Source of the DNA: a virus
DNA: 44,253 nt
Strand: one strand, 5' to 3'
IMG/VR virus record: IMGVR_UViG_3300025322_000062
Span: 1-44,253 of that record
Shown here: one piece after another, positions 1 through 44,253 of the stretch
Layout: each line of letters begins with the position of its first letter
How positions within the stretch are numbered: position 1 is the first letter of the stretch
Position numbers and translations under genes: made by a program
The notes under the pieces: model-generated
Database searches by the model: none
What the model saw: only the letters and a program-made list of their open reading frames with translations
What the model was told of the DNA's origin: nothing

Positions 1-1
1 T

Positions 2-139
2 AGTGCCGTAGATGGTAGCGAACTCCCCTCTCAAGTCGTGGGAGTGACGCTGACCGAAGTGGACGAGGCGATCGCTAATAAAAAGATTGAACTTGCCGAA
101 CTAGAAGCGTTTAAGGCTGATCTAAAAGCGGCAGTATAG
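2..139 (+). CDS. C-terminal end of a gene cut by the window edge
   Basis: An open frame runs from the left edge to a TAG at 137-139, giving 45 residues that end in a charged, probably helical tail (ELAELEAFKADLKAAV). No start is visible, so the gene begins outside the window. It lies just upstream of small head genes and the scaffold gene on the same strand, so it is likely part of the structural operon. I do not recognise the family. The tail does not look like the end of a tyrosine recombinase, so it is not the continuation of the integrase cut at the right edge. Confidence 0.6.
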   Translation, partial: SAVDGSELPSQVVGVTLTEVDEAIANKKIELAELEAFKADLKAAV

Positions 140-156
140 AAATGAGGTGAGTATTT

Positions 157-366
157 ATGTCAGACAATCAAAAGATTGAGGATAAAAAGGAAGAGCAAAA
201 GACCTTCACGGCGGAGGAGTTTGCCAAAAGTTATAGTGAATTATGTGAGAAGATGAGATGGAGACTAGTAGTAGCCCCTGTATGGTTGGCAAGGGACGAT
301 AGTACGTTCTCAATGCAACTCCAATATCAGGTGGGGAAACTTCCAAAAAGAGAAGAGGTGGTATAA
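157..366 (+). CDS. Small hypothetical head-region protein (69 aa)
   Basis: Starts with ATG at 157 behind a Shine-Dalgarno-like AGGTGAG about 8 nt upstream. The N-terminal 20 residues are Lys/Glu/Gln rich and probably disordered; residues 17-35 form an amphipathic helix (FTAEEFAKSYSELCEK), followed by a more hydrophobic beta-like part (RLVVAPVWL). Small proteins of this kind are common upstream of phage scaffold and capsid genes, but I cannot assign a function. The stop TAA at 364-366 lies inside the -10 element of the next gene. Confidence 0.7.
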   Translation: MSDNQKIEDKKEEQKTFTAEEFAKSYSELCEKMRWRLVVAPVWLARDDSTFSMQLQYQVGKLPKREEVV

Positions 367-367
367 T
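359..367 (+). promoter_or_regulatory. Extended -10 promoter, leaderless start for the 374 gene
   Basis: TGG-TATAAT (TATAAT at 362-367) sits exactly 6 nt before the ATG at 374. With the usual spacing from -10 hexamer to +1, transcription would begin at the A of that ATG. No convincing -35 is seen; the TG dinucleotide gives an extended -10. The element overlaps the stop codon of the upstream gene. It belongs to a set with the same geometry elsewhere in the window. Confidence 0.55.
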
Positions 368-373
368 TATATG

Positions 374-610
374 ATGAAAACTAGAAAAGAATACGAGGAC
401 ATCTGTGATAAGACCTTTATTTTAGCTGGAGAGGCTCAGGCTACCCGAATTCAAATAGACCTACTCTTAGATATTCGTGATCTACTTATCAAGATATCCA
501 ATAGTAGTCTTTATAAAGATATTGTGGAAGCAAGAAAAGAGGTTTCTCGTCGTTCTGGAGTGGAAAATCCCATTACTATTATAAATCGTACGAGAGGGGG
601 GGCGAGATAA
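374..610 (+). CDS. Small hypothetical protein (78 aa)
   Basis: Two adjacent ATG codons (371 and 374) are possible. I choose 374 because it lies exactly 6 nt after a TATAAT element, matching other starts here. The protein is helical: KTRKEYEDI, then a hydrophobic helix (IQIDLLLDIRDLLIKI), then a basic Arg-rich C-terminus. The gene ends next to a run of seven G residues (596-602), and another short coding frame continues just downstream in the +1 frame. Function is unknown; position suggests a head-associated or assembly role. Confidence 0.65.
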   Translation: MKTRKEYEDICDKTFILAGEAQATRIQIDLLLDIRDLLIKISNSSLYKDIVEARKEVSRRSGVENPITIINRTRGGAR

Positions 611-611
611 A

Positions 612-743
612 ACGCCTTTCAAGAAAATCGGAACGAATAAATATGTAAGCTCTAGCGGTAGAAAATGGACAAAGAAGCAAGTAATTGCTTATCATGCTTC
701 GGGTGGCACATTTAGTAGAGTCAAAAAGAGAAAAAAGAAATAG
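612..743 (+). CDS. Small basic ORF (about 43 aa) without a normal start codon
   Basis: The frame is open from about 585 to a TAG at 741-743 and encodes a sensible small basic protein: PFKKIGTNKYVSSSGRKWTKKQ, then a hydrophobic stretch and a C-terminal run of Lys/Arg. There is no ATG, GTG or TTG at its beginning. Either it starts at the ACG at 612 behind the purine-rich GAGGGGGGG, or it is joined to the upstream gene by a +1 shift (or a sequencing indel) at the G7 run. Coding is suggested by composition only. No function can be assigned. Confidence 0.4.
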   Translation, partial: TPFKKIGTNKYVSSSGRKWTKKQVIAYHASGGTFSRVKKRKKK

Positions 744-772
744 TTGCATTTAGAATGTGATAATTATATAAT
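744..772 (+). promoter_or_regulatory. Sigma70-type promoter before the scaffold gene
   Basis: TTGCAT at 744-749 and TATAAT at 767-772 are separated by 17 nt, a near-consensus housekeeping promoter. The predicted start is about 779, leaving a leader of about 23 nt before the ATG at 802. It would drive scaffold and capsid transcription. Confidence 0.65.
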
Positions 773-801
773 AGTATAGACCAAGCGAAAGCAGTCAAAT
801 T

Positions 802-1551
802 ATGGAAGAAATTAAAGACCAAGTTACAACGGAAAGTCCAGTGGTAGTAGAGTCTACAGGCCCTAAGACCATTAAAAAGGACCAAACTCCCAAAGAACAG
901 TCAACAGAAAGTGTGAAGGGGACAGAAGTAGAGTCCAAGAAGTACAAAGTATCTCTCCCAGATGGGGAAAGAGAAATGACATCAGACGAACTTTACGACC
1001 ACTATCAAAAGATAGGTCCAGAATTCACAAGAAGGTCTCAGGAACTCGCTGAATTCAAAAGGCGGGATACAGAGACTCAGGAGAGGAATAAGAGAACGGC
1101 TGAGGAGTCGGTGTCTCAAAACAAACTCTTAGAAGATGTTGACCCAACTGTTCGGGATGCCATTGTAAAGATAGTATCCCCAGTAATACAGGAGGCTTTA
1201 GGTCAGAGAGATAAAGCAGAGGAACAGAAAAGGTCTCAGGAAGCATTTGACAAAAGATTGATTGAACTTGAGAAAAAGTACCCTGGCGGGGATGGAATGA
1301 AAAAGTTTGACAAGTTAGAAATTCTAAGAGAGATGCAAGCACTTGGAAATGAAATTTATGACCCGGAGGTTTTGTATCAGAGATTACATTGGGACAGCTA
1401 TCTTGACACTCAGCTAAAGCAAGCAATGAAAGGCAAATCGGGAGGTTCATCTACGGAGAGTACCTCAACCGAAGCTCCAAGGAAACCTGGGGAAACGAAA
1501 ACCCCAACGACCTGGGGAGAAGCCTCAAAGAACGCTTTTAGCCGTATCTAA
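802..1551 (+). CDS. Probable capsid scaffolding protein
   Basis: 249 residues, highly charged, no membrane segment. The first 60 residues are Ser/Thr/Lys/Glu rich and probably disordered. The central part (about 75-165) is a predicted coiled coil full of Glu, Lys, Arg and Gln. The C-terminal 40 residues are low complexity (Ser, Thr, Pro, Lys) with a final basic/aromatic tip. This composition, the length and the position immediately before the major capsid gene are typical of phage scaffolds, which fill the procapsid and are removed before DNA packaging. The role is inferred from context and composition. Another acidic head-assembly chaperone is the alternative. Confidence 0.75.
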   Translation: MEEIKDQVTTESPVVVESTGPKTIKKDQTPKEQSTESVKGTEVESKKYKVSLPDGEREMTSDELYDHYQKIGPEFTRRSQELAEFKRRDTETQERNKRTAEESVSQNKLLEDVDPTVRDAIVKIVSPVIQEALGQRDKAEEQKRSQEAFDKRLIELEKKYPGGDGMKKFDKLEILREMQALGNEIYDPEVLYQRLHWDSYLDTQLKQAMKGKSGGSSTESTSTEAPRKPGETKTPTTWGEASKNAFSRI

Positions 1552-1619
1552 ATTCCTAAATTTATAAAAGAATAAGTAATTCGAGAAATAGTATTTACTA
1601 TTGGAGGAGGTGAATATAT

Positions 1620-2843
1620 ATGGCACAAAATTTAGCGAATTTCGACGAGGCACTAAAGATTGATTACTTACCAGTGGTAAGAACTCAGTTGAATAACACT
1701 CGTATTCTATCTTCAAAGATAGAACGAAATGAAAGGGATGTAACAGGAAAACAGTGGCAGATTACCACACACATTACTAGAAACTCTGGTATCGGTGCGG
1801 GTACTGAAACTGGGCTTCCAACAGCAGGAAACCAAGAATATGCGAATCCTTACGGAGTTGTTAAATACAACCGAGGAAGAATCCAAGTATCTGGACCTTC
1901 TATTGAGGCATCTAAGGACGACAAAGGAGCAATTGTTAGAGTTCTGGAGTCCGAAATTAAAGGAGTTACAGAGGATTTGAAGAAAGATATTAACTATCAA
2001 TTCTTCAATGACGGTACAGCTGTGAGAGCTTTGATTAACGGAGACCCAGGAACTGAGGTTACCTTAACTCTTGACACTCCAGGTACACGTTGGTTATCAG
2101 AAGGTATGTTGGTGTCTATCCTAGACCCAGCAACTGGAGATATAACGACATCTGGAGCTAGTTTGACATTATCCACAATTTCATCTTCTACAGCGGCTAA
2201 GTTGTCGGCAGCGGCAAATGCTGATGTAGCTGATAATGATTGGGTAATTAGAACTGGAGCTAGAACTGTTGGTGGAGGTTCACTTACGGCAAATCCTTCT
2301 TTGGAAATTATGGGTCTAAAAGGTATTATAGACGACAACACTTACGTTGATACGTTGCACAATATCTCAAGAACCACAAATCCTTATTGGAATTGTTCTA
2401 CAAGTACCACTGATAGTAACGGGGGTACATTAAGAGATATGACACTCGCATTGATTCAAACACAGATAACTGCGGTTGAAGCAAATGGGGGTAAAACAAA
2501 TCTTATAATTTCAGACCACGCTATGAGAGATGCTTATGCAGCTCTTGTGGTTGCTGATAAAAGATTTGTGAATACTCTTAAGTTGGACGGGGGCTTTATG
2601 GCTCTTGCGTACAATGAGATTCCTTGGGTAGCTGATGGGGATTGTTCACCAAATAATGTCTATTTCGTTGACACTGACCATTTGCAGATAATGCAGATGA
2701 GTGATTGGAACTGGATGGATAGGGACGGCGCAGTTCTCTCAAGAGTTTCTGGCTCTGACGCTTATGAAGCAGTACTTTATTGGTACTCTGACTTAACGAC
2801 AGATAAACCTAGAGCTCACTCGTTTTTAAGGGACGTTCAGTAA
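1620..2843 (+). CDS. Major capsid protein
   Basis: 407 residues, starting at ATG 1620 behind a very strong Shine-Dalgarno (GGAGGAGG) about 7 nt upstream, as expected for the most abundant virion protein. The sequence has the character of HK97-fold capsid proteins of podo- and siphoviruses: an N-terminal helix, then a Gly/Thr-rich extended segment (GIGAGTETGLPTAG, a likely E-loop region), a long helix around residues 100-130 (ESEIKGVTEDLKKDI), a Gly/Thr-rich insertion, and a C-terminal P-domain-like part with LIISDHAMRDAYAAL. It follows the scaffold gene and precedes a terminator-like hairpin. I am confident of the role; the exact family is not determined. Confidence 0.88.
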   Translation: MAQNLANFDEALKIDYLPVVRTQLNNTRILSSKIERNERDVTGKQWQITTHITRNSGIGAGTETGLPTAGNQEYANPYGVVKYNRGRIQVSGPSIEASKDDKGAIVRVLESEIKGVTEDLKKDINYQFFNDGTAVRALINGDPGTEVTLTLDTPGTRWLSEGMLVSILDPATGDITTSGASLTLSTISSSTAAKLSAAANADVADNDWVIRTGARTVGGGSLTANPSLEIMGLKGIIDDNTYVDTLHNISRTTNPYWNCSTSTTDSNGGTLRDMTLALIQTQITAVEANGGKTNLIISDHAMRDAYAALVVADKRFVNTLKLDGGFMALAYNEIPWVADGDCSPNNVYFVDTDHLQIMQMSDWNWMDRDGAVLSRVSGSDAYEAVLYWYSDLTTDKPRAHSFLRDVQ

Positions 2844-2900
2844 TCCTTAACGTTGTTCAAACGTAAAATGAGTATCTCGCAAGAGGGTAACCTATTTAAC

Positions 2901-2925
2901 AGAGGCATCCTTTTCGGGTGCCTCT
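2901..2925 (+). terminator. Hairpin terminator after the capsid gene
   Basis: AGAGGCATCC (2901-2910) pairs over 10 bp with GGGTGCCTCT (2916-2925), with one U-G pair and a 5-nt loop, followed by ATTTATTT. It may end or attenuate capsid transcription before the decoration-like genes. Confidence 0.75.
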
Positions 2926-2952
2926 ATTTATTTGAAAGGTGGTGGAAATAAA

Positions 2953-3357
2953 ATGATAACAAGAAAACAGATAAGTCCCGAGTCAAGAGATACTTATGTA
3001 ATAATAAGTATTCAATCCTCTACTGTGGCTGATAGAGTTGTAGGCATTTGCCCAGTCAGGTCTCAACTTGTGAAGGTTTATGAGGTTCATGGAACTGCTG
3101 GAACCGACGGTAGTGCCGTAACTCTTTCTATTGAGAGATTGCAGGGTACAGAAACCTCTGGAAACGGAGATGCTGTAGTGGATGCAACAATAAACCTAAA
3201 AGGAACAGCTAACACGGTTCAGGAAGGAACGATTGTAACTACAAGTAATATTCACATATTCGAGGCTGGAAATAGAGTAGGAACGAACGCAACAGGAACT
3301 ACTACAGACCTTGCTAATATGGTTGTATCCTTGCAGTTTAGACCAGTTGATGCGTAA
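2953..3357 (+). CDS. Decoration-like head protein (134 aa)
   Basis: Starts at ATG 2953 behind GAAAGGTGGTGG; a TTG at 2932 is a weaker alternative. The protein is beta-rich with short repeated Thr/Gly/Val segments and no membrane segment. Its fold marker is the pattern ITRK..SPESRDTYVI near the N-terminus and ANMVVSLQFRPVDA at the end. The same pattern occurs in the next gene (IKTRNIKADSRDTFTI and AGMTVILTFRKVDD), so the two are paralogs. Position directly after the capsid gene suggests a capsid decoration or head-fibre base protein; this is inference. Confidence 0.65.
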   Translation: MITRKQISPESRDTYVIISIQSSTVADRVVGICPVRSQLVKVYEVHGTAGTDGSAVTLSIERLQGTETSGNGDAVVDATINLKGTANTVQEGTIVTTSNIHIFEAGNRVGTNATGTTTDLANMVVSLQFRPVDA

Positions 3358-3391
3358 TTAAGGTTAATTTTTTGGAATGGGGGTGTAGAAT

Positions 3392-4339
3392 ATGATTAAA
3401 ACAAGAAATATTAAAGCAGATAGCAGAGATACGTTTACAATTCAATATTACGGGGCAACTTCTTTCACCGATAGGACAGTCGGTATAGTTCCCGTTAATT
3501 GCGAATTAGTAAAAGTTCAGGAAGTACACACTACGGCGGCTTCCGTTGGAACTTTAATGGTAGAGAAACTAAGACATACAGAAACTGTGGGAAGTGGGAA
3601 TGATTTACTTTCAGCGGCTATAGACTTAACTGCGGCATCAGCAACAGTTCAAACAGGTGCGTTGATTGCTGTAGCACAGAATAAAACACTTCAACCGTTT
3701 GTAACTTTGTTTCATGCAGGGGATAGGATAGGTTTGGATTTCAGTGAAACCCCAACTTCTCTTGCAGGAATGACTGTTATTCTAACTTTTAGAAAGGTAG
3801 ATGATGTATACTTATTTAGCAATTCAGCAAGTCCTTCTTCGTCTTCAAGTCTTTCTCCGAGTGCTTCTCCGAGTTTATCACCTAGCTTGTCTCCTAGCGT
3901 CTCTCCAAGTGTGAGTTTGTCGCCTAGCTTATCACCAAGCGTAAGTCCTAGTGTTTCACTATCACCGAGTTTGAGTCCAAGCTTATCGCCATCTCTAAGT
4001 CCAAGCTTATCACCGAGTTTAAGTCCGAGTTTAAGCCCATCGGTCTCACCTTCAGTGAGTTTGTCGCCGTCTCTTTCGCCAAGCGTTTCACCGAGTGTGA
4101 GTTTGTCGCCGAGTTTATCACCTTCGGTATCGCCATCGGTTTCTTTGAGTCCAAGTTTTTCTCCGAGCTTGTCTCCAAGTTTATCTCCGAGTGCGAGTCC
4201 CAGCTTGAGCCCAAGTTTGAGCCCGAGTTTGAGTCCGTCGTTATCTCCGAGTGTAAGTCCGTCGGCCTCTCTCTCGCCGAGCAAATCTCCTTCGCTATCG
4301 CCTTCAGTCAGTCCTTCTTTATCTCCAAGCGAGGAGTAG
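3392..4339 (+). CDS. Decoration-like protein with long Ser-Pro repeat tail
   Basis: 315 residues in two parts. Residues 1 to about 140 are a beta-rich domain paralogous to the preceding gene. Residues from about 147 to the end are an almost pure Ser-Pro repeat (SPSLSPS, SPSVSPS) with Leu, Val and Ala as the third residue. Such tails are extended and surface-exposed and are good acceptors for O-linked sugars. The glycosyltransferase cassette begins immediately downstream. I infer a capsid surface fibre or spike; whether the repeat is glycosylated is untested. The repeat also creates long false frames on the opposite strand. Confidence 0.65.
   Translation: MIKTRNIKADSRDTFTIQYYGATSFTDRTVGIVPVNCELVKVQEVHTTAASVGTLMVEKLRHTETVGSGNDLLSAAIDLTAASATVQTGALIAVAQNKTLQPFVTLFHAGDRIGLDFSETPTSLAGMTVILTFRKVDDVYLFSNSASPSSSSSLSPSASPSLSPSLSPSVSPSVSLSPSLSPSVSPSVSLSPSLSPSLSPSLSPSLSPSLSPSLSPSVSPSVSLSPSLSPSVSPSVSLSPSLSPSVSPSVSLSPSFSPSLSPSLSPSASPSLSPSLSPSLSPSLSPSVSPSASLSPSKSPSLSPSVSPSLSPSEE
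3830..4333 (+). repeat. Ser-Pro coding repeat tract
   Basis: About 500 bp of degenerate 6- to 12-bp units coding for S-P-x-L/V-S-P. Codons for Ser alternate between AGT, AGC and TCx, so the protein repeat is much better conserved than the DNA. This points to selection on the protein sequence rather than recent slippage. Confidence 0.85.
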
Positions 4340-4347
4340 TAAGCACA

Positions 4348-4391
4348 CACCAAATCTCTTCGTTGAAATATACGAAGAGATGGTGTAGAAT
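4348..4391 (+). promoter_or_regulatory. Promoter with built-in inverted repeat upstream of the glycosyltransferase cassette
   Basis: TTGAAA (4363-4368), a 17-nt spacer, and TAGAAT (4386-4391), then exactly 6 nt to ATG 4398, so the transcript should be leaderless. A large inverted repeat overlaps the promoter: CACC plus ATCTCTTCGT (4348-4363) pairs with ACGAAGAGAT plus GGTG (4372-4385), with the -35 element in the loop. No U-tract follows, so an operator is as likely as a terminator for the upstream gene. Confidence 0.6.
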
Positions 4392-4397
4392 GATGTC

Positions 4398-5087
4398 ATG
4401 ACACGAACTAAGGTTTATGTGGCGTTACTTAATCAAGGAACAATTCAGGCAGGACTTGAAACTTCGTTAATAAACTGGATGTATGAATACAAAGAAAAGT
4501 ATGATTTCAAGATTTTCTTTCCCACAGGAAGACCAATACCAAATAATAGAAATAAAATAGTTAGGGATTTTCTTGCGGGAGACTGGGACATACTTTTTAT
4601 GTTTGACGACGACAACATTCCTTTAAGAAATCCTTTTTCAATGCTGGAACACGATAAAGATGTATGCGGTGGGTGCTATCCGGGAAGAAACAGCAAGGGA
4701 TTTCATTTCCATGTCTACTATCTGGATAAAGATAAATATCCAAAAGAAATTTCTTTTAAGTTCGTACCCCCAGAGAAAAGAGAAGGATTGCAGAAAGTGG
4801 ACGCTGTAGCCACAGGTTGTATTTATATTAAAAGACATGTTCTAATAAAGATGATAGAGAAAGGTTGGGCTCCGTTTGAGGATATGTTTGACAAAGTTGG
4901 GGTTTTAATTACAAATGACGATATGGCTTTTTGTCTTAAATGTATGAGTTTGGGAGTGGAAGTATATGCTGATTGGAATGTTATATGCGACCACATAAAG
5001 GAGGTTTCTCTATTGGAAGTTATAAAGGCCATACAGGAAGCGGCAGTAACAGGAAAAGCTGTGATCAGTAAAGAGGGAGGATTTTGA
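4398..5087 (+). CDS. Glycosyltransferase, GT-A fold
   Basis: 229 residues. The key motif is MFDDDNIP near residue 76, a DxD-type acidic cluster that binds the nucleotide-sugar and metal in GT-A enzymes. Upstream the FFPTGRPIPNNRNKIVRDFL segment resembles the nucleotide-binding region of phage-encoded GT-A proteins. A later TGCIYIKR segment and a C-terminal CDHIK are further candidate acceptor/catalytic parts. No signal peptide or membrane segment, so it should be cytoplasmic. It is the first gene of the glycan cassette and starts from a leaderless promoter. The sugar and acceptor cannot be told from the sequence. Confidence 0.7.
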   Translation: MTRTKVYVALLNQGTIQAGLETSLINWMYEYKEKYDFKIFFPTGRPIPNNRNKIVRDFLAGDWDILFMFDDDNIPLRNPFSMLEHDKDVCGGCYPGRNSKGFHFHVYYLDKDKYPKEISFKFVPPEKREGLQKVDAVATGCIYIKRHVLIKMIEKGWAPFEDMFDKVGVLITNDDMAFCLKCMSLGVEVYADWNVICDHIKEVSLLEVIKAIQEAAVTGKAVISKEGGF

Positions 5088-5305
5088 TGGATTTCAAGGA
5101 ACAGAAAGAATACATAAAAGAAAATAGAAAGATAGACATGAATAAGTTTAATAGAGTTTCCGACATCACGAACATGGTAGATTTTATAAATAACGAAGTG
5201 GAAAGAAAAAATAACGACCGAGCAGATAATGAAATACATGAAATCTCTAAGTTCTTGGCAAGAACAATAGGGCGAAAGATGTTTTTCTTGAAAGGTAAAT
5301 CGTGA
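5087..5305 (+). CDS. Small helical protein in the glycan cassette (72 aa)
   Basis: ATG 5087 shares one base with the previous stop (TGATG) and has a GGGAGG Shine-Dalgarno 7 nt upstream, so translation is coupled. The protein is charged and helical (EQKEYIKENRKIDMNKF) with no recognisable domain. Its stop overlaps the GTG start of the next glycosyltransferase. Probably a partner or linker of the neighbouring enzymes; function unknown. Confidence 0.6.
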   Translation: MDFKEQKEYIKENRKIDMNKFNRVSDITNMVDFINNEVERKNNDRADNEIHEISKFLARTIGRKMFFLKGKS

Positions 5306-5619
5306 ACAATATAGTTTTATCTGTGGTTATTCCTAGTTACCGAGACCCCCTGTTACATAAGACAATAGAGTCTCTTTTAACACATTCTGGTCTTGGAGCT
5401 GGTCTGGAGATTATTCCCGTACTAGATGGTTACTGGCCCGAAACCCCCATTGTAGATGACGAAAGAGTACGAATAGTACATCTAGGTAAGAATCGTGGTA
5501 TGCGGGGGGCGATAAATGCGGGAGTGTCAGTATCCAGAGGAGAGCTTATTTGCAGACTTGATGAACACTGTTGTTTTGACCAAGGTTGGGATAGAAAAAT
5601 GGCTGAGGCATACCAATAA
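5302..5619 (+). pseudogene. N-terminal fragment of a family 2 glycosyltransferase, split by an HNH gene
   Basis: GTG start at 5302 overlaps the previous stop. The 105 residues match the N-terminal half of a GT2 domain: LSVVIPSYRDP (first beta strand), then IIPVLDGYWPE, an RGAINAGV-like segment, and [23 protein letters not shown], equal to MKVDAHCSFDKGFDRKMLEAF in the related gene at 11546. The frame stops at 5617-5619 just before an HNH gene. The rest of the enzyme resumes at about 6081 in a different frame ([11 protein letters not shown]). The two pieces could act as a split enzyme, or be joined if the insert is spliced; no intron core is evident. Confidence 0.7.
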
Positions 5620-5620
5620 T

Positions 5621-6088
5621 ATGACATATAAAAAAGGGCATATCCCATGGACTAAAGGAAAGACACCATCAAAAGAGACTAGGGAGAAACTTCGAGTAGC
5701 TCATTTAGGCAAAAAGCTTACCGAAGAACATAAGGAAAAGCTAAGCGAGTCTCATAAAGGTCCTAGACAATGGAGATTAGGTAAGCCAATTTATAAAAAT
5801 AGAGGAGCTAATGGTTCGGCATGGAAAGGTGGTATATATCCTATAAATAAGGCGATAAGATGTTCTTTAGAGTATAAAATATGGAGAAGGTCTGTTTTTG
5901 AAAGAGATAATTATACGTGTATTTGGTGTGGACAACGAGGAGGGACACTTCACGCTGACCATATAAAACCATTTTCTCTATTCCCAGAATTAAGATTCGC
6001 ACTAGATAATGGAAGGACGCTTTGCATAAAATGTCACGCAACAACTGACACATATAAAAGTAAAGCAAGAACGTATGGAAAACTTTAA
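5621..6088 (+). CDS. HNH homing endonuclease with NUMOD3-like motifs
   Basis: 155 residues starting at ATG 5621, two nt after the stop of the glycosyltransferase fragment. The N-terminal part has repeated NUMOD3-type DNA-binding segments ([20 protein letters not shown], then a second [15 protein letters not shown] copy). The C-terminal part is an HNH nuclease: [11 protein letters not shown] (CxxC), HADHI (catalytic His), a conserved Asn in DNGRTLC, and CIKCHA. This is the class that inserts into conserved phage genes and copies itself by double-strand break repair. It sits precisely inside a glycosyltransferase gene and fills nearly the whole insertion. Confidence 0.88.
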
Positions 6089-6605
6089 AATAGCGAAAGA
6101 AAAGGAGGGTTGGATTATGACGGCTAAAAGATACTTTCTTGACCCTGTTGAGTGGAAAATAATGGACATACCCCCAGTGGAGCATGAAAAGTTGGTTATT
6201 CAAAATGTCAGTGAGGGGGTTAGAAAGTTCGCCGGTGTGCGTTGGAAAAGTCGTGATGAGGAGCAAAAAGATGTTATGGTATCGGAAACCGAGGCTGTTC
6301 AAGGTAGTATGTGGATAATAGGGCGTAAGTGGTGGGATAATATTATCGGTGAATTACAAAATAAAGGATACGGCCCCACTTATCAGGATTCAGTTGAGGT
6401 GTGCATGAAGACTTGGCAAGCGGGAGGTAGGTTGATAGTTAATAAAAACACTTGGTTCGCCCATAAACATAGGAGTTTCCCCAGGACTCATCAGGAGGGT
6501 TCACCAGAGAACCCATCTAATAGAGAGGCTAGTTGGAAATACTCTTTAGAGGTTTGGGAGAGATACTATAATGAGGTTTTAATACCTAAGTGGAAGGATT
6601 TATGA
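6075..6605 (+). pseudogene. C-terminal fragment of the split glycosyltransferase
   Basis: The frame carries the C-terminal half of a GT2 enzyme. Landmarks shared with the intact relative at 11546 include ETEAVQGSMWIIGRKWWDNI (compare ETMSLQGSSFMCTREKFWEL) and WQAGGRLIVNKNTWFAHKHR (compare WLSGGRVLVNHRTWYAHMFR). Possible starts are ATG 6075, inside the end of the HNH gene, or ATG 6118, preceded by AAAGGAGG. Homology to the first half ends at about 5611, so the insertion is about 470 bp and not a multiple of three. It may still be expressed as a separate subunit. Confidence 0.65.
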
Positions 6606-6997
6606 AAGGTCAACCTAGAACCCAGGAAATTAAGGATAAAATTAGTAAAACATTAATGGGTCACCCTATTTCTGAAAAGGTAAGAAGAACACTTGCCGAA
6701 AAGACTACTTTTAAGAAAGGTTTTACTCCGTGGAATAAGGGTAAAAGGTGGTCGGAAGATATGAAAAGGAGAATAAGTCAAACTAATAAAAGAAGTATTC
6801 GTGAGAGAGATAATTATATCTGTCGGGTTTGTAGTCAGTACGGAAGTCATGTTCATCACATAGACTATAACAAAAAGAACTGTAATCCAGAAAATCTTAT
6901 CACTTTATGTACCAGTTGCCATACTAAAACAAACTTCAATAGGCAGAATTGGATATTATATTTTAATAAGGAAATAGTTACTAAGTGGGGTTTGTAA
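6602..6997 (+). CDS. Second HNH homing endonuclease
   Basis: 131 residues. ATG 6602 overlaps the glycosyltransferase stop (ATGA). The N-terminus has NUMOD3-like segments (PRTQEIKDKISKTLMGH, then KGFTPWNKGKRWSEDMKRRI). The nuclease core is ERDNYICRVCSQYG (CxxC), HVHHIDY (catalytic His), NPENLITLC and CTSCHTKTN. It is related to the HNH gene at 5621 but clearly divergent. It lies between the end of one glycosyltransferase and a 32-codon remnant of another, so the neighbourhood was probably rearranged around homing events. Confidence 0.85.
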   Translation: MKGQPRTQEIKDKISKTLMGHPISEKVRRTLAEKTTFKKGFTPWNKGKRWSEDMKRRISQTNKRSIRERDNYICRVCSQYGSHVHHIDYNKKNCNPENLITLCTSCHTKTNFNRQNWILYFNKEIVTKWGL

Positions 6998-6998
6998 T

Positions 6999-7097
6999 AT
7001 GTTGAGTGTTGTTATTCCCGCATTCAGATTTAAAGATGTAGAATCCAGCACTACGGTACTGAGTAATTTAGTTGATTTAAAGGAGTCTCATGTATAA
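6999..7097 (+). pseudogene. Remnant of a family 2 glycosyltransferase N-terminus
   Basis: A 32-residue frame beginning LSVVIPAFRFKDVESS, which matches the first strand and helix of the GT2 genes at 5302 (LSVVIPSYRDP) and 11546 (LSLIIPARSE). It then ends at a TAA at 7095-7097 that overlaps the next gene. Most of the enzyme is missing. The AAAGGAG near its end now serves as the ribosome binding site for the methyltransferase at 7090, which may be why the fragment persists. Confidence 0.6.
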
Positions 7098-7680
7098 ATC
7101 AACTGAACTTTGTGAACTGGCTATGAAATATGGGGCGGACAAATGTCCGAACATATGGCATATGTATACTCCATTTTACTACGAATACTTAAAGGACAAA
7201 AAGCACTCCATTAAGAAGGTCTTAGAGGTTGGGGTTGGAAACAATAGACAGATAAAATACATTCCTGGGGCTTATATTGGGGCTAGTATTCGTATGTGGA
7301 GGGACTTCTTTCCTAACGCTATGATTTATGGGGCAGATAAGGCTAAAGAGTCTATATTTGAGGATGAGAGAATAAAGACATTTTACTGCGACGAAACCGT
7401 TAAAGAGGATATAGAGAATCTGGTTAAACAAACTGGTACCGATATAGATTTAGTAATAGATGACGCCTGCCACCATGTAGCCAACCAGATATTCTTGTTA
7501 GAAACACTCATGCCTCTTCTTGATAAGAAAGTAATTTATATAATTGAGGACTGCAGGCGTACTAGAACGATAAGAAAGATGTTTCCTCAATATGAATCTT
7601 TTATCCCAAATCTGCTTCCAAATGAAGAAAGACTGGCACATGACGGGATTATTATTTTAAGGAACAATGGAATTAGCTGA
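7090..7680 (+). CDS. SAM-dependent methyltransferase (macrolide/sugar O-methyltransferase type)
   Basis: 196 residues, class I Rossmann methyltransferase. The SAM motif I is KVLEVGVGNN at about residues 43-52; it is followed by YIGASIRMWRDFFPNAMIYGADKA, then DLVIDDACHHVANQIFLLETLMPLL, a signature of the demethylmacrocin/TylE-like and Methyltransf_24-like families, which methylate sugar hydroxyls with an Asp/His metal site. Start ATG 7090 has an AGGAG site at 7081-7085. It sits among glycosyltransferases, so a glycan-decorating role is likely. The exact substrate is unknown. Confidence 0.75.
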   Translation: MYKSTELCELAMKYGADKCPNIWHMYTPFYYEYLKDKKHSIKKVLEVGVGNNRQIKYIPGAYIGASIRMWRDFFPNAMIYGADKAKESIFEDERIKTFYCDETVKEDIENLVKQTGTDIDLVIDDACHHVANQIFLLETLMPLLDKKVIYIIEDCRRTRTIRKMFPQYESFIPNLLPNEERLAHDGIIILRNNGIS

Positions 7681-8260
7681 AGAAAAGATAGCATTACTAA
7701 AATCTTTATATGTAAAAAAGTGGTTTAGGAAATGGTTGGAATATATGGAGAGATACAAATGCGACACTACATGCGAGATTGGCGTAAGAATGGGAATGAA
7801 TTTTAATAATATGATAGAGCATAATCCAAGACTTGCCGTGGCAATAGACTGCTGGATAGAAGATGGAGTTATAGGCAGAAACGATACTAGGCATACCCAA
7901 GAGGAATTAGATAAGCAATATGAGAATTTTAAGAACTCCATGTCGGATAAGAAATTTGTTAAGATTTATAGGGGATATTCCTTTAATGTAGTTAAAGAGT
8001 TTCCAGATGAGTATTTTGACTTTATATTTATAGATGCAGACCATACTTATGACGGGGTTAAAAGAGATTTGATAGATTGGTATCCTAAGGTTAAAAAAGG
8101 TGGAGTATTTTGCGGACATGACTATGTACATCGGTCTGTACCTACTTCAGCAGGAACTATTAAATTTGGAGTTGTGGAGGCGGTGGATGAGTTTGTAGTA
8201 GGAAATAAACTACCTAACTTCTTTGTACTAAAGCCCAGCACTTGGGGGTTAATAAAATGA
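7667..8260 (+). CDS. Class I SAM methyltransferase (Methyltransf_24-like)
   Basis: 197 residues. Motif I is TTCEIGVRMGMNF at about residue 36, followed by the acidic motif AVAIDCW, and FIFIDADHTYDGVKRDLIDWYPKVKKGGVFCGHDY. The FIDADHTYDGVK..D segment is the hallmark of Methyltransf_24 proteins, often found in cell-wall glycan clusters. It overlaps the previous gene by 14 nt and the next by an ATGA, so the three are translationally coupled. No membrane segment. A sugar or fatty-chain hydroxyl of the glycan is the likely acceptor. Confidence 0.78.
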   Translation: MELAEEKIALLKSLYVKKWFRKWLEYMERYKCDTTCEIGVRMGMNFNNMIEHNPRLAVAIDCWIEDGVIGRNDTRHTQEELDKQYENFKNSMSDKKFVKIYRGYSFNVVKEFPDEYFDFIFIDADHTYDGVKRDLIDWYPKVKKGGVFCGHDYVHRSVPTSAGTIKFGVVEAVDEFVVGNKLPNFFVLKPSTWGLIK

Positions 8261-8694
8261 TATTTCTTCATATAGGGTGCAAAAATTGCAGGTTTGAAGG
8301 TCTTGTAAATATCGATAAGGAAGATATGGATATAAGAAAAACATGGCTATATGGTGCTGAAAGCGTTGATGGGATTGTTTCAATGCAAGTCTTTCAATGT
8401 CTTACTTGGAAGGAACTAATGTTTACTTTTAGAGAGACTTATAGGGTATTGAAAAAGGTAGGAGTAATGAGAATGGGCGTGAATCTTGTGGAAACCAATT
8501 ACCCTTTAACAAGGGTGTTGTACGGTGATAATATAAATCTATTTAGCTTTGACCTATTAAAGAATATTTTAGTGGATAGGATAGGTTATTCCAGCATTAA
8601 ACTTTGTAAATTTAGAGAGACAGTGATACCAGAGTTTGTTCAAGTAGACAGCAGACATAAAAGAGGTTCCAGTTATTTGGAGGTTTATAAGTGA
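8257..8694 (+). CDS. Small methyltransferase-like protein
   Basis: 145 residues from ATG 8257, which overlaps the previous stop (ATGA). It begins MIFLHIGCKNCRFEGLVNID, the form taken by motif I in short glycan-cluster methyltransferases, and contains a motif-IV-like segment (VDGIVSMQVFQCLTW) and an ETYRVLKKVGVMRMGV segment typical of Methyltransf_11-like enzymes. It is shorter than a complete domain and motif I is degenerate (HIGCKN rather than GxGxG), so activity is uncertain. It may pair with one of its two larger neighbours. Confidence 0.6.
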   Translation: MIFLHIGCKNCRFEGLVNIDKEDMDIRKTWLYGAESVDGIVSMQVFQCLTWKELMFTFRETYRVLKKVGVMRMGVNLVETNYPLTRVLYGDNINLFSFDLLKNILVDRIGYSSIKLCKFRETVIPEFVQVDSRHKRGSSYLEVYK

Positions 8695-9302
8695 AGGTTT
8701 GTTTAGCGTTACATGACTTTAGTGTGGTGCATAACAGGTTGGATATTCTATTAAAACTGAAAGAACACTTCCCGAACTTTAAGGTTTCCCTTTTCACTAT
8801 TCCCATAGATGAAAAGATGGATTGGGGTCCCTATCTTATTCGTGGCGAACTCCTTGAAAAGATTAGGGAACATTTGGGTTGGATGCAGATAATAACTCAC
8901 GGTTTAAGACACGAGGGTTCCGATGTTAAAAACTGGAATTATAAATATACAAAAGATATTGTACTACCTACGATAAAGACAATATTTTGTAACAGTTTAC
9001 CTTTTGTTAATGGGTTTTGTGCTCCTCATTGGAGGTGGAATAAAGAGATAGTCAGAGCTTTAGATGATTCTGGTTGGTGGGGAGCGGTAGATAGGGATAA
9101 GAATATGCCTTATACAAAGAAGTTCTATAAATACAATTTTCTCTTGAACGAACCTTTTTATGAGTCTAACTTAGAGTTGCTAAAACTTCACGGGCACATA
9201 TACGGTACTAAAAATGACGTTGGCAGATGTATTGATAGTCTGCTAAGACTTCCCCTAGATACAGAGTGGGTTTTTGCTACTGAATGTTTGGAGGAAACGT
9301 GA
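8691..9302 (+). CDS. Polysaccharide-deacetylase-like protein
   Basis: 203 residues; GTG start overlaps the previous stop (GTGA). It has the layout of the NodB/DUF2334-like deacetylase superfamily: CLALHDF near the N-terminus (candidate metal Asp), a KVSLFTIPID strand, the IITHGLRHEG motif at about residue 68 (His-x3-His-type metal site), then GFCAPHWRWN and a late KLHGHIYG. Enzymes of this fold remove N-acetyl groups from sugars using a metal ion. No signal peptide, so it would act on a cytoplasmic glycan or sugar intermediate. Placement in the glycan cassette supports this. Confidence 0.65.
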   Translation: MKVCLALHDFSVVHNRLDILLKLKEHFPNFKVSLFTIPIDEKMDWGPYLIRGELLEKIREHLGWMQIITHGLRHEGSDVKNWNYKYTKDIVLPTIKTIFCNSLPFVNGFCAPHWRWNKEIVRALDDSGWWGAVDRDKNMPYTKKFYKYNFLLNEPFYESNLELLKLHGHIYGTKNDVGRCIDSLLRLPLDTEWVFATECLEET

Positions 9303-10219
9303 AGTCCTTCTCCACTTATCAGGCGTTGCCTGGAGAACCTATGACCGAAAGGGACAAAATGGAGGTTGAAAGTAAGTTCTGGAATAAGGGAAAGTGGGAT
9401 AATTTCGTTTTACCATTTTTACCTGAAGATTGTAGTGAACAGACCTTAGTGGATATGGGGTGCAATTCTGGCTTATTCCTGAGACTGGCTCAGGATAAGG
9501 GATTTTTACATGTAGTGGGGGTGGATTCAGACAAGAGAGCGGTGGAGAGGGGTATTGCTTGGAGAGATAAGAACTGGGATATCTACAAAATACTGAACCT
9601 ACCGATGGAAAAAAGCATAGACGAGCTTCCTGTAGCTGATTACACCGTGTTGGCTAACGCCCACTATTATTTTAAGATAGATGATTGGTTGGATTATTTG
9701 GATAAACTACGATACAAAACTCGTTATTGCATAATCGTTACCGCAGAGAAAAGGCACACGAATCGTTGTTGGGCTTCGGCAGACTTAACCGATATTAGAG
9801 CCTATTTCAAGGATTGGTATGAAACAGGATTTGTGAACGAACTTCCTATTGAGGGAGAGGTTGGGGCTAGGAAACTTTGGGGATTATGTTTTAAGAGTCC
9901 TTATATAGAGAGGGTTTCCATAGATAGTTTGGATTGTGGAAACCACATTCAGGATAGATTTTACGAGGAATTAGACAGAGGTACTGAATATAATAAAACT
10001 CGTTATTACAGGATTCTTAAGCCATATAGAAAGAAATGGTCCGAAGAAATGTTAAATAATTATATGTTGGAAAGAATGGAAGTTTATGAAGACTTAAAGG
10101 AAAATGGATTGAAAAGACCCTTGATAGTAAATTCCGAAAACCTTATTCTTGACGGAAACCACAGATATTGCATGATGAAGACTCTGGATTATAAAAGCAT
10201 TATTGTAAGGAAAACATGA
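9299..10219 (+). CDS. Methyltransferase fused to a ParB-like domain
   Basis: 306 residues from GTG 9299, chosen because it overlaps the previous stop (GTGA) and has GGAGG 5 nt upstream. The N-terminal half is a class I methyltransferase: LVDMGCNSGLFLRLA is motif I, followed by VVGVDSDKRAVERG. The C-terminal part (about 230-306) is ParB/Srx-like: YMLERMEVYEDLKENGLKRPLIV, then LILDGNHRYCMMKTL, the D-G-x-H-R box. In ParB-type proteins this box binds or hydrolyses nucleotides; in methyltransferase fusions its role is unclear. This pairing is unusual inside a glycan cluster. Confidence 0.65.
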   Translation: MKSFSTYQALPGEPMTERDKMEVESKFWNKGKWDNFVLPFLPEDCSEQTLVDMGCNSGLFLRLAQDKGFLHVVGVDSDKRAVERGIAWRDKNWDIYKILNLPMEKSIDELPVADYTVLANAHYYFKIDDWLDYLDKLRYKTRYCIIVTAEKRHTNRCWASADLTDIRAYFKDWYETGFVNELPIEGEVGARKLWGLCFKSPYIERVSIDSLDCGNHIQDRFYEELDRGTEYNKTRYYRILKPYRKKWSEEMLNNYMLERMEVYEDLKENGLKRPLIVNSENLILDGNHRYCMMKTLDYKSIIVRKT

Positions 10220-10851
10220 CCACAAGTATTATTTATTACACAAGTAACAGAGAAGCCCCAGAATTTGAGAAGAAGATACAAGATGACCTATTAAGTAAAA
10301 GTGGGATTTTACCTATTATTAGCGTATCTCAGAAACCGATGGATTTCGGAGAAAACATTTGTGTGGGAAATGTCGGAGCTTCGGGTTTTAACATGTGCAG
10401 ACAGGTTCAGATAGCTTGTGAGAGGGCAACTACGGACTTTGTTATATCGGCCGAAGCAGACTGTCTTTACTCTCCTGATTACTTTTACTTTACGCCCCCA
10501 AGTAATGCCTGTTATCGTAACACCAATATTTACATTCTAAAGTATAAAAGAGATTTCTTTAATAAGAAAACTATGTCTACTTTCTCTCAGGTAATAAATA
10601 GAGAATACTATCTTAAAAGACTAAACGAACTCTTTGAGGGTGCCCCACAGTGGAGTAAGGAGGAAAAGAACTTCCCAAAGGAAAGGGGTAAGAAATTGTT
10701 TAATTCCTATGAAACCTTTGAAACCGAGTTTCCCTGTGTTTCATTTAAGACAGGAAAGGGAATGAGGCAACACACCAATACTTTTGAAGAGGAGTTTAAA
10801 GAGTTGCCTTATTGGGGAACTGCGGAAGACTTTAAGGAGAATTATCTGTGA
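10216..10851 (+). CDS. Glycosyltransferase-like GT-A protein
   Basis: 211 residues, ATG overlaps the previous stop (ATGA). The N-terminus has a Rossmann-like strand (SIIYYTSNREAP), then IISVSQKPMDFGENICVG, and the acidic motif FVISAEADCLYSPDYFYF at about residue 80, at the place of the metal-binding DxD. It is a paralog of the next gene (ISVSQKPMDFGENI versus VSVSLKPMDFGQNT). Both look like divergent GT2 enzymes that lack the usual second half. Cytoplasmic; the donor sugar is unknown. The N-terminal 130 residues are well conserved between the two copies; the ends differ. Confidence 0.6.
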   Translation: MTTSIIYYTSNREAPEFEKKIQDDLLSKSGILPIISVSQKPMDFGENICVGNVGASGFNMCRQVQIACERATTDFVISAEADCLYSPDYFYFTPPSNACYRNTNIYILKYKRDFFNKKTMSTFSQVINREYYLKRLNELFEGAPQWSKEEKNFPKERGKKLFNSYETFETEFPCVSFKTGKGMRQHTNTFEEEFKELPYWGTAEDFKENYL

Positions 10852-11555
10852 ACGGCGGAGTGGTCTTTTACACAGATAATAAGATAGGAGAACCAATTAA
10901 ATCCGTGGTTGAAAGATACATATTAGACTCTGAATTACCTATAGTTTCAGTATCTCTTAAACCTATGGATTTTGGACAAAATACTGTGGTTGAGGGTGAA
11001 AGGGGTTATGTTACATATGTGAAACAGATAATTACAGCACTTGAGAAAAGCTCGGCAGATTATGTATTCTTTACGGAACATGACGTCCTTTATCCTGAAT
11101 CACATTTTAAATTTGTACCCACAAGAAATGACATATTTTATTATAACAGCAACGTATGGAGGTGGGAGTTTGGTTCAAATACGGCTATTACTTATGATAG
11201 GATGCTTCCTCTATCCTGTCTGTGTTCCAATAGAGAATTAGCACTCACCCACTATAGACTGCGAATGGAGAAAATAGATGAGAATATAGACGCTTTTAAG
11301 AGTCGTGAACCATCTCTTGCCAGAAAGTGGGGGTATGAACCTGGAACTAAGAAGAAGAAACGTGGCGGTTTAACTGATGATGACTTTGAAATCTGGCAGT
11401 CAGAGTATCCTGTTATTGATATAAGGCACAACGGAACCTTTAGTGGTCCTAAATGCACACTGGACAGCTTCAAGCATGTTCCTGTAAACTGGCAGGAAGT
11501 GCCTATAAGTTGGATTTCTGGTTGGAATTTGAAGGAGATATTTAAATGGAATTAA
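10848..11555 (+). CDS. Glycosyltransferase-like GT-A protein, paralog of the upstream gene
   Basis: 235 residues; GTG start overlaps the previous stop (GTGA). The sequence VVFYTDN, then IVSVSLKPMDFGQNT, then YVFFTEHDVLYPESHFKF keeps the same order as its upstream paralog, with an E-H-D acidic motif in place of E-A-D. The C-terminal third is longer and includes a basic patch (GTKKKKRGGLTDDDFEIW) and RHNGTFSGPKC. The gene pair arose by duplication and may build successive linkages. It ends 10 nt inside the start of the next glycosyltransferase. Confidence 0.6.
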   Translation: MNGGVVFYTDNKIGEPIKSVVERYILDSELPIVSVSLKPMDFGQNTVVEGERGYVTYVKQIITALEKSSADYVFFTEHDVLYPESHFKFVPTRNDIFYYNSNVWRWEFGSNTAITYDRMLPLSCLCSNRELALTHYRLRMEKIDENIDAFKSREPSLARKWGYEPGTKKKKRGGLTDDDFEIWQSEYPVIDIRHNGTFSGPKCTLDSFKHVPVNWQEVPISWISGWNLKEIFKWN

Positions 11556-13096
11556 GTCTTATTATCCCCGCAAGGTCGGAAATATTTCTCAAAGATACTA
11601 TTGAAGATGCCCTTAAAAACATTGAAGCCGACACAGATATTATAGTTTTGTTAGACGGAAAGTGGTCTGAACCCCCCATTATTCAACATGATAGAGTAAA
11701 TATAATATATGTTAGTAAACCTATTGGACAACGGGCTGGAGCCAATCTTGCCTGTAAGCTAAGTAAGTCAAAATATATCATGAAAGTTGACGCCCACTGT
11801 TCCTTTGATAAAGGTTTTGACCGTAAGATGTTAGAGGCATTTAAGATAAGTGGGGACAATGTAACTATGGTTCCTACGATGAAAAATCTACATGCTTTTG
11901 ATTGGCGTTGCCATAGATGTGGCTGGAGGAAGTATCAAGGTCCAACTCCCCAAAGATGTGGTGGGTGCAATGATTCAAGGTTTATGAGAAGAAAAATGAT
12001 GTGGATAGGTAAACCAAGACCAAACAGCAGTTCGTTCTCTTTTGATTCGGAACCTCATTTTGCCTATAATAACGAACTTACGAAAAGAAAGGGTTACGAC
12101 AAGGGTATAATTATTGGGTATAACCTGTCAATTGACTTTATTGCGTCGGATTCTTTGAAGGATAGTGGCTCTACTACGCAAATCGGGACGCAACCATCTC
12201 TTATTTCTAGCATCGTAAACCTTCTTGCAGACCTTACAAGTTCTCATCAATTTACCAGTAGTTCCAATTTTTTTAGGTTCGGGGAGAACATGTCCGTGAA
12301 TACAGTGGGTCTTTCTTCTGTTGACAGTAGCGGGGGCGTCGGAGTTGAGGAGATTGTCAGTGTCGGAAACGAGTCTCAAGTGGACAGGATTACAACATCT
12401 CCTATTCTTACAGATATGGTCAATAACAGGAATGTTCTTTCCTCTACCTCTGGGAACGGGACCGACGAACCAGGCGTAAGCAACTCTGTGTGCAAGGGTT
12501 TCCTTTCGGAGATGAGTACACCTACCATAACCCCCCTTATCTATCCGCCCTTTCCAATTCCAACATCCAGAAGTACTATCAATTCCGATGTTATTAACAA
12601 ATTTAACAGCGTACTCGGGGGAGAGTTTGTCTACAATGAGAAAACAAGTAGTTTCCATAATGGAAGTGTAGCACTAACACCCGTTTATGACAATGGTTTA
12701 ACTGAAACAATGTCATTACAAGGCAGTTCCTTCATGTGTACCAGAGAGAAGTTCTGGGAACTTGATTTAGGGGGCGAGGAGTTGGGAAATTGGGGTAATC
12801 AGGGACTACAGGTAGCGTGTGCTACATGGCTTTCAGGAGGACGTGTACTGGTAAACCACAGGACTTGGTATGCTCATATGTTTAGAACACAGGGTCTTGA
12901 TTTCGGATTCCCTTATGAACTATCAGGCAGGGAAACACAAAGAACTAAGAGTAACGTCAGAGACCTATTCTGGCACAAGAAGCATCCTAAACAGATTTAT
13001 CCAGTTTCCTGGCTTGTTGAGAAATTTGCCCCAGTTACTGGTTGGGACGAAGAAAGTCTAAACAAACTCAAGGAAATTGAATCACACTCTAAATAA
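11546..13096 (+). CDS. Family 2 glycosyltransferase carrying a 197-codon in-frame insertion
   Basis: 516 residues; without the insertion it would be about 319, a normal GT2 size. Residues 1-105 carry LSLIIPARSE, DIIVLLDGKWSE and IMKVDAHCSFDKGFDRKM, the nucleotide-sugar and metal-binding core. A Cys4 zinc-binding segment follows (RCHRCGW and QRCGGCN). The catalytic C-terminal part resumes at LTETMSLQGSSFMCTREKFWEL and GGRVLVNHRTWYAHMF. The Ser/Thr-rich middle (about residues 184-380) is the sense reading of an insertion that carries an HNH gene on the opposite strand. The reading frame stays open through the insertion. Confidence 0.8.
   Translation: MELSLIIPARSEIFLKDTIEDALKNIEADTDIIVLLDGKWSEPPIIQHDRVNIIYVSKPIGQRAGANLACKLSKSKYIMKVDAHCSFDKGFDRKMLEAFKISGDNVTMVPTMKNLHAFDWRCHRCGWRKYQGPTPQRCGGCNDSRFMRRKMMWIGKPRPNSSSFSFDSEPHFAYNNELTKRKGYDKGIIIGYNLSIDFIASDSLKDSGSTTQIGTQPSLISSIVNLLADLTSSHQFTSSSNFFRFGENMSVNTVGLSSVDSSGGVGVEEIVSVGNESQVDRITTSPILTDMVNNRNVLSSTSGNGTDEPGVSNSVCKGFLSEMSTPTITPLIYPPFPIPTSRSTINSDVINKFNSVLGGEFVYNEKTSSFHNGSVALTPVYDNGLTETMSLQGSSFMCTREKFWELDLGGEELGNWGNQGLQVACATWLSGGRVLVNHRTWYAHMFRTQGLDFGFPYELSGRETQRTKSNVRDLFWHKKHPKQIYPVSWLVEKFAPVTGWDEESLNKLKEIESHSK
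12094..12701. mobile_element. 591-bp in-frame mobile insertion flanked by imperfect direct repeats
   Basis: The repeats at 12094-12110 (TTACGACAAGGGTATAA) and 12685-12701 (TTATGACAATGGTTTAA) agree at 14 of 17 positions and lie 591 bp apart, exactly 197 codons. Collapsing them would rejoin GYDKG with LTETMSLQGS, restoring an ordinary glycosyltransferase. The interior is almost filled by an antisense HNH gene. No group I or II intron core was recognised in it. Confidence 0.65.
12128..12658 (-). CDS. HNH homing endonuclease nested antisense in a glycosyltransferase
   Basis: 176 residues on the minus strand. Features in order: an N-terminal segment with SGCWNWKGRIDKGGYGR, typical of HNH_3 homing endonucleases; AHRVAYAWFVG; the core VIDHICKNRRCCNPVHLRLV (catalytic His with Cys/Asn motif); then a zinc-finger part THCIHGH, and RTCKVCKKVYDARNKRW. 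These are hallmark homing endonucleases of phages. It is encoded opposite to every neighbouring gene, and the sense strand under it is stop-free, so its spread need not abolish the host enzyme. No -10 element is seen upstream on its strand. Confidence 0.85.
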   Translation of the reverse strand: METTCFLIVDKLSPEYAVKFVNNIGIDSTSGCWNWKGRIDKGGYGRCTHLRKETLAHRVAYAWFVGPVPRGRGKNIPVIDHICKNRRCCNPVHLRLVSDTDNLLNSDAPATVNRRKTHCIHGHVLPEPKKIGTTGKLMRTCKVCKKVYDARNKRWLRPDLRSRATILQRIRRNKVN

Positions 13097-13110
13097 TACT
13101 TAATTTGAGG

Positions 13111-13116
13111 TATAAT
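13111..13116 (+). promoter_or_regulatory. -10 element before the 13125 gene
   Basis: TATAAT at 13111-13116 lies 8 nt before ATG 13125, two more than the window's usual leaderless spacing, so the leader would be about 2 nt. No clear -35. No Shine-Dalgarno is present between the promoter and the start. Confidence 0.45.
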
Positions 13117-13124
13117 ATACAGGT

Positions 13125-14534
13125 ATGTTAAACAGAGGCAAATATCTATTCGGAAAAGAGTTCTTTGAAGACCACCACGACCTTTTATTAAAATTCGTTA
13201 ATACTAAATTAGGTAAGTGGTTTTTTAGAATACATGGAAAACGTAGCGATGTAGGTGAAAGTAAGATTATAAAGATAGCCCCTAACTTTATTGAATGGTT
13301 GGCATGGGAACCTAAGATTGGAACTTGTTATAAAAGAGAGTTTAGAACCCACAATAAATATACTAAAAGAATTTACTACAGTTTATATCCTATTTGGGTG
13401 TTAATGCACGCTTGGGATATCCTATTTGCAAATAATTTCAAGCCCGCATGGAATTTAGGGTTTGATACCCTTACTGCGTACCCTGACCCTAATGTAGAAA
13501 GTACTTCAGTGGATGGAGAAGTTAGAGGCCCGGCGGGTCCGGACACATGGGCAAATATGCTCGGTGGTTCGGGGGTTTCAGCAGACGATAGTAGTGCTAC
13601 CGGTAGGACTTATATATCCGCTACTGCTGTTGAAGATTCATGGAGTTTTTTTTGGAGAATAATACATTTGTATGATACATCCTCTTTGACTTCTAGTGCT
13701 GTTATATCTTCCGCTACTTGTAGTTTTGTTACTAGTTCAAAAAATGATGATTTCTCGGATTCCATTGCTATAGCCTCTGTTACTCCTGCTAGTAATACAT
13801 CTCTTACAGCCACTGATTATAATATAGCAAATCACGGCTCTACCAGTTTTGGTAGTATAACTGTGGCTTCCTTAACTGCCGATTCATCCACATATAATAA
13901 TATAACACTAAATGCAGATGGTTTAGCTGGTATATCCAAAACAAGTATAACTAAGTTCTCATATAGATTTTTAGCAGATATTTCTAATACTGAATATAAT
14001 CCTTCTGGTACTACCAATAAGTATATGAATATAACTTTTATATTGGCGGATACTGCGGGCACTACTACAGACCCAAAACTTGTTGTTAATTATACGGGTG
14101 TAAGCGTCTCTCCGTCTTTAAGTCCTAGTGCTTCCGTAAGTCCTAGTATAAGTCCATCGCTTTCTCCCAGCATCTCTCCTAGTTTAAGTCCTTCTCTTAG
14201 TCCCTCAATAAGTCCTAGCGTCAGCCCCTCGGTCTCTCCGTCTGTGAGTATTTCTCCTAGCATTTCTCCTAGTGTTAGTCCCTCTATCTCGCCCTCTATA
14301 AGCCCCAGCTTATCTCCGTCAATCTCGCCATCGCTCAGTCCGTCTCTGTCTCCTTCCATTAGTCCAAGTATTTCCCCTAGCTTAAGCCCGTCGTATAGTC
14401 CTTCCTTAAGCCCCAGCGTTTCTCCAAGTGTGTCAATAAGTCCTTCTGAATCCCCCAGTCCCAGTCCGCCCGTCTTAGGAGATGTAATAATATCGGTGAT
14501 TGATAATCCTCCAGTCATTACTAAAGTCAGTTAA
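13125..14534 (+). CDS. Virion surface protein with beta domain and Ser-Pro repeat tail
   Basis: 469 residues in three parts. Residues 1-105 are basic and aromatic (LFGKEFFEDHHDLLLKF, then a WVLMHAWDILF segment), possibly an attachment region. The middle is a beta-rich domain ending in DTAGTTTDPKLVVNYTG, the same ending as in the protein at 17975 (CALLEITYTPG) and reminiscent of DNRLRE/CBM-like jelly rolls. The last third, from about residue 326, is a Ser-Pro repeat (SPSISPS, SPSLSPS), then a short non-repeat tip (GDVIISVIDNPPVITKVS). I infer a tail or head fibre. It follows the glycan cassette directly. Confidence 0.6.
   Translation: MLNRGKYLFGKEFFEDHHDLLLKFVNTKLGKWFFRIHGKRSDVGESKIIKIAPNFIEWLAWEPKIGTCYKREFRTHNKYTKRIYYSLYPIWVLMHAWDILFANNFKPAWNLGFDTLTAYPDPNVESTSVDGEVRGPAGPDTWANMLGGSGVSADDSSATGRTYISATAVEDSWSFFWRIIHLYDTSSLTSSAVISSATCSFVTSSKNDDFSDSIAIASVTPASNTSLTATDYNIANHGSTSFGSITVASLTADSSTYNNITLNADGLAGISKTSITKFSYRFLADISNTEYNPSGTTNKYMNITFILADTAGTTTDPKLVVNYTGVSVSPSLSPSASVSPSISPSLSPSISPSLSPSLSPSISPSVSPSVSPSVSISPSISPSVSPSISPSISPSLSPSISPSLSPSLSPSISPSISPSLSPSYSPSLSPSVSPSVSISPSESPSPSPPVLGDVIISVIDNPPVITKVS
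14104..14469 (+). repeat. Ser-Pro coding repeat tract
   Basis: About 365 bp of degenerate units coding for SPS-x repeats with Ile, Leu and Val in the variable position. The protein pattern equals that of the tract at 3830-4333 but with different codon choices, so the tracts are not recent DNA copies of each other. Confidence 0.8.
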
Positions 14535-14536
14535 AG

Positions 14537-14545
14537 TGATATAAT
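14537..14545 (+). promoter_or_regulatory. Extended -10 promoter, leaderless start for the 14552 gene
   Basis: TGA-TATAAT (TATAAT at 14540-14545) followed by exactly 6 nt and ATG 14552. The TG gives an extended -10; no good -35 is present. Confidence 0.6.
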
Positions 14546-14551
14546 TGTTTT

Positions 14552-15652
14552 ATGGAAATTTTTGTTAAGCACCCAGATTTAGACGGACAAGAAACAAGAC
14601 TTGCCACAGACGTAGCAGCAGCAGCGACCTCTTGTACAGTAGAGAATAATAAATCCTTTGCTACAAACGATTATGTAGTGTTTGGTGCTTTGGGAGAGGA
14701 AACTACAGAAATTGTTAAATTAACGGGGGTTTCAGGTACTACTACGTTAAGTCATTCCACAGGACCAGTATTTGCTCACTCGGCTAGAACTTCAATTTCC
14801 CAGATAAGATACAATCAGGTTAAAGTTTACAGTGCAACTTCGGAATCTGGAACATACAGTTTAGTTGGTACGACAGATTTGACTTTAGACCAAGACAGTA
14901 CCGTTTATTCAGATTCAGATGGAACAGAATCCACTTGGTACAAAATAAAGTATTACAATGAAACTACTACCAAGCTATCCTCCTTTTCTGTAGCAGTACA
15001 GGGAACTGGGTATACCGAAGATTCACTAAGGTCTATGGGAGATGAGGTTTTAGAGGATTTTGGAGATACTAACGGCAAAGACCTAAAAAGAAGTCAGGTT
15101 TATAATTATCTAAGAGGCGGCGTAAGAAAAGTAACTCAGGAACTAATAAAGTCATTTCCAGATTACAGAAAAAATTACGTTGTGAAGACACTCAGTAGTG
15201 GAACTGCTACTTTACCAGACAGGTTCTTGGGATTTATAAGGATAGACGCAGGTCCTACGGCAGATACAGCGTACAAATGTACTTACACAAGTGAGGGAGC
15301 TTTGTCTCCTGGAACTACTTATTCTTCCTACGAACCTAAGGTCAGTATAAGAGGTTCTAGTTTTTATGTACTTCCCGATGATATTGCTAATGCCTATATT
15401 TGGTATTGGGATTATCCTACTTCCATGACCACAGAATCCTCTGAACATGGACTTCCTTACGGGGCAAGAGATGTGTTGGTAAATTACACTCTTTATAAGA
15501 CTTGGTTATCAAAAGATACAGTAAGAGCTACCTCATTTAAGACCTTGTATAAAGATTCTTTGTCCGAATATATAGATTTCGTTGCCCAATCAAGACAGCA
15601 AATGACTAAGGAGCATATAGAGGTGAGATTTGGCGACGATATGTATGAGTAA
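14552..15652 (+). CDS. Tail adaptor / head-tail connector-like protein
   Basis: 366 residues. Residues 1-155 are a Thr/Ser-rich beta part containing AATSCTVENNKSF, EETTEIVKLTGVSGTTTLS and a fibronectin-like stretch (VYSATSESGTYSLVGTT). Residues 160-366 are helical and resemble the adaptors that sit below the portal in short-tailed phages (LRSMGDEVLEDFGD, VYNYLRGGVRKVTQELIKSFPDYRKNY, RDVLVNYTLYKTWLS). It is followed by the beta-propeller-like tail nozzle gene, the usual order in podoviruses. No intergenic gap to speak of, so the two are co-transcribed. Confidence 0.6.
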   Translation: MEIFVKHPDLDGQETRLATDVAAAATSCTVENNKSFATNDYVVFGALGEETTEIVKLTGVSGTTTLSHSTGPVFAHSARTSISQIRYNQVKVYSATSESGTYSLVGTTDLTLDQDSTVYSDSDGTESTWYKIKYYNETTTKLSSFSVAVQGTGYTEDSLRSMGDEVLEDFGDTNGKDLKRSQVYNYLRGGVRKVTQELIKSFPDYRKNYVVKTLSSGTATLPDRFLGFIRIDAGPTADTAYKCTYTSEGALSPGTTYSSYEPKVSIRGSSFYVLPDDIANAYIWYWDYPTSMTTESSEHGLPYGARDVLVNYTLYKTWLSKDTVRATSFKTLYKDSLSEYIDFVAQSRQQMTKEHIEVRFGDDMYE

Positions 15653-15655
15653 ACT

Positions 15656-17062
15656 ATGGAATATTCAACAATATACCTCTCAGGAGGAATAAATAGAAAC
15701 ACATCACCATTTCTTATTGAAGATGGGGAGTCCTCAGATATTCAAAACTTTACCACTACAAAGATAGGAGTTTTAAAAAAGACAGGTGATTACGAACTAA
15801 AGAATGCACAAATAATATCTTCTAAGAATATATTAGGGGGATTTGATTTTCAAAGAGTAAATGGGACCCATGAGCATATTGTAGCAATAGACGGGGCTTC
15901 TAACGCTGGGATTTATAAAGACGTAAATGGAACATGGACTACTCAATCTCAATCTCTTACAGCAGGAAGCAAGGTAAGATTTGCCTATTCACCTGCATTA
16001 GATACTCTATTTGCCTGCAATTATTCAGATGCTACAAGGTCGTATAACGGTTCCTCATGGTCAACATCCACTAACGTAACTTCTGCCCCCAAAGCCAAAT
16101 ATATAATAAACTTTGGACAGAGAATTTACGTTCTAAACTGTGTAGTTGGTGCAACTTCTTATATTAGCCGTGCTTATCGTTCCTCTACTGTAGATTCTGG
16201 CTCAATAACGTGGGATATAACCAACGATTGGATTACTTTTGATGATGTCATTACAGGGGTAGGAAAGTCTGGGGAGAATATGTTTGTTGGATGTCAGAAC
16301 TCCTGTTGGGTATTTACGTTAGCAGACGCCCGTTACCAGGTTTCTGGACATGGGTGTGTTTCTCATGATGGAATATCGGAATATGGTACATGGTTGTTTT
16401 TTCCTTCCCATGACGGAATGTATGTCTTTGACGGGTCTAAGGACATGAAGGTAAGTTTGGCGGTTCAAGATTATTGGGACGCCATTCCTAACGCAAATCT
16501 GTCCTCAATTCAAGCTAAGGTGCGTAAAGACCATTTATATATTTATATCGGAGATGTAACCGTTGACGGTAGAGATTTAGTGAACGTAGTTTTAGATTAC
16601 AACATTTTACAAAATAACTGGACAAGAATGACTTTAGGAGAGAATGTAATGGATATGCACATTTTCACTGAATCTACAGGCAAGGAACTATTTATCGGAA
16701 ACGATGATGGAGAGATATATCAGATGTTTACATCAGGAGCGCAGAACGATACAGTATTCTCCTCTTTTATTGAAACTGCTTGGTTTTATGGCTCTGGACC
16801 AAAGGAAATAGATGATTTTAGAGAATTATGGGCACACGGAGAGAAACTGAGTGGTCTTAAAGTAAAATACAAAGTAGATTCTATGGATTGGAAACCCGTA
16901 GGAGAATTAAATGGATTTTCCGATTTAGTTAAATTTAACGCCTCTGGTAAGAGAATTAAGTTTCTTTTAGAGGAAATGAGTAAAAACAATATGTACGAAG
17001 TACATAGTTTGGAAGTTGGATTTATGCCTAAATTCCCAGAGAGTAAAGAGGAGAAAGAATGA
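15656..17062 (+). CDS. Tail nozzle / tail tube protein, beta-propeller type
   Basis: 468 residues. The N-terminus YLSGGINRNTSPFLIEDGESSDIQNF matches the start of gp12/gp10-like podoviral nozzle proteins, which begin with a domain carrying L..G.N....P...... and then form a beta-propeller. Repeated short strands with aromatic turns follow (GIYKDVNGTWTTQSQSL, RSYNGSSWSTST, GIYKDV, DGMYVFDGSKDM). The C-terminal part has EIDDFRELWAHGEKL, SLEVGFMPKFP and a charged end. It would form the distal tube ejecting DNA. The start ATG 15656 lies one nt after the previous stop. Confidence 0.75.
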   Translation: MEYSTIYLSGGINRNTSPFLIEDGESSDIQNFTTTKIGVLKKTGDYELKNAQIISSKNILGGFDFQRVNGTHEHIVAIDGASNAGIYKDVNGTWTTQSQSLTAGSKVRFAYSPALDTLFACNYSDATRSYNGSSWSTSTNVTSAPKAKYIINFGQRIYVLNCVVGATSYISRAYRSSTVDSGSITWDITNDWITFDDVITGVGKSGENMFVGCQNSCWVFTLADARYQVSGHGCVSHDGISEYGTWLFFPSHDGMYVFDGSKDMKVSLAVQDYWDAIPNANLSSIQAKVRKDHLYIYIGDVTVDGRDLVNVVLDYNILQNNWTRMTLGENVMDMHIFTESTGKELFIGNDDGEIYQMFTSGAQNDTVFSSFIETAWFYGSGPKEIDDFRELWAHGEKLSGLKVKYKVDSMDWKPVGELNGFSDLVKFNASGKRIKFLLEEMSKNNMYEVHSLEVGFMPKFPESKEEKE

Positions 17063-17598
17063 ATTATAGCGATTTGGGATTTAATTCCCTGATGCAAAGA
17101 ACCATAATAAGTCCTTATACAAATTATGCGCAAGATGTCAGAAACGATATTTCAACTCTGAACTTAATGTTAAATCCTGTTACTAATATAGTATTTTCTT
17201 CTACTGACTTTGATACCGCAGCGTGGGCGGCGGGGACTATATATTTTGCAGACGGTTCAACATCTGGTCTTATAGCGGCGGGAAACACAGGAAACATGGC
17301 AGCCACCACTTATGTATATTACGACCGAAATAAACCAGGTATTCTTTTAACAACAACAACTTATTCTTCATCTATAGGAGCTACTAAGGTTCTAGTGGCT
17401 ATAGCACAACTTGGAACCTCTGGTTCGGGATGTATTATAGATGTATTAAACTCTAATAGTTCCACTATTGATGGGGATAGGGTAGTAACAGGGAAGATTC
17501 AATCCTCAGATGGTAAAACCTACTTTGATTTAGATAACGATAAGTTTGTTATGAACGACGGGTCTTTTGACAGGTTGTTTATAGGAAACTCTGCATGA
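17059..17598 (+). CDS. Tail fibre/base protein (179 aa)
   Basis: ATG 17059 overlaps the previous stop (ATGA). The sequence is beta-rich with Gly, Ser and Thr (TSGLIAAGNTGNMAATTYVYYDR, then TYSSSIGATKVLVAIAQLG) and ends with DGKTYFDLDNDKFVMNDGSFDRLFIGNSA. This end resembles trimeric fibre shaft elements seen in phage tail proteins. It overlaps the next gene, so it is part of the tail fibre operon. It probably links the nozzle to the following fibre domains. Confidence 0.6.
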   Translation: MNYSDLGFNSLMQRTIISPYTNYAQDVRNDISTLNLMLNPVTNIVFSSTDFDTAAWAAGTIYFADGSTSGLIAAGNTGNMAATTYVYYDRNKPGILLTTTTYSSSIGATKVLVAIAQLGTSGSGCIIDVLNSNSSTIDGDRVVTGKIQSSDGKTYFDLDNDKFVMNDGSFDRLFIGNSA

Positions 17599-17975
17599 CA
17601 TATGTAATAAAACTGTCAAAGCCCGGATTCAATGTTAATACCGCAACAGACAAACAACTGGCTTTAAGCAGCGAACTAAATCACCTCAAGACATCCACTT
17701 CCAGTTCTTTTCAGAAAACAGGCGATGGGACACAAACCGTAGCACATGGATTAGGTTATCAACCTTTAGTTATTTGTTATTTTAGAGATACTGTAACAAA
17801 CAATACGAGATGGTATATAAGTATGAGTGGTGCTCCAAGTGTTAGTCCTGCCAGATTTTCTGCTCCGTGCAATGTGTCAGTTTATGTAGATGCTACAAAT
17901 GTATATTTTAATGTAACAGGAAACGCTGGAACTATAGATGTTAAATACGAGATATTTTATGAAGGAGATGCCTAA
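17595..17975 (+). CDS. Tail fibre domain protein, copy 1 of a repeated domain
   Basis: 126 residues, ATG overlapping the previous stop. It has the domain found in three successive genes: YVIKLSKPGFNVNTATDKQLALSSE near the start, a QTVAHGLGYQPLVICYF core, then beta strands to the end (VDATNVYFNVTGNAGTIDVKYEIFYE). The other copies are the C-terminal part of the next gene and the gene at 19030. The HGLGY.P motif suggests a small beta-sandwich as in phage tip proteins. Function is likely receptor contact or fibre assembly. Confidence 0.6.
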   Translation: MTYVIKLSKPGFNVNTATDKQLALSSELNHLKTSTSSSFQKTGDGTQTVAHGLGYQPLVICYFRDTVTNNTRWYISMSGAPSVSPARFSAPCNVSVYVDATNVYFNVTGNAGTIDVKYEIFYEGDA

Positions 17976-19030
17976 TGGCTTCATTTTCACAAAGATTAAA
18001 TGCTTCTGAAAACGACGGGGACAAGGGCGGAAGCACTTGGTCTTATGGGGGAGCTAATACATGGATAGGACAGTCAACTGATAATTGGGATGCGGCCTTT
18101 AGATTCACAAATGTAACAATAGGAGGTAATTCAACAATAACAGATGCTCGTATAACATTAAGAACCGACGGTCTTTCTCCAGAAACGGGGGATGTTGCCT
18201 TAAAAATAGATATATATGGAATTGATGAGGACAATACAGCAGACCTTAGCAGCGACCCGATGGGAAGAACTAAAACCACTGCTAAAAAGAATTGGGATTT
18301 TACTGTTTCTAACTTGGGTAATATAAATTATACAACAGTAGATTTAACTATCATAGTACAGGAAATAATAGATAGGGCGGGATGGAGTAGCGGAAATGCA
18401 ATGGGATTTACATTCCTAGATGATACAAGTGCGGGGGCTGGAAGTTTTTATTCTAAAGATGGAAACTCTACCAAATGTGCTTTACTTGAAATAACCTATA
18501 CCCCAGGCAGTTCTCCGTCCCCATCTCTATCCCCTAGTATAAGTCCTAGTTTTTCACCAAGTTTATCGCCTAGTATTTCGCCCTCTGTTAGTATAAGCCC
18601 ATCTAGAAGTGCTAGTGTGAGCCCTAGCCCATCCTCAGCTTACGTTATGAAGATATCTAAGCCAGGTAAAGACATTAGTTCTACCTCAATGGATGATTTT
18701 TATCTACACTCCAGCTATCCCCTTCTTAAGATTCATTCTTATGGGACGTTTACTACTCTAAATGATGGCACACTTACTGTAACCCACAATTTAGGATACA
18801 AACCTTTTGTATTAGTGTTTTCTCAATATGTAAACTGGGTCGACCCGGATATTGTTCTTACCAACGAATTTTATCAACACGATTGGGAACAGGTTGGAGC
18901 GACCATAACCTTCTACGGATACACAAAAATATATTCTGATAGAATAGATATAGTGGTGGGTAACACTAATTTTACTACCATAGCTGGAGGTATAGATGGG
19001 TTTTATTATATTTTTAAGGATGAGGTTTAA
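17975..19030 (+). CDS. Tail fibre protein: jelly-roll, Ser-Pro linker, repeated tip domain
   Basis: 351 residues in three parts. Residues 1-180 are a beta-sandwich (AAFRFTNVTIGGNSTITDARITL, VQEIIDRAGWSSGNAMGFTF, CALLEITYTPG) like carbohydrate-binding or DNRLRE domains. Residues about 181-223 are a Ser-Pro linker (SPSISPSFSPSLSPS). The last 125 residues are copy 2 of the tip domain (YVMKISKPGKDISST, LTVTHNLGYKPFVLVF). ATG 17975 overlaps the previous stop (TAATG). This is an adhesin-like arrangement: binding domain, flexible stalk, tip. Confidence 0.65.
   Translation: MASFSQRLNASENDGDKGGSTWSYGGANTWIGQSTDNWDAAFRFTNVTIGGNSTITDARITLRTDGLSPETGDVALKIDIYGIDEDNTADLSSDPMGRTKTTAKKNWDFTVSNLGNINYTTVDLTIIVQEIIDRAGWSSGNAMGFTFLDDTSAGAGSFYSKDGNSTKCALLEITYTPGSSPSPSLSPSISPSFSPSLSPSISPSVSISPSRSASVSPSPSSAYVMKISKPGKDISSTSMDDFYLHSSYPLLKIHSYGTFTTLNDGTLTVTHNLGYKPFVLVFSQYVNWVDPDIVLTNEFYQHDWEQVGATITFYGYTKIYSDRIDIVVGNTNFTTIAGGIDGFYYIFKDEV
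18510..18642 (+). repeat. Short Ser-Pro linker repeat
   Basis: About 130 bp coding for SPS-type repeats between two folded domains. It is the third and shortest such tract in the window. Confidence 0.75.
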
Positions 19031-19392
19031 TGGGATATATAGCAAAGATTTCTAAATCAGGATTTGATGTCAATACTACTGCTAATGTTAATCTAAGTTT
19101 TAGTAGTGATTTGGCAACTCACTCTATTTTTAATACACCAAGTTTAGGTATAGCCACAGGGAGTGCGAGTGTAACTTATACTCACAATCTCGGATATGTT
19201 CCTAAGGTGTGGATATTTATTCTTTTAAATGATGGGGCGGAGTATTATAGAAGAATACCTTTAGATAGGTCGAATAGCGGAGAGTCTATAGATTACTACA
19301 TTACCAGTACGACTATAGTTATAGAGATAGAAGATACGACAGTAGATTATAATTTTTTAGTAGTTATTTTTACAAGGAGTCCAAATATATGA
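19030..19392 (+). CDS. Tail fibre domain protein, copy 3 of a repeated domain
   Basis: 120 residues. Its opening YIAKISKSGFDVNTTANVNLSFSS and core SVTYTHNLGYVPKVWIF match copies 1 and 2. Start ATG 19030 overlaps the previous stop. The order copy 1, large fibre, copy 3 suggests domain duplication to vary the tail tip. The last residues (DYNFLVVIFTRSPNI) end in a hydrophobic strand. Confidence 0.6.
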   Translation: MGYIAKISKSGFDVNTTANVNLSFSSDLATHSIFNTPSLGIATGSASVTYTHNLGYVPKVWIFILLNDGAEYYRRIPLDRSNSGESIDYYITSTTIVIEIEDTTVDYNFLVVIFTRSPNI

Positions 19393-19745
19393 TTATATTT
19401 TACGAGAAAATAAAAGGTGAGATAGTTGGAGTTATTCATGGACGTGTTCATCCAGAACCAGAACTCAATATGTGGATTGGCAATAAAGATACCACAGATA
19501 GAATAGTATGCCAATGGAAACATGATAGATATGAAGATGCCAGAGGGGAAGTTATAAGTAGAGACAGGGCTAGAAGATTAAGAAAAGTAGGCAGAAAAGC
19601 TATTGCTATCTGGGAACCTACCACTCAACCTGAGATTTTTAAGTTACTGGAAACCGACACATGGGCATATAAAGGTTATAAGGTAGAAGGCGGAAAAGTT
19701 ATAAAAAAGACAGTCCCTACTAAAGAGATTGAAAAACAGGTATAA
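19389..19745 (+). CDS. Small basic protein after the fibre genes
   Basis: 118 residues, ATG overlapping the previous stop. Charged and partly basic (SRDRARRLRKVGRKAIAIW), with an N-terminal beta part (IIFYEKIKGEIVGVIHGRVHPEPELNMWIG). Phages often encode such small proteins behind the fibres. No known domain; a fibre accessory or internal virion protein is possible. Confidence 0.5.
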   Translation: MIIFYEKIKGEIVGVIHGRVHPEPELNMWIGNKDTTDRIVCQWKHDRYEDARGEVISRDRARRLRKVGRKAIAIWEPTTQPEIFKLLETDTWAYKGYKVEGGKVIKKTVPTKEIEKQV

Positions 19746-19756
19746 TTAACAAGAAT

Positions 19757-20809
19757 ATGGCAACAGAAAACTATTCAAAATCTAAAATGGCAGCAAGTCT
19801 GGGCATTACTCCAGATGAGTTTAAAAGACGGGCTAAAAAGGCTGGGTTTTCCAGTACAGAAGAATACTGGAATTTTATAGGTGGAGCATCCGCACCACTC
19901 ATAGAGGCTATTTCTAAGCAAATGGTTGATATGGACAGACAGATTGAGGAGTTAGCTCCTTATTTGTCCTTATCCGCAGAGGAAAAACAAGCATTTTTAG
20001 ATAAAGCCTTACAAGAAATAACTCCATATTACGATAGAAAAACAGCCGAGCTAAATGCTAGTTTACAAGCAGGAAAGGTACGAACGGCAGAGGATATTCT
20101 AAACTATATAAGAACCACAGAAGAAGAAACTACATCATTGCTTTCTAAATACAACTTGGAATCAGCCCAAAATGAAGAAGAGTTTATAAACAGAATAGCG
20201 GATATAACCTCAACTAAAGGAGAGGACATTGCTGCTAAGACAGAAGATTATAGACAGAGAATGGAAATTTTGAAGTTTGACCAGATTCAAAAGGGGGTAT
20301 TAACTTCGGGAATTGGAGCTAAGACTAGGGCCGAACAAGACGCTCAAAAACAAATGCAACTATCCCAGATTGAAAGGGGTGCTCAGGCTCAAACTACAAC
20401 GGCTGAAACCACACAGAAATATAATATAGAGCAAATTCAACTTGCCAGACAAGCTGCTGAACAAGCCAGAGTAAGGGCAATAGGAACTCCCGCAGAGGTG
20501 GATTATACTAAACAACAAGCTATGCAAACTGCTGGAATTACAGACCCAAGTCAGTTAAAATCCACCGCAGAATTAGCTCGATTAAGGGCGGAAAGTGGCA
20601 TAGTTTCCGAAACAGACGCCACAAAACTAACAGCATTAGAAGCAGAGAAACTGAAATCTAGGGAAACAACAGCACAGGAACTACAGGCAGGAGAGTTGGG
20701 TGTAAGAGAAGCACAGTATGGAATGACCAGAGACCAAACTTTAAGAGACCAAATTTTAACAGAGAAGGCTAAGAAAGCATCCCAAGTGGCTGCTTTGAGA
20801 GGATATTAA
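19757..20809 (+). CDS. Coiled-coil virion protein
   Basis: 350 residues, mostly helical: long runs of Ala, Glu, Gln, Lys and Leu from about residue 60 to the end (RAEQDAQKQMQLSQIERGAQ, QIQLARQAAEQARVRAIG). No membrane segment. The N-terminus includes KMAASLGITPDEFKRRAKKAGFSS, a small helix-turn-like unit. A TATAAT lies at 19741-19746, 10 nt before the ATG. Position between the fibres and the giant internal protein suggests an internal (ejected) virion protein, as for podovirus gp14/gp15-like proteins. Confidence 0.55.
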   Translation: MATENYSKSKMAASLGITPDEFKRRAKKAGFSSTEEYWNFIGGASAPLIEAISKQMVDMDRQIEELAPYLSLSAEEKQAFLDKALQEITPYYDRKTAELNASLQAGKVRTAEDILNYIRTTEEETTSLLSKYNLESAQNEEEFINRIADITSTKGEDIAAKTEDYRQRMEILKFDQIQKGVLTSGIGAKTRAEQDAQKQMQLSQIERGAQAQTTTAETTQKYNIEQIQLARQAAEQARVRAIGTPAEVDYTKQQAMQTAGITDPSQLKSTAELARLRAESGIVSETDATKLTALEAEKLKSRETTAQELQAGELGVREAQYGMTRDQTLRDQILTEKAKKASQVAALRGY

Positions 20810-20811
20810 AA

Positions 20812-21729
20812 ATGCCCGTGATGCAACAAGATTTTACAAACATAAAAAAGTTACAAGAACAAGCCGCAGCTACAATGACTCAAGGTAAGGGAATAGAGGC
20901 ATCTTCTAATATCTTAGGAGATAAGGTTATGGAGGCTGTCAGAGCTGATAGAGTGTCCAGGGGGGTCTCTAAATTAGCCACAGATACGGGAAATGTCATG
21001 GGACAGATGGTTTCAGACCCACAAGGAATTAGGGATAGAACAAGAGGAATGGTAGACCCATTTGAAGTGAATAAATTAACTGCAAATGCCCGTGCTCAAA
21101 ACCTTCAAACTATGGGTACAATCACAGCTCAGACTAAATTAAACCAAGCATCTATAGATGAGGTGATACAGGCAGGTGCAAACCAATTAAAAGCTAGAGC
21201 TACTCAACTTTACGCACAGGCCCAACAGGATGCTGCTAATGCTGACGCTCTACAGGGTGAGTGGGATAGGATGTTCAAAGAAAGACAATTTGAAGCAGAT
21301 GAAGCTTATAGATATGAGTCGTTATATAACAAAGATAAAAATATAGGAGATTTGAAAATAACAGCTGAAGAAAAGAATAGTAATGTTGATAAATTCACAA
21401 GTAATGAAAGGGTCATAAGAGCAAATCTTGAAAAAATGGGAGCGATTGATGACCCTGAAGATTATAAAGAATTTACAAATGATTTATATGAGGAGGTGAA
21501 CTCAGGTAATATAACCGCAGAGGATGCTTCTAGAAGAATATATAATAGATTTAAACCAATGGAAGGTTTAAATGTGGTTCCAACTGAGGAAGAAAAAAGT
21601 GCAGAAAAAGCCAGAAACAAATTAAATGAGTTCGTAAGTAGAAAAGCAAAGGAAGAAGATATGATTGCAAAAGGATATAAAAAAGAGAGATACGGTAAAA
21701 GGGGAACCAAAGTACGTTGGGTTGATTAA
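20812..21729 (+). CDS. Second coiled-coil internal virion protein
   Basis: 305 residues, start ATG 20812 two nt after the previous stop. Helical and Gln/Ala/Glu rich (NARAQNLQTMGTITAQTKLNQ, DADALQGEWDRMFKERQF-like segments), with a basic C-terminus (KKERYGKRGTKVRWVD). It shares composition, not clear sequence, with the upstream gene. It precedes the 1502-residue protein, so the three genes probably make the set of proteins ejected with the DNA. Confidence 0.55.
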   Translation: MPVMQQDFTNIKKLQEQAAATMTQGKGIEASSNILGDKVMEAVRADRVSRGVSKLATDTGNVMGQMVSDPQGIRDRTRGMVDPFEVNKLTANARAQNLQTMGTITAQTKLNQASIDEVIQAGANQLKARATQLYAQAQQDAANADALQGEWDRMFKERQFEADEAYRYESLYNKDKNIGDLKITAEEKNSNVDKFTSNERVIRANLEKMGAIDDPEDYKEFTNDLYEEVNSGNITAEDASRRIYNRFKPMEGLNVVPTEEEKSAEKARNKLNEFVSRKAKEEDMIAKGYKKERYGKRGTKVRWVD

Positions 21730-21757
21730 GAAGGAAATGTAGTTTCGCAATAATGAA

Positions 21758-24700
21758 ATGCCACTATATGCTACAAAAAAGAAAACTGATTCGGATAGAC
21801 TTAAACAACTACTAGAAATAGCGAGCGAATCGGGATTAGAACCCCCAAAACCACAACCCACAGCGTTAGAAAGAATAATAGGACTATTAAGATCGGCAGA
21901 GACTTCTGGTATTGCGGCTGATATACAATCTGGCAAGGGACTGATGGAATCTCTTGGAAATTATGGACAAAGACTTGGTAAGGGTTTGACAGGACAGGGA
22001 CTTACAAAAGAGGATCTAAGCGGCGTAGAGGGATATAAAGAGGTCCTTACCAGAGCGGGAGTATCAGACCAGCCATTATTTGAGCTTGGTCCTATAAAAC
22101 CTTCTGTCGCTGGGATTGCTGGATTTGCTGGAGATATATTTCTTGACCCATCAACTTATCTTACTGGTGGTCTAACCAAGCTTGGAAAACAGGCTGCCAA
22201 GACCGCAGGCAAAGAAACCCTTGAAGCATTAGCAAAGAAGGCAACAACTAATGTTGCCAGAGATATTGTAGAGAAGGGAACTCAATTTGCTGGAAAACGA
22301 ACTGTTGAAAAGTTAGGAGGTACTGCAACAGAACAGGCTGCTTTAGGACAAAGAGGATTGATAAATGTATTCGGCAAGTCCTTACTGCCAAGGGGAGTTA
22401 GTAAAGCAGTATATGAAACAAGTGATACATTACTGCGCAAACTTGGGGAAACGCAGGTTGGGAAAACCATAGATTCTTTTAGAAAAATATTCAAAGACGA
22501 CCTAGTACCTCTTGCGGCAAAGGGAACCCCATTAGAAACCGAGTTGACAGAAACATTTGCAATCAAAAGACTTGCTAAAAATAAGTTGGCTCAAGTAGAC
22601 AACTACACAAATGCCTCCTTAAAGAGAATAGAGAAAGAGGCATTTAAGGTTGGCGGTAAAGACATAGTTAAAGTCAAATCCGTAATGGCAGAAGTAGAGG
22701 ATATTATGGAACACACCAAGCCTGGAGAATCCCTGGCGTATGTTAGAGAGGATATTAGACCGTTGGCAGAGGAAGTTAGAGGTTTTAGAGACTATGTGAA
22801 TAAGATGTATACCGAGGTTGGAGGGGGGAATTTAACTGATGATGAAGTATCCTACTGGATCCATGCTCTAACACTCGATGAGTTCGGAAAAGTAGCAAAA
22901 GGCGCAGGATTTAGTGCCAGAGAGTTCACGGATAAGGTAGCTTCCGACTATGTAAGAAACTATGGCAAGGTTGTCGGGGAAAATGGGGAGGAGTTCGTTG
23001 GACATATTAAGACATTGGAAAGAGAGCATGGTCTTGAAAGTGCCGACTCATACATAGGAAATCTAACTAGGAGAGCAGGTAAAATAAAGAGTGCCTATAA
23101 TAATAAGATTTCCAAGCTAGAAACCCAAGAAAGTACATTGGGAAAAGCTCAAATAGGAAGATTTCTTAAAGGAAAAACAAAAGGAGAATCTTTAATAGAA
23201 AAAAGGACAGCAAATTCCTTGAACATAATATCAAAGATAGACGATAGAATAAAATGGTTGGAAGAACAAACACTTAAGGGACTTAGATACCCAATAACAA
23301 AGGAACAAGCAGAACAAGTCGTAACCAATAAGATTATGAAATCTATAAGAGAGGCCAGTGTAAGGATGTTTGATGCAAATAAGTTAAAAGAAGATATTGC
23401 TAATATACCTCTTGCCAGCGGAAGAACTGCTGAATTTAATATCTCAGACGACCTAATAGAAAAAATCTTAAAAGAACTAGAAGACCTAAAAATAGAAAAG
23501 AAAATAGAAGAAATAGAATTAAAAGCTTTAGGACACGGGGGGGTAAGAAGACTTACACCTAAACAGGCTTTTGAACAGGGACAGGTAGTAGTCAAGAAGG
23601 CTGGTATTACCAGAGGGAAAATCGGGACTATAAGAGATACCATAAAAGATTTTAAGTCCTTAAGAGATGATAAGTTAAAAGAAATAGACGATATATTAGC
23701 TAAAGTTGACTTTAATAAGACAGATAAATTCTACTTTAAAAGGGGTATGGATTTTACTGACGAAGATTTAGTCGTTCCCAGTGCATTAAAAAGAGAGATT
23801 TACCAATTCAAAAATGCTACTGTTAAGGAAATAAACGACACATTAGGATTTGAAAAGTTTTCTACTGATTTGTTTTACACAACTTACCTTATGGGTAAGA
23901 GAATAGGAAAGAAGGCTGCTGGGTCAGATTATTTAAACCTCGCTACTGGTCTTGGTAGAGCCACTTCTGGTGCTCCAGAGGGTTGGGTAAAATCTACAGC
24001 TCCATTTTTCAAGGGTAGGGATATAGTTTTTCGTCCAGAGATAGCAAAACAGATAGACAACACCTATAAAGCATATTTCTCAGATGAAGCATTAAATGAT
24101 GTCTTAAATATTTTTGATAAGGTGCAAAACATTTGGAAAACCTCCGTAACTTCTGTATGGCCTGCGTTTCATACTAGAAACTTTGTATCAAATATATGGC
24201 AGAACTGGCTTGGAGATGTAAATAATCCGCAAGTCTACACAGATGCCTTGGAAATATTATACATAAAAAAGACTGGGGGGGTTTTATCGGAAAAACAGGA
24301 AAAGCTATACCAATCCTTTTTGGATAATGCGTTAAGTGGTTATGGATTCTTTGGCGGGGACTTACCAAAAGGGGGTCTTGAAGAATTAACTACCAAAGGA
24401 CAAATAAAGAAACTCTTAAAATTACCTGAAACTGGTGGTAAGGCTTTGGGTAATGCAGTAGAAGACTTGGGAAAACTAGCACACTTTATGGATAAGATAA
24501 ATAAGGGTTATTCTTCGGTTGATGCGGCGGCATCAGTAAGAAAGTACCTATTCGACTATACAGACCTTTCCGATACAGAAAAATATATATTCAAAAGAAT
24601 AAGTCCCTTTTACTGTGTTCCAGATACATCGGAAATACTCACAAAGTTTGGGTTTAAGACACACCAAGACTTAATAGTAGGGGAAGAGGTAATAACCTAC

Positions 24701-26266
24701 AACGTAGAAAAAGACTGCCTTGAATGGAAGCCTGTCTTGGAGGTTGCTGTTTTTGATTATGACCAAAATATAAGAACCTGGGAAAATAAAAGACACAAGC
24801 TGTATTTTACTCCGAATCATAGGTGGGTTTATAAAAGAAATAAAGGAACAACAATAAGACCTTATGGTATATACAAATACCCAGAAACAATCGGAATAAA
24901 GGAATCTACAGAACTTACCAAACAAGATTACATAAAGGTTTCTTCCAAGTACAGCGGAGGTGGAGACGGGTTGGACGTTAAAAGTGCGAGACTTCTTGGT
25001 TGGCTCTTAACTGATGGGTACTTCAGATGGAGAGGCGGATACTGCGGGGCGTTAATATACCAACACCCGAAGAAGTTTCTAAGGGAAGTAATAGAGGTGT
25101 CTGGAGGTGTCCCTAGAAAACCCCATCCGCAGAGTAGGGTGGTAGCAGTTCCCGTTATAAAAGAAAATCTTAAACCAATAGAGCATTTATTAAAAAGAAA
25201 TAAACAAAAAGATGATTGGGTAAATGTAGTTACGGAAATGTCTAAAGAGTCCTTAGAGGCCATGTATGACGCTATGTATAAGGGAGATGGAACGGTTAAG
25301 GGAAAACAGAGATTCTTTGCTTGTCAGTTGGATGGGGTTGGAAAAACCTTTGAAGTTCTGGCTACACTGCTTGGTTACCGTATCGTAAAAAACGATAGGG
25401 GGTTTTATATCAGCGACACACAAACTTTAGGAATAAAGGATGGAAAGTTCTCAGAGGAACCTTACTTTGGTAAGGTGTGGTGTCCAAAAACAGAAAATGA
25501 AACATGGGTAATGAAACAAGGTAAGTTAATCACTATCACAGGAAACACTTTCACTCGGAAAAACCTTCCAATGGAACTTGAGGCGTTAATGACCAATCCT
25601 GGTAAGTTCTCTACTTTGGCAAAGGGTATGAGGGTTGCGGGATATGACCCTAATCAGGAAGGTGTCCCTACCTATATGAGGGAACAACCATCGTTTAAGG
25701 TTGGGGAGAAGTTTTTATCTGGGGGAGTTCTGGGAATACCAGCATTTGAGCCTTTGGAGATGATAGGAGAGACCCCAGCTAGGTCATTAGAAAAGACTTT
25801 ATCAAAGAGTCTTGGACCACTATTAAAAGTTCCTTTAGAGACTGCTACAGATAGAAGTTTATATCAAGGCCGTCCATTATCAGAAGTTAGGGGAGTGGAA
25901 AAGATATGGGGAGATAAAATAGACAATGCGGGGCTTAGTGATAAGTTTGGGCTTCAGAAGTTAAAAGATAAAAGCGGGAACACTTATTACACTACATCCA
26001 ATCCAGCTTTATGGAACACGCTAAGAAATGTATTTGCCAGAGTAATGAATTCTCCGTCTGCGTGGGAAAGAGTTAAAAATCAAGACCTTAATGATATGTA
26101 CGCTTTAGCAAACGCTATTACTGGCATAGTCCCCAAGAGTAGAGGTGAAGAAGTAAAGGCAATGTATGATAAGGAAACCGAGAAAAAGCTATTTGAATTT
26201 CTTAGGGGTAAAGGAAAGGCTTACGAGTTCTCATTGTATAGCAAGTCTAAACAAATAACACAATGA
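21758..26266 (+). CDS. Giant internal virion protein with an intein
   Basis: 1502 residues, of which 953-1263 are an intein, so the mature protein is about 1191 residues. Long helical stretches dominate. A segment near residue 790-830 (LNIFDKVQNIWKTSVTSVWPAFHTRNFVSNIWQNWLGD) and the later KYIFKRISPFY plus TFTRKNLPMELEALMTNPGKFS resemble large polyvalent-protein domains (LPD38-like) of ejected or jumbo phage proteins. The intein sits exactly between PFY and TFTRKN, the most conserved site. It follows coiled-coil virion proteins and precedes the lysozyme. I infer a role in genome ejection. Confidence 0.7.
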   Translation: MPLYATKKKTDSDRLKQLLEIASESGLEPPKPQPTALERIIGLLRSAETSGIAADIQSGKGLMESLGNYGQRLGKGLTGQGLTKEDLSGVEGYKEVLTRAGVSDQPLFELGPIKPSVAGIAGFAGDIFLDPSTYLTGGLTKLGKQAAKTAGKETLEALAKKATTNVARDIVEKGTQFAGKRTVEKLGGTATEQAALGQRGLINVFGKSLLPRGVSKAVYETSDTLLRKLGETQVGKTIDSFRKIFKDDLVPLAAKGTPLETELTETFAIKRLAKNKLAQVDNYTNASLKRIEKEAFKVGGKDIVKVKSVMAEVEDIMEHTKPGESLAYVREDIRPLAEEVRGFRDYVNKMYTEVGGGNLTDDEVSYWIHALTLDEFGKVAKGAGFSAREFTDKVASDYVRNYGKVVGENGEEFVGHIKTLEREHGLESADSYIGNLTRRAGKIKSAYNNKISKLETQESTLGKAQIGRFLKGKTKGESLIEKRTANSLNIISKIDDRIKWLEEQTLKGLRYPITKEQAEQVVTNKIMKSIREASVRMFDANKLKEDIANIPLASGRTAEFNISDDLIEKILKELEDLKIEKKIEEIELKALGHGGVRRLTPKQAFEQGQVVVKKAGITRGKIGTIRDTIKDFKSLRDDKLKEIDDILAKVDFNKTDKFYFKRGMDFTDEDLVVPSALKREIYQFKNATVKEINDTLGFEKFSTDLFYTTYLMGKRIGKKAAGSDYLNLATGLGRATSGAPEGWVKSTAPFFKGRDIVFRPEIAKQIDNTYKAYFSDEALNDVLNIFDKVQNIWKTSVTSVWPAFHTRNFVSNIWQNWLGDVNNPQVYTDALEILYIKKTGGVLSEKQEKLYQSFLDNALSGYGFFGGDLPKGGLEELTTKGQIKKLLKLPETGGKALGNAVEDLGKLAHFMDKINKGYSSVDAAASVRKYLFDYTDLSDTEKYIFKRISPFYCVPDTSEILTKFGFKTHQDLIVGEEVITYNVEKDCLEWKPVLEVAVFDYDQNIRTWENKRHKLYFTPNHRWVYKRNKGTTIRPYGIYKYPETIGIKESTELTKQDYIKVSSKYSGGGDGLDVKSARLLGWLLTDGYFRWRGGYCGALIYQHPKKFLREVIEVSGGVPRKPHPQSRVVAVPVIKENLKPIEHLLKRNKQKDDWVNVVTEMSKESLEAMYDAMYKGDGTVKGKQRFFACQLDGVGKTFEVLATLLGYRIVKNDRGFYISDTQTLGIKDGKFSEEPYFGKVWCPKTENETWVMKQGKLITITGNTFTRKNLPMELEALMTNPGKFSTLAKGMRVAGYDPNQEGVPTYMREQPSFKVGEKFLSGGVLGIPAFEPLEMIGETPARSLEKTLSKSLGPLLKVPLETATDRSLYQGRPLSEVRGVEKIWGDKIDNAGLSDKFGLQKLKDKSGNTYYTTSNPALWNTLRNVFARVMNSPSAWERVKNQDLNDMYALANAITGIVPKSRGEEVKAMYDKETEKKLFEFLRGKGKAYEFSLYSKSKQITQ
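24614..25546 (+). mobile_element. 311-residue intein with LAGLIDADG endonuclease
   Basis: Begins at Cys953 (CVPDTSEILT, block A) and ends at Asn1263 (ITITGNT, block G), with Thr as the next residue. Block B is TPNH at intein residues 66-69. The two LAGLIDADG helices are LLGWLLTDGYF (127-137) and LEAMYDAMYKGDGTV (214-228). Block F is VWCPKTENETWV. The residue before Asn is Gly instead of the usual His, a known variant. The splicing ends and endonuclease motifs are all present, so protein splicing is expected. Confidence 0.92.
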
Positions 26267-26272
26267 TATAAT
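26264..26272 (+). promoter_or_regulatory. Extended -10 promoter, leaderless start for the lysozyme
   Basis: TGA-TATAAT (TATAAT at 26267-26272) plus 6 nt, then ATG 26279. Nearly identical in sequence to the minus-strand element at 27413-27421. Confidence 0.65.
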
Positions 26273-26278
26273 ATACTT

Positions 26279-26797
26279 ATGGGAATTCCAGATTTTCTAA
26301 AACAAATGATTGGTAATATAAGGGGGAACGAAAACCCTAACAGTAACATTGACGACTGGTCAAGACTATTTCAAGGTAGGGAGAGCGGTATAAAATCCAA
26401 GCAAGAAGAAATGCAAAGGTCTGTATCCCCCATCATTCAACAAGAACCTCAAGTACAGCTTCCACAAGAAGACCCAATACAGGCTGGTATAAATAAATAC
26501 TTTCCAGAAGACCCCAAGACAGCTAAAGCCATATTTACTCAGGAATCTCAACTCGGTAAGTTCTTTCAAAACTTAGAGGGTAGTCCAGATTATGGAGTTG
26601 CACAGATAAATCTCCCTACTTGGAAAGATGAAATACCTGGCAACACAGAGCAAGATAAAATAGAGTGGTTAAGAGACCCAGATAATAACTTAAAAATAGC
26701 TAGAATGATTTATGACGATTCTCTAAAAAGAAACGGAGATGGTTGGTTGCCGTGGGTAGCTTATACATCGGGAGCTTATAAGGATTATTTAAAATGA
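26279..26797 (+). CDS. SLT-type lytic transglycosylase
   Basis: 172 residues. The N-terminal 70 are Gln/Glu/Pro rich and disordered. From residue 75 is a lysozyme-like fold: AIFTQESQLGKFF with the catalytic Glu at about 89, GVAQINLPTW (GxxQIN signature at 106-111), and DNNLKIARMIYDDSLKRNGDGW, the helix that lines the active site. Such domains cut the glycan of peptidoglycan. It is encoded right after the giant virion protein, so it may be a virion-associated enzyme used at entry as well as at lysis. No signal peptide. Confidence 0.78.
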   Translation: MGIPDFLKQMIGNIRGNENPNSNIDDWSRLFQGRESGIKSKQEEMQRSVSPIIQQEPQVQLPQEDPIQAGINKYFPEDPKTAKAIFTQESQLGKFFQNLEGSPDYGVAQINLPTWKDEIPGNTEQDKIEWLRDPDNNLKIARMIYDDSLKRNGDGWLPWVAYTSGAYKDYLK

Positions 26798-26991
26798 GTG
26801 CATGGGGACGTGGGTCGGGAAATTATATCCCAACCTTTGACCAAAGAATCATCAAGTTATTAGATAGGGTTTATGGGAAGTTAGAGGAATTACAGAAAAT
26901 ATTAGTTATTATGGAAAAGAATGAACAAGAATTAAAAGAAGCATTAAAACAAGTTTATGAACAAAGTAGGAAAAACAAAAATGGTAAATAA
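26794..26991 (+). CDS. Small coiled-coil protein (65 aa)
   Basis: ATG 26794 overlaps the previous stop. Gly-rich N-terminus (SAWGRGSGNYIP) then a long helix (IIKLLDRVYGKLEELQKILVIMEKNEQELKEAL). No membrane segment. Possibly an accessory of the lysis group; function unknown. Confidence 0.55.
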   Translation: MSAWGRGSGNYIPTFDQRIIKLLDRVYGKLEELQKILVIMEKNEQELKEALKQVYEQSRKNKNGK

Positions 26992-27265
26992 ACAATCAAA
27001 CGAAGTTAATATCGGTAAAATTCAAACAGATATTGAGTATATAAAGTCAGATATTACTGAAATAAAAACAGAGATAAAAGAACTTAAAGCAGGATTTGTT
27101 ACAAGAACCGAATACATTGAAGCAAGAGAAGATGAACGAAAGATAGTTGAAACTCTAGTAACAAAAGAGGAATTTAAACCTTATAAAGCAGCACTTGGTG
27201 TTATTGGTGGTGCAGTCATACTAGCTATTGTAAATTCAATCCTAAGAATCATAAGTTTTAAATAA
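26981..27265 (+). CDS. Coiled-coil protein with C-terminal membrane segment (spanin or holin-like)
   Basis: 94 residues from ATG 26981, chosen for the TAGGA site about 9 nt upstream and the overlap with the previous stop; ATG 26957 is an alternative. A heptad-rich helix (IGKIQTDIEYIKSDITEIKTEIKEL) is followed by a second helix and a hydrophobic segment (ALGVIGGAVILAIVNSIL) near the end. Proteins of this shape (XhlA-like) often lie between lysins and holins. I infer a membrane-anchored lysis protein. Confidence 0.55.
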   Translation: MVNKQSNEVNIGKIQTDIEYIKSDITEIKTEIKELKAGFVTRTEYIEAREDERKIVETLVTKEEFKPYKAALGVIGGAVILAIVNSILRIISFK

Positions 27266-27406
27266 TTCAATAATAATTCCAAGTAGTCCGAAACTAATTC
27301 CAAAATAATCTTTTCCCCATTCAATTGAAAAGTCTATAAATGTGAAGTCGCTGTCAAGATTTTTGTTTAGATTTAATCTATATTGGCTATAGAAATTTAT
27401 CTCCAT
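27242..27406 (-). CDS. Small leftward ORF (54 aa) with its own promoter
   Basis: ATG at 27404-27406 on the minus strand, TAG stop at 27242-27244. The protein starts MEINFYSQYRLNLNKNL and contains DFTFIDFSIEWGKDYFG, then a hydrophobic ISFGLLGIIIELF segment. It overlaps 24 bp of the end of the gene before it. A TGA-TATAAT element sits exactly 6 nt upstream, matching the leaderless starts of other genes. It is the only leftward gene in this late block. Confidence 0.55.
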   Translation of the reverse strand: MEINFYSQYRLNLNKNLDSDFTFIDFSIEWGKDYFGISFGLLGIIIELFKTYDS

Positions 27407-27412
27407 AAATAT

Positions 27413-27421
27413 ATTATATCA
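27413..27421 (-). promoter_or_regulatory. Leftward extended -10 promoter
   Basis: On the minus strand TGA-TATAAT, then 6 nt, then the ATG of the 54-aa leftward gene. It lies back to back with the rightward promoter at 27423-27451. Confidence 0.6.
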
Positions 27422-27422
27422 T

Positions 27423-27451
27423 TTGCAAACAGGAAGGTTTTAGGGGATAAT
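27423..27451 (+). promoter_or_regulatory. Rightward promoter before the M23 gene
   Basis: TTGCAA (27423-27428), a 17-nt spacer, and GATAAT (27446-27451), followed by exactly 6 nt to ATG 27458. Same leaderless geometry as other genes. Confidence 0.6.
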
Positions 27452-27457
27452 TAGAAT

Positions 27458-28375
27458 ATGAAGATTAGACTTCAACGTAATCTCTACGAAGGAGCGGATA
27501 AAGGATATACTCAATTATTTGGAGAAAACCCCGCATCATATGAGAAGTTTGGAATGCTTGGACACAACGGTTTAGATATACCAATTCCCACAGGTACAAA
27601 GTTATTTTCATGTATCAATGGCACAGTTACAGAAGTGCTTGATGACACCACAGGTTACGGTAAGTATGTTAAAGTAGAAAATGACGAATGCGGTGTCTTA
27701 TACGCACACATGAAAGAACAACTTGTTAAAGTTAATGACAAGGTTACTGCAGGAGATGTTTTAGGAACATCAAACAATACAGGAAATAGCACTGGCTCAC
27801 ATCTTCACTTTGGAGTGTTTCTAAAACCAAGAGATAGGGGAAACGGATACGCAGGTTACATCAATCCCCTAGACAATAATTTAATAGAATGGGTAGATAA
27901 CTTTACAACTTCTGACCCTTTAGACGAACTTCAAGAAAAATACGACAAATTACTGGATGAACTAATTTCTATGAGACAATCCCGTGATAAATGGAAAACA
28001 TCTTATGATGAACTTTCAAAAAAGTATGTTTCGGACAGTCAATCTTCTACAGAACACATTAAAAATCTTCAATCTACCGTCGCTGAACAGGCAAGCCAGA
28101 TAGTTAATATGAACGAGACGATAAAACAGTCATCTTTAGAAAAAAAGTCGCTCCTAGAGGCAAATAGAGCGTCAGAGCTAAGATACCTTGATATAACAGC
28201 CTCAAACGAGGACGCAATGGAACAAATTAACAAAGATTTTAAGAAAGAACGCCTAAGAGCAGAAAAAGCTGAAAAAGAAGCAGAAATACTAAAAGAAAAA
28301 CTATCCATGAAAATATCAGGATACTCAAAGAAGGAATTATTTTATAAATTATTTTTAAAAATGATAGGAAGGTGA
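27458..28375 (+). CDS. M23-family peptidoglycan endopeptidase (endolysin)
   Basis: 305 residues. The M23 (LytM) zinc peptidase domain covers about 30-145: GHNGLD with His36 and Asp40, YAHM with His84, and SHLHFG with His115 and His117, the full metal-binding and catalytic set. Residues 155-290 are a long coiled coil, probably for dimerisation or wall attachment. M23 enzymes cut the peptide cross-links of peptidoglycan. No signal peptide is present, so export would depend on the holin-like protein next door. Confidence 0.88.
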   Translation: MKIRLQRNLYEGADKGYTQLFGENPASYEKFGMLGHNGLDIPIPTGTKLFSCINGTVTEVLDDTTGYGKYVKVENDECGVLYAHMKEQLVKVNDKVTAGDVLGTSNNTGNSTGSHLHFGVFLKPRDRGNGYAGYINPLDNNLIEWVDNFTTSDPLDELQEKYDKLLDELISMRQSRDKWKTSYDELSKKYVSDSQSSTEHIKNLQSTVAEQASQIVNMNETIKQSSLEKKSLLEANRASELRYLDITASNEDAMEQINKDFKKERLRAEKAEKEAEILKEKLSMKISGYSKKELFYKLFLKMIGR

Positions 28376-28380
28376 TATTT

Positions 28381-28614
28381 ATGAAAGAATCATATCCAAA
28401 ATGGAAGAGAATATTATACAGATACGGCAGAATTTTTATTGCCGGATTTTTAGGTACATTGGCAATGCAATTATTAACCGGACAGGGGGAAGATTTAACC
28501 TTTGTTGCCTTAAAAGCCATGCTAGTCGGGGCGGTTTCAGGAGGAATTGCTGCTACAGGAAAATCATTAAGACTTATCTCAGACAAACCTATCGTACAGA
28601 AGTACACTCTATAA
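28381..28614 (+). CDS. Holin-like small membrane protein
   Basis: 77 residues from ATG 28381, with AAGGTGATATTT upstream. Two hydrophobic segments (GRIFIAGFLGTLAMQLL and VALKAMLVGAVSGGIAATG) and charged ends (KWKRILYRY), the shape of class II holins. It follows the M23 gene directly. A small single-membrane ORF follows. I infer a holin or antiholin; direct evidence is absent. Confidence 0.6.
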   Translation: MKESYPKWKRILYRYGRIFIAGFLGTLAMQLLTGQGEDLTFVALKAMLVGAVSGGIAATGKSLRLISDKPIVQKYTL

Positions 28615-28623
28615 GGAGAGCAA

Positions 28624-28707
28624 ATGGAAACAGTAATAATGGTTATACTGTGGATAATAGTGTTTTTTGTGGTTTATAAGCAGAACTTTCCAGAAGGATA
28701 TAAATAA
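28624..28707 (+). CDS. Tiny single-pass membrane protein (27 aa)
   Basis: ATG 28624 has an AAGGAGAG site 3 nt upstream, and the next gene begins right after. The sequence METVIMVILWIIVFFVVYKQ is one membrane helix with a short charged tail (NFPEGYK). It may be a holin regulator. The good ribosome binding site is the main support. Confidence 0.55.
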   Translation: METVIMVILWIIVFFVVYKQNFPEGYK

Positions 28708-28717
28708 GGAGGACTAG

Positions 28718-29209
28718 ATGGCTCTCACCAAGAAGCAACTTGAATGGGCAAGGAGAGTCTACTCACCGAAAGGAGTTTTGTTTTGTCACTTTCCCATCTA
28801 CACGGAAAAACATGGATGGGGTTATTGTGGTTCTACCATAAAGATTGAAATAAACCACGTAAAGCCACAAGGATGGACGAAACGGATTCTTAAGAAAAAT
28901 CCCGACTATCCTACAAACCTTGTGGCTATTTGTAAATTTCACCATGTGGGTTGGGGCTATCAAGGAACACTTGACTGGGAGAACGAGGTAGTTTTTGTCA
29001 TTCACACGGACACCGCCTTAGCCTACCGTCAATATAGGGACAATAGAAGTGCTTTTGAAGAAGTTTTTGCAGACCGTGAAGTTGCGACGGATAGAAAGGA
29101 GAAGTACTGGAATACGGACTGGGATTCTACACTTACTAGGATTGCACAACAGTGTGTTTCTAGGTATTTGTACGAACACCCAAGAGATCCGTTTCCTAAA
29201 AAAAGATAG
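28718..29209 (+). CDS. HNH-endonuclease-like protein
   Basis: 163 residues, ATG 28718 behind AAGGAGGACTAG, a strong site. The HNH core is EINHVKPQGW (catalytic His) plus NPDYPTNLVAICKFHHVGWG, with additional Cys pairs (CHF, YCGS). The N-terminus (ALTKKQLEWARRVYSP) is basic. It does not carry NUMOD3 motifs. It sits between the lysis genes and an intron-like RNA, so it may serve that intron, or be a packaging-associated HNH. The remainder of the sequence (YWNTDWDSTLTRIAQQ) is not recognised. Confidence 0.6.
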   Translation: MALTKKQLEWARRVYSPKGVLFCHFPIYTEKHGWGYCGSTIKIEINHVKPQGWTKRILKKNPDYPTNLVAICKFHHVGWGYQGTLDWENEVVFVIHTDTALAYRQYRDNRSAFEEVFADREVATDRKEKYWNTDWDSTLTRIAQQCVSRYLYEHPRDPFPKKR

Positions 29210-29238
29210 CCCTTAGGTGCAAAACATTTAGGGGCTAT
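29206..29238 (-). terminator. Hairpin with U-tract in the leftward direction
   Basis: ATAGCCC (29206-29212) pairs with GGGCTAT (29232-29238). On the plus strand it is preceded by an A-run, so on the minus strand it reads as stem then TCTTTTTTT, a leftward intrinsic terminator. It overlaps the stop of the 28718 gene. It could also stop rightward transcription weakly. Confidence 0.5.
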
Positions 29239-29248
29239 TCTTACAAAA

Positions 29249-29280
29249 ATGTCCTTGACTTCTTTCAAAGAAAAGGACAT
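29249..29280 (-). terminator. Second hairpin, U-tract on the leftward side
   Basis: ATGTCCTT (29249-29256) pairs over 8 bp with AAGGACAT (29273-29280), with an inner TCTTT/AAAGA pairing. On the minus strand it is followed by TTTTTG. Together with the hairpin 11 nt to its left it makes a tandem terminator for leftward transcripts. Confidence 0.55.
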
Positions 29281-29364
29281 AATTGCACAATGTTGAATCG
29301 TTGTTACATTATACAATTAAACAGGACAATTAGTCAATAGACGCACGAAAGTGTGTTTTTTAAT

Positions 29365-29616
29365 ATGAATAAAGAAAAACAAATAAAACATGAGGCTAGT
29401 AGAAAAAGGCACAATTTTCTAATAGATGCTTTTTTTAAAAATATACCTGATTACGGAATAAATAAAAGTGTGGAGGGTTGGGTACTTGAAAAACATATAA
29501 ATGGAAATTCCAGAAACTACGAAGTAAATATATACACCGAAGAATCATTCGAAATTCGTAAGAAACACATAGATAGTTACAACATATTTAATCCTAGTCG
29601 GGTGGATAAAACCTGA
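29365..29616 (+). CDS. Small ORF, possible upstream exon of an intron (83 aa)
   Basis: ATG 29365, ending at TGA 29614-29616; an alternative start lies at 29353. The protein is Lys-rich and helical (KQIKHEASRKRHNFLIDAFF) with a beta C-terminus (NYEVNIYTEESFEIRKKHIDSYNIFNPSR). The last codons run into a region that looks like the 5' part of a group I intron, so if splicing occurs, the true product would be extended past SRV. No known domain. Confidence 0.5.
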   Translation: MNKEKQIKHEASRKRHNFLIDAFFKNIPDYGINKSVEGWVLEKHINGNSRNYEVNIYTEESFEIRKKHIDSYNIFNPSRVDKT

Positions 29617-29920
29617 TGGATACCTAAACGGTAGTTCTGCTGTCCGTCGTTAACGGAAAACGACTTTAAATAAAACCGAAGTGGAAACGCACGCTGTCTT
29701 GAAGAATGAACCGAGTGCCATACCGACCTACACCTTGCGGACAAGAGATGAGTTAGATAAACGCAAGAGATGGTAAACGACTAGCTAACCCATGTAGTGG
29801 ACTAGTGCAGAGAATCTAACAATACCATTAGGTATATCTCTTCTCCTAATAACACATCAGTCGTCCCGAGTTTAATTGAGAAGGATTAGGATATAGGGAT
29901 ATCTGTGGGGTGGTGCAAAT
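29604..29920 (+). ncRNA. Probable group I intron RNA
   Basis: A stretch without a convincing gene has group I landmarks in order. A TCGGGT at 29598-29603 can pair with ACCTGA (29611-29616) as P1, closely resembling the T4 td intron arrangement. AAACGGTAG with ACGG (29628-29631) and CCGT (29644-29647) looks like P4, and GTCGTT/AACGAC (29646-29651/29659-29664) like P6. AACGACTAG at 29776-29784 is the P7 5' strand (R-type), and CAGTCG at 29858-29863 pairs with it (S-type), with a P8-like hairpin between (ATACC 29822-29826, GGTAT 29831-29835). CTTGCG/CGCAAG (29734-29739/29762-29767) is a further peripheral hairpin. The exact 3' end is not determined. Confidence 0.5.
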
Positions 29921-29964
29921 GGTGGGGGTATTTTCCTGTCTCGTGTATTTAATTTAGGAGTATT

Positions 29965-30108
29965 ATGCAAAGAGAACTAGATAAACAAAAAGTAAAAGAA
30001 ATATTTAAAAAAGGTAGTAGTCAGGATATAGCAAGAAGTGTAACAAATTATTTTAGAACATACATTACACCAAAAGAGATTGAAAATGTTTTCGATGGGG
30101 GGTTATGA
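29965..30108 (+). CDS. Small helical protein (47 aa)
   Basis: ATG 29965 with a TTAGGAG site 5 nt upstream; stop TGA overlaps the next ATG. Sequence QRELDKQKVKEIFKKGSSQD, then a second helix (IARSVTNYFRTYITPKEIENVF). Charged and helical, possibly DNA-binding; no family recognised. The coupled start of the next ORF and good ribosome site support translation. Confidence 0.5.
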   Translation: MQRELDKQKVKEIFKKGSSQDIARSVTNYFRTYITPKEIENVFDGGL

Positions 30109-30212
30109 GATTTAGATTAAAGTTATACTTAAAATATCTATTTAACAGAAAGAAATACGTTAGGGATTTAGATAGGTTTGATTTAAGTAGGTTTAATTTA
30201 TGGAATCTTTAA
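30105..30212 (+). CDS. Tiny basic protein (35 aa)
   Basis: ATG 30105 overlaps the stop of the gene before it (ATGA), and its end overlaps the next gene start. Sequence MRFRLKLYLKYLFNRKKYVRDLDRFDLSRF, strongly basic at first. Overlap on both sides suggests translational coupling rather than chance. Function unknown. Confidence 0.4.
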   Translation: MRFRLKLYLKYLFNRKKYVRDLDRFDLSRFNLWNL

Positions 30213-30754
30213 AAAAATTACGGCTGTCGTATAGTTTAATTTCCTGTTGGGAGCGTGGAGACATACAAGGAGCAATAGACACATATTTCCATGTAGACAG
30301 ACCAGGTAATGTGGCAATGGACAATGGAAAGAGAGTTCACAAAGAAATAGAAGAATACATAAACACACATAATTCTTTTCCTAATTGGTTTTTTAATTAT
30401 GATTTAAACATTCCAGAAACAGAAAAAGAAGTAATTGTGCCTTATAACGAATTGTTTGATATTAAAGGAGTATTTGATTGTCTTGATGTATTAAACAGAA
30501 CTTTATTTGAATTTAAGACAGGAAATTCTGATTCTCTTGAATGGGCGAGAACATGGCAAATTCCTATTTATTTTTTGATAGCGGAAATTGATAAGATTGA
30601 TATTGATAAAGCAATACTGATAAGAAACAATGGAACAGAATCTGATTTTTGTGTAATACATAATTCTCAAAGACTTAGGGATGAGGCAAGAAATGTTATT
30701 GATAGTACGGGATATAATATTTGGAAGTATTTTGACGATCAGGGGTTAATATGA
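30200..30754 (+). CDS. RecB/Cas4-like PD-(D/E)XK nuclease
   Basis: 184 residues. The nuclease motifs are all visible: GKRVHKEIEEYI (His47 in the RecB-family helix), FDIKGVFDCLDV (Asp93), TLFEFKTGNS (Glu104-x-Lys106), and WQIPIYFLIAE (Gln120 and Tyr124, the QxxxY motif of the RecB/Cas4/lambda-exonuclease group). There is no iron-sulfur Cys set as in Cas4. Such single-domain nucleases act in recombination, replication or host DNA processing. It begins inside the end of the preceding ORF. The next gene overlaps its stop. Confidence 0.78.
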   Translation: MESLKKLRLSYSLISCWERGDIQGAIDTYFHVDRPGNVAMDNGKRVHKEIEEYINTHNSFPNWFFNYDLNIPETEKEVIVPYNELFDIKGVFDCLDVLNRTLFEFKTGNSDSLEWARTWQIPIYFLIAEIDKIDIDKAILIRNNGTESDFCVIHNSQRLRDEARNVIDSTGYNIWKYFDDQGLI

Positions 30755-31005
30755 TTGAAGTATTCATAGAAAAACCAATTTATGGCAATTTCGTTTATGT
30801 TAGAGACTCGTACTTGAATAAAGCTGAGCGCACAGGAGACAAGCTTCGTATAAAAACTCCAAAAGGAGGGATTGTCTGTACTTACGAGCAGTGGAAACAC
30901 GGGGCAAAATATATGGAGAAGGTATTTAAAAGGCCTGATGAACCCATGAAGCTTTGGGGAAATAAAGTTCCTGTGATTGATGAAAACCAACTAAGTCTTA
31001 TATGA
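30751..31005 (+). CDS. Small hypothetical protein (84 aa)
   Basis: ATG overlaps the previous stop (ATGA). Sequence EVFIEKPIYGNFVYVRDSYLNKAERTGDKLRIKTPKG then IVCTYEQWKHGAKYMEKVF. Beta-then-helix pattern, no cysteine set. Position between the RecB-like nuclease and an HNH nuclease suggests a DNA-processing helper. Function unknown. Confidence 0.55.
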   Translation: MIEVFIEKPIYGNFVYVRDSYLNKAERTGDKLRIKTPKGGIVCTYEQWKHGAKYMEKVFKRPDEPMKLWGNKVPVIDENQLSLI

Positions 31006-31400
31006 AATATACAAAAAAAACTTTAATGAGAAATAATGGTGTTCTTGATAAATTATGGCGTTCGGTTGGCAAGGAAAAAGCTCGTTGTGAGATATGTGAA
31101 ACCTTGCCAAAAAAAGAAAGAATAAATTACTCCAAACTAGATCCCCACCATATTATAAAACGAGGTCATAAAGCTACAAGATGGGATAAAAGAAATCGTT
31201 TGTGGGTTTGTTCCTCTCATCACACTTTGGGAAAAAAGACTGTTGAGTATAACGAAGCGGGATGGTTTTGGGGGGAAGGAGATTGCTGGTTGTTAAAACA
31301 CAGGCCGGAGGATAAGAAATACCTGGAAGAAAAGAAATATGAAATAAAACAGTGGTCATTGGATGAGTTGTTACATTTAATGGTAGAATTGGAAGCATGA
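31002..31400 (+). CDS. HNH nuclease (NinG/Rap-like)
   Basis: 132 residues, ATG overlapping the previous stop. Residues 27-72: CEIC, then LDPHHIIKRGHKATRWDKRNRLWVCSSHHT, the full HNH core (CxxC, HH, N, CxxH-H). This arrangement resembles lambda NinG-like and recombination-linked HNH proteins rather than homing endonucleases, since there is no NUMOD region. The C-terminus (KKYEIKQWSLDELLHLMVELEA) is helical. Co-located with a RecB-like nuclease, so I infer a role in recombination or DNA processing. Confidence 0.7.
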   Translation: MKYTKKTLMRNNGVLDKLWRSVGKEKARCEICETLPKKERINYSKLDPHHIIKRGHKATRWDKRNRLWVCSSHHTLGKKTVEYNEAGWFWGEGDCWLLKHRPEDKKYLEEKKYEIKQWSLDELLHLMVELEA

Positions 31401-31523
31401 TAAATAAATGGGAAAGTAAATGCAGTTGCTCAGGTATTTTACTTTGTTCTTTCATTTCCATATTTCAACACGCTCCTTCTTGTTTATTACACCCTAAAGG
31501 TGTGCTGAATTGGAGGAATAAAT

Positions 31524-31607
31524 GGTAACGCTATCTTTGGTTCATGCTTGAGGAGAGACGTCTATAATATTATTATAGTCTCCCAAATACTGAGGATAGC
31601 GTCAACC
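31524..31607. other. Strongly folded intergenic element
   Basis: Nested inverted repeats: GGT/ACC outer (31524-31526/31605-31607), ACGCTATC/GATAGCGT (31528-31535/31595-31602), GGAGA/TCTCC (31552-31556/31579-31583), and CTATAATA/TATTATAG (31562-31569/31571-31578). All share one axis, so the strand folds into one long branched or bulged hairpin. It lies between the HNH gene and a 41-aa ORF and has no U-tract. It may be a small RNA, an mRNA control element or a protein binding site. Confidence 0.6.
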
Positions 31608-31615
31608 ATAAATAT

Positions 31616-31741
31616 ATGGAAACAAAAGAAATAATACAAAGATTAAAAGTTATAGATGATTGGTTGGAGCAGGGGGATCGTGATATTGCTCACCAGTTTA
31701 TTATTAAGCTATTAGAGGGATTAAGAGCGACCGGGAGGTAG
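31616..31741 (+). CDS. Small hypothetical protein (41 aa)
   Basis: ATG 31616 to TAG 31739-31741. Sequence METKEIIQRLKVIDDWLEQGDRDIAHQFI is an amphipathic helix-loop-helix, a shape seen in small phage regulators. It follows the folded element at 31524 and converges with the leftward gene ending at 31721, overlapping 21 bp. No strong ribosome site is seen. Plausible but unproven. Confidence 0.4.
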   Translation: METKEIIQRLKVIDDWLEQGDRDIAHQFIIKLLEGLRATGR

Positions 31742-31852
31742 CATCCACTTGGGCTTACTCAAATAAACAAACCCCTTATCGCAACTCATACATCCCCTAC
31801 CTTCACAAAATTCACATAATTTTCTAAATTGTTTTTTAAACTTCCGGTACAT
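31721..31852 (-). CDS. Small zinc-finger-like protein (43 aa)
   Basis: Minus-strand ATG at 31852 behind a GAGGGGAC site, stop TAA at 31721. The sequence CEFCEGRGCMSCDKGF has a C-x2-C ... C-x2-C pattern (rubredoxin-like knuckle). Final gene of the leftward array; its end overlaps the opposite-strand 41-aa ORF. It overlaps the upstream leftward gene by 17 bp. Probably a nucleic-acid or protein-binding peptide. Confidence 0.55.
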   Translation of the reverse strand: MYRKFKKQFRKLCEFCEGRGCMSCDKGFVYLSKPKWMLPPGRS

Positions 31853-32060
31853 GTCCCCTCTCCCATATACGATACTTCAAGAGAATATTTAGTTGTTTAA
31901 CATGCCAATGTACAAATCTTTTAAATAAATAACTCACCATTTCCCCGACATTAGTAAAATGGCTTTCTTGCATAGGTTTATAGATTTCTGGCATAGATTT
32001 CATGTCTTTTTTAAATTGTTTGCCTAGATGTTCGCTTAAATATACGGGCATTGCTGTCAT
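31836..32060 (-). CDS. Hypothetical protein (74 aa), leftward array
   Basis: Start ATG 32060 with a GAGGAG site a few nt upstream. Sequence MTAMPVYLSEHLGKQFKKDMKSMPEIYKPMQESHF then GEMVSYLFKRFVHWHV. Helical and basic at the end, with no known motif. It overlaps neighbours on both sides (ATGA with the upstream gene), so the array is one operon. Confidence 0.55.
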   Translation of the reverse strand: MTAMPVYLSEHLGKQFKKDMKSMPEIYKPMQESHFTNVGEMVSYLFKRFVHWHVKQLNILLKYRIWERGHVPEV

Positions 32061-32227
32061 TTACTCTCCTCTACTTTTGGTTGTTTGGTAGACTTCGACT
32101 TCTCAAAGGGCATTGATGTTAACCATAAAAGTGTTTCTATAGCGTCTTTAGGCAGTACGCATAATGCAAGTTTACTTAATATCCAAACAAACATACCCAT
32201 GCGAATTTCAAAAAGCAGGTTACTCAT
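32057..32227 (-). CDS. Small membrane-like protein (56 aa), leftward array
   Basis: Start ATG 32227 behind GGGGAGGGT, stop TGA overlapping the next start. An apolar segment (GMFVWILSKLALCVL) at residues 11-25 could be one membrane helix, followed by a charged Lys-rich C-terminus (EKSKSTKQPKVEESK). Function unknown. The start overlaps the end of the HTH gene. Confidence 0.5.
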   Translation of the reverse strand: MSNLLFEIRMGMFVWILSKLALCVLPKDAIETLLWLTSMPFEKSKSTKQPKVEESK

Positions 32228-32418
32228 ACCCTCCCCTTTTGTTTGGTTTTGAGGGCTAATAGCGCTCTGTTGTGTAAGTCCTCACTGCAAGTTACTTTCC
32301 CGCTTCTCAACTTAGATATATAACTCTTATCGACACCTAACATTCTTCCAAGTTCTTTGACACCCACCCTACCCCAAATGGAATAATCCACATATTTTCT
32401 AGTTACTGTATAGATCAT
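32224..32418 (-). CDS. Cro/CI-type helix-turn-helix regulator
   Basis: 64 residues. The HTH is VGVKELGRMLGVDKSYISKLRSGKVTCSEDL, a clear XRE-family fold covering residues 19-50, short enough to be a Cro-like DNA binder without an oligomerisation domain. Stop overlaps the next gene (32227). It is the only XRE-type regulator I see, in the leftward early array, so it likely controls that array or lysogeny. Confidence 0.75.
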   Translation of the reverse strand: MIYTVTRKYVDYSIWGRVGVKELGRMLGVDKSYISKLRSGKVTCSEDLHNRALLALKTKQKGRV

Positions 32419-32681
32419 TCCTCTACCTCTCTGCTATCTTTGGTGGGTTGGATATATTGTCTTAGTTCTTCTCCCTCCTTAATATTTGTAGGATAATCAT
32501 CCACATAAATATTCGACATGTACTTCGCTCGTCCGCCACGAACCACGCCCTCATATTTCCAAATAACATATCCTTCAGCCAACCTACTAAATATTTTCTC
32601 TACTTCCCCACTAACGCTTTTTGTAGCTAGTCCACCATCAATGTAACCCTTTTTGTATACTTCTTCTTTTTTATCTATCAT
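32415..32681 (-). CDS. Hypothetical protein (88 aa), leftward array
   Basis: Start ATG 32681 preceded by AGAGGATATTTT; a TTG at 32699 is an alternative. Sequence starts MIDKKEEVYKKGYIDGGLATKSVSGEVEKIFSRL, with YVIWKYEGVVRGGRAKYMSNIYVDDYP in the middle. Mixed alpha/beta; no domain recognised. It overlaps the HTH gene start (ATGA) and follows the hairpin element at 32711-32786. Confidence 0.55.
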   Translation of the reverse strand: MIDKKEEVYKKGYIDGGLATKSVSGEVEKIFSRLAEGYVIWKYEGVVRGGRAKYMSNIYVDDYPTNIKEGEELRQYIQPTKDSREVEE

Positions 32682-32710
32682 AAAATATCCTCTTAGCAAT
32701 TAAATAATTA

Positions 32711-32786
32711 ACACAAACCTTGAGACAAGACTAATGCCTGTCCAGAAGACTTAAACTTTCCTATCCTATCTCAAGGTCTGTGTCAG
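32711..32786 (-). repeat. CTGACAC-hairpin element, copy 1
   Basis: On the plus strand ACACAAACCTTGAGA (32711-32725) and TCTCAAGGTCTGTGT (32769-32783) form a 15-bp inverted repeat with a single G-U pair when read leftward. GTGTCAG (32780-32786) gives CTGACAC at the beginning of the leftward copy. It stands between two leftward genes. Copies 2 and 3 share the CTGACAC start but have different stems. Confidence 0.65.
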
Positions 32787-32817
32787 CCTCTCTCATAAGT
32801 TATCAACTAACCTCTCG

Positions 32818-33246
32818 TTAATCAACATCTCTGTAGGCGATACTTAATTTCTGTTCTCTTTCTGTTTCATTGACGCCATCAGGTAATTCTCCCACCTCTT
32901 TAATGTACTTGTCTACTTTGTCCGAGTCTACTGAATAGTAAATCTTCTCTTTTAAGAACGGCATACAGGCATTCTTTTTAGTAAAATCATAGGAGTATTT
33001 AGCCCCAAACTTCTTATAGATACAACTAACCCTATCTCCTTTAACTCCCTTGAAGTTAGGGTTTATAGCCTTTCCAGCACTCCCAATACTCTCTTTAATC
33101 TTTTCTTCCCATCCCTGAAGCATGAGTATAGCTTCGTGTATCTTTAATATCTGTTCCTCCGCTTCAGGTTTGAATAAGAATGCACCCGCCTTATCAGCGT
33201 ATATTGCAATCTGTTTCGGGTCTATTACGATTAAATCTTTGTCCAT
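32818..33246 (-). CDS. Hypothetical protein (142 aa), leftward array
   Basis: Start ATG 33246 directly follows the stop of the 33247 gene. Sequence includes IDPKQIAIYADKAGAFLFKPEAEEQILKIHEAILML and NPNFKGVKGDRVSCIYKKFGAKYSYDF. Basic middle and acidic end; it resembles small proteins of recombination modules (Gam or single-strand-binding context) only in composition and position. No motif is decisive. Confidence 0.55.
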   Translation of the reverse strand: MDKDLIVIDPKQIAIYADKAGAFLFKPEAEEQILKIHEAILMLQGWEEKIKESIGSAGKAINPNFKGVKGDRVSCIYKKFGAKYSYDFTKKNACMPFLKEKIYYSVDSDKVDKYIKEVGELPDGVNETEREQKLSIAYRDVD

Positions 33247-33759
33247 TTACTTTCCTAACACTTCTCCGATAACTTTAGACGCTTGGGCTTTGGTCATACC
33301 CTCATCCCACAACCCCTTCTCTTTTAGAAGGGTCATCTGAGCTCCTGTAGCACCCTCAGACGAATTAGAATCATTAAACCGTACAAAGTCGCACCCACCG
33401 GCAGTCTTGGTCATAAAATCGTATTTAGACGTACTACACTTCACACCTGACTTGGTTCCATCCTTGGATGTAAACTTAATTAAAGGACTTCCACATTTAG
33501 GACAGATTTCACCCTCTACAACTTGAGGAGCGGGTTTAGCTGGAAATCCATAGCTTTTCTTAACTTCAGGTGTGTATCCATCTGTGGCAAGTTTGGTTTC
33601 CAATAACCTCATTGTGTCTAACAGTTCTGCCTCATCGTGCGACCTAACAGTAAATATCAAAGGATATCCGCCCTTAGACACCAAACTGTAACTTACCGAG
33701 CTTTTGGCTTCGGGCATATTGTCCACTAAAATGTGTTCTTTTACTTCTTTTTCCTTCAT
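33247..33759 (-). CDS. Zinc-ribbon protein (170 aa), leftward array
   Basis: Residues about 87-130 contain ICPKCGSPLIKF and later VKCSTSKYDFMTKTAGGCDFV, a C-x2-C zinc ribbon like those of topoisomerases. The C-terminus (TGAQMTLLKEKGLWDEGMTKAQASKVIGEVL) is the small helical DNA-associated repeat common in phage proteins. The N-terminal half is beta-rich. Start ATG 33759 overlaps the preceding stop (ATGA). Likely a DNA-processing protein; exact role unknown. Confidence 0.6.
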   Translation of the reverse strand: MKEKEVKEHILVDNMPEAKSSVSYSLVSKGGYPLIFTVRSHDEAELLDTMRLLETKLATDGYTPEVKKSYGFPAKPAPQVVEGEICPKCGSPLIKFTSKDGTKSGVKCSTSKYDFMTKTAGGCDFVRFNDSNSSEGATGAQMTLLKEKGLWDEGMTKAQASKVIGEVLGK

Positions 33760-33923
33760 TTCTTTTCCTTTCCTAATTTATTTCTACTTACAATGGCAAA
33801 TATCCGTGTGCTTGATAGTTTGTATTTAATAGACAAGTCCAGCATTCCCATACCACTTTCTTTGTCTTTTACTATATGTTTATTTCTCTCTTGAAACCAT
33901 TTTGGATTATCCCAGTAATTCAT
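33756..33923 (-). CDS. Small HTH-like protein (55 aa)
   Basis: Start ATG 33923 after AAGGAGGATAT, a strong site. The region MLDLSIKYKLSSTRIFAIVSRNK looks like a short helix-turn-helix of the sigma-70/Mor type. Preceded by MNYWDNPKWFQERNKHIV. It is the first gene after a strong promoter and its stop overlaps the zinc-ribbon gene. I infer a regulatory role. Confidence 0.6.
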   Translation of the reverse strand: MNYWDNPKWFQERNKHIVKDKESGMGMLDLSIKYKLSSTRIFAIVSRNKLGKEKK

Positions 33924-33940
33924 ATATCCTCCTTGACCTC

Positions 33941-33969
33941 AATATACTCTATATTCATAATATTGTCAA
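33941..33969 (-). promoter_or_regulatory. Leftward sigma70 promoter
   Basis: On the minus strand TTGACA (33964-33969) and TATATT (33941-33946) are separated by exactly 17 nt, near consensus. The leader to ATG 33923 is short with a Shine-Dalgarno, so this gene is not leaderless. The sequence around the -35 (TTGACAATAT) is shared with the promoter at 36243-36271. Confidence 0.8.
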
Positions 33970-34034
33970 TCCCTTGTTCCTAAATAAGTTAGTAATATGA
34001 GCCACAAAACGGCAACAAATATAACCATGTTTCC

Positions 34035-34289
34035 TTAAATAATTAACTCTATCTGCCATTCAACCCACGATCTATCGCAGGCTCTATCAACCGCCCCATC
34101 AATGTTATCAAGCATTCTATCCGAATCAGGTCTATCCATATCAAACGGATCAGCACCCCCATTAGAGGCCAAACGATCCATAATTTCCCTATCTTCCATT
34201 ATTATTTTTTTTAGATTGTTTTGTATCTCCGATTGTTTTGACTCTGATAATTCGTTAAATCTTATTATGTAATTACTCTTTTGTTTCAT
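34035..34289 (-). CDS. Hypothetical protein (84 aa), leftward array
   Basis: Start ATG 34289; stop at 34035. Helical, with an acidic C-terminal half (RLASNGGADPFDMDRPDSDRMLDNIDGAVDRACDRS). Sequence begins MKQKSNYIIRFNELSESKQSEIQNNLKKI. No known domain. It overlaps the tiny preceding ORF (ATGA). Confidence 0.5.
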   Translation of the reverse strand: MKQKSNYIIRFNELSESKQSEIQNNLKKIIMEDREIMDRLASNGGADPFDMDRPDSDRMLDNIDGAVDRACDRSWVEWQIELII

Positions 34290-34351
34290 TTTCCTTTCCC
34301 TTCAAATGTTTTATCACATACTTCATTTATTTTTGTTAGTTTTTTTGTCAT
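34286..34351 (-). CDS. Tiny ORF (21 aa) overlapping both neighbours
   Basis: ATG 34351 overlaps the stop of the 109-aa gene (ATGA) and its own stop overlaps the next start (ATGA). Sequence MTKKLTKINEVCDKTFEGKGK. The double overlap suggests a real coupled reading frame, but such a short length gives little support. Confidence 0.35.
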   Translation of the reverse strand: MTKKLTKINEVCDKTFEGKGK

Positions 34352-34677
34352 ATTAAACCTTCACTTTCCTGATAATCTTTATAACTTGCGTACCCTTCTT
34401 GCTCTAAAAAGTCTTTCTTTTTCTCCTCGTTTACATCATGTTGGATATCTTCCCTAGCTATTTCATCTCTTTCAGCTTTCTCTATATCTACCATTTCCTT
34501 GTTCACTTCAATCTTTCCTGCATTAAACATCAATAATCCCCATATTTCAGCGACAGATACAATATCTTCTACATCAAGCGTTCCTAACCAATTATTATAA
34601 TCATCTGACATTAAATCATCTGTACCACGATACTGTTTAGCGTGTGCTTCTTTTAAATAATCCTCAAACTTTTTCAT
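34348..34677 (-). CDS. Acidic hypothetical protein (109 aa), leftward array
   Basis: Start ATG 34677. Strongly acidic and helical: MKKFEDYLKEAHAKQYRGTDD, EKAERDEIAREDIQHDVNEEKKKDFLEQEGYASYKDYQ. Contains DYNNWLGTLDVEDIVSVAEIWGLLMF. Resembles DNA-mimic or anti-restriction-like acidic proteins in composition only. Function unknown. Confidence 0.5.
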   Translation of the reverse strand: MKKFEDYLKEAHAKQYRGTDDLMSDDYNNWLGTLDVEDIVSVAEIWGLLMFNAGKIEVNKEMVDIEKAERDEIAREDIQHDVNEEKKKDFLEQEGYASYKDYQESEGLI

Positions 34678-34716
34678 TAGTTCCTTTCTGTTAGTCTTAA
34701 ATATCTATAATTATAT

Positions 34717-34758
34717 CGGTGGTTCTTGATGACTAACAAACAAAAACCACCGTGTCAG
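34717..34758 (-). repeat. CTGACAC-hairpin element, copy 2
   Basis: CGGTGGTT (34717-34724) pairs with AACCACCG (34745-34752) over 8 bp, extended by TTG/CAA after one mismatch, and GTGTCAG (34752-34758) gives the leftward CTGACAC. Same order as in copies 1 and 3: CTGACAC, then stem. A second GTTAGTC/GACTAAC pair (34690-34696/34731-34737) overlaps it. Confidence 0.65.
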
Positions 34759-34775
34759 TCGTAATGTCAGTCTAG

Positions 34776-35024
34776 TTAGTTCAAAAACTGGCATAGCACC
34801 TCATAGTCGCATTGATTAATCTGATACACTTTTACCAGTTCTACCTCTCTATAGTCATTTTTTGTCCACTCTTTGCTATTTTGCATTAGTTTCTTAACTG
34901 CTGACGCTTCCGTTAGAGCCTCGCAGACATCTTTTTCCCAATACTCATACTCCCCGTCAGTTATAGACACAATTCCAAACCAGTAAATTCCGTCATCGCC
35001 CTTAAATCTTTTTGTTTCTTCCAT
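34776..35024 (-). CDS. Hypothetical protein (82 aa), leftward array
   Basis: Start ATG 35024 chosen because AAAGGCGG is 8 nt upstream; a GTG at 35033 is too close. Sequence MEETKRFKGDDGIYWFGIVSITDGEYEYWEKDV then CEALTEASAVKKLMQN. Mixed alpha/beta, acidic. No recognised family. Confidence 0.5.
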   Translation of the reverse strand: MEETKRFKGDDGIYWFGIVSITDGEYEYWEKDVCEALTEASAVKKLMQNSKEWTKNDYREVELVKVYQINQCDYEVLCQFLN

Positions 35025-35052
35025 ATTATTCACCGCCTTTCGGATTGATTAA

Positions 35053-35292
35053 CTAATTAAACTGTAGTTCCTCGTGTGTATGTACTGCAATACCTCTGTT
35101 ACTCAATTCGTCTAGAACTACGCCCCATCGTTGAAAATCACGGGTACCGTAGCAACCTATGTTGTAAATCATGTCAGATAGTACTGTGGCTTCTTCTTTT
35201 AGCTTCTTGGTTGTCCATTTTGTTATGTTCGTGCTACTATCATCACGTTTCCTATCGCTCACATCCTCAAATTCAGTTATATTTTTTGTCAT
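35053..35292 (-). CDS. Hypothetical protein (79 aa), leftward array
   Basis: Start ATG 35292 with AAAGGGGGTG 8 nt upstream, nearly the same ribosome site as its downstream neighbour. Sequence contains TTKKLKEEATVLSDMIYNIGCYGTRDFQRWGVVLDELSNRG. Helical; no known motif. Confidence 0.5.
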   Translation of the reverse strand: MTKNITEFEDVSDRKRDDSSTNITKWTTKKLKEEATVLSDMIYNIGCYGTRDFQRWGVVLDELSNRGIAVHTHEELQFN

Positions 35293-35320
35293 ATTTAACA
35301 CCCCCTTTGATAAACTAACT

Positions 35321-35356
35321 GCTAGGCATATCTGCTCTATATGCCCAGCGTGTCAG
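35321..35356 (-). repeat. CTGACAC-hairpin element, copy 3
   Basis: GCTAGGCATAT (35321-35331) and ATATGCCCAGC (35339-35349) pair over 11 bp with a single G-U pair when read leftward, and GTGTCAG (35350-35356) gives the leading CTGACAC. The 7-nt loop is short, unlike copy 1. Confidence 0.65.
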
Positions 35357-35369
35357 TCGGTCAAGCCCA

Positions 35370-35762
35370 TTAAATAGTTGTATTTACCCATTCAATAAAT
35401 GACGCTGACTTTTTGGTTAGTTCCTCCCATTCCTCCAACTTTTCTTTTAGGGTTTCCCATGTTCCTTGTAAATCTTGTTCAATAGCATAATACTGTCCTT
35501 GCATTATTGCTTTTATCATATCGGGTTTTCCCTCCGTATCTTCTGGAAACCCAAACTCTTGTATTGCATCCTCAACAAAGTAGTAGTTTTTAGGTAGCCA
35601 CTCTAAAAGGTCGTGGGTATAAATATCAACTAATGAGTCCGAAAGCTCTGTTATATTATCGTGCGGTTCGTCTTCCTTTAGTGTTTCAATTAATTCATTG
35701 TCTGTCGGGTAATAATCAAGTAAAGCGCCAAACGCTTCTTTTTCATTCTTATAGTAATTCAT
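35370..35762 (-). CDS. Acidic hypothetical protein (130 aa), leftward array
   Basis: Start ATG 35762 following a GGATAATG site. Very acidic and helical: DNELIETLKEDEPHDNITELSDSLVDIYTHDLLEWL and EKLEEWEELTKKSASF. No Cys or known motif. Acidic proteins of this kind in early phage arrays sometimes mimic DNA or bind host factors, but nothing here proves that. Confidence 0.5.
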   Translation of the reverse strand: MNYYKNEKEAFGALLDYYPTDNELIETLKEDEPHDNITELSDSLVDIYTHDLLEWLPKNYYFVEDAIQEFGFPEDTEGKPDMIKAIMQGQYYAIEQDLQGTWETLKEKLEEWEELTKKSASFIEWVNTTI

Positions 35763-35787
35763 TTCATTATCCTTTCAAATTAAATAA

Positions 35788-36045
35788 TTACTTAAACTCT
35801 TTGATAAGATTGTCAATCGCATGTACTAACCCACCAATGAACATGCAATCCTCGTATTCATTGCTCACTGTTCGCTCCATAATCTGCTCTTGCATGTCCG
35901 TTAAAACATCAATGTTCAGTGCTTCAGTGTTTTTCCATATATCTCTTTTTGTGTAGTCCGCCACAATGAGTTTATGGTCATTATAGTAGTCAAGATATTC
36001 CCGTCTGATATCTTCTAACTTTTCCACAAATTCTTTTTTAATCAT
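35788..36045 (-). CDS. Hypothetical protein (85 aa), leftward array
   Basis: Start ATG 36045 behind GGAGGGACTG. Sequence MIKKEFVEKLEDIRREYLDYYNDHKLIVADYTKRDIW, then a helix with ISNEYEDCMFIGGLVHAIDNLIKEF. Acidic helical protein. Function unknown. Confidence 0.5.
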   Translation of the reverse strand: MIKKEFVEKLEDIRREYLDYYNDHKLIVADYTKRDIWKNTEALNIDVLTDMQEQIMERTVSNEYEDCMFIGGLVHAIDNLIKEFK

Positions 36046-36058
36046 CAGTCCCTCCAAA

Positions 36059-36196
36059 TTAAATAAGTACATACAAACGTGAAAGCTCTCTAGCTTGTTT
36101 CTTCGCTTCTTTTCTTGCTCTTAAACTAAATGCTGTATCCCCTGCAATTTCTAGCCACGCTTGAGATAAGTTCTTAACTTCGTAACTGTCTAACAT
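36059..36196 (-). CDS. First gene of the leftward array (45 aa)
   Basis: ATG 36196, TAA stop at 36059-36061. Sequence LDSYEVKNLSQAWLEIAGDT then a basic stretch (SLRARKEAKKQARELSRL). It is the first coding frame after the promoter at 36243-36271. Helical, with a strongly basic C-terminal half suited to nucleic-acid contact. Confidence 0.5.
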   Translation of the reverse strand: MLDSYEVKNLSQAWLEIAGDTAFSLRARKEAKKQARELSRLYVLI

Positions 36197-36242
36197 AATA
36201 ATCACCACCAGTCTATTAAATAACTATTATCAATACATAAGA

Positions 36243-36271
36243 ATGATAAACTCATATCCACATATTGTCAA
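36243..36271 (-). promoter_or_regulatory. Leftward sigma70 promoter heading the array
   Basis: Minus-strand TTGACA (36266-36271), 17-nt spacer, TATCAT (36243-36248). The leader to ATG 36196 is about 40 nt. The -35 region TTGACAATAT is also present in the promoter at 33941, so both may share control. Confidence 0.75.
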
Positions 36272-36650
36272 TAGTCTATTTATGCTGTTACACTAACCAA
36301 ATCAAAAAACACTTAAAAGAATACCCGAATTCTACGTAAACCTCAAAGCCCACCAGCTATAGACAGCTATCAATATAGGACAATGAGTTCAAAAAGCATG
36401 AAACCCACTAGAGTAAGGGACAAGATATATATAAGGTGTACTAGTAGGGTAGGTGTGTGTATTCTAGTATTCCTACATAATTTATATTACCTATAACACT
36501 CCCGCATAATTCTCGCACTCACTTACGCTACAGCACACAAATAGCGTGGCTACAGCAGGAACAGACGGGGGGGTATGGCTGCGATGTGCGTTCGCTTGGA
36601 TATTTTATGTATAACAGAGCTATAAATCGTACATCAAATTTAGAAGTAAT
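36272..36650. other. Non-coding regulatory region between divergent transcription units
   Basis: About 380 bp with no convincing gene. It is AT-rich at the left and has GC-rich patches at the right. Contents seen: short direct repeats (AGCTATagacAGCTAT near 36355), CTAGTA units, and a 37-codon frame from 36383 too weak to call. It separates the leftward array from the terminase-side genes, so it is a good place for control sites or an origin, but no strong signature of an origin is present. Confidence 0.4.
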
Positions 36651-36720
36651 GTATGCAATATATGCAACATGTACCCTAAGATATTGGATAAGATTTGACA
36701 GTATATGCAATATGTGCAAT
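36651..36720 (+). repeat. Repeated TATGCAA motifs next to the RHH gene
   Basis: Four related copies: GTATGCAATA, TATGCAACAT, GTATATGCAA and TATGTGCAAT, lying at 36651-36670 and 36701-36720, on both sides of and within the promoter. They look like operator half-sites for the ribbon-helix-helix protein encoded just downstream. Confidence 0.55.
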
Positions 36721-36723
36721 ACT
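36695..36723 (+). promoter_or_regulatory. Promoter for the RHH regulator, leaderless
   Basis: TTGACA (36695-36700), 17-nt spacer, AATACT (36718-36723), then exactly 6 nt to ATG 36730. Overlaps the TATGCAA repeats, so it is probably self-regulated. Confidence 0.65.
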
Positions 36724-36729
36724 ACTTAT

Positions 36730-37128
36730 ATGGATAAAAGAGTAGTAGTTTATCTTCCAGAGGATTTACATAGAGAGCTTAAAAGTATTCTAGCTCGTGA
36801 AGGAGTATCTCTTTCTAAATGGATGAGAACGACGGGGGAGAGGATGCTTAAAGACCCCAGAGTTGGTAGTGTTACAAAGAAGGTTGTTAAAGAAGGACTA
36901 CGGGTAGAAAAGGACAATGAGGTATTGGTGGGCTCTGAAACCAAATATGAAGGTGCTCCCGACCCAATGCCTGATAATATAGATTCCTACCTTAAATCAG
37001 AGGTTCATAAGAAGAAGTGTTTATTTCCTAAACCCTTTGGGGGAGATATTTATTATTTATGTGAGAATAACGCCACTGTTGAAAAGAATGGTAAATGGTT
37101 TTGTGAGGTACATGGGAACACCACATAG
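36730..37128 (+). CDS. Ribbon-helix-helix DNA-binding protein with C-terminal Cys motif
   Basis: 132 residues from ATG 36730, set by the promoter spacing; a frame open further upstream covers only the repeats. Residues 1-45 (DKRVVVYLPEDLHRELKSILAREGVSLSKWMRTTGERML) are a classic RHH fold of the Arc/CopG type. The C-terminal part has KKKCLFPKPFGGDIYYLCENNATVEKNGKWFCEVH, a possible zinc site (Cys-x-Cys-Cys-x-His). Sits between the operator-like repeats and the terminase genes, so it probably controls packaging-gene transcription and itself. Confidence 0.75.
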   Translation: MDKRVVVYLPEDLHRELKSILAREGVSLSKWMRTTGERMLKDPRVGSVTKKVVKEGLRVEKDNEVLVGSETKYEGAPDPMPDNIDSYLKSEVHKKKCLFPKPFGGDIYYLCENNATVEKNGKWFCEVHGNTT

Positions 37129-37573
37129 AACGAAAAAGAATCCCTTCGGATTAACTTATAAGCAGGATTTAGTAATCAAAGACGTTACTGAGAAGGTGGA
37201 ACAGGGGAAGAAAATGGATATTTTGGAATCCACCGAGAAGTTTTATAACGCTAAAAACAGAAGTTCCGCCCTTCAGGTTGTTGCTTATAATCTAAAGAAC
37301 ACAAACTTCAGAGAGGCACTTGTATCTTCCTTAGTTGAGAAGAAGATTCTGGGGGCTGATTCTAAGACGGAGGATGTCCTCTTAGAGGGATTGGACGCTG
37401 AAACCAAGGACGGTTTTGTAGACCACGAAGTCAGGTTGAAGTTTGTTCAGGAAATAAATAAGGTCGCAGGAGTTTACGCTCCTGAAAAGAAGGCTACGCT
37501 TAACTTAAATGTAGACATGACCGAAGAAGAATTAGATAAGCATATTAAGGAACTCCAATCACAACTTGAATAG
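37112..37573 (+). CDS. Probable terminase small subunit
   Basis: 153 residues from ATG 37112, which overlaps the RHH gene end and has a GAGGT site a few nt upstream. A basic N-terminus (MGTPHRTKKNPFGLTYKQ) is followed by helical segments (DLVIKDVTEKVEQGKKMDILESTEKFY and REALVSSLVEKKILG) and an acidic end (MTEEELDKHIKELQSQLE). This is the usual profile of small terminase subunits, with N-terminal DNA binding and a helical oligomerisation core. Two small genes separate it from the large subunit. Role by context. Confidence 0.6.
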   Translation: MGTPHRTKKNPFGLTYKQDLVIKDVTEKVEQGKKMDILESTEKFYNAKNRSSALQVVAYNLKNTNFREALVSSLVEKKILGADSKTEDVLLEGLDAETKDGFVDHEVRLKFVQEINKVAGVYAPEKKATLNLNVDMTEEELDKHIKELQSQLE

Positions 37574-37594
37574 ATGTCATGACAGGAGTATAAT
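37566..37594 (+). promoter_or_regulatory. Strong promoter, leaderless start for the 37601 gene
   Basis: TTGAAT (37566-37571), exactly 17 nt, TATAAT (37589-37594), then 6 nt to a GTG start. It overlaps the end of the terminase small subunit gene. The best example of the leaderless arrangement. Confidence 0.75.
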
Positions 37595-37600
37595 TTACCT

Positions 37601-37786
37601 GTGGAACTTTGCATTAAATGTAACATACCGCTATTAGGATTACCTTTCTTTAACAACGGGGACAAGGAGTTTATCCCTTCAATACCATTCTGTCCCAACC
37701 CCAAATGTGAAAGACACGGGCTTTTAACAGTTGCTTATAAGGGTTTAAAGGATAAAGATGAAAAGAATAAACATGAGAATGTTTAA
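37601..37786 (+). CDS. Small zinc-ribbon protein (61 aa)
   Basis: GTG start at 37601, leaderless by promoter position. Sequence MELCIKCNIPLLGLPFFN then FIPSIPFCPNPKCERHGLLTV, with CxxC...CxxxxC pairs forming a likely zinc ribbon. It ends with a Lys-rich helix. Between the terminase subunits, so it may help packaging. Function unknown. Confidence 0.6.
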   Translation: MELCIKCNIPLLGLPFFNNGDKEFIPSIPFCPNPKCERHGLLTVAYKGLKDKDEKNKHENV

Positions 37787-37880
37787 TCGTAACATGTATA
37801 TTTATTTAAAGGATTTGCCTTTTGTGGTTTATAATAAAAAGACAGGAAAAAATTTATTTGAAGTAAGGAGGGCTAAATGA
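37758..37880 (+). CDS. Small basic protein (40 aa)
   Basis: ATG 37758 to TGA 37878-37880, overlapping the end of the zinc-ribbon gene and the next start (ATGA). Sequence MKRINMRMFNRNMYIYLKDLPFVVYNKKTGKNLFEVRRAK, strongly basic. Overlap on both sides supports translation. Function unknown. Confidence 0.45.
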   Translation: MKRINMRMFNRNMYIYLKDLPFVVYNKKTGKNLFEVRRAK

Positions 37881-38194
37881 TTTTATATAATCCTAAGGAC
37901 GAGAATGTTGAATTTTCCTATGGAGGGATTCGTATATATTTTAAGTCAAAGGAATCAAAGACGCTACCTGAGCATGTAGCAATCCACGCCCTGGAAAGAG
38001 CTAGAGTAGGGCTTGTGGAATACAATCCCACTTACGATAAAGAAATGACGGCTACAGATATGAGCTATCCTGAAATGCCCTGGAGAAAACTCGTTTCCTT
38101 AGCTTCAGCCAGAGGGATATTTAAGCCAGGAACTAAAAGACCAGTCCTGGAGAAAGATTTAGAAGATTATGACACCCAAGGAAGAACTTTATAG
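37877..38194 (+). CDS. Hypothetical protein before the large terminase (105 aa)
   Basis: ATG 37877 behind GTAAGGAGGGCTA. Mixed alpha/beta (FSYGGIRIYFKSKESKTLPEHVAIHALERARVGLVEY) with a charged C-terminus (GTKRPVLEKDLEDYDTQG). It overlaps the terminase start by 26 bp. Function unknown; position suggests packaging. Confidence 0.55.
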   Translation: MILYNPKDENVEFSYGGIRIYFKSKESKTLPEHVAIHALERARVGLVEYNPTYDKEMTATDMSYPEMPWRKLVSLASARGIFKPGTKRPVLEKDLEDYDTQGRTL

Positions 38195-39665
38195 AAGTCT
38201 TCTGATTAAAAAGAAAGAAAAAGGACTTAGAAATTTATTCTTTTTTAATAAATTTATTATAGAATCAGAGGAAAGACGCAGAAATCTTTTAGTTGAGCGT
38301 GTTCACGGGGAGTGGGATAACTGGTATAGACATTCAACTAAGAGAATAAAAATGATTCTAGTCCCTAGAGGTACTTTTAAGAGTTCTTTCTTTACTGTTG
38401 GTAGAACCATTCAAGCTATTTGTCAGGACAGAAAAAATAGTGTTCTAATTGCCAATGCAACACTTGCTAATGCACAACAGTTTGTCGGGGAGATTAAGGA
38501 ACATTTCAGAAAGAATCCAGAATTAAAAAGATTGTATGGGGAGTTTTACGACCCTAGTCTTAGATGGAATGAAAACGAATTTGATGTAACAGGTAAGGGA
38601 TTGGGTAGTAAGGAGGCTAATGTTACGGCGGTTGGAGTAGGAGGAAATCTAGTTTCTAGACATTATAAGAAAATAATCTGTGATGACTTAATGAATCTTG
38701 AAAATTCCAGCACTAGATATTTGACAGACAAGGTGGTGGATTGGTGGAGAAGAGCCTTCTCACTTCTTGATTATGATGGTGAACTTTTAATTATTGGGAC
38801 TCGTTGGAGTTATTATGATTTATATTCCTGGATTCAGGATAAATACAAGGGGGAAGTAGATATCTATATTCGTGGGTCACATAATGAGGACGGTAGTTTG
38901 TATTTCCCTGAACTTTTAAGTGAGGAAAAACTTAAAGAACTTCGGATGCTTCAAGGTTCCTACATCTTTAGTTCGTTTTACGAAAATAATCCGATTGACG
39001 ATAAATCGTCCCTTGTAAGTCATGAGCAGATAAGATATTACGGACAAGGGGAAACCTACGAATCCCCGCCCAAAGAACTTAATATTTTTGCTGTTTGTGA
39101 CCCCGCCGTTAGTCAATCTACCCAGGCAGATGAATCTTCAATTACAGTTGTTGGGGTTGATTGGGACAATAACTGGTGGGTTTTGGAAACCCGTGGGGGG
39201 CAATGGACTACTGGAGAACTTATTGAACAGCTCTTTGCAGTTAGACTTCAATGGAATCCGTTAACAATGACGATAGAGGTGATAGGTCAAGCCCAGGGAC
39301 TTATGCTTCCAATACATGACGAGGAAGACAGGAGAAAGATTTATCTTCCTTTAGTAGAAATTAACGCTCGTGGGCAAACCTCTAAGGAGCAGAGGATTCG
39401 TTCGGTTTTACAACCTAGATTTGAGAGGGGAAAGATATTCATTAAAAGGGAGATGTTTGACCTTGAAGAGCAGATTTTGCATTTTCCTCATGGTAAGAGG
39501 GACGATATTATTGATGCTTTGTCGGATGTCGAGGATATAGCCCATCCCGCTGATGTGGTTTCCGAACCTTTTAGGGGTTCTGGAAGTCGTTTACAGGATA
39601 TTTTAATTAAGGGTAAGGAGAAGCCCACGGAGTACATAGATGAGTTCCTTGGTGAAAATTATTGA
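38169..39665 (+). CDS. terL: Terminase large subunit
   Basis: 498 residues. ATPase motifs: a Walker A-like VPRGTFKSS at 65-73 (a form common in podovirus terminases), Walker B IICDD with Asp172-Asp173, and the coupling motif IIGTRWS near 208-214. Nuclease domain: FAVCDPAV with Asp311, an acidic Glu370 (TIEVIGQAQG), and GKRDDIIDALSD with Asp445, Asp446 and Asp449, the RNase H-like site. It packages DNA into the procapsid by ATP-driven translocation and cuts it. Start ATG 38169 overlaps the previous gene. Confidence 0.93.
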   Translation: MTPKEELYRSLLIKKKEKGLRNLFFFNKFIIESEERRRNLLVERVHGEWDNWYRHSTKRIKMILVPRGTFKSSFFTVGRTIQAICQDRKNSVLIANATLANAQQFVGEIKEHFRKNPELKRLYGEFYDPSLRWNENEFDVTGKGLGSKEANVTAVGVGGNLVSRHYKKIICDDLMNLENSSTRYLTDKVVDWWRRAFSLLDYDGELLIIGTRWSYYDLYSWIQDKYKGEVDIYIRGSHNEDGSLYFPELLSEEKLKELRMLQGSYIFSSFYENNPIDDKSSLVSHEQIRYYGQGETYESPPKELNIFAVCDPAVSQSTQADESSITVVGVDWDNNWWVLETRGGQWTTGELIEQLFAVRLQWNPLTMTIEVIGQAQGLMLPIHDEEDRRKIYLPLVEINARGQTSKEQRIRSVLQPRFERGKIFIKREMFDLEEQILHFPHGKRDDIIDALSDVEDIAHPADVVSEPFRGSGSRLQDILIKGKEKPTEYIDEFLGENY

Positions 39666-39731
39666 CGATACGACTTCCTGATGTTAGCGTTCATACACAA
39701 TATATGTAGTTTTTCTACAGAATACTTTTAG

Positions 39732-39740
39732 TGGTATAAT
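39732..39740 (+). promoter_or_regulatory. Extended -10 promoter, leaderless start for the 39747 gene
   Basis: TGG-TATAAT (TATAAT at 39735-39740), then 6 nt to ATG 39747. No clear -35; the TG dinucleotide makes an extended -10. The intergenic stretch before it (39666-39731) holds a small TGTAG/CTACA hairpin and nothing else seen. Confidence 0.6.
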
Positions 39741-39746
39741 TGACAA

Positions 39747-39983
39747 ATGGAGATTTTCTTAATTATAGTAATTGCCTTTCAATTTGCGTATTTAGTATTT
39801 TCTGATTTTCAAAATAGAGCGGAAAGAGAAAGATTACAGCTTAAACTTATGAGTAAGGATTTAACAGATTACAAATCCGCCGTGGAAAAAGAACCAGAGA
39901 AGTCGGCAGTTGAAGAAGAAGACCCTTATGTAACAATGGAAGAAGCTGGAGTTGAAAAGGTTTTACGAGCTGAGGAAAAATAA
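39747..39983 (+). CDS. Small membrane-anchored protein before the portal (78 aa)
   Basis: An N-terminal membrane helix (IFLIIVIAFQFAYLVF) then a charged helix (QNRAERERLQLKLMSKD) and acidic tail (EKEPEKSAVEEEDPYVTMEEAG). Start ATG 39747 by promoter spacing. Its stop overlaps the portal start. A membrane-linked packaging or assembly helper is possible; not established. Confidence 0.6.
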   Translation: MEIFLIIVIAFQFAYLVFSDFQNRAERERLQLKLMSKDLTDYKSAVEKEPEKSAVEEEDPYVTMEEAGVEKVLRAEEK

Positions 39984-41896
39984 TGATAGAAGTTGACAAA
40001 AAACCCTGGGACAAGTTAGACAACGAGCAAAAGATAGCTTATTGTGAGTCTTTATTAAAGAGTGTTAAAACCTCCAGAGAACTAAATGACCTAGAATGGT
40101 ACACAAACTACCAATTTGAACGTGGAAACCATTATATGATGGTTAATACTGTAACAGGAAATCTTGAAGCCAATCCTCCAAAGAAAAGAGGAGAAGTTAG
40201 AATGATGGTCAATAAGATTCGTTCCACTAAAAGAGCTATTCAAAATTATGTAACAAGAACACAACCTAAGTGGGAGATTATTCCCGGGGATACTGATGAC
40301 GATACGGTAAAAAATGCCAGAAGAATAGGCAAGACAATGGATTATTTATACAGAAGATTACACCTTGAACAAATGGTTTCGGGCGTTGTAGATACGGGTC
40401 TTTCTACTTCTGTTGGTGTTATAGAAATTGATTGGGATGAAAATGCGGAAGGTGGAATCGGGCAGGTTAGGGTAAGACAGCACGACCCCTTTGATGTATG
40501 GTGGGATAGAAGAGCGTATTTATATGCAGGTAGACTTGTTTCACGATTCTTGGCTAAAACAGTAGTTAAATCGGTAGATGAAATAAAATCCGACACAACA
40601 TATGATGAAAAATCAAGAAAAGAAGTAAAGCCCGATGAGGAGTTGGCTACTTCAAGATTAAAAGCCAAAATTATAAAAAAGGAAATGGGTTCGGATGAGG
40701 AAAAGGTAATTCCTACCGCTACGGTAAAGGAGTTTTTACTGTGGGATGACGAGAAGAATTCAAAGAAGGGAAGAATTAAACTTTTTACTTATTCTGGAGA
40801 CCAAGTATTAAAAGAAGAAGATTTAGAAGATAAGGAATATCCAATTTATATTTATCAAATACAAATGAATCCGCTAAAGGTTTATCAAAGAGCGTGGGTA
40901 ACTGATGCCGTACCGTTGAATAAAGCTATAGATAGAGCACTTTCTCAAAAGATTATGTACATGAACCAAGCGTTGGTTTATAGAGTTATAGCTGAAAAGG
41001 GACACGGTGCGGGGATTGTTACAAACGAAATGGGCGAGGTGTTAGAAATAAATAAAGGCAGAACCTACGCCCAAATGACTATGAACCCAATGCCCGCAGG
41101 ATATGACGCAGTTACGGATGAATTGAATGCTTATTTGGAAGATATTTTAGGAGCGCACGATGCCGCTCTTGGGAGAATGCCCACAGGAGCTAGGTCTGGG
41201 GCCACATTAGAGGCAATTCAAGCGGCAGATTCTAATAACTTGACAGGATTAACAGCGTCTTTGGAGTCGTTTTTGTCGGTTGTTGGAGAAAGAATTTTAA
41301 ATATTATAGCTAAAAAGTATCAGGTTTCAAGGATAGCCAAGATTGCAGAACCAGAGGAAGGTCAGGAATATCTTAAGGTAATAGGAGAGGGTTCAAAGCA
41401 ACGACCAGAGGGAGCTACGATTATTACTGAGGATAACGAAGTCATTGTAAAGATTGGTTCGTGGTTAGGACACACGTTGGAAGCAAAACGAGAAACTATG
41501 ATGAAGCTGGGGGAAATGGGAGTTTTGCCAGCGGAGGAGATTTTAAGACAGTTTGAATTTCCTAATGTAGAGGAACTTTCGGAAAAAGCCAGAGACCAGA
41601 GAATGGAACAAGGTCAGATGGATTTGGCTATTGCGGGCCACGCTCAAAGTGAAGGAGGTCAGCAATTTCAAGGCACGACAGACCCACAAAAAATGATAGC
41701 CTTGGCAGATAAGGAAAATATGGGTATGATGAATGGGGAGCAAATTCCACCCACTGAAGGTGCGGATATTGTTCACACTCAAACCCATTCTGACTTTACC
41801 AGAACAGATATGTATGCCTCTGCACCACCAGAGGTTCAGCAAATTTTTGCAACTCATGTGGCTGGTGAGATGCAACAACATGGAATGGTAAGGTAA
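39983..41896 (+). CDS. Portal protein
   Basis: 637 residues, ATG overlapping the previous stop (ATGA). Sequence features of podovirus-type portals: an N-terminal WYTNYQFERGNHYM and KIRSTKRAIQNYVTRTQPKWEIIPGDTDDDTVKNARR, then LYRRLHLEQMVSGVVDTGLSTSVGVIEIDWD and VRQHDPFDVWWDRRA, conserved in the portal stem and wing. Later parts include TGARSGATLEAIQAADSNNL and a Gln/Met-rich C-terminus. Portals form the ring through which the genome is packaged and released. It follows the large terminase, as is usual. Confidence 0.88.
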   Translation: MIEVDKKPWDKLDNEQKIAYCESLLKSVKTSRELNDLEWYTNYQFERGNHYMMVNTVTGNLEANPPKKRGEVRMMVNKIRSTKRAIQNYVTRTQPKWEIIPGDTDDDTVKNARRIGKTMDYLYRRLHLEQMVSGVVDTGLSTSVGVIEIDWDENAEGGIGQVRVRQHDPFDVWWDRRAYLYAGRLVSRFLAKTVVKSVDEIKSDTTYDEKSRKEVKPDEELATSRLKAKIIKKEMGSDEEKVIPTATVKEFLLWDDEKNSKKGRIKLFTYSGDQVLKEEDLEDKEYPIYIYQIQMNPLKVYQRAWVTDAVPLNKAIDRALSQKIMYMNQALVYRVIAEKGHGAGIVTNEMGEVLEINKGRTYAQMTMNPMPAGYDAVTDELNAYLEDILGAHDAALGRMPTGARSGATLEAIQAADSNNLTGLTASLESFLSVVGERILNIIAKKYQVSRIAKIAEPEEGQEYLKVIGEGSKQRPEGATIITEDNEVIVKIGSWLGHTLEAKRETMMKLGEMGVLPAEEILRQFEFPNVEELSEKARDQRMEQGQMDLAIAGHAQSEGGQQFQGTTDPQKMIALADKENMGMMNGEQIPPTEGADIVHTQTHSDFTRTDMYASAPPEVQQIFATHVAGEMQQHGMVR

Positions 41897-41897
41897 T

Positions 41898-42575
41898 ATG
41901 ACACTATCACAAGTTACTAATCAGAGAACCCACGATAAGTTTGTAGAGGATAGCGAAGGTAATACAGCTGTCAGAATAAAAATTGACCCAGGGCAGGTTT
42001 CTACTATAACACCACCAAGCGCAATTACTGGATATGCTACTTCAAGTAAACAAGATACTTTATTAACAGAACTCCAACTAAAAGCCGACTTAACCGAAAC
42101 CCAACCAGTATCTCTTACCTCAGTTCCTTCCCATGCTGTAACTAACGCAGGTACGTTTGCTACACAAGCTACGCTTCAAGCTGGAAGCGCTACCATTGGT
42201 AAATTAGCCGCTAATTCTGGAGTGGATATAGGCGACGTTGATGTAACTTCAATTGCAACAGGTACAAATACCATAGGACGAGTAGGTCATGATATTACAG
42301 GAATAGGACATGGGGTGACAACAGTAACTACAGCAGGAACAGATGTAGTGTTGGGCGCTTCTATTGCTTGTAAAAGAGTAACTATTCAAGCCCAGACAGA
42401 TAATACTAATTTGATAGCAGTCGGGGCGATGGGAGTAGACTCTACCGCCGCAACGGGAACAGGAATTGCTTTGTATCCTGGGGATATTTTTGAATTAGAA
42501 ATAGATAATCTGGCTGATATATATATAGATTCTTTAGTTAATGGTGAGGGAGTAAGGTACACTTACTTTACATAA
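41898..42575 (+). CDS. Beta-rich virion protein, possible head fibre (225 aa)
   Basis: Start ATG 41898 one nt after the portal stop. Rich in Thr, Gly, Ala and Val (TVTTAGTDVVLGASIACKRVTIQAQTDNT) with short beta segments and a final FELEIDNLADIYIDSLVNGEGVRYTYF. Similar proteins form head fibres or decorate the portal vertex; phage proteins with this C-terminal pattern are common. Function inferred. Confidence 0.5.
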   Translation: MTLSQVTNQRTHDKFVEDSEGNTAVRIKIDPGQVSTITPPSAITGYATSSKQDTLLTELQLKADLTETQPVSLTSVPSHAVTNAGTFATQATLQAGSATIGKLAANSGVDIGDVDVTSIATGTNTIGRVGHDITGIGHGVTTVTTAGTDVVLGASIACKRVTIQAQTDNTNLIAVGAMGVDSTAATGTGIALYPGDIFELEIDNLADIYIDSLVNGEGVRYTYFT

Positions 42576-42576
42576 T

Positions 42577-43551
42577 ATGCCGGCATCACCCGCAGTTCCT
42601 TTTTATTACAAAAGTAGCACCCAGATTGGGCTGAAGAGCTCTGCTGTTGACTCGCTTATCGGTAACACATCTGGTTTGACTATTATTGGCGGTTCGGCTA
42701 CTACCGCCGATTTATCTCTTCAAACCACTTCCGGTGTTGGAACCACTGGAGCCGATATGCACTTTCTGGTTGGCAACAATGGGGCTACGGAAGCGATGAC
42801 GATATTGAATAGTGGGTTTGTCGGCATCGGGACGACGGGACCGGGGGCGAGGTTGGGTTTTGCGGCGGCAACAACAGCCGCAGGTGGAATTGATTTTGGA
42901 GGCGATGTAACGTTATACCGAGGTGCAGCAAATGAACTTAGAACAGATGATATGATAGAGTCCGTCAGAGCTAGTTCTACAGATAACGCTTTCTTAACTT
43001 GGGTCACTGGTGATTCAAATAATCGATGGTATGTAACGGCAGACGGTACAATGCGTTGGGGACCAGGTAATGCTTCTGTTGATACAAACTTGTACCGTGG
43101 TGCAGCAAATATATTACAGACTGACGATGGATTAAATATAGCGGGCAACGTCGGCATCGGGACGACAGCACCCACAAATCTGCTTTCGTTAAGTGGTGAG
43201 GCGGCACGAGTATTTTGGATGGAGAGAGAATTGACTGCGGATACGGCGGGGAATACGCTTACAATCACGGCTGGCGGAGCAACGTCGGCGGCAACAGATA
43301 AAAACGGCGGGGATTTGCTTATACAGGGTGGATTGAGTACAGGAACAGGCGAAAGCGGTGTCAAGATATATGGTTGTGTGGCAGGAGCAACAGGAACAGC
43401 GGACAGAACACAAACTATCGGTATTCAGGTGCTTGGAAACAAACTCGGTTTCTATGGTTTAGCAACTCCAGTTATTAAGCCAACAGGTGTTGCAGTAACG
43501 GCAGAAGGTATTCACGCTGCATTAGTTAGTTTGGGCTTGATTGCAGCGTGA
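42577..43551 (+). CDS. Trimeric fibre-like protein with internal repeats (324 aa)
   Basis: ATG 42577 follows the preceding stop closely. Repeated units: NSGFVGIGTTGPGARL and GNVGIGTTAPTNLL; YRGAANELRTDD and YRGAANILQTDD. The VGIGTT repeat is common in phage tail fibres and host adhesins of trimeric type. At the DNA level a 17-bp direct repeat (42820-42836 and 43150-43166) is identical, 330 bp apart and in frame. GC content is higher than in neighbouring genes. It is followed 1 bp later by a tyrosine recombinase. Confidence 0.65.
   Translation: MPASPAVPFYYKSSTQIGLKSSAVDSLIGNTSGLTIIGGSATTADLSLQTTSGVGTTGADMHFLVGNNGATEAMTILNSGFVGIGTTGPGARLGFAAATTAAGGIDFGGDVTLYRGAANELRTDDMIESVRASSTDNAFLTWVTGDSNNRWYVTADGTMRWGPGNASVDTNLYRGAANILQTDDGLNIAGNVGIGTTAPTNLLSLSGEAARVFWMERELTADTAGNTLTITAGGATSAATDKNGGDLLIQGGLSTGTGESGVKIYGCVAGATGTADRTQTIGIQVLGNKLGFYGLATPVIKPTGVAVTAEGIHAALVSLGLIAA
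42820..43166 (+). repeat. 17-bp identical direct repeats inside the fibre gene
   Basis: GTCGGCATCGGGACGAC at 42820-42836 and 43150-43166, 330 bp (110 codons) apart. Nearby stretches such as TACCGAGGTGCAGCAAAT versus TACCGTGGTGCAGCAAAT are also duplicated. They are possible recombination points that would delete or add a repeat unit in frame. Confidence 0.7.
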
Positions 43552-43552
43552 C

Positions 43553-44253
43553 ATGAGTACCGAAGATTTTTACAACGGACTTTACGCAAAACATGGGTTT
43601 TGTACTATAACTGTTGAGGGTTACAAGCGCACATTAAGTAAGGTTTTAAGGGATTTAGGGACACAAAGACCAACTGTAAAACAAATAGAAAAATATATTG
43701 CAGAGATGCACAAAAAGGGATACTCGTATTCCCATTTAAGAAATACTATTATTATTGTTGAGAGGTATTGTACCTTTCTTAAAAGACCGATTAAACTTGC
43801 CAGACCAAGAAAGCCACAACCAATGATAAAGGAAATCTTATCGGAAGCGGAGGTAGTTAGGATTTTAGCATCCACAAAGAATGTCAGAGAAAGAGCCCTT
43901 TTGTCGCTTTTAGCTTATACTGGGATAAGAAATAAAGAATTGTGTTCATTGAAAGTTAAAGATGTAGATTTTGAAAACAATGCTATTAAGGTATTTGGTG
44001 GAAAATTCAATAAGGATCGGGTGGTAAATATTCAAAAAGACGGAATTAGAACAATTGGCGAGTATTTGGGGGAGTATAAACGAAATGCTGAAGATTGGCT
44101 TTTCACGACAATGAGGAAGGGTATACAATACACCAGTTGGGCGTTAAGAAAGCTAGTTAAAGTAGTATCCAAACGGGCAAAGATTAAAAAGAGGGTTTAT
44201 CCGCATCTATTTAGACATACCATAGCTAGTATATTAGTACAGAAAGGAGCTAA
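43553..44253 (+). CDS. Tyrosine recombinase/integrase, cut by the window edge
   Basis: 233 residues are visible, with the N-terminal SAM-like core-binding domain (about 5-80: TVEGYKRTLSKVLRDL, VKQIEKYIAEMHKKG) and most of the catalytic domain. Conserved residues seen: Arg126 in AYTGIRNKEL, Lys in VFGGKFNKDR, and His218 with Arg221 in HLFRHT. The final His/Trp and the catalytic Tyr lie past the edge. It belongs to the XerC/D-like phage integrase family. It starts 1 bp after the fibre gene stop. It may integrate the phage or act on local repeats. Confidence 0.85.
   Translation, partial: MSTEDFYNGLYAKHGFCTITVEGYKRTLSKVLRDLGTQRPTVKQIEKYIAEMHKKGYSYSHLRNTIIIVERYCTFLKRPIKLARPRKPQPMIKEILSEAEVVRILASTKNVRERALLSLLAYTGIRNKELCSLKVKDVDFENNAIKVFGGKFNKDRVVNIQKDGIRTIGEYLGEYKRNAEDWLFTTMRKGIQYTSWALRKLVKVVSKRAKIKKRVYPHLFRHTIASILVQKGA

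Follow-up and report, generated by a model that had tools for sequence, protein, structure and literature searches.

HNH homing elements in phage glycosyltransferase (GT) genes have probably been selected to stay translatable on the strand opposite to their nuclease gene, with translation of the host gene continuing through them; we give this reading a probability of about 0.8. The features that support it are a recurrent insertion site, an identical reading register, avoidance of reverse-stop codons, a promoter-like sequence in front of the nuclease gene, intact residues of the host GT and a patchy distribution. According to the proposed mechanism, an HNH element with its own promoter would enter a variable linker of the GT, antisense and in frame. 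Ribosomes on the GT mRNA would then traverse the insert, so that the resulting GT contains about 180-197 additional residues, rich in Ser/Thr and probably forming a disordered loop, and the nuclease would be made from the other strand, probably via a leaderless transcript. Cleavage of empty alleles is the presumed means by which the element would move from one divergent GT gene to another, and the site would be tolerated by the element because the host frame stays open. We infer that the insert is translated, that the GT retains activity, that the nuclease cleaves DNA and that the element homes.

An antisense HNH gene within a phage glycosyltransferase

The stretch of DNA analysed (the window) spans a viral record of 44,253 bases and carries the tailed-phage genes for terminase, portal and major head protein. 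Its host gene on the plus strand (11546..13096) encodes a family-2 GT (Glycos_transf_2, E=3.7e-8) as one ORF of 516 aa, insert included. A PDB fold search assigned the window GT a GT-A fold with polypeptide GalNAc-transferases as the nearest solved folds, a match that is uninformative about the insert, and no GT match was present among 50,697 phage records. In homologs from IMG/VR the aligned part was confined to query residues 1-186 and about 382-511, and since they match both flanks only, the middle of the GT ORF is an insertion. The first search yielded 24 loci with GT relatives, the middle missing in all save L004, and the second search yielded many more. L004 is another contig of the same phage and repeats the window's own sequence, agreeing with it along 13.5 kb at all but 12 bases, which fall inside 16159-16175.

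The best-fitting extent of the inserted element is 12104..12694 (G187 to N383), about 591 nt or 197 codons, with edges uncertain by a few codons; these cannot be fixed to the base because the linker that forms the site, immediately ahead of the conserved ETMSLQGS motif, varies in length. We found no closely related empty allele. The sequence-only reading had described a 591-bp, Ser/Thr-rich insert in a GT with a 176-residue HNH gene on the opposite strand, and the protein family matches, the homologs missing the middle and the composition (27% Ser/Thr in the insert vs 12% in the GT flanks) bear this out. Absence of the 197 codons from the homologs argues against their being part of an ordinary enzyme domain.

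The HNH gene occupies 12128..12658 on the minus strand, codon-aligned antisense to the GT frame, and its 176-aa product matches HNH_3 (PF13392; E=2.8e-13, 49.7 bits vs a gathering score of 24.8) and phrog_826 (E=2.3e-34). No relatives of the HNH alignment were found in bacterial and archaeal genomes. Upstream of the gene, a -35 box TTGTCA (12688..12693, minus strand) lies 17 bp from a -10 box TACACT (12665..12670, minus strand), which is 6 bp from the ATG. All six copies of the element described below share the pattern TTG(N)3-17-TACACT-6-ATG, in which the TACACT box and TACACTTCCATTATG are invariant. The arrangement looks like a sigma-70 promoter spaced for a leaderless HNH mRNA. Its sense side is open in all six copies, and the motif 'HNGSV' encoded there is the HNH promoter read as protein, the H being the antisense of the HNH ATG. 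A scan with the promoter motif for copies in other host genes gave four further matches, none of them HNH genes.

The 17-bp direct repeats that had been noted around the insert are real in the window, where the left copy (12094..12110, plus strand) and the right copy (12685..12701, plus strand, overlapping the -35 box) agree at 14/17 positions, a level reached in 0/100 shuffles. Their generality did not hold, because at these positions the remaining five copies show background similarity only (10-11/17), so the repeat is not a property of the element. Being confined to the window, the repeats were rejected as a target-site duplication. Also at the left edge, a sense-encoded block G-(hydrophobic)3-G-Y/F (12104..12121, plus strand, in the window downstream of the HNH stop) keeps its amino acids and varies at third codon positions. 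In three copies the HNH gene does not extend over this block, and such conservation hints that the sense protein is itself under selection.

AlphaFold predicted the GT core of the window protein with high confidence and residues 199-348 as unstructured, mostly with pLDDT <50. Short strands were predicted at the insert ends (188-197 and 375-382). The picture for the L114 protein was similar, with end strands at 181-189 and 350-357. The insert ends may pair and so close a loop.

The GT cluster of the window holds three HNH genes, at 5621-6088, 6590-6997 and 12128-12658. At 5302-6605 a paralogous GT is a conventional case of gene splitting, interrupted by the NUMOD3/HNH gene 5621-6088 in the same orientation. 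The N-part of this GT ends at 5619, and its C-part may begin anew from ATG 6075, an arrangement of genes in pieces. The NUMOD3/HNH-like gene 6590-6997 follows directly after this split GT. Two further genes (3392-4339 and 13125-14534, one of them directly after the GT) carry long Ser-Pro-rich repeats (SPSLSPS...), and their products are possibly phage substrates or structural proteins.

Recurrence of the element and openness of the sense frame

The same arrangement was found in six distinct virus contigs (the window, L113, L114/L037, L115/L030, L116/L035 and L117/L029). In all six the HNH gene is antisense, at the same GT site and in register 0, and the GT is a single open ORF of 516-763 aa, not the divided gene left by gene-splitting homing endonuclease genes (HEGs) of the Aeh1 mobE type. 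By comparison with homologs that lack it, the insert measures 594 nt in the window and 540 nt in the five others, both multiples of 3; a stretch of 54 nt or 18 codons (12137..12190) is unique to the window copy and keeps both frames. The motif DH...NP.HL of the catalytic region is kept in all six HNH proteins. The host GT genes look alive despite the insert, since near-invariant residues are intact: 0/56 near-invariant GT columns are altered in the window and 0-2/56 in the six interrupted GTs, and the uninterrupted GTs are similar (mean 0.75). In five of the six, as in the contig L221 described below, a further C-terminal domain follows downstream of the insert in the same ORF.

The insert is missing from >60 homologous GTs, and in a tree of 86 GTs the six interrupted ones are scattered among about 80 that are uninterrupted. 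Several uninterrupted GTs share 63-66% identity with the window GT, and over the whole ORF the other interrupted ones share 45-51% with it. The six HNH proteins are mutually 59-67% identical, above the 45-51% of the window ORF with the other interrupted ORFs, which agrees with horizontal spread of the element between divergent GTs. Patchy presence at one site, empty alleles and divergent hosts (6 vs about 80) are the distribution of a homing element. An assembly artefact was rejected in view of the six contigs with diverged copies and of L004 repeating the window sequence.

With the HNH and GT codons in exact register, the GT frame can contain a stop only where the HNH gene uses TTA, CTA or TCA, and the window HNH gene has none of these. 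Among the six in-GT HNH genes such reverse-stop codons account for 0/67 Leu and 0/49 Ser codons (0/116 together). From the codon use of the hosts, 5 to 9 of them would be expected per HNH gene, giving P of 3e-3 to 1e-6 per lineage, and for the window alone openness has P=5e-5 given phage codon use. In a stricter test each distinct codon was counted once per alignment column and the element's own bias was taken from the other amino acids; across the six lineages, which share ancestry and are not fully independent, this gave P about 8e-10. The other two sense frames are not open, with 4-6 and 13-21 stops. Among 31 control HNH genes with <48% GC, 236/680 Leu+Ser codons were reverse stops, and the only controls with zero were L040 and L048. 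Chance openness was rejected on the strength of the codon tests and these controls. The six HNH genes show a general preference for pyrimidine-ending codons, those for V, I, T, A and P ending in A being depleted as well. This preference is part of the codon pattern and could have its source in strand bias; it does not explain the complete absence of TTA, CTA and TCA.

Openness was further found to depend on where the HNH gene lies. In L221 (2185-4659) a different HNH gene of 239 aa is antisense at another GT site, where the GT domain adjoins a fused C-terminal domain; the ORF of 824 aa is open, and reverse stops make up 0/30 of the Leu+Ser codons. The HNH genes of L040 and L048 each lie between two cistrons of a GT operon, with a sense ORF that shares an ATGA overlap with the neighbour on either side. 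In L138 (2406-2999) an antisense HNH gene comes right after GT codon 12, the GT restarts downstream with its N-terminus duplicated, and the sense ORF runs into the genes on both sides, sharing about 20 nt with the upstream one and at least 14 nt with the downstream one. Reverse stops are absent from the HNH genes of these three loci. At the 3' end of a GT gene (L039, L205, L273, L274 and L275) the HNH genes carry 1-5 reverse stops each, and openness is not needed there because nothing downstream depends on the frame. L273-L275 are relatives of the L221 HNH gene and stand at the end of unfused GTs. The sense frame is thus open in 10/10 cases with a continuing host ORF (7) or an overlapping neighbouring GT cistron (3) and in 0/5 at the GT 3' end (Fisher p=3e-4), a strong comparison but not a blind one, the position classes having been set after the loci were seen. 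The loci L044/L045/L083/L091/L237 were left out of this count, as they come from higher-GC phages and have long antisense ORFs with partial overlap or no recognisable host. The sequence-only reading had held that the sense strand is open beyond chance and that an antisense homing gene, neither intron nor intein, may leave its host frame open. Both statements agree with the codon tests and gain support from the six diverged in-register copies, the intact GT residues and the 3'-end relatives with reverse stops, and openness now extends beyond the window to the other five contigs and to L221, L040, L048 and L138.

Rival readings of the open frame

The sense strand might be open mainly for ribosome retention, through coupling or Rho-type polarity protection of the GT operon, and not for making an insert-bearing GT. 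At L040, L048 and L138, where the sense ORFs overlap the genes on both sides (by ATGA joints in the first two and by longer ones in L138), translation continuity, and not an enzyme insert, is indeed the only obvious benefit. Within genes, however, the copies keep the near-invariant GT residues on both flanks, the insert length is a multiple of 3 and, in L221 and five of the six, the ORF continues into the C-terminal domain, which makes this account of the in-gene copies unlikely. Nucleotide or codon bias in the HNH family is scarcely credible as the source of the openness. Third positions of the HNH genes are T- and C-rich and some high-GC HNH genes show single antisense-open frames, but reverse stops are absent even under the element's own bias, the remaining two sense frames are full of stops, and low-GC relatives, some of them adjoining GT genes, are rich in reverse stops.

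Removal of the insert by an unrecognised protein- or RNA-splicing mechanism would also account for the intact host GT residues, and the ends are faintly intein-like, with LSxD near the start and HN near the end. The conserved HN, however, has Gly as its next residue and is internal to the insert, in the block that constitutes the HNH promoter. No intein or Hint domain on the sense strand was matched in Pfam or PHROGs, and at the edges, uncertain by a few codons, the left residue is G in 6/6, without Cys, Ser or Ala, and the right edge is N/K followed by G/E/D; an intein was rejected since neither domains nor junction residues fit. No group I or group II intron was matched in Rfam at E<=1 on either strand of 11400-13300, and with about 60 nt free of HNH coding there is no room for one, so an intron was rejected too. 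Furthermore, RNA splicing would make an open frame unnecessary. Splicing of either kind thus appears very improbable, and selection for a sense strand that remains translatable within the GT is the reading that we prefer.

Significance and relation to known systems

Homing genes in coding sequence are known to survive via RNA splicing, via protein splicing or by splitting genes that remain functional in pieces. If the preferred reading is true, dual-strand coding that leaves the host readable would be another survival route. It would also show, in nature and in several replicates, how selection acts on two antisense-overlapping frames, with built-in controls in the relatives freed of the constraint, and a sequence rule for metagenome searches, namely a codon-aligned antisense HNH gene without TTA, CTA or TCA. 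We lean, with some reserve, towards regarding these elements as a separate intragenic mobile class, in which one strand encodes a nuclease and the opposite strand a translated linker that the host protein can accommodate. Such elements would occupy coding sequence and tightly coupled operon joints of phages without splicing, and their sense-encoded ends may fold as paired, loop-closing strands.

In the open-access literature we found no description of an antisense homing gene with an open host frame. Inteins with homing endonucleases are likewise in-frame mobile elements in conserved protein genes that do not close the host frame, but here the nuclease is on the opposite strand, splicing domain and junction residues are lacking and the insert would remain in the protein. 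HNH genes encoded by group I introns also lie in protein genes with a scattered distribution, whereas here there is no intron match, nuclease coding takes up about 90% of the insert and the sense frame is open. The palindromic elements of Rickettsia are not known to carry a nuclease. They are in-frame selfish DNA retained in proteins (PMC10969869) and resemble the present case in being translated within host proteins; they are palindromes of about 150 bp, whereas the elements here, of about 540-594 nt, bring along a nuclease gene with its promoter on the opposite strand, and no palindrome of the Rickettsia kind was present among the inverted repeats. Reviews describe phage homing genes within genes as splitting them (PMC2988022) and phage homing genes as intron- or intein-borne (PMC10448857). 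The gene-splitting HEGs mobE in nrdA of Aeh1 and mobA in gene 60 of T4 (PMC2988022) share with our case an intron-free HNH gene inside a phage gene, but they divide the host into separate ORFs, whereas here the ORF is whole and the HNH gene antisense. An insertion in Campsomeris cox2 (PMC5374615) is similar in being in frame, with a putative HNH-like nuclease and antiparallel overlapping ORFs; it differs in being mitochondrial and about 3 kb long, and its transcripts show cox2 split in two genes without the read-through proposed here for the phage GTs.

Follow-up and report, generated by a model that had tools for sequence, protein, structure and literature searches.

Two of the three intergenic hairpins in the leftward gene array of the virus record analyzed here, designated elements 1 and 3, may well be T7-type processing hairpins at which RNase III would cut a polycistronic early mRNA, a reading that we hold with about even confidence and extend with more doubt to the remaining one, element 2. 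Their position, length and significance, the hairpins of related phages and the likeness to T7 make RNase III-type processing hairpins the most likely of the explanations considered. Processing is backed by the anatomy of the gaps and by comparison, from which we infer cleavage by RNase III. The elements are of an ordinary kind found in a new phage group, and it is their place that is new.

Results

The leftward array

The window, i.e. the whole stretch of DNA that was analyzed, comprises all 44,253 bases of the virus record, and the features considered are listed in Table 1. From about 31.8 to 36.3 kb it carries a leftward array of small genes with mostly acidic products, in which gaps make up about a tenth of the length. 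The product of the gene preceding element 1 matches the ocr-like family phrog_2568 (E 4.9e-4) and can be aligned with the T7 gene 0.3 product. The terminase had no match of at least 60% identity among 50,697 phage records and is related only distantly to cultured phages (below 60% identity). Scans of genome contigs with the portal and terminase, performed for host assignment, found no relative. All three elements lie within gaps of the array, with promoter-like sites upstream, and are presumably co-transcribed; when referring to these sites, it should be considered that sigma-70-like matches show no overall enrichment.

Table 1 Positions of the features considered in the window and of gap hairpins in related virus contigs (L numbers)
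Feature	Position	Strand	Remarks
Terminase large subunit	38169-39665		
Portal	39983-41896		
Sigma-70-like promoter TTGACA-17-TATCAT	36243-36271	-	Head of leftward array; 11/12 matches
Ocr-like acidic protein gene	35370-35762	-	130 aa, pI 4.1; directly upstream of element 1
Element 1, irregular hairpin	35307-35364	-	4-[2x2]-7-[2x1]-11 bp (22 bp), loop AGAGCAG
Small gene downstream of element 1	35053-35292	-	ATG at 35292; Shine-Dalgarno abuts hairpin
Two GACTGAC copies (34766-34772, 34754-34760) and loop GTTAGTC (34731-34737)	34731-34772	-	Can pair
Element 2, 12-bp hairpin CGGTGGTTTTTG/CAAGAACCACCG	34717-34752	-	12-nt loop; marginal significance
Promoter-like TTGTTA-18-TATAAT	34710-34739	-	Overlaps element 2; 10/12 matches
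Small, very acidic gene downstream of element 2	34348-34677	-	pI 4.4
Sigma-70-like promoter TTGACA-17-TATATT	33941-33969	-	In a gap without hairpin
Mor/C-like small protein	33756-33923		Match to phrog_836 late activator, E 1.4e-4
Element 3, 23-bp uninterrupted stem, long loop	32708-32785	-	5 G-U pairs
Small gene downstream of element 3	32415-32699	-	
Tandem pair of hairpins, each with a U run after it	29200-29280	-	Canonical leftward intrinsic terminators; z -4.3
L031 gap hairpin	2449-2498		7-[1x1]-7-[2x2]-8 bp (22 bp); z -5.9 and -7.0
L022 gap hairpin	5774-5841		21 bp; z -4.0 and -2.9
L053 gap hairpin	11468-11561		24 bp; z -5.5
L053 further gap hairpins	11754-11844; 12995-13121		
L061 gap hairpin	4165-4281		
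L005 gap hairpin	740-880		
L060 gap hairpin	9262-9434		

Structure and significance of the three elements

As originally predicted, the word CTGACAC is found on the minus strand at 32780-32786, 34752-34758 and 35350-35356, each copy lying in one of the gaps of the leftward array and being followed by an inverted repeat. The predicted stem lengths (15, 8 plus 3, and 11 bp) were too short, as elements 3, 1 and 2 form stems of 23, 4+7+11 and 12 bp, respectively. Element 1 occupies its whole gap: it begins just past the stop of the ocr-like gene and ends at the Shine-Dalgarno sequence AAAGGGGG of the next gene, which follows directly after the stem, and an extended fold reaches as far as the start codon. 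Its folding z of -3.8 to -4.7 varies with the stretch folded and is beyond chance, and the leftward RNA folds better than the opposite strand by 7 kcal/mol. Element 3, which contains no A-C mismatch among its 23 pairs, likewise exceeds chance (z -3.6 to -5.9, again varying with the stretch folded), its gap reaching -40 kcal/mol leftward versus -20 on the other strand. These two elements are the two lowest-energy local folds on the entire 44-kb minus strand, and as a pair they were equalled in none of 200 shuffles of the array.

Element 2 gave a folding z of only -1.7 to -2.1 and an inverted-repeat z of 2.9. Elements 1 and 3, with 22 and 23 bp, respectively, form a duplex of at least about 20 bp, corresponding to two helical turns, of which element 2 with its 12 bp falls short. 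Elements 2 and 3 end 14-30 nt ahead of the ribosome-binding site. No U run follows any of the three stems (tails AGUUAGUUUA, AUAUAAUUAUAG and AUUAUUUAAUUG), and the view that these are not standard terminators thus stands. A search of Rfam yielded no family match above the gathering score.

Hairpins in the early arrays of related phages

Virus contigs related to the phage of the window do exist. Searches with individual proteins of the array yielded no relatives; the contigs with the same array were recognized via homologues of the genes at 33247-33759, 32818-33246 and 34035-34289, and two of them (L020 and L022) have arrays identical to each other. Several relatives carry gap hairpins of unrelated sequence in the early array (Table 1). 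In L031 the hairpin comes directly after an ocr-like gene that is a homologue (44-49% identity) of the one before element 1, which makes it a counterpart of element 1 in position only; as both hairpins stand directly after ocr-like homologues and their sequences cannot be aligned, position and size have been kept and sequence has not. In L031 the Shine-Dalgarno AAGGA lies inside the 3' strand of the stem, while in L022 AGAAAG lies within an internal loop immediately ahead of the ATG. Such hairpins are not general: the packed array of L025 has none in its gaps, and L061 has one at the array head only. Two further observations concern single genes, namely a small look-alike of the gene downstream of element 2 in L061 (5407-5601), without a preceding hairpin, and a promoter-like sequence in L005 that resembles the 33941-33969 site and stands ahead of a homologous gene.

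The excess of strong folds in early-array gaps is modest, as they occur in 10 of 31 such gaps compared with 6 of 55 co-directional gaps elsewhere (p 0.02 by Fisher's test and 0.07 by a rank test), and these numbers are approximate, as the gap counts rest on simple open-frame gene calls. The sense strand has no general advantage in the early gaps, folding better than the antisense in only 16 of the 31.

The CTGACAC word and the G-U pairs

The original prediction treated CTGACAC as the conserved lead of a family of hairpins. The word occurs six times in the window versus 3.2 expected, and at least six times in 15 of 100 shuffles; moreover, some 7-mer common to at least three of six gaps appeared in 505 of 2000 shuffles (25%), and an 11-mer common to two gaps in 131 of 2000. 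Nor is it a free sequence ahead of the hairpins. In element 1 it forms the basal 5' strand, where GACUGAC pairs with GUUAGUU, and in element 3 the 5' strand begins with its TGACAC, where UGACAC pairs with GUGUUA, so that most of the word is stem rather than lead; in element 2 its last C is the 5' base of the hairpin. The gaps of relatives with the same array contain no CTGACAC hairpin, and the suggested search of related genomes revealed no relative in which CTGACAC is followed by an array-type gap hairpin. As the word is at chance level, lies within two of the stems and is missing from relatives' gap hairpins, neither a CTGACAC-plus-hairpin family nor a target site for a phage protein read through this word is supported; the structured RNA elements proposed at the same time, with a likely role in processing or stability, are retained.

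Elements 1 and 2 both contain CGACTGACACG and GTTAGTY(N)ATCAA (two matches, none in shuffles, although the pattern was picked post hoc), which perhaps reflects a common origin. Scanning viral contigs for CTGACAC...GTTAGTY.ATCAA gave 24 matches, including several sets of identical sequence in related contigs, none of which resembled an array-type intergenic hairpin, and a stricter CTGACAC-hairpin pattern gave no matches in viral contigs. A readthrough reading was rejected, in-frame stops being present ahead of the TGA of CTGACAC.

It had also been argued that the stems are compensated and that their G-U pairs make sense only in the leftward RNA. The three stems are non-orthologous and no alignable orthologues were found, so their pairing is not covariation. 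The G-U argument was weak as well: a ratio of G-U to A-C of 111:60 obtained with a loose scorer became 23:11 in the significant stems of the phage group with a strict scorer and a composition control, and as composition alone predicts 19.5 G-U (p 0.15), it fails as proof of selection at the RNA level.

Comparison with T7 and other known systems

For RNase III the length of a duplex matters more than its sequence, which fits a hairpin that is kept while its sequence changes. The RNase III sites of T7 (R0.3, R0.5, R1, R1.1 and R1.3) are, like the elements described here, irregular hairpins of about 20 bp in gaps of co-directional small early genes; they start right past the upstream stop codon, lack a U run and have similar folding z, and the T7 early region too includes an ocr-like gene. 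When this region was folded likewise, the gap hairpins of the known sites gave z of -3.1, -1.7, -2.4, -3.1 and -4.3. Among them, R1.1 forms an irregular hairpin that contains an internal loop of 4/5 nt (PMC6121014). The likeness has some limits that need to be considered: the T7 core sequence (CTCAAGGTC...GGCCTTTATGA) is absent from the hairpins of our phage, element 3 pairs perfectly over 23 bp and has a long loop, element 2 is too short, and the terminase of the window is below 60% identity to those of cultured phages.

Integron attC sites are also structured sites between small co-directional genes. The attC core consensus is RYYYAAC/GTTRRRY, which GACTGAC, GTTAGTC and GTTAGTT do not fit, and an attC-like site was thus rejected.

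Discussion

Alternative explanations

The strongest rival to processing, which we nonetheless consider doubtful, is that the hairpins act uncut, as exonuclease barriers or as translation gates in which the next Shine-Dalgarno is concealed or bordered by the stem, whose base would be opened by a ribosome finishing the upstream gene (coupling). Such action would suit the Shine-Dalgarno sequences lying within the structures of L031 and L022, as well as element 1, with AAAGGGGG directly after its stem and its extended fold. Bacillus mRNA is stabilized by 5' hairpins (PMC3997798), and the stabilizing or Shine-Dalgarno-sequestering hairpins of bacterial mRNAs similarly stand right before the ribosome-binding site or overlap it. 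Those of the phage, however, lie between cistrons, and their nearly constant length of about 22 bp exceeds the needs of gating and better suits recognition of a two-turn duplex; furthermore, elements 2 and 3 stop short of the ribosome-binding site. Less likely are DNA-level operator or promoter sites, in which a phage regulator would bind the inverted repeats. The Mor/C-like activator encoded in the array could be such a regulator, a promoter-like site overlaps element 2, and the G-U asymmetry is not significant, yet the idea is improbable: the gaps have no common recognition sequence except CTGACAC, itself at chance level, elements 1 and 3 have no promoter-like site, and the G-U pairs of element 3, unaccompanied by A-C, together with the better fold of element 1 as leftward RNA, also speak against it.

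It is comparably improbable that the elements act between genes of the array as attenuators or as intrinsic terminators of low strength. They share with intrinsic (rho-independent) terminators a strong hairpin following a stop codon, and a terminator scan picks element 1 (11 pairs, tail AGTTAGTTTA), but they have no U run, terminator-like sites are not in excess (13 versus 11.5 in shuffles), and at 29.2 kb the same phage does carry clear terminators with U runs. The genes also run on past elements 1 and 3 without new promoters, those past element 3 having no convincing promoter of their own. We give very little credence to a specific element based on CTGACAC/GTTAGT, where pairing of GACUGAC with GUUAGUC might create a pseudoknot or switch. 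The post hoc pattern common to elements 1 and 2 and the pairing possible in both would fit it, as would the complement in L022 (GAGTTGC upstream, GCAACTC in the loop), as good in 8 of 2000 shuffles. Against this, 7-mer sharing is frequent in shuffles, viral contigs and relatives' gaps offer no counterpart hairpins, and in element 2 an equally good pairing was found in 126 of 2000 shuffled flanks (6%), the two pairings alone yielding -6.6 and -7.2 kcal/mol versus -18.2 for the hairpin; GACUGAC of element 2 may pair with the loop GUUAGUC as a pseudoknot, or not at all. It is just as far-fetched that elements 1 and 2 and L022 contain a phage-specific regulatory module, with two GACTGAC-type repeats upstream vying for one complement located within the hairpin or next to it. 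Such a module would act as a switch, or be bound by an RNA-binding protein of the phage, and would determine the order in which early genes are expressed.

Proposed mechanism and implications

In the case of processing by RNase III, joint transcription of the leftward array, with its small, mostly acidic, host-takeover-like genes, would start from the promoter-like sites at 36271 and 33969. The RNA of selected gaps would form an irregular duplex, about 22 bp or two helical turns long, that reaches from the stop codon of one gene to the Shine-Dalgarno of the next. Host RNase III would cut this duplex and so separate the cistrons, and the cut could affect expression, as the upstream mRNA would be left with a structured 3' end and the ribosome-binding site of the downstream gene would be freed.

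If this is true, T7-style hairpin processing of early mRNA also occurs in an uncultivated phage group with a terminase distant from those of cultured phages, and phages keep the length and position of the hairpin rather than its sequence, the hairpin accompanying the ocr-like gene. Although the mechanism is not new, this would be useful in annotating the early regions of phages.

Leader motif of the array genes

The motif (T)TATTTAATT(T), a short leader sequence, lies a few bases 5' of the Shine-Dalgarno sequence of many of the leftward small early genes that make up the array, both in the window and in the related virus contig L005, and TTATTTAA was counted 10 times on the minus strand vs 3 times on the plus strand. 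The motif is possibly a translation enhancer or an RNA-cleavage site.

Positions of the leader motif and of the L005 inverted repeat
Feature	Genome	Position
Leader motif (T)TATTTAATT(T)	Window	36222, 36065, 35786, 34041, 32706 (-)
Leader motif (T)TATTTAATT(T)	L005	6523, 5836, 790 (-)
21-nt inverted repeat TTGAAAACTGAATAGGGCGTG / CACGCCCTACTTAGTATTCAA	L005	1342-1391 and 1785-1830 (-)

Other structured elements and gene arrangement

A strong hairpin at window 31522-31610 (z ~ -4, both strands), with arms ACGCTATC/GATAGCGT, is located where the rightward and leftward genes meet. The genes of window 30200-31400 run rightward, whereas their counterparts in the related contigs L022 and L025, among them a Cas4-like nuclease and, in L022, an HNH-like gene, run leftward and are collinear with the array; this segment is a local inversion relative to both contigs.

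In L022 5774-5860 (-), GCAACTC in a loop is complementary to GAGTTGC upstream, a pairing that was equalled in 8/2000 shuffles and that represents a possible pseudoknot. In the relative L060, a noncoding stretch of ~170 nt (9262-9434, +) upstream of a glycosyltransferase-like gene has a very strong, branched, strand-specific fold (-62 to -66 vs -30 kcal/mol; z -6). By eye, the 21-nt inverted repeat of L005 flanks a small gene (1392-1784) on both sides, as if the gene were placed in a hairpin loop. Inspection by eye of the translated 1502-aa protein (window 21758-26266) revealed an insertion around PFYCVPDTSEILTKFGF..., which looks like an intein inside a structural gene.
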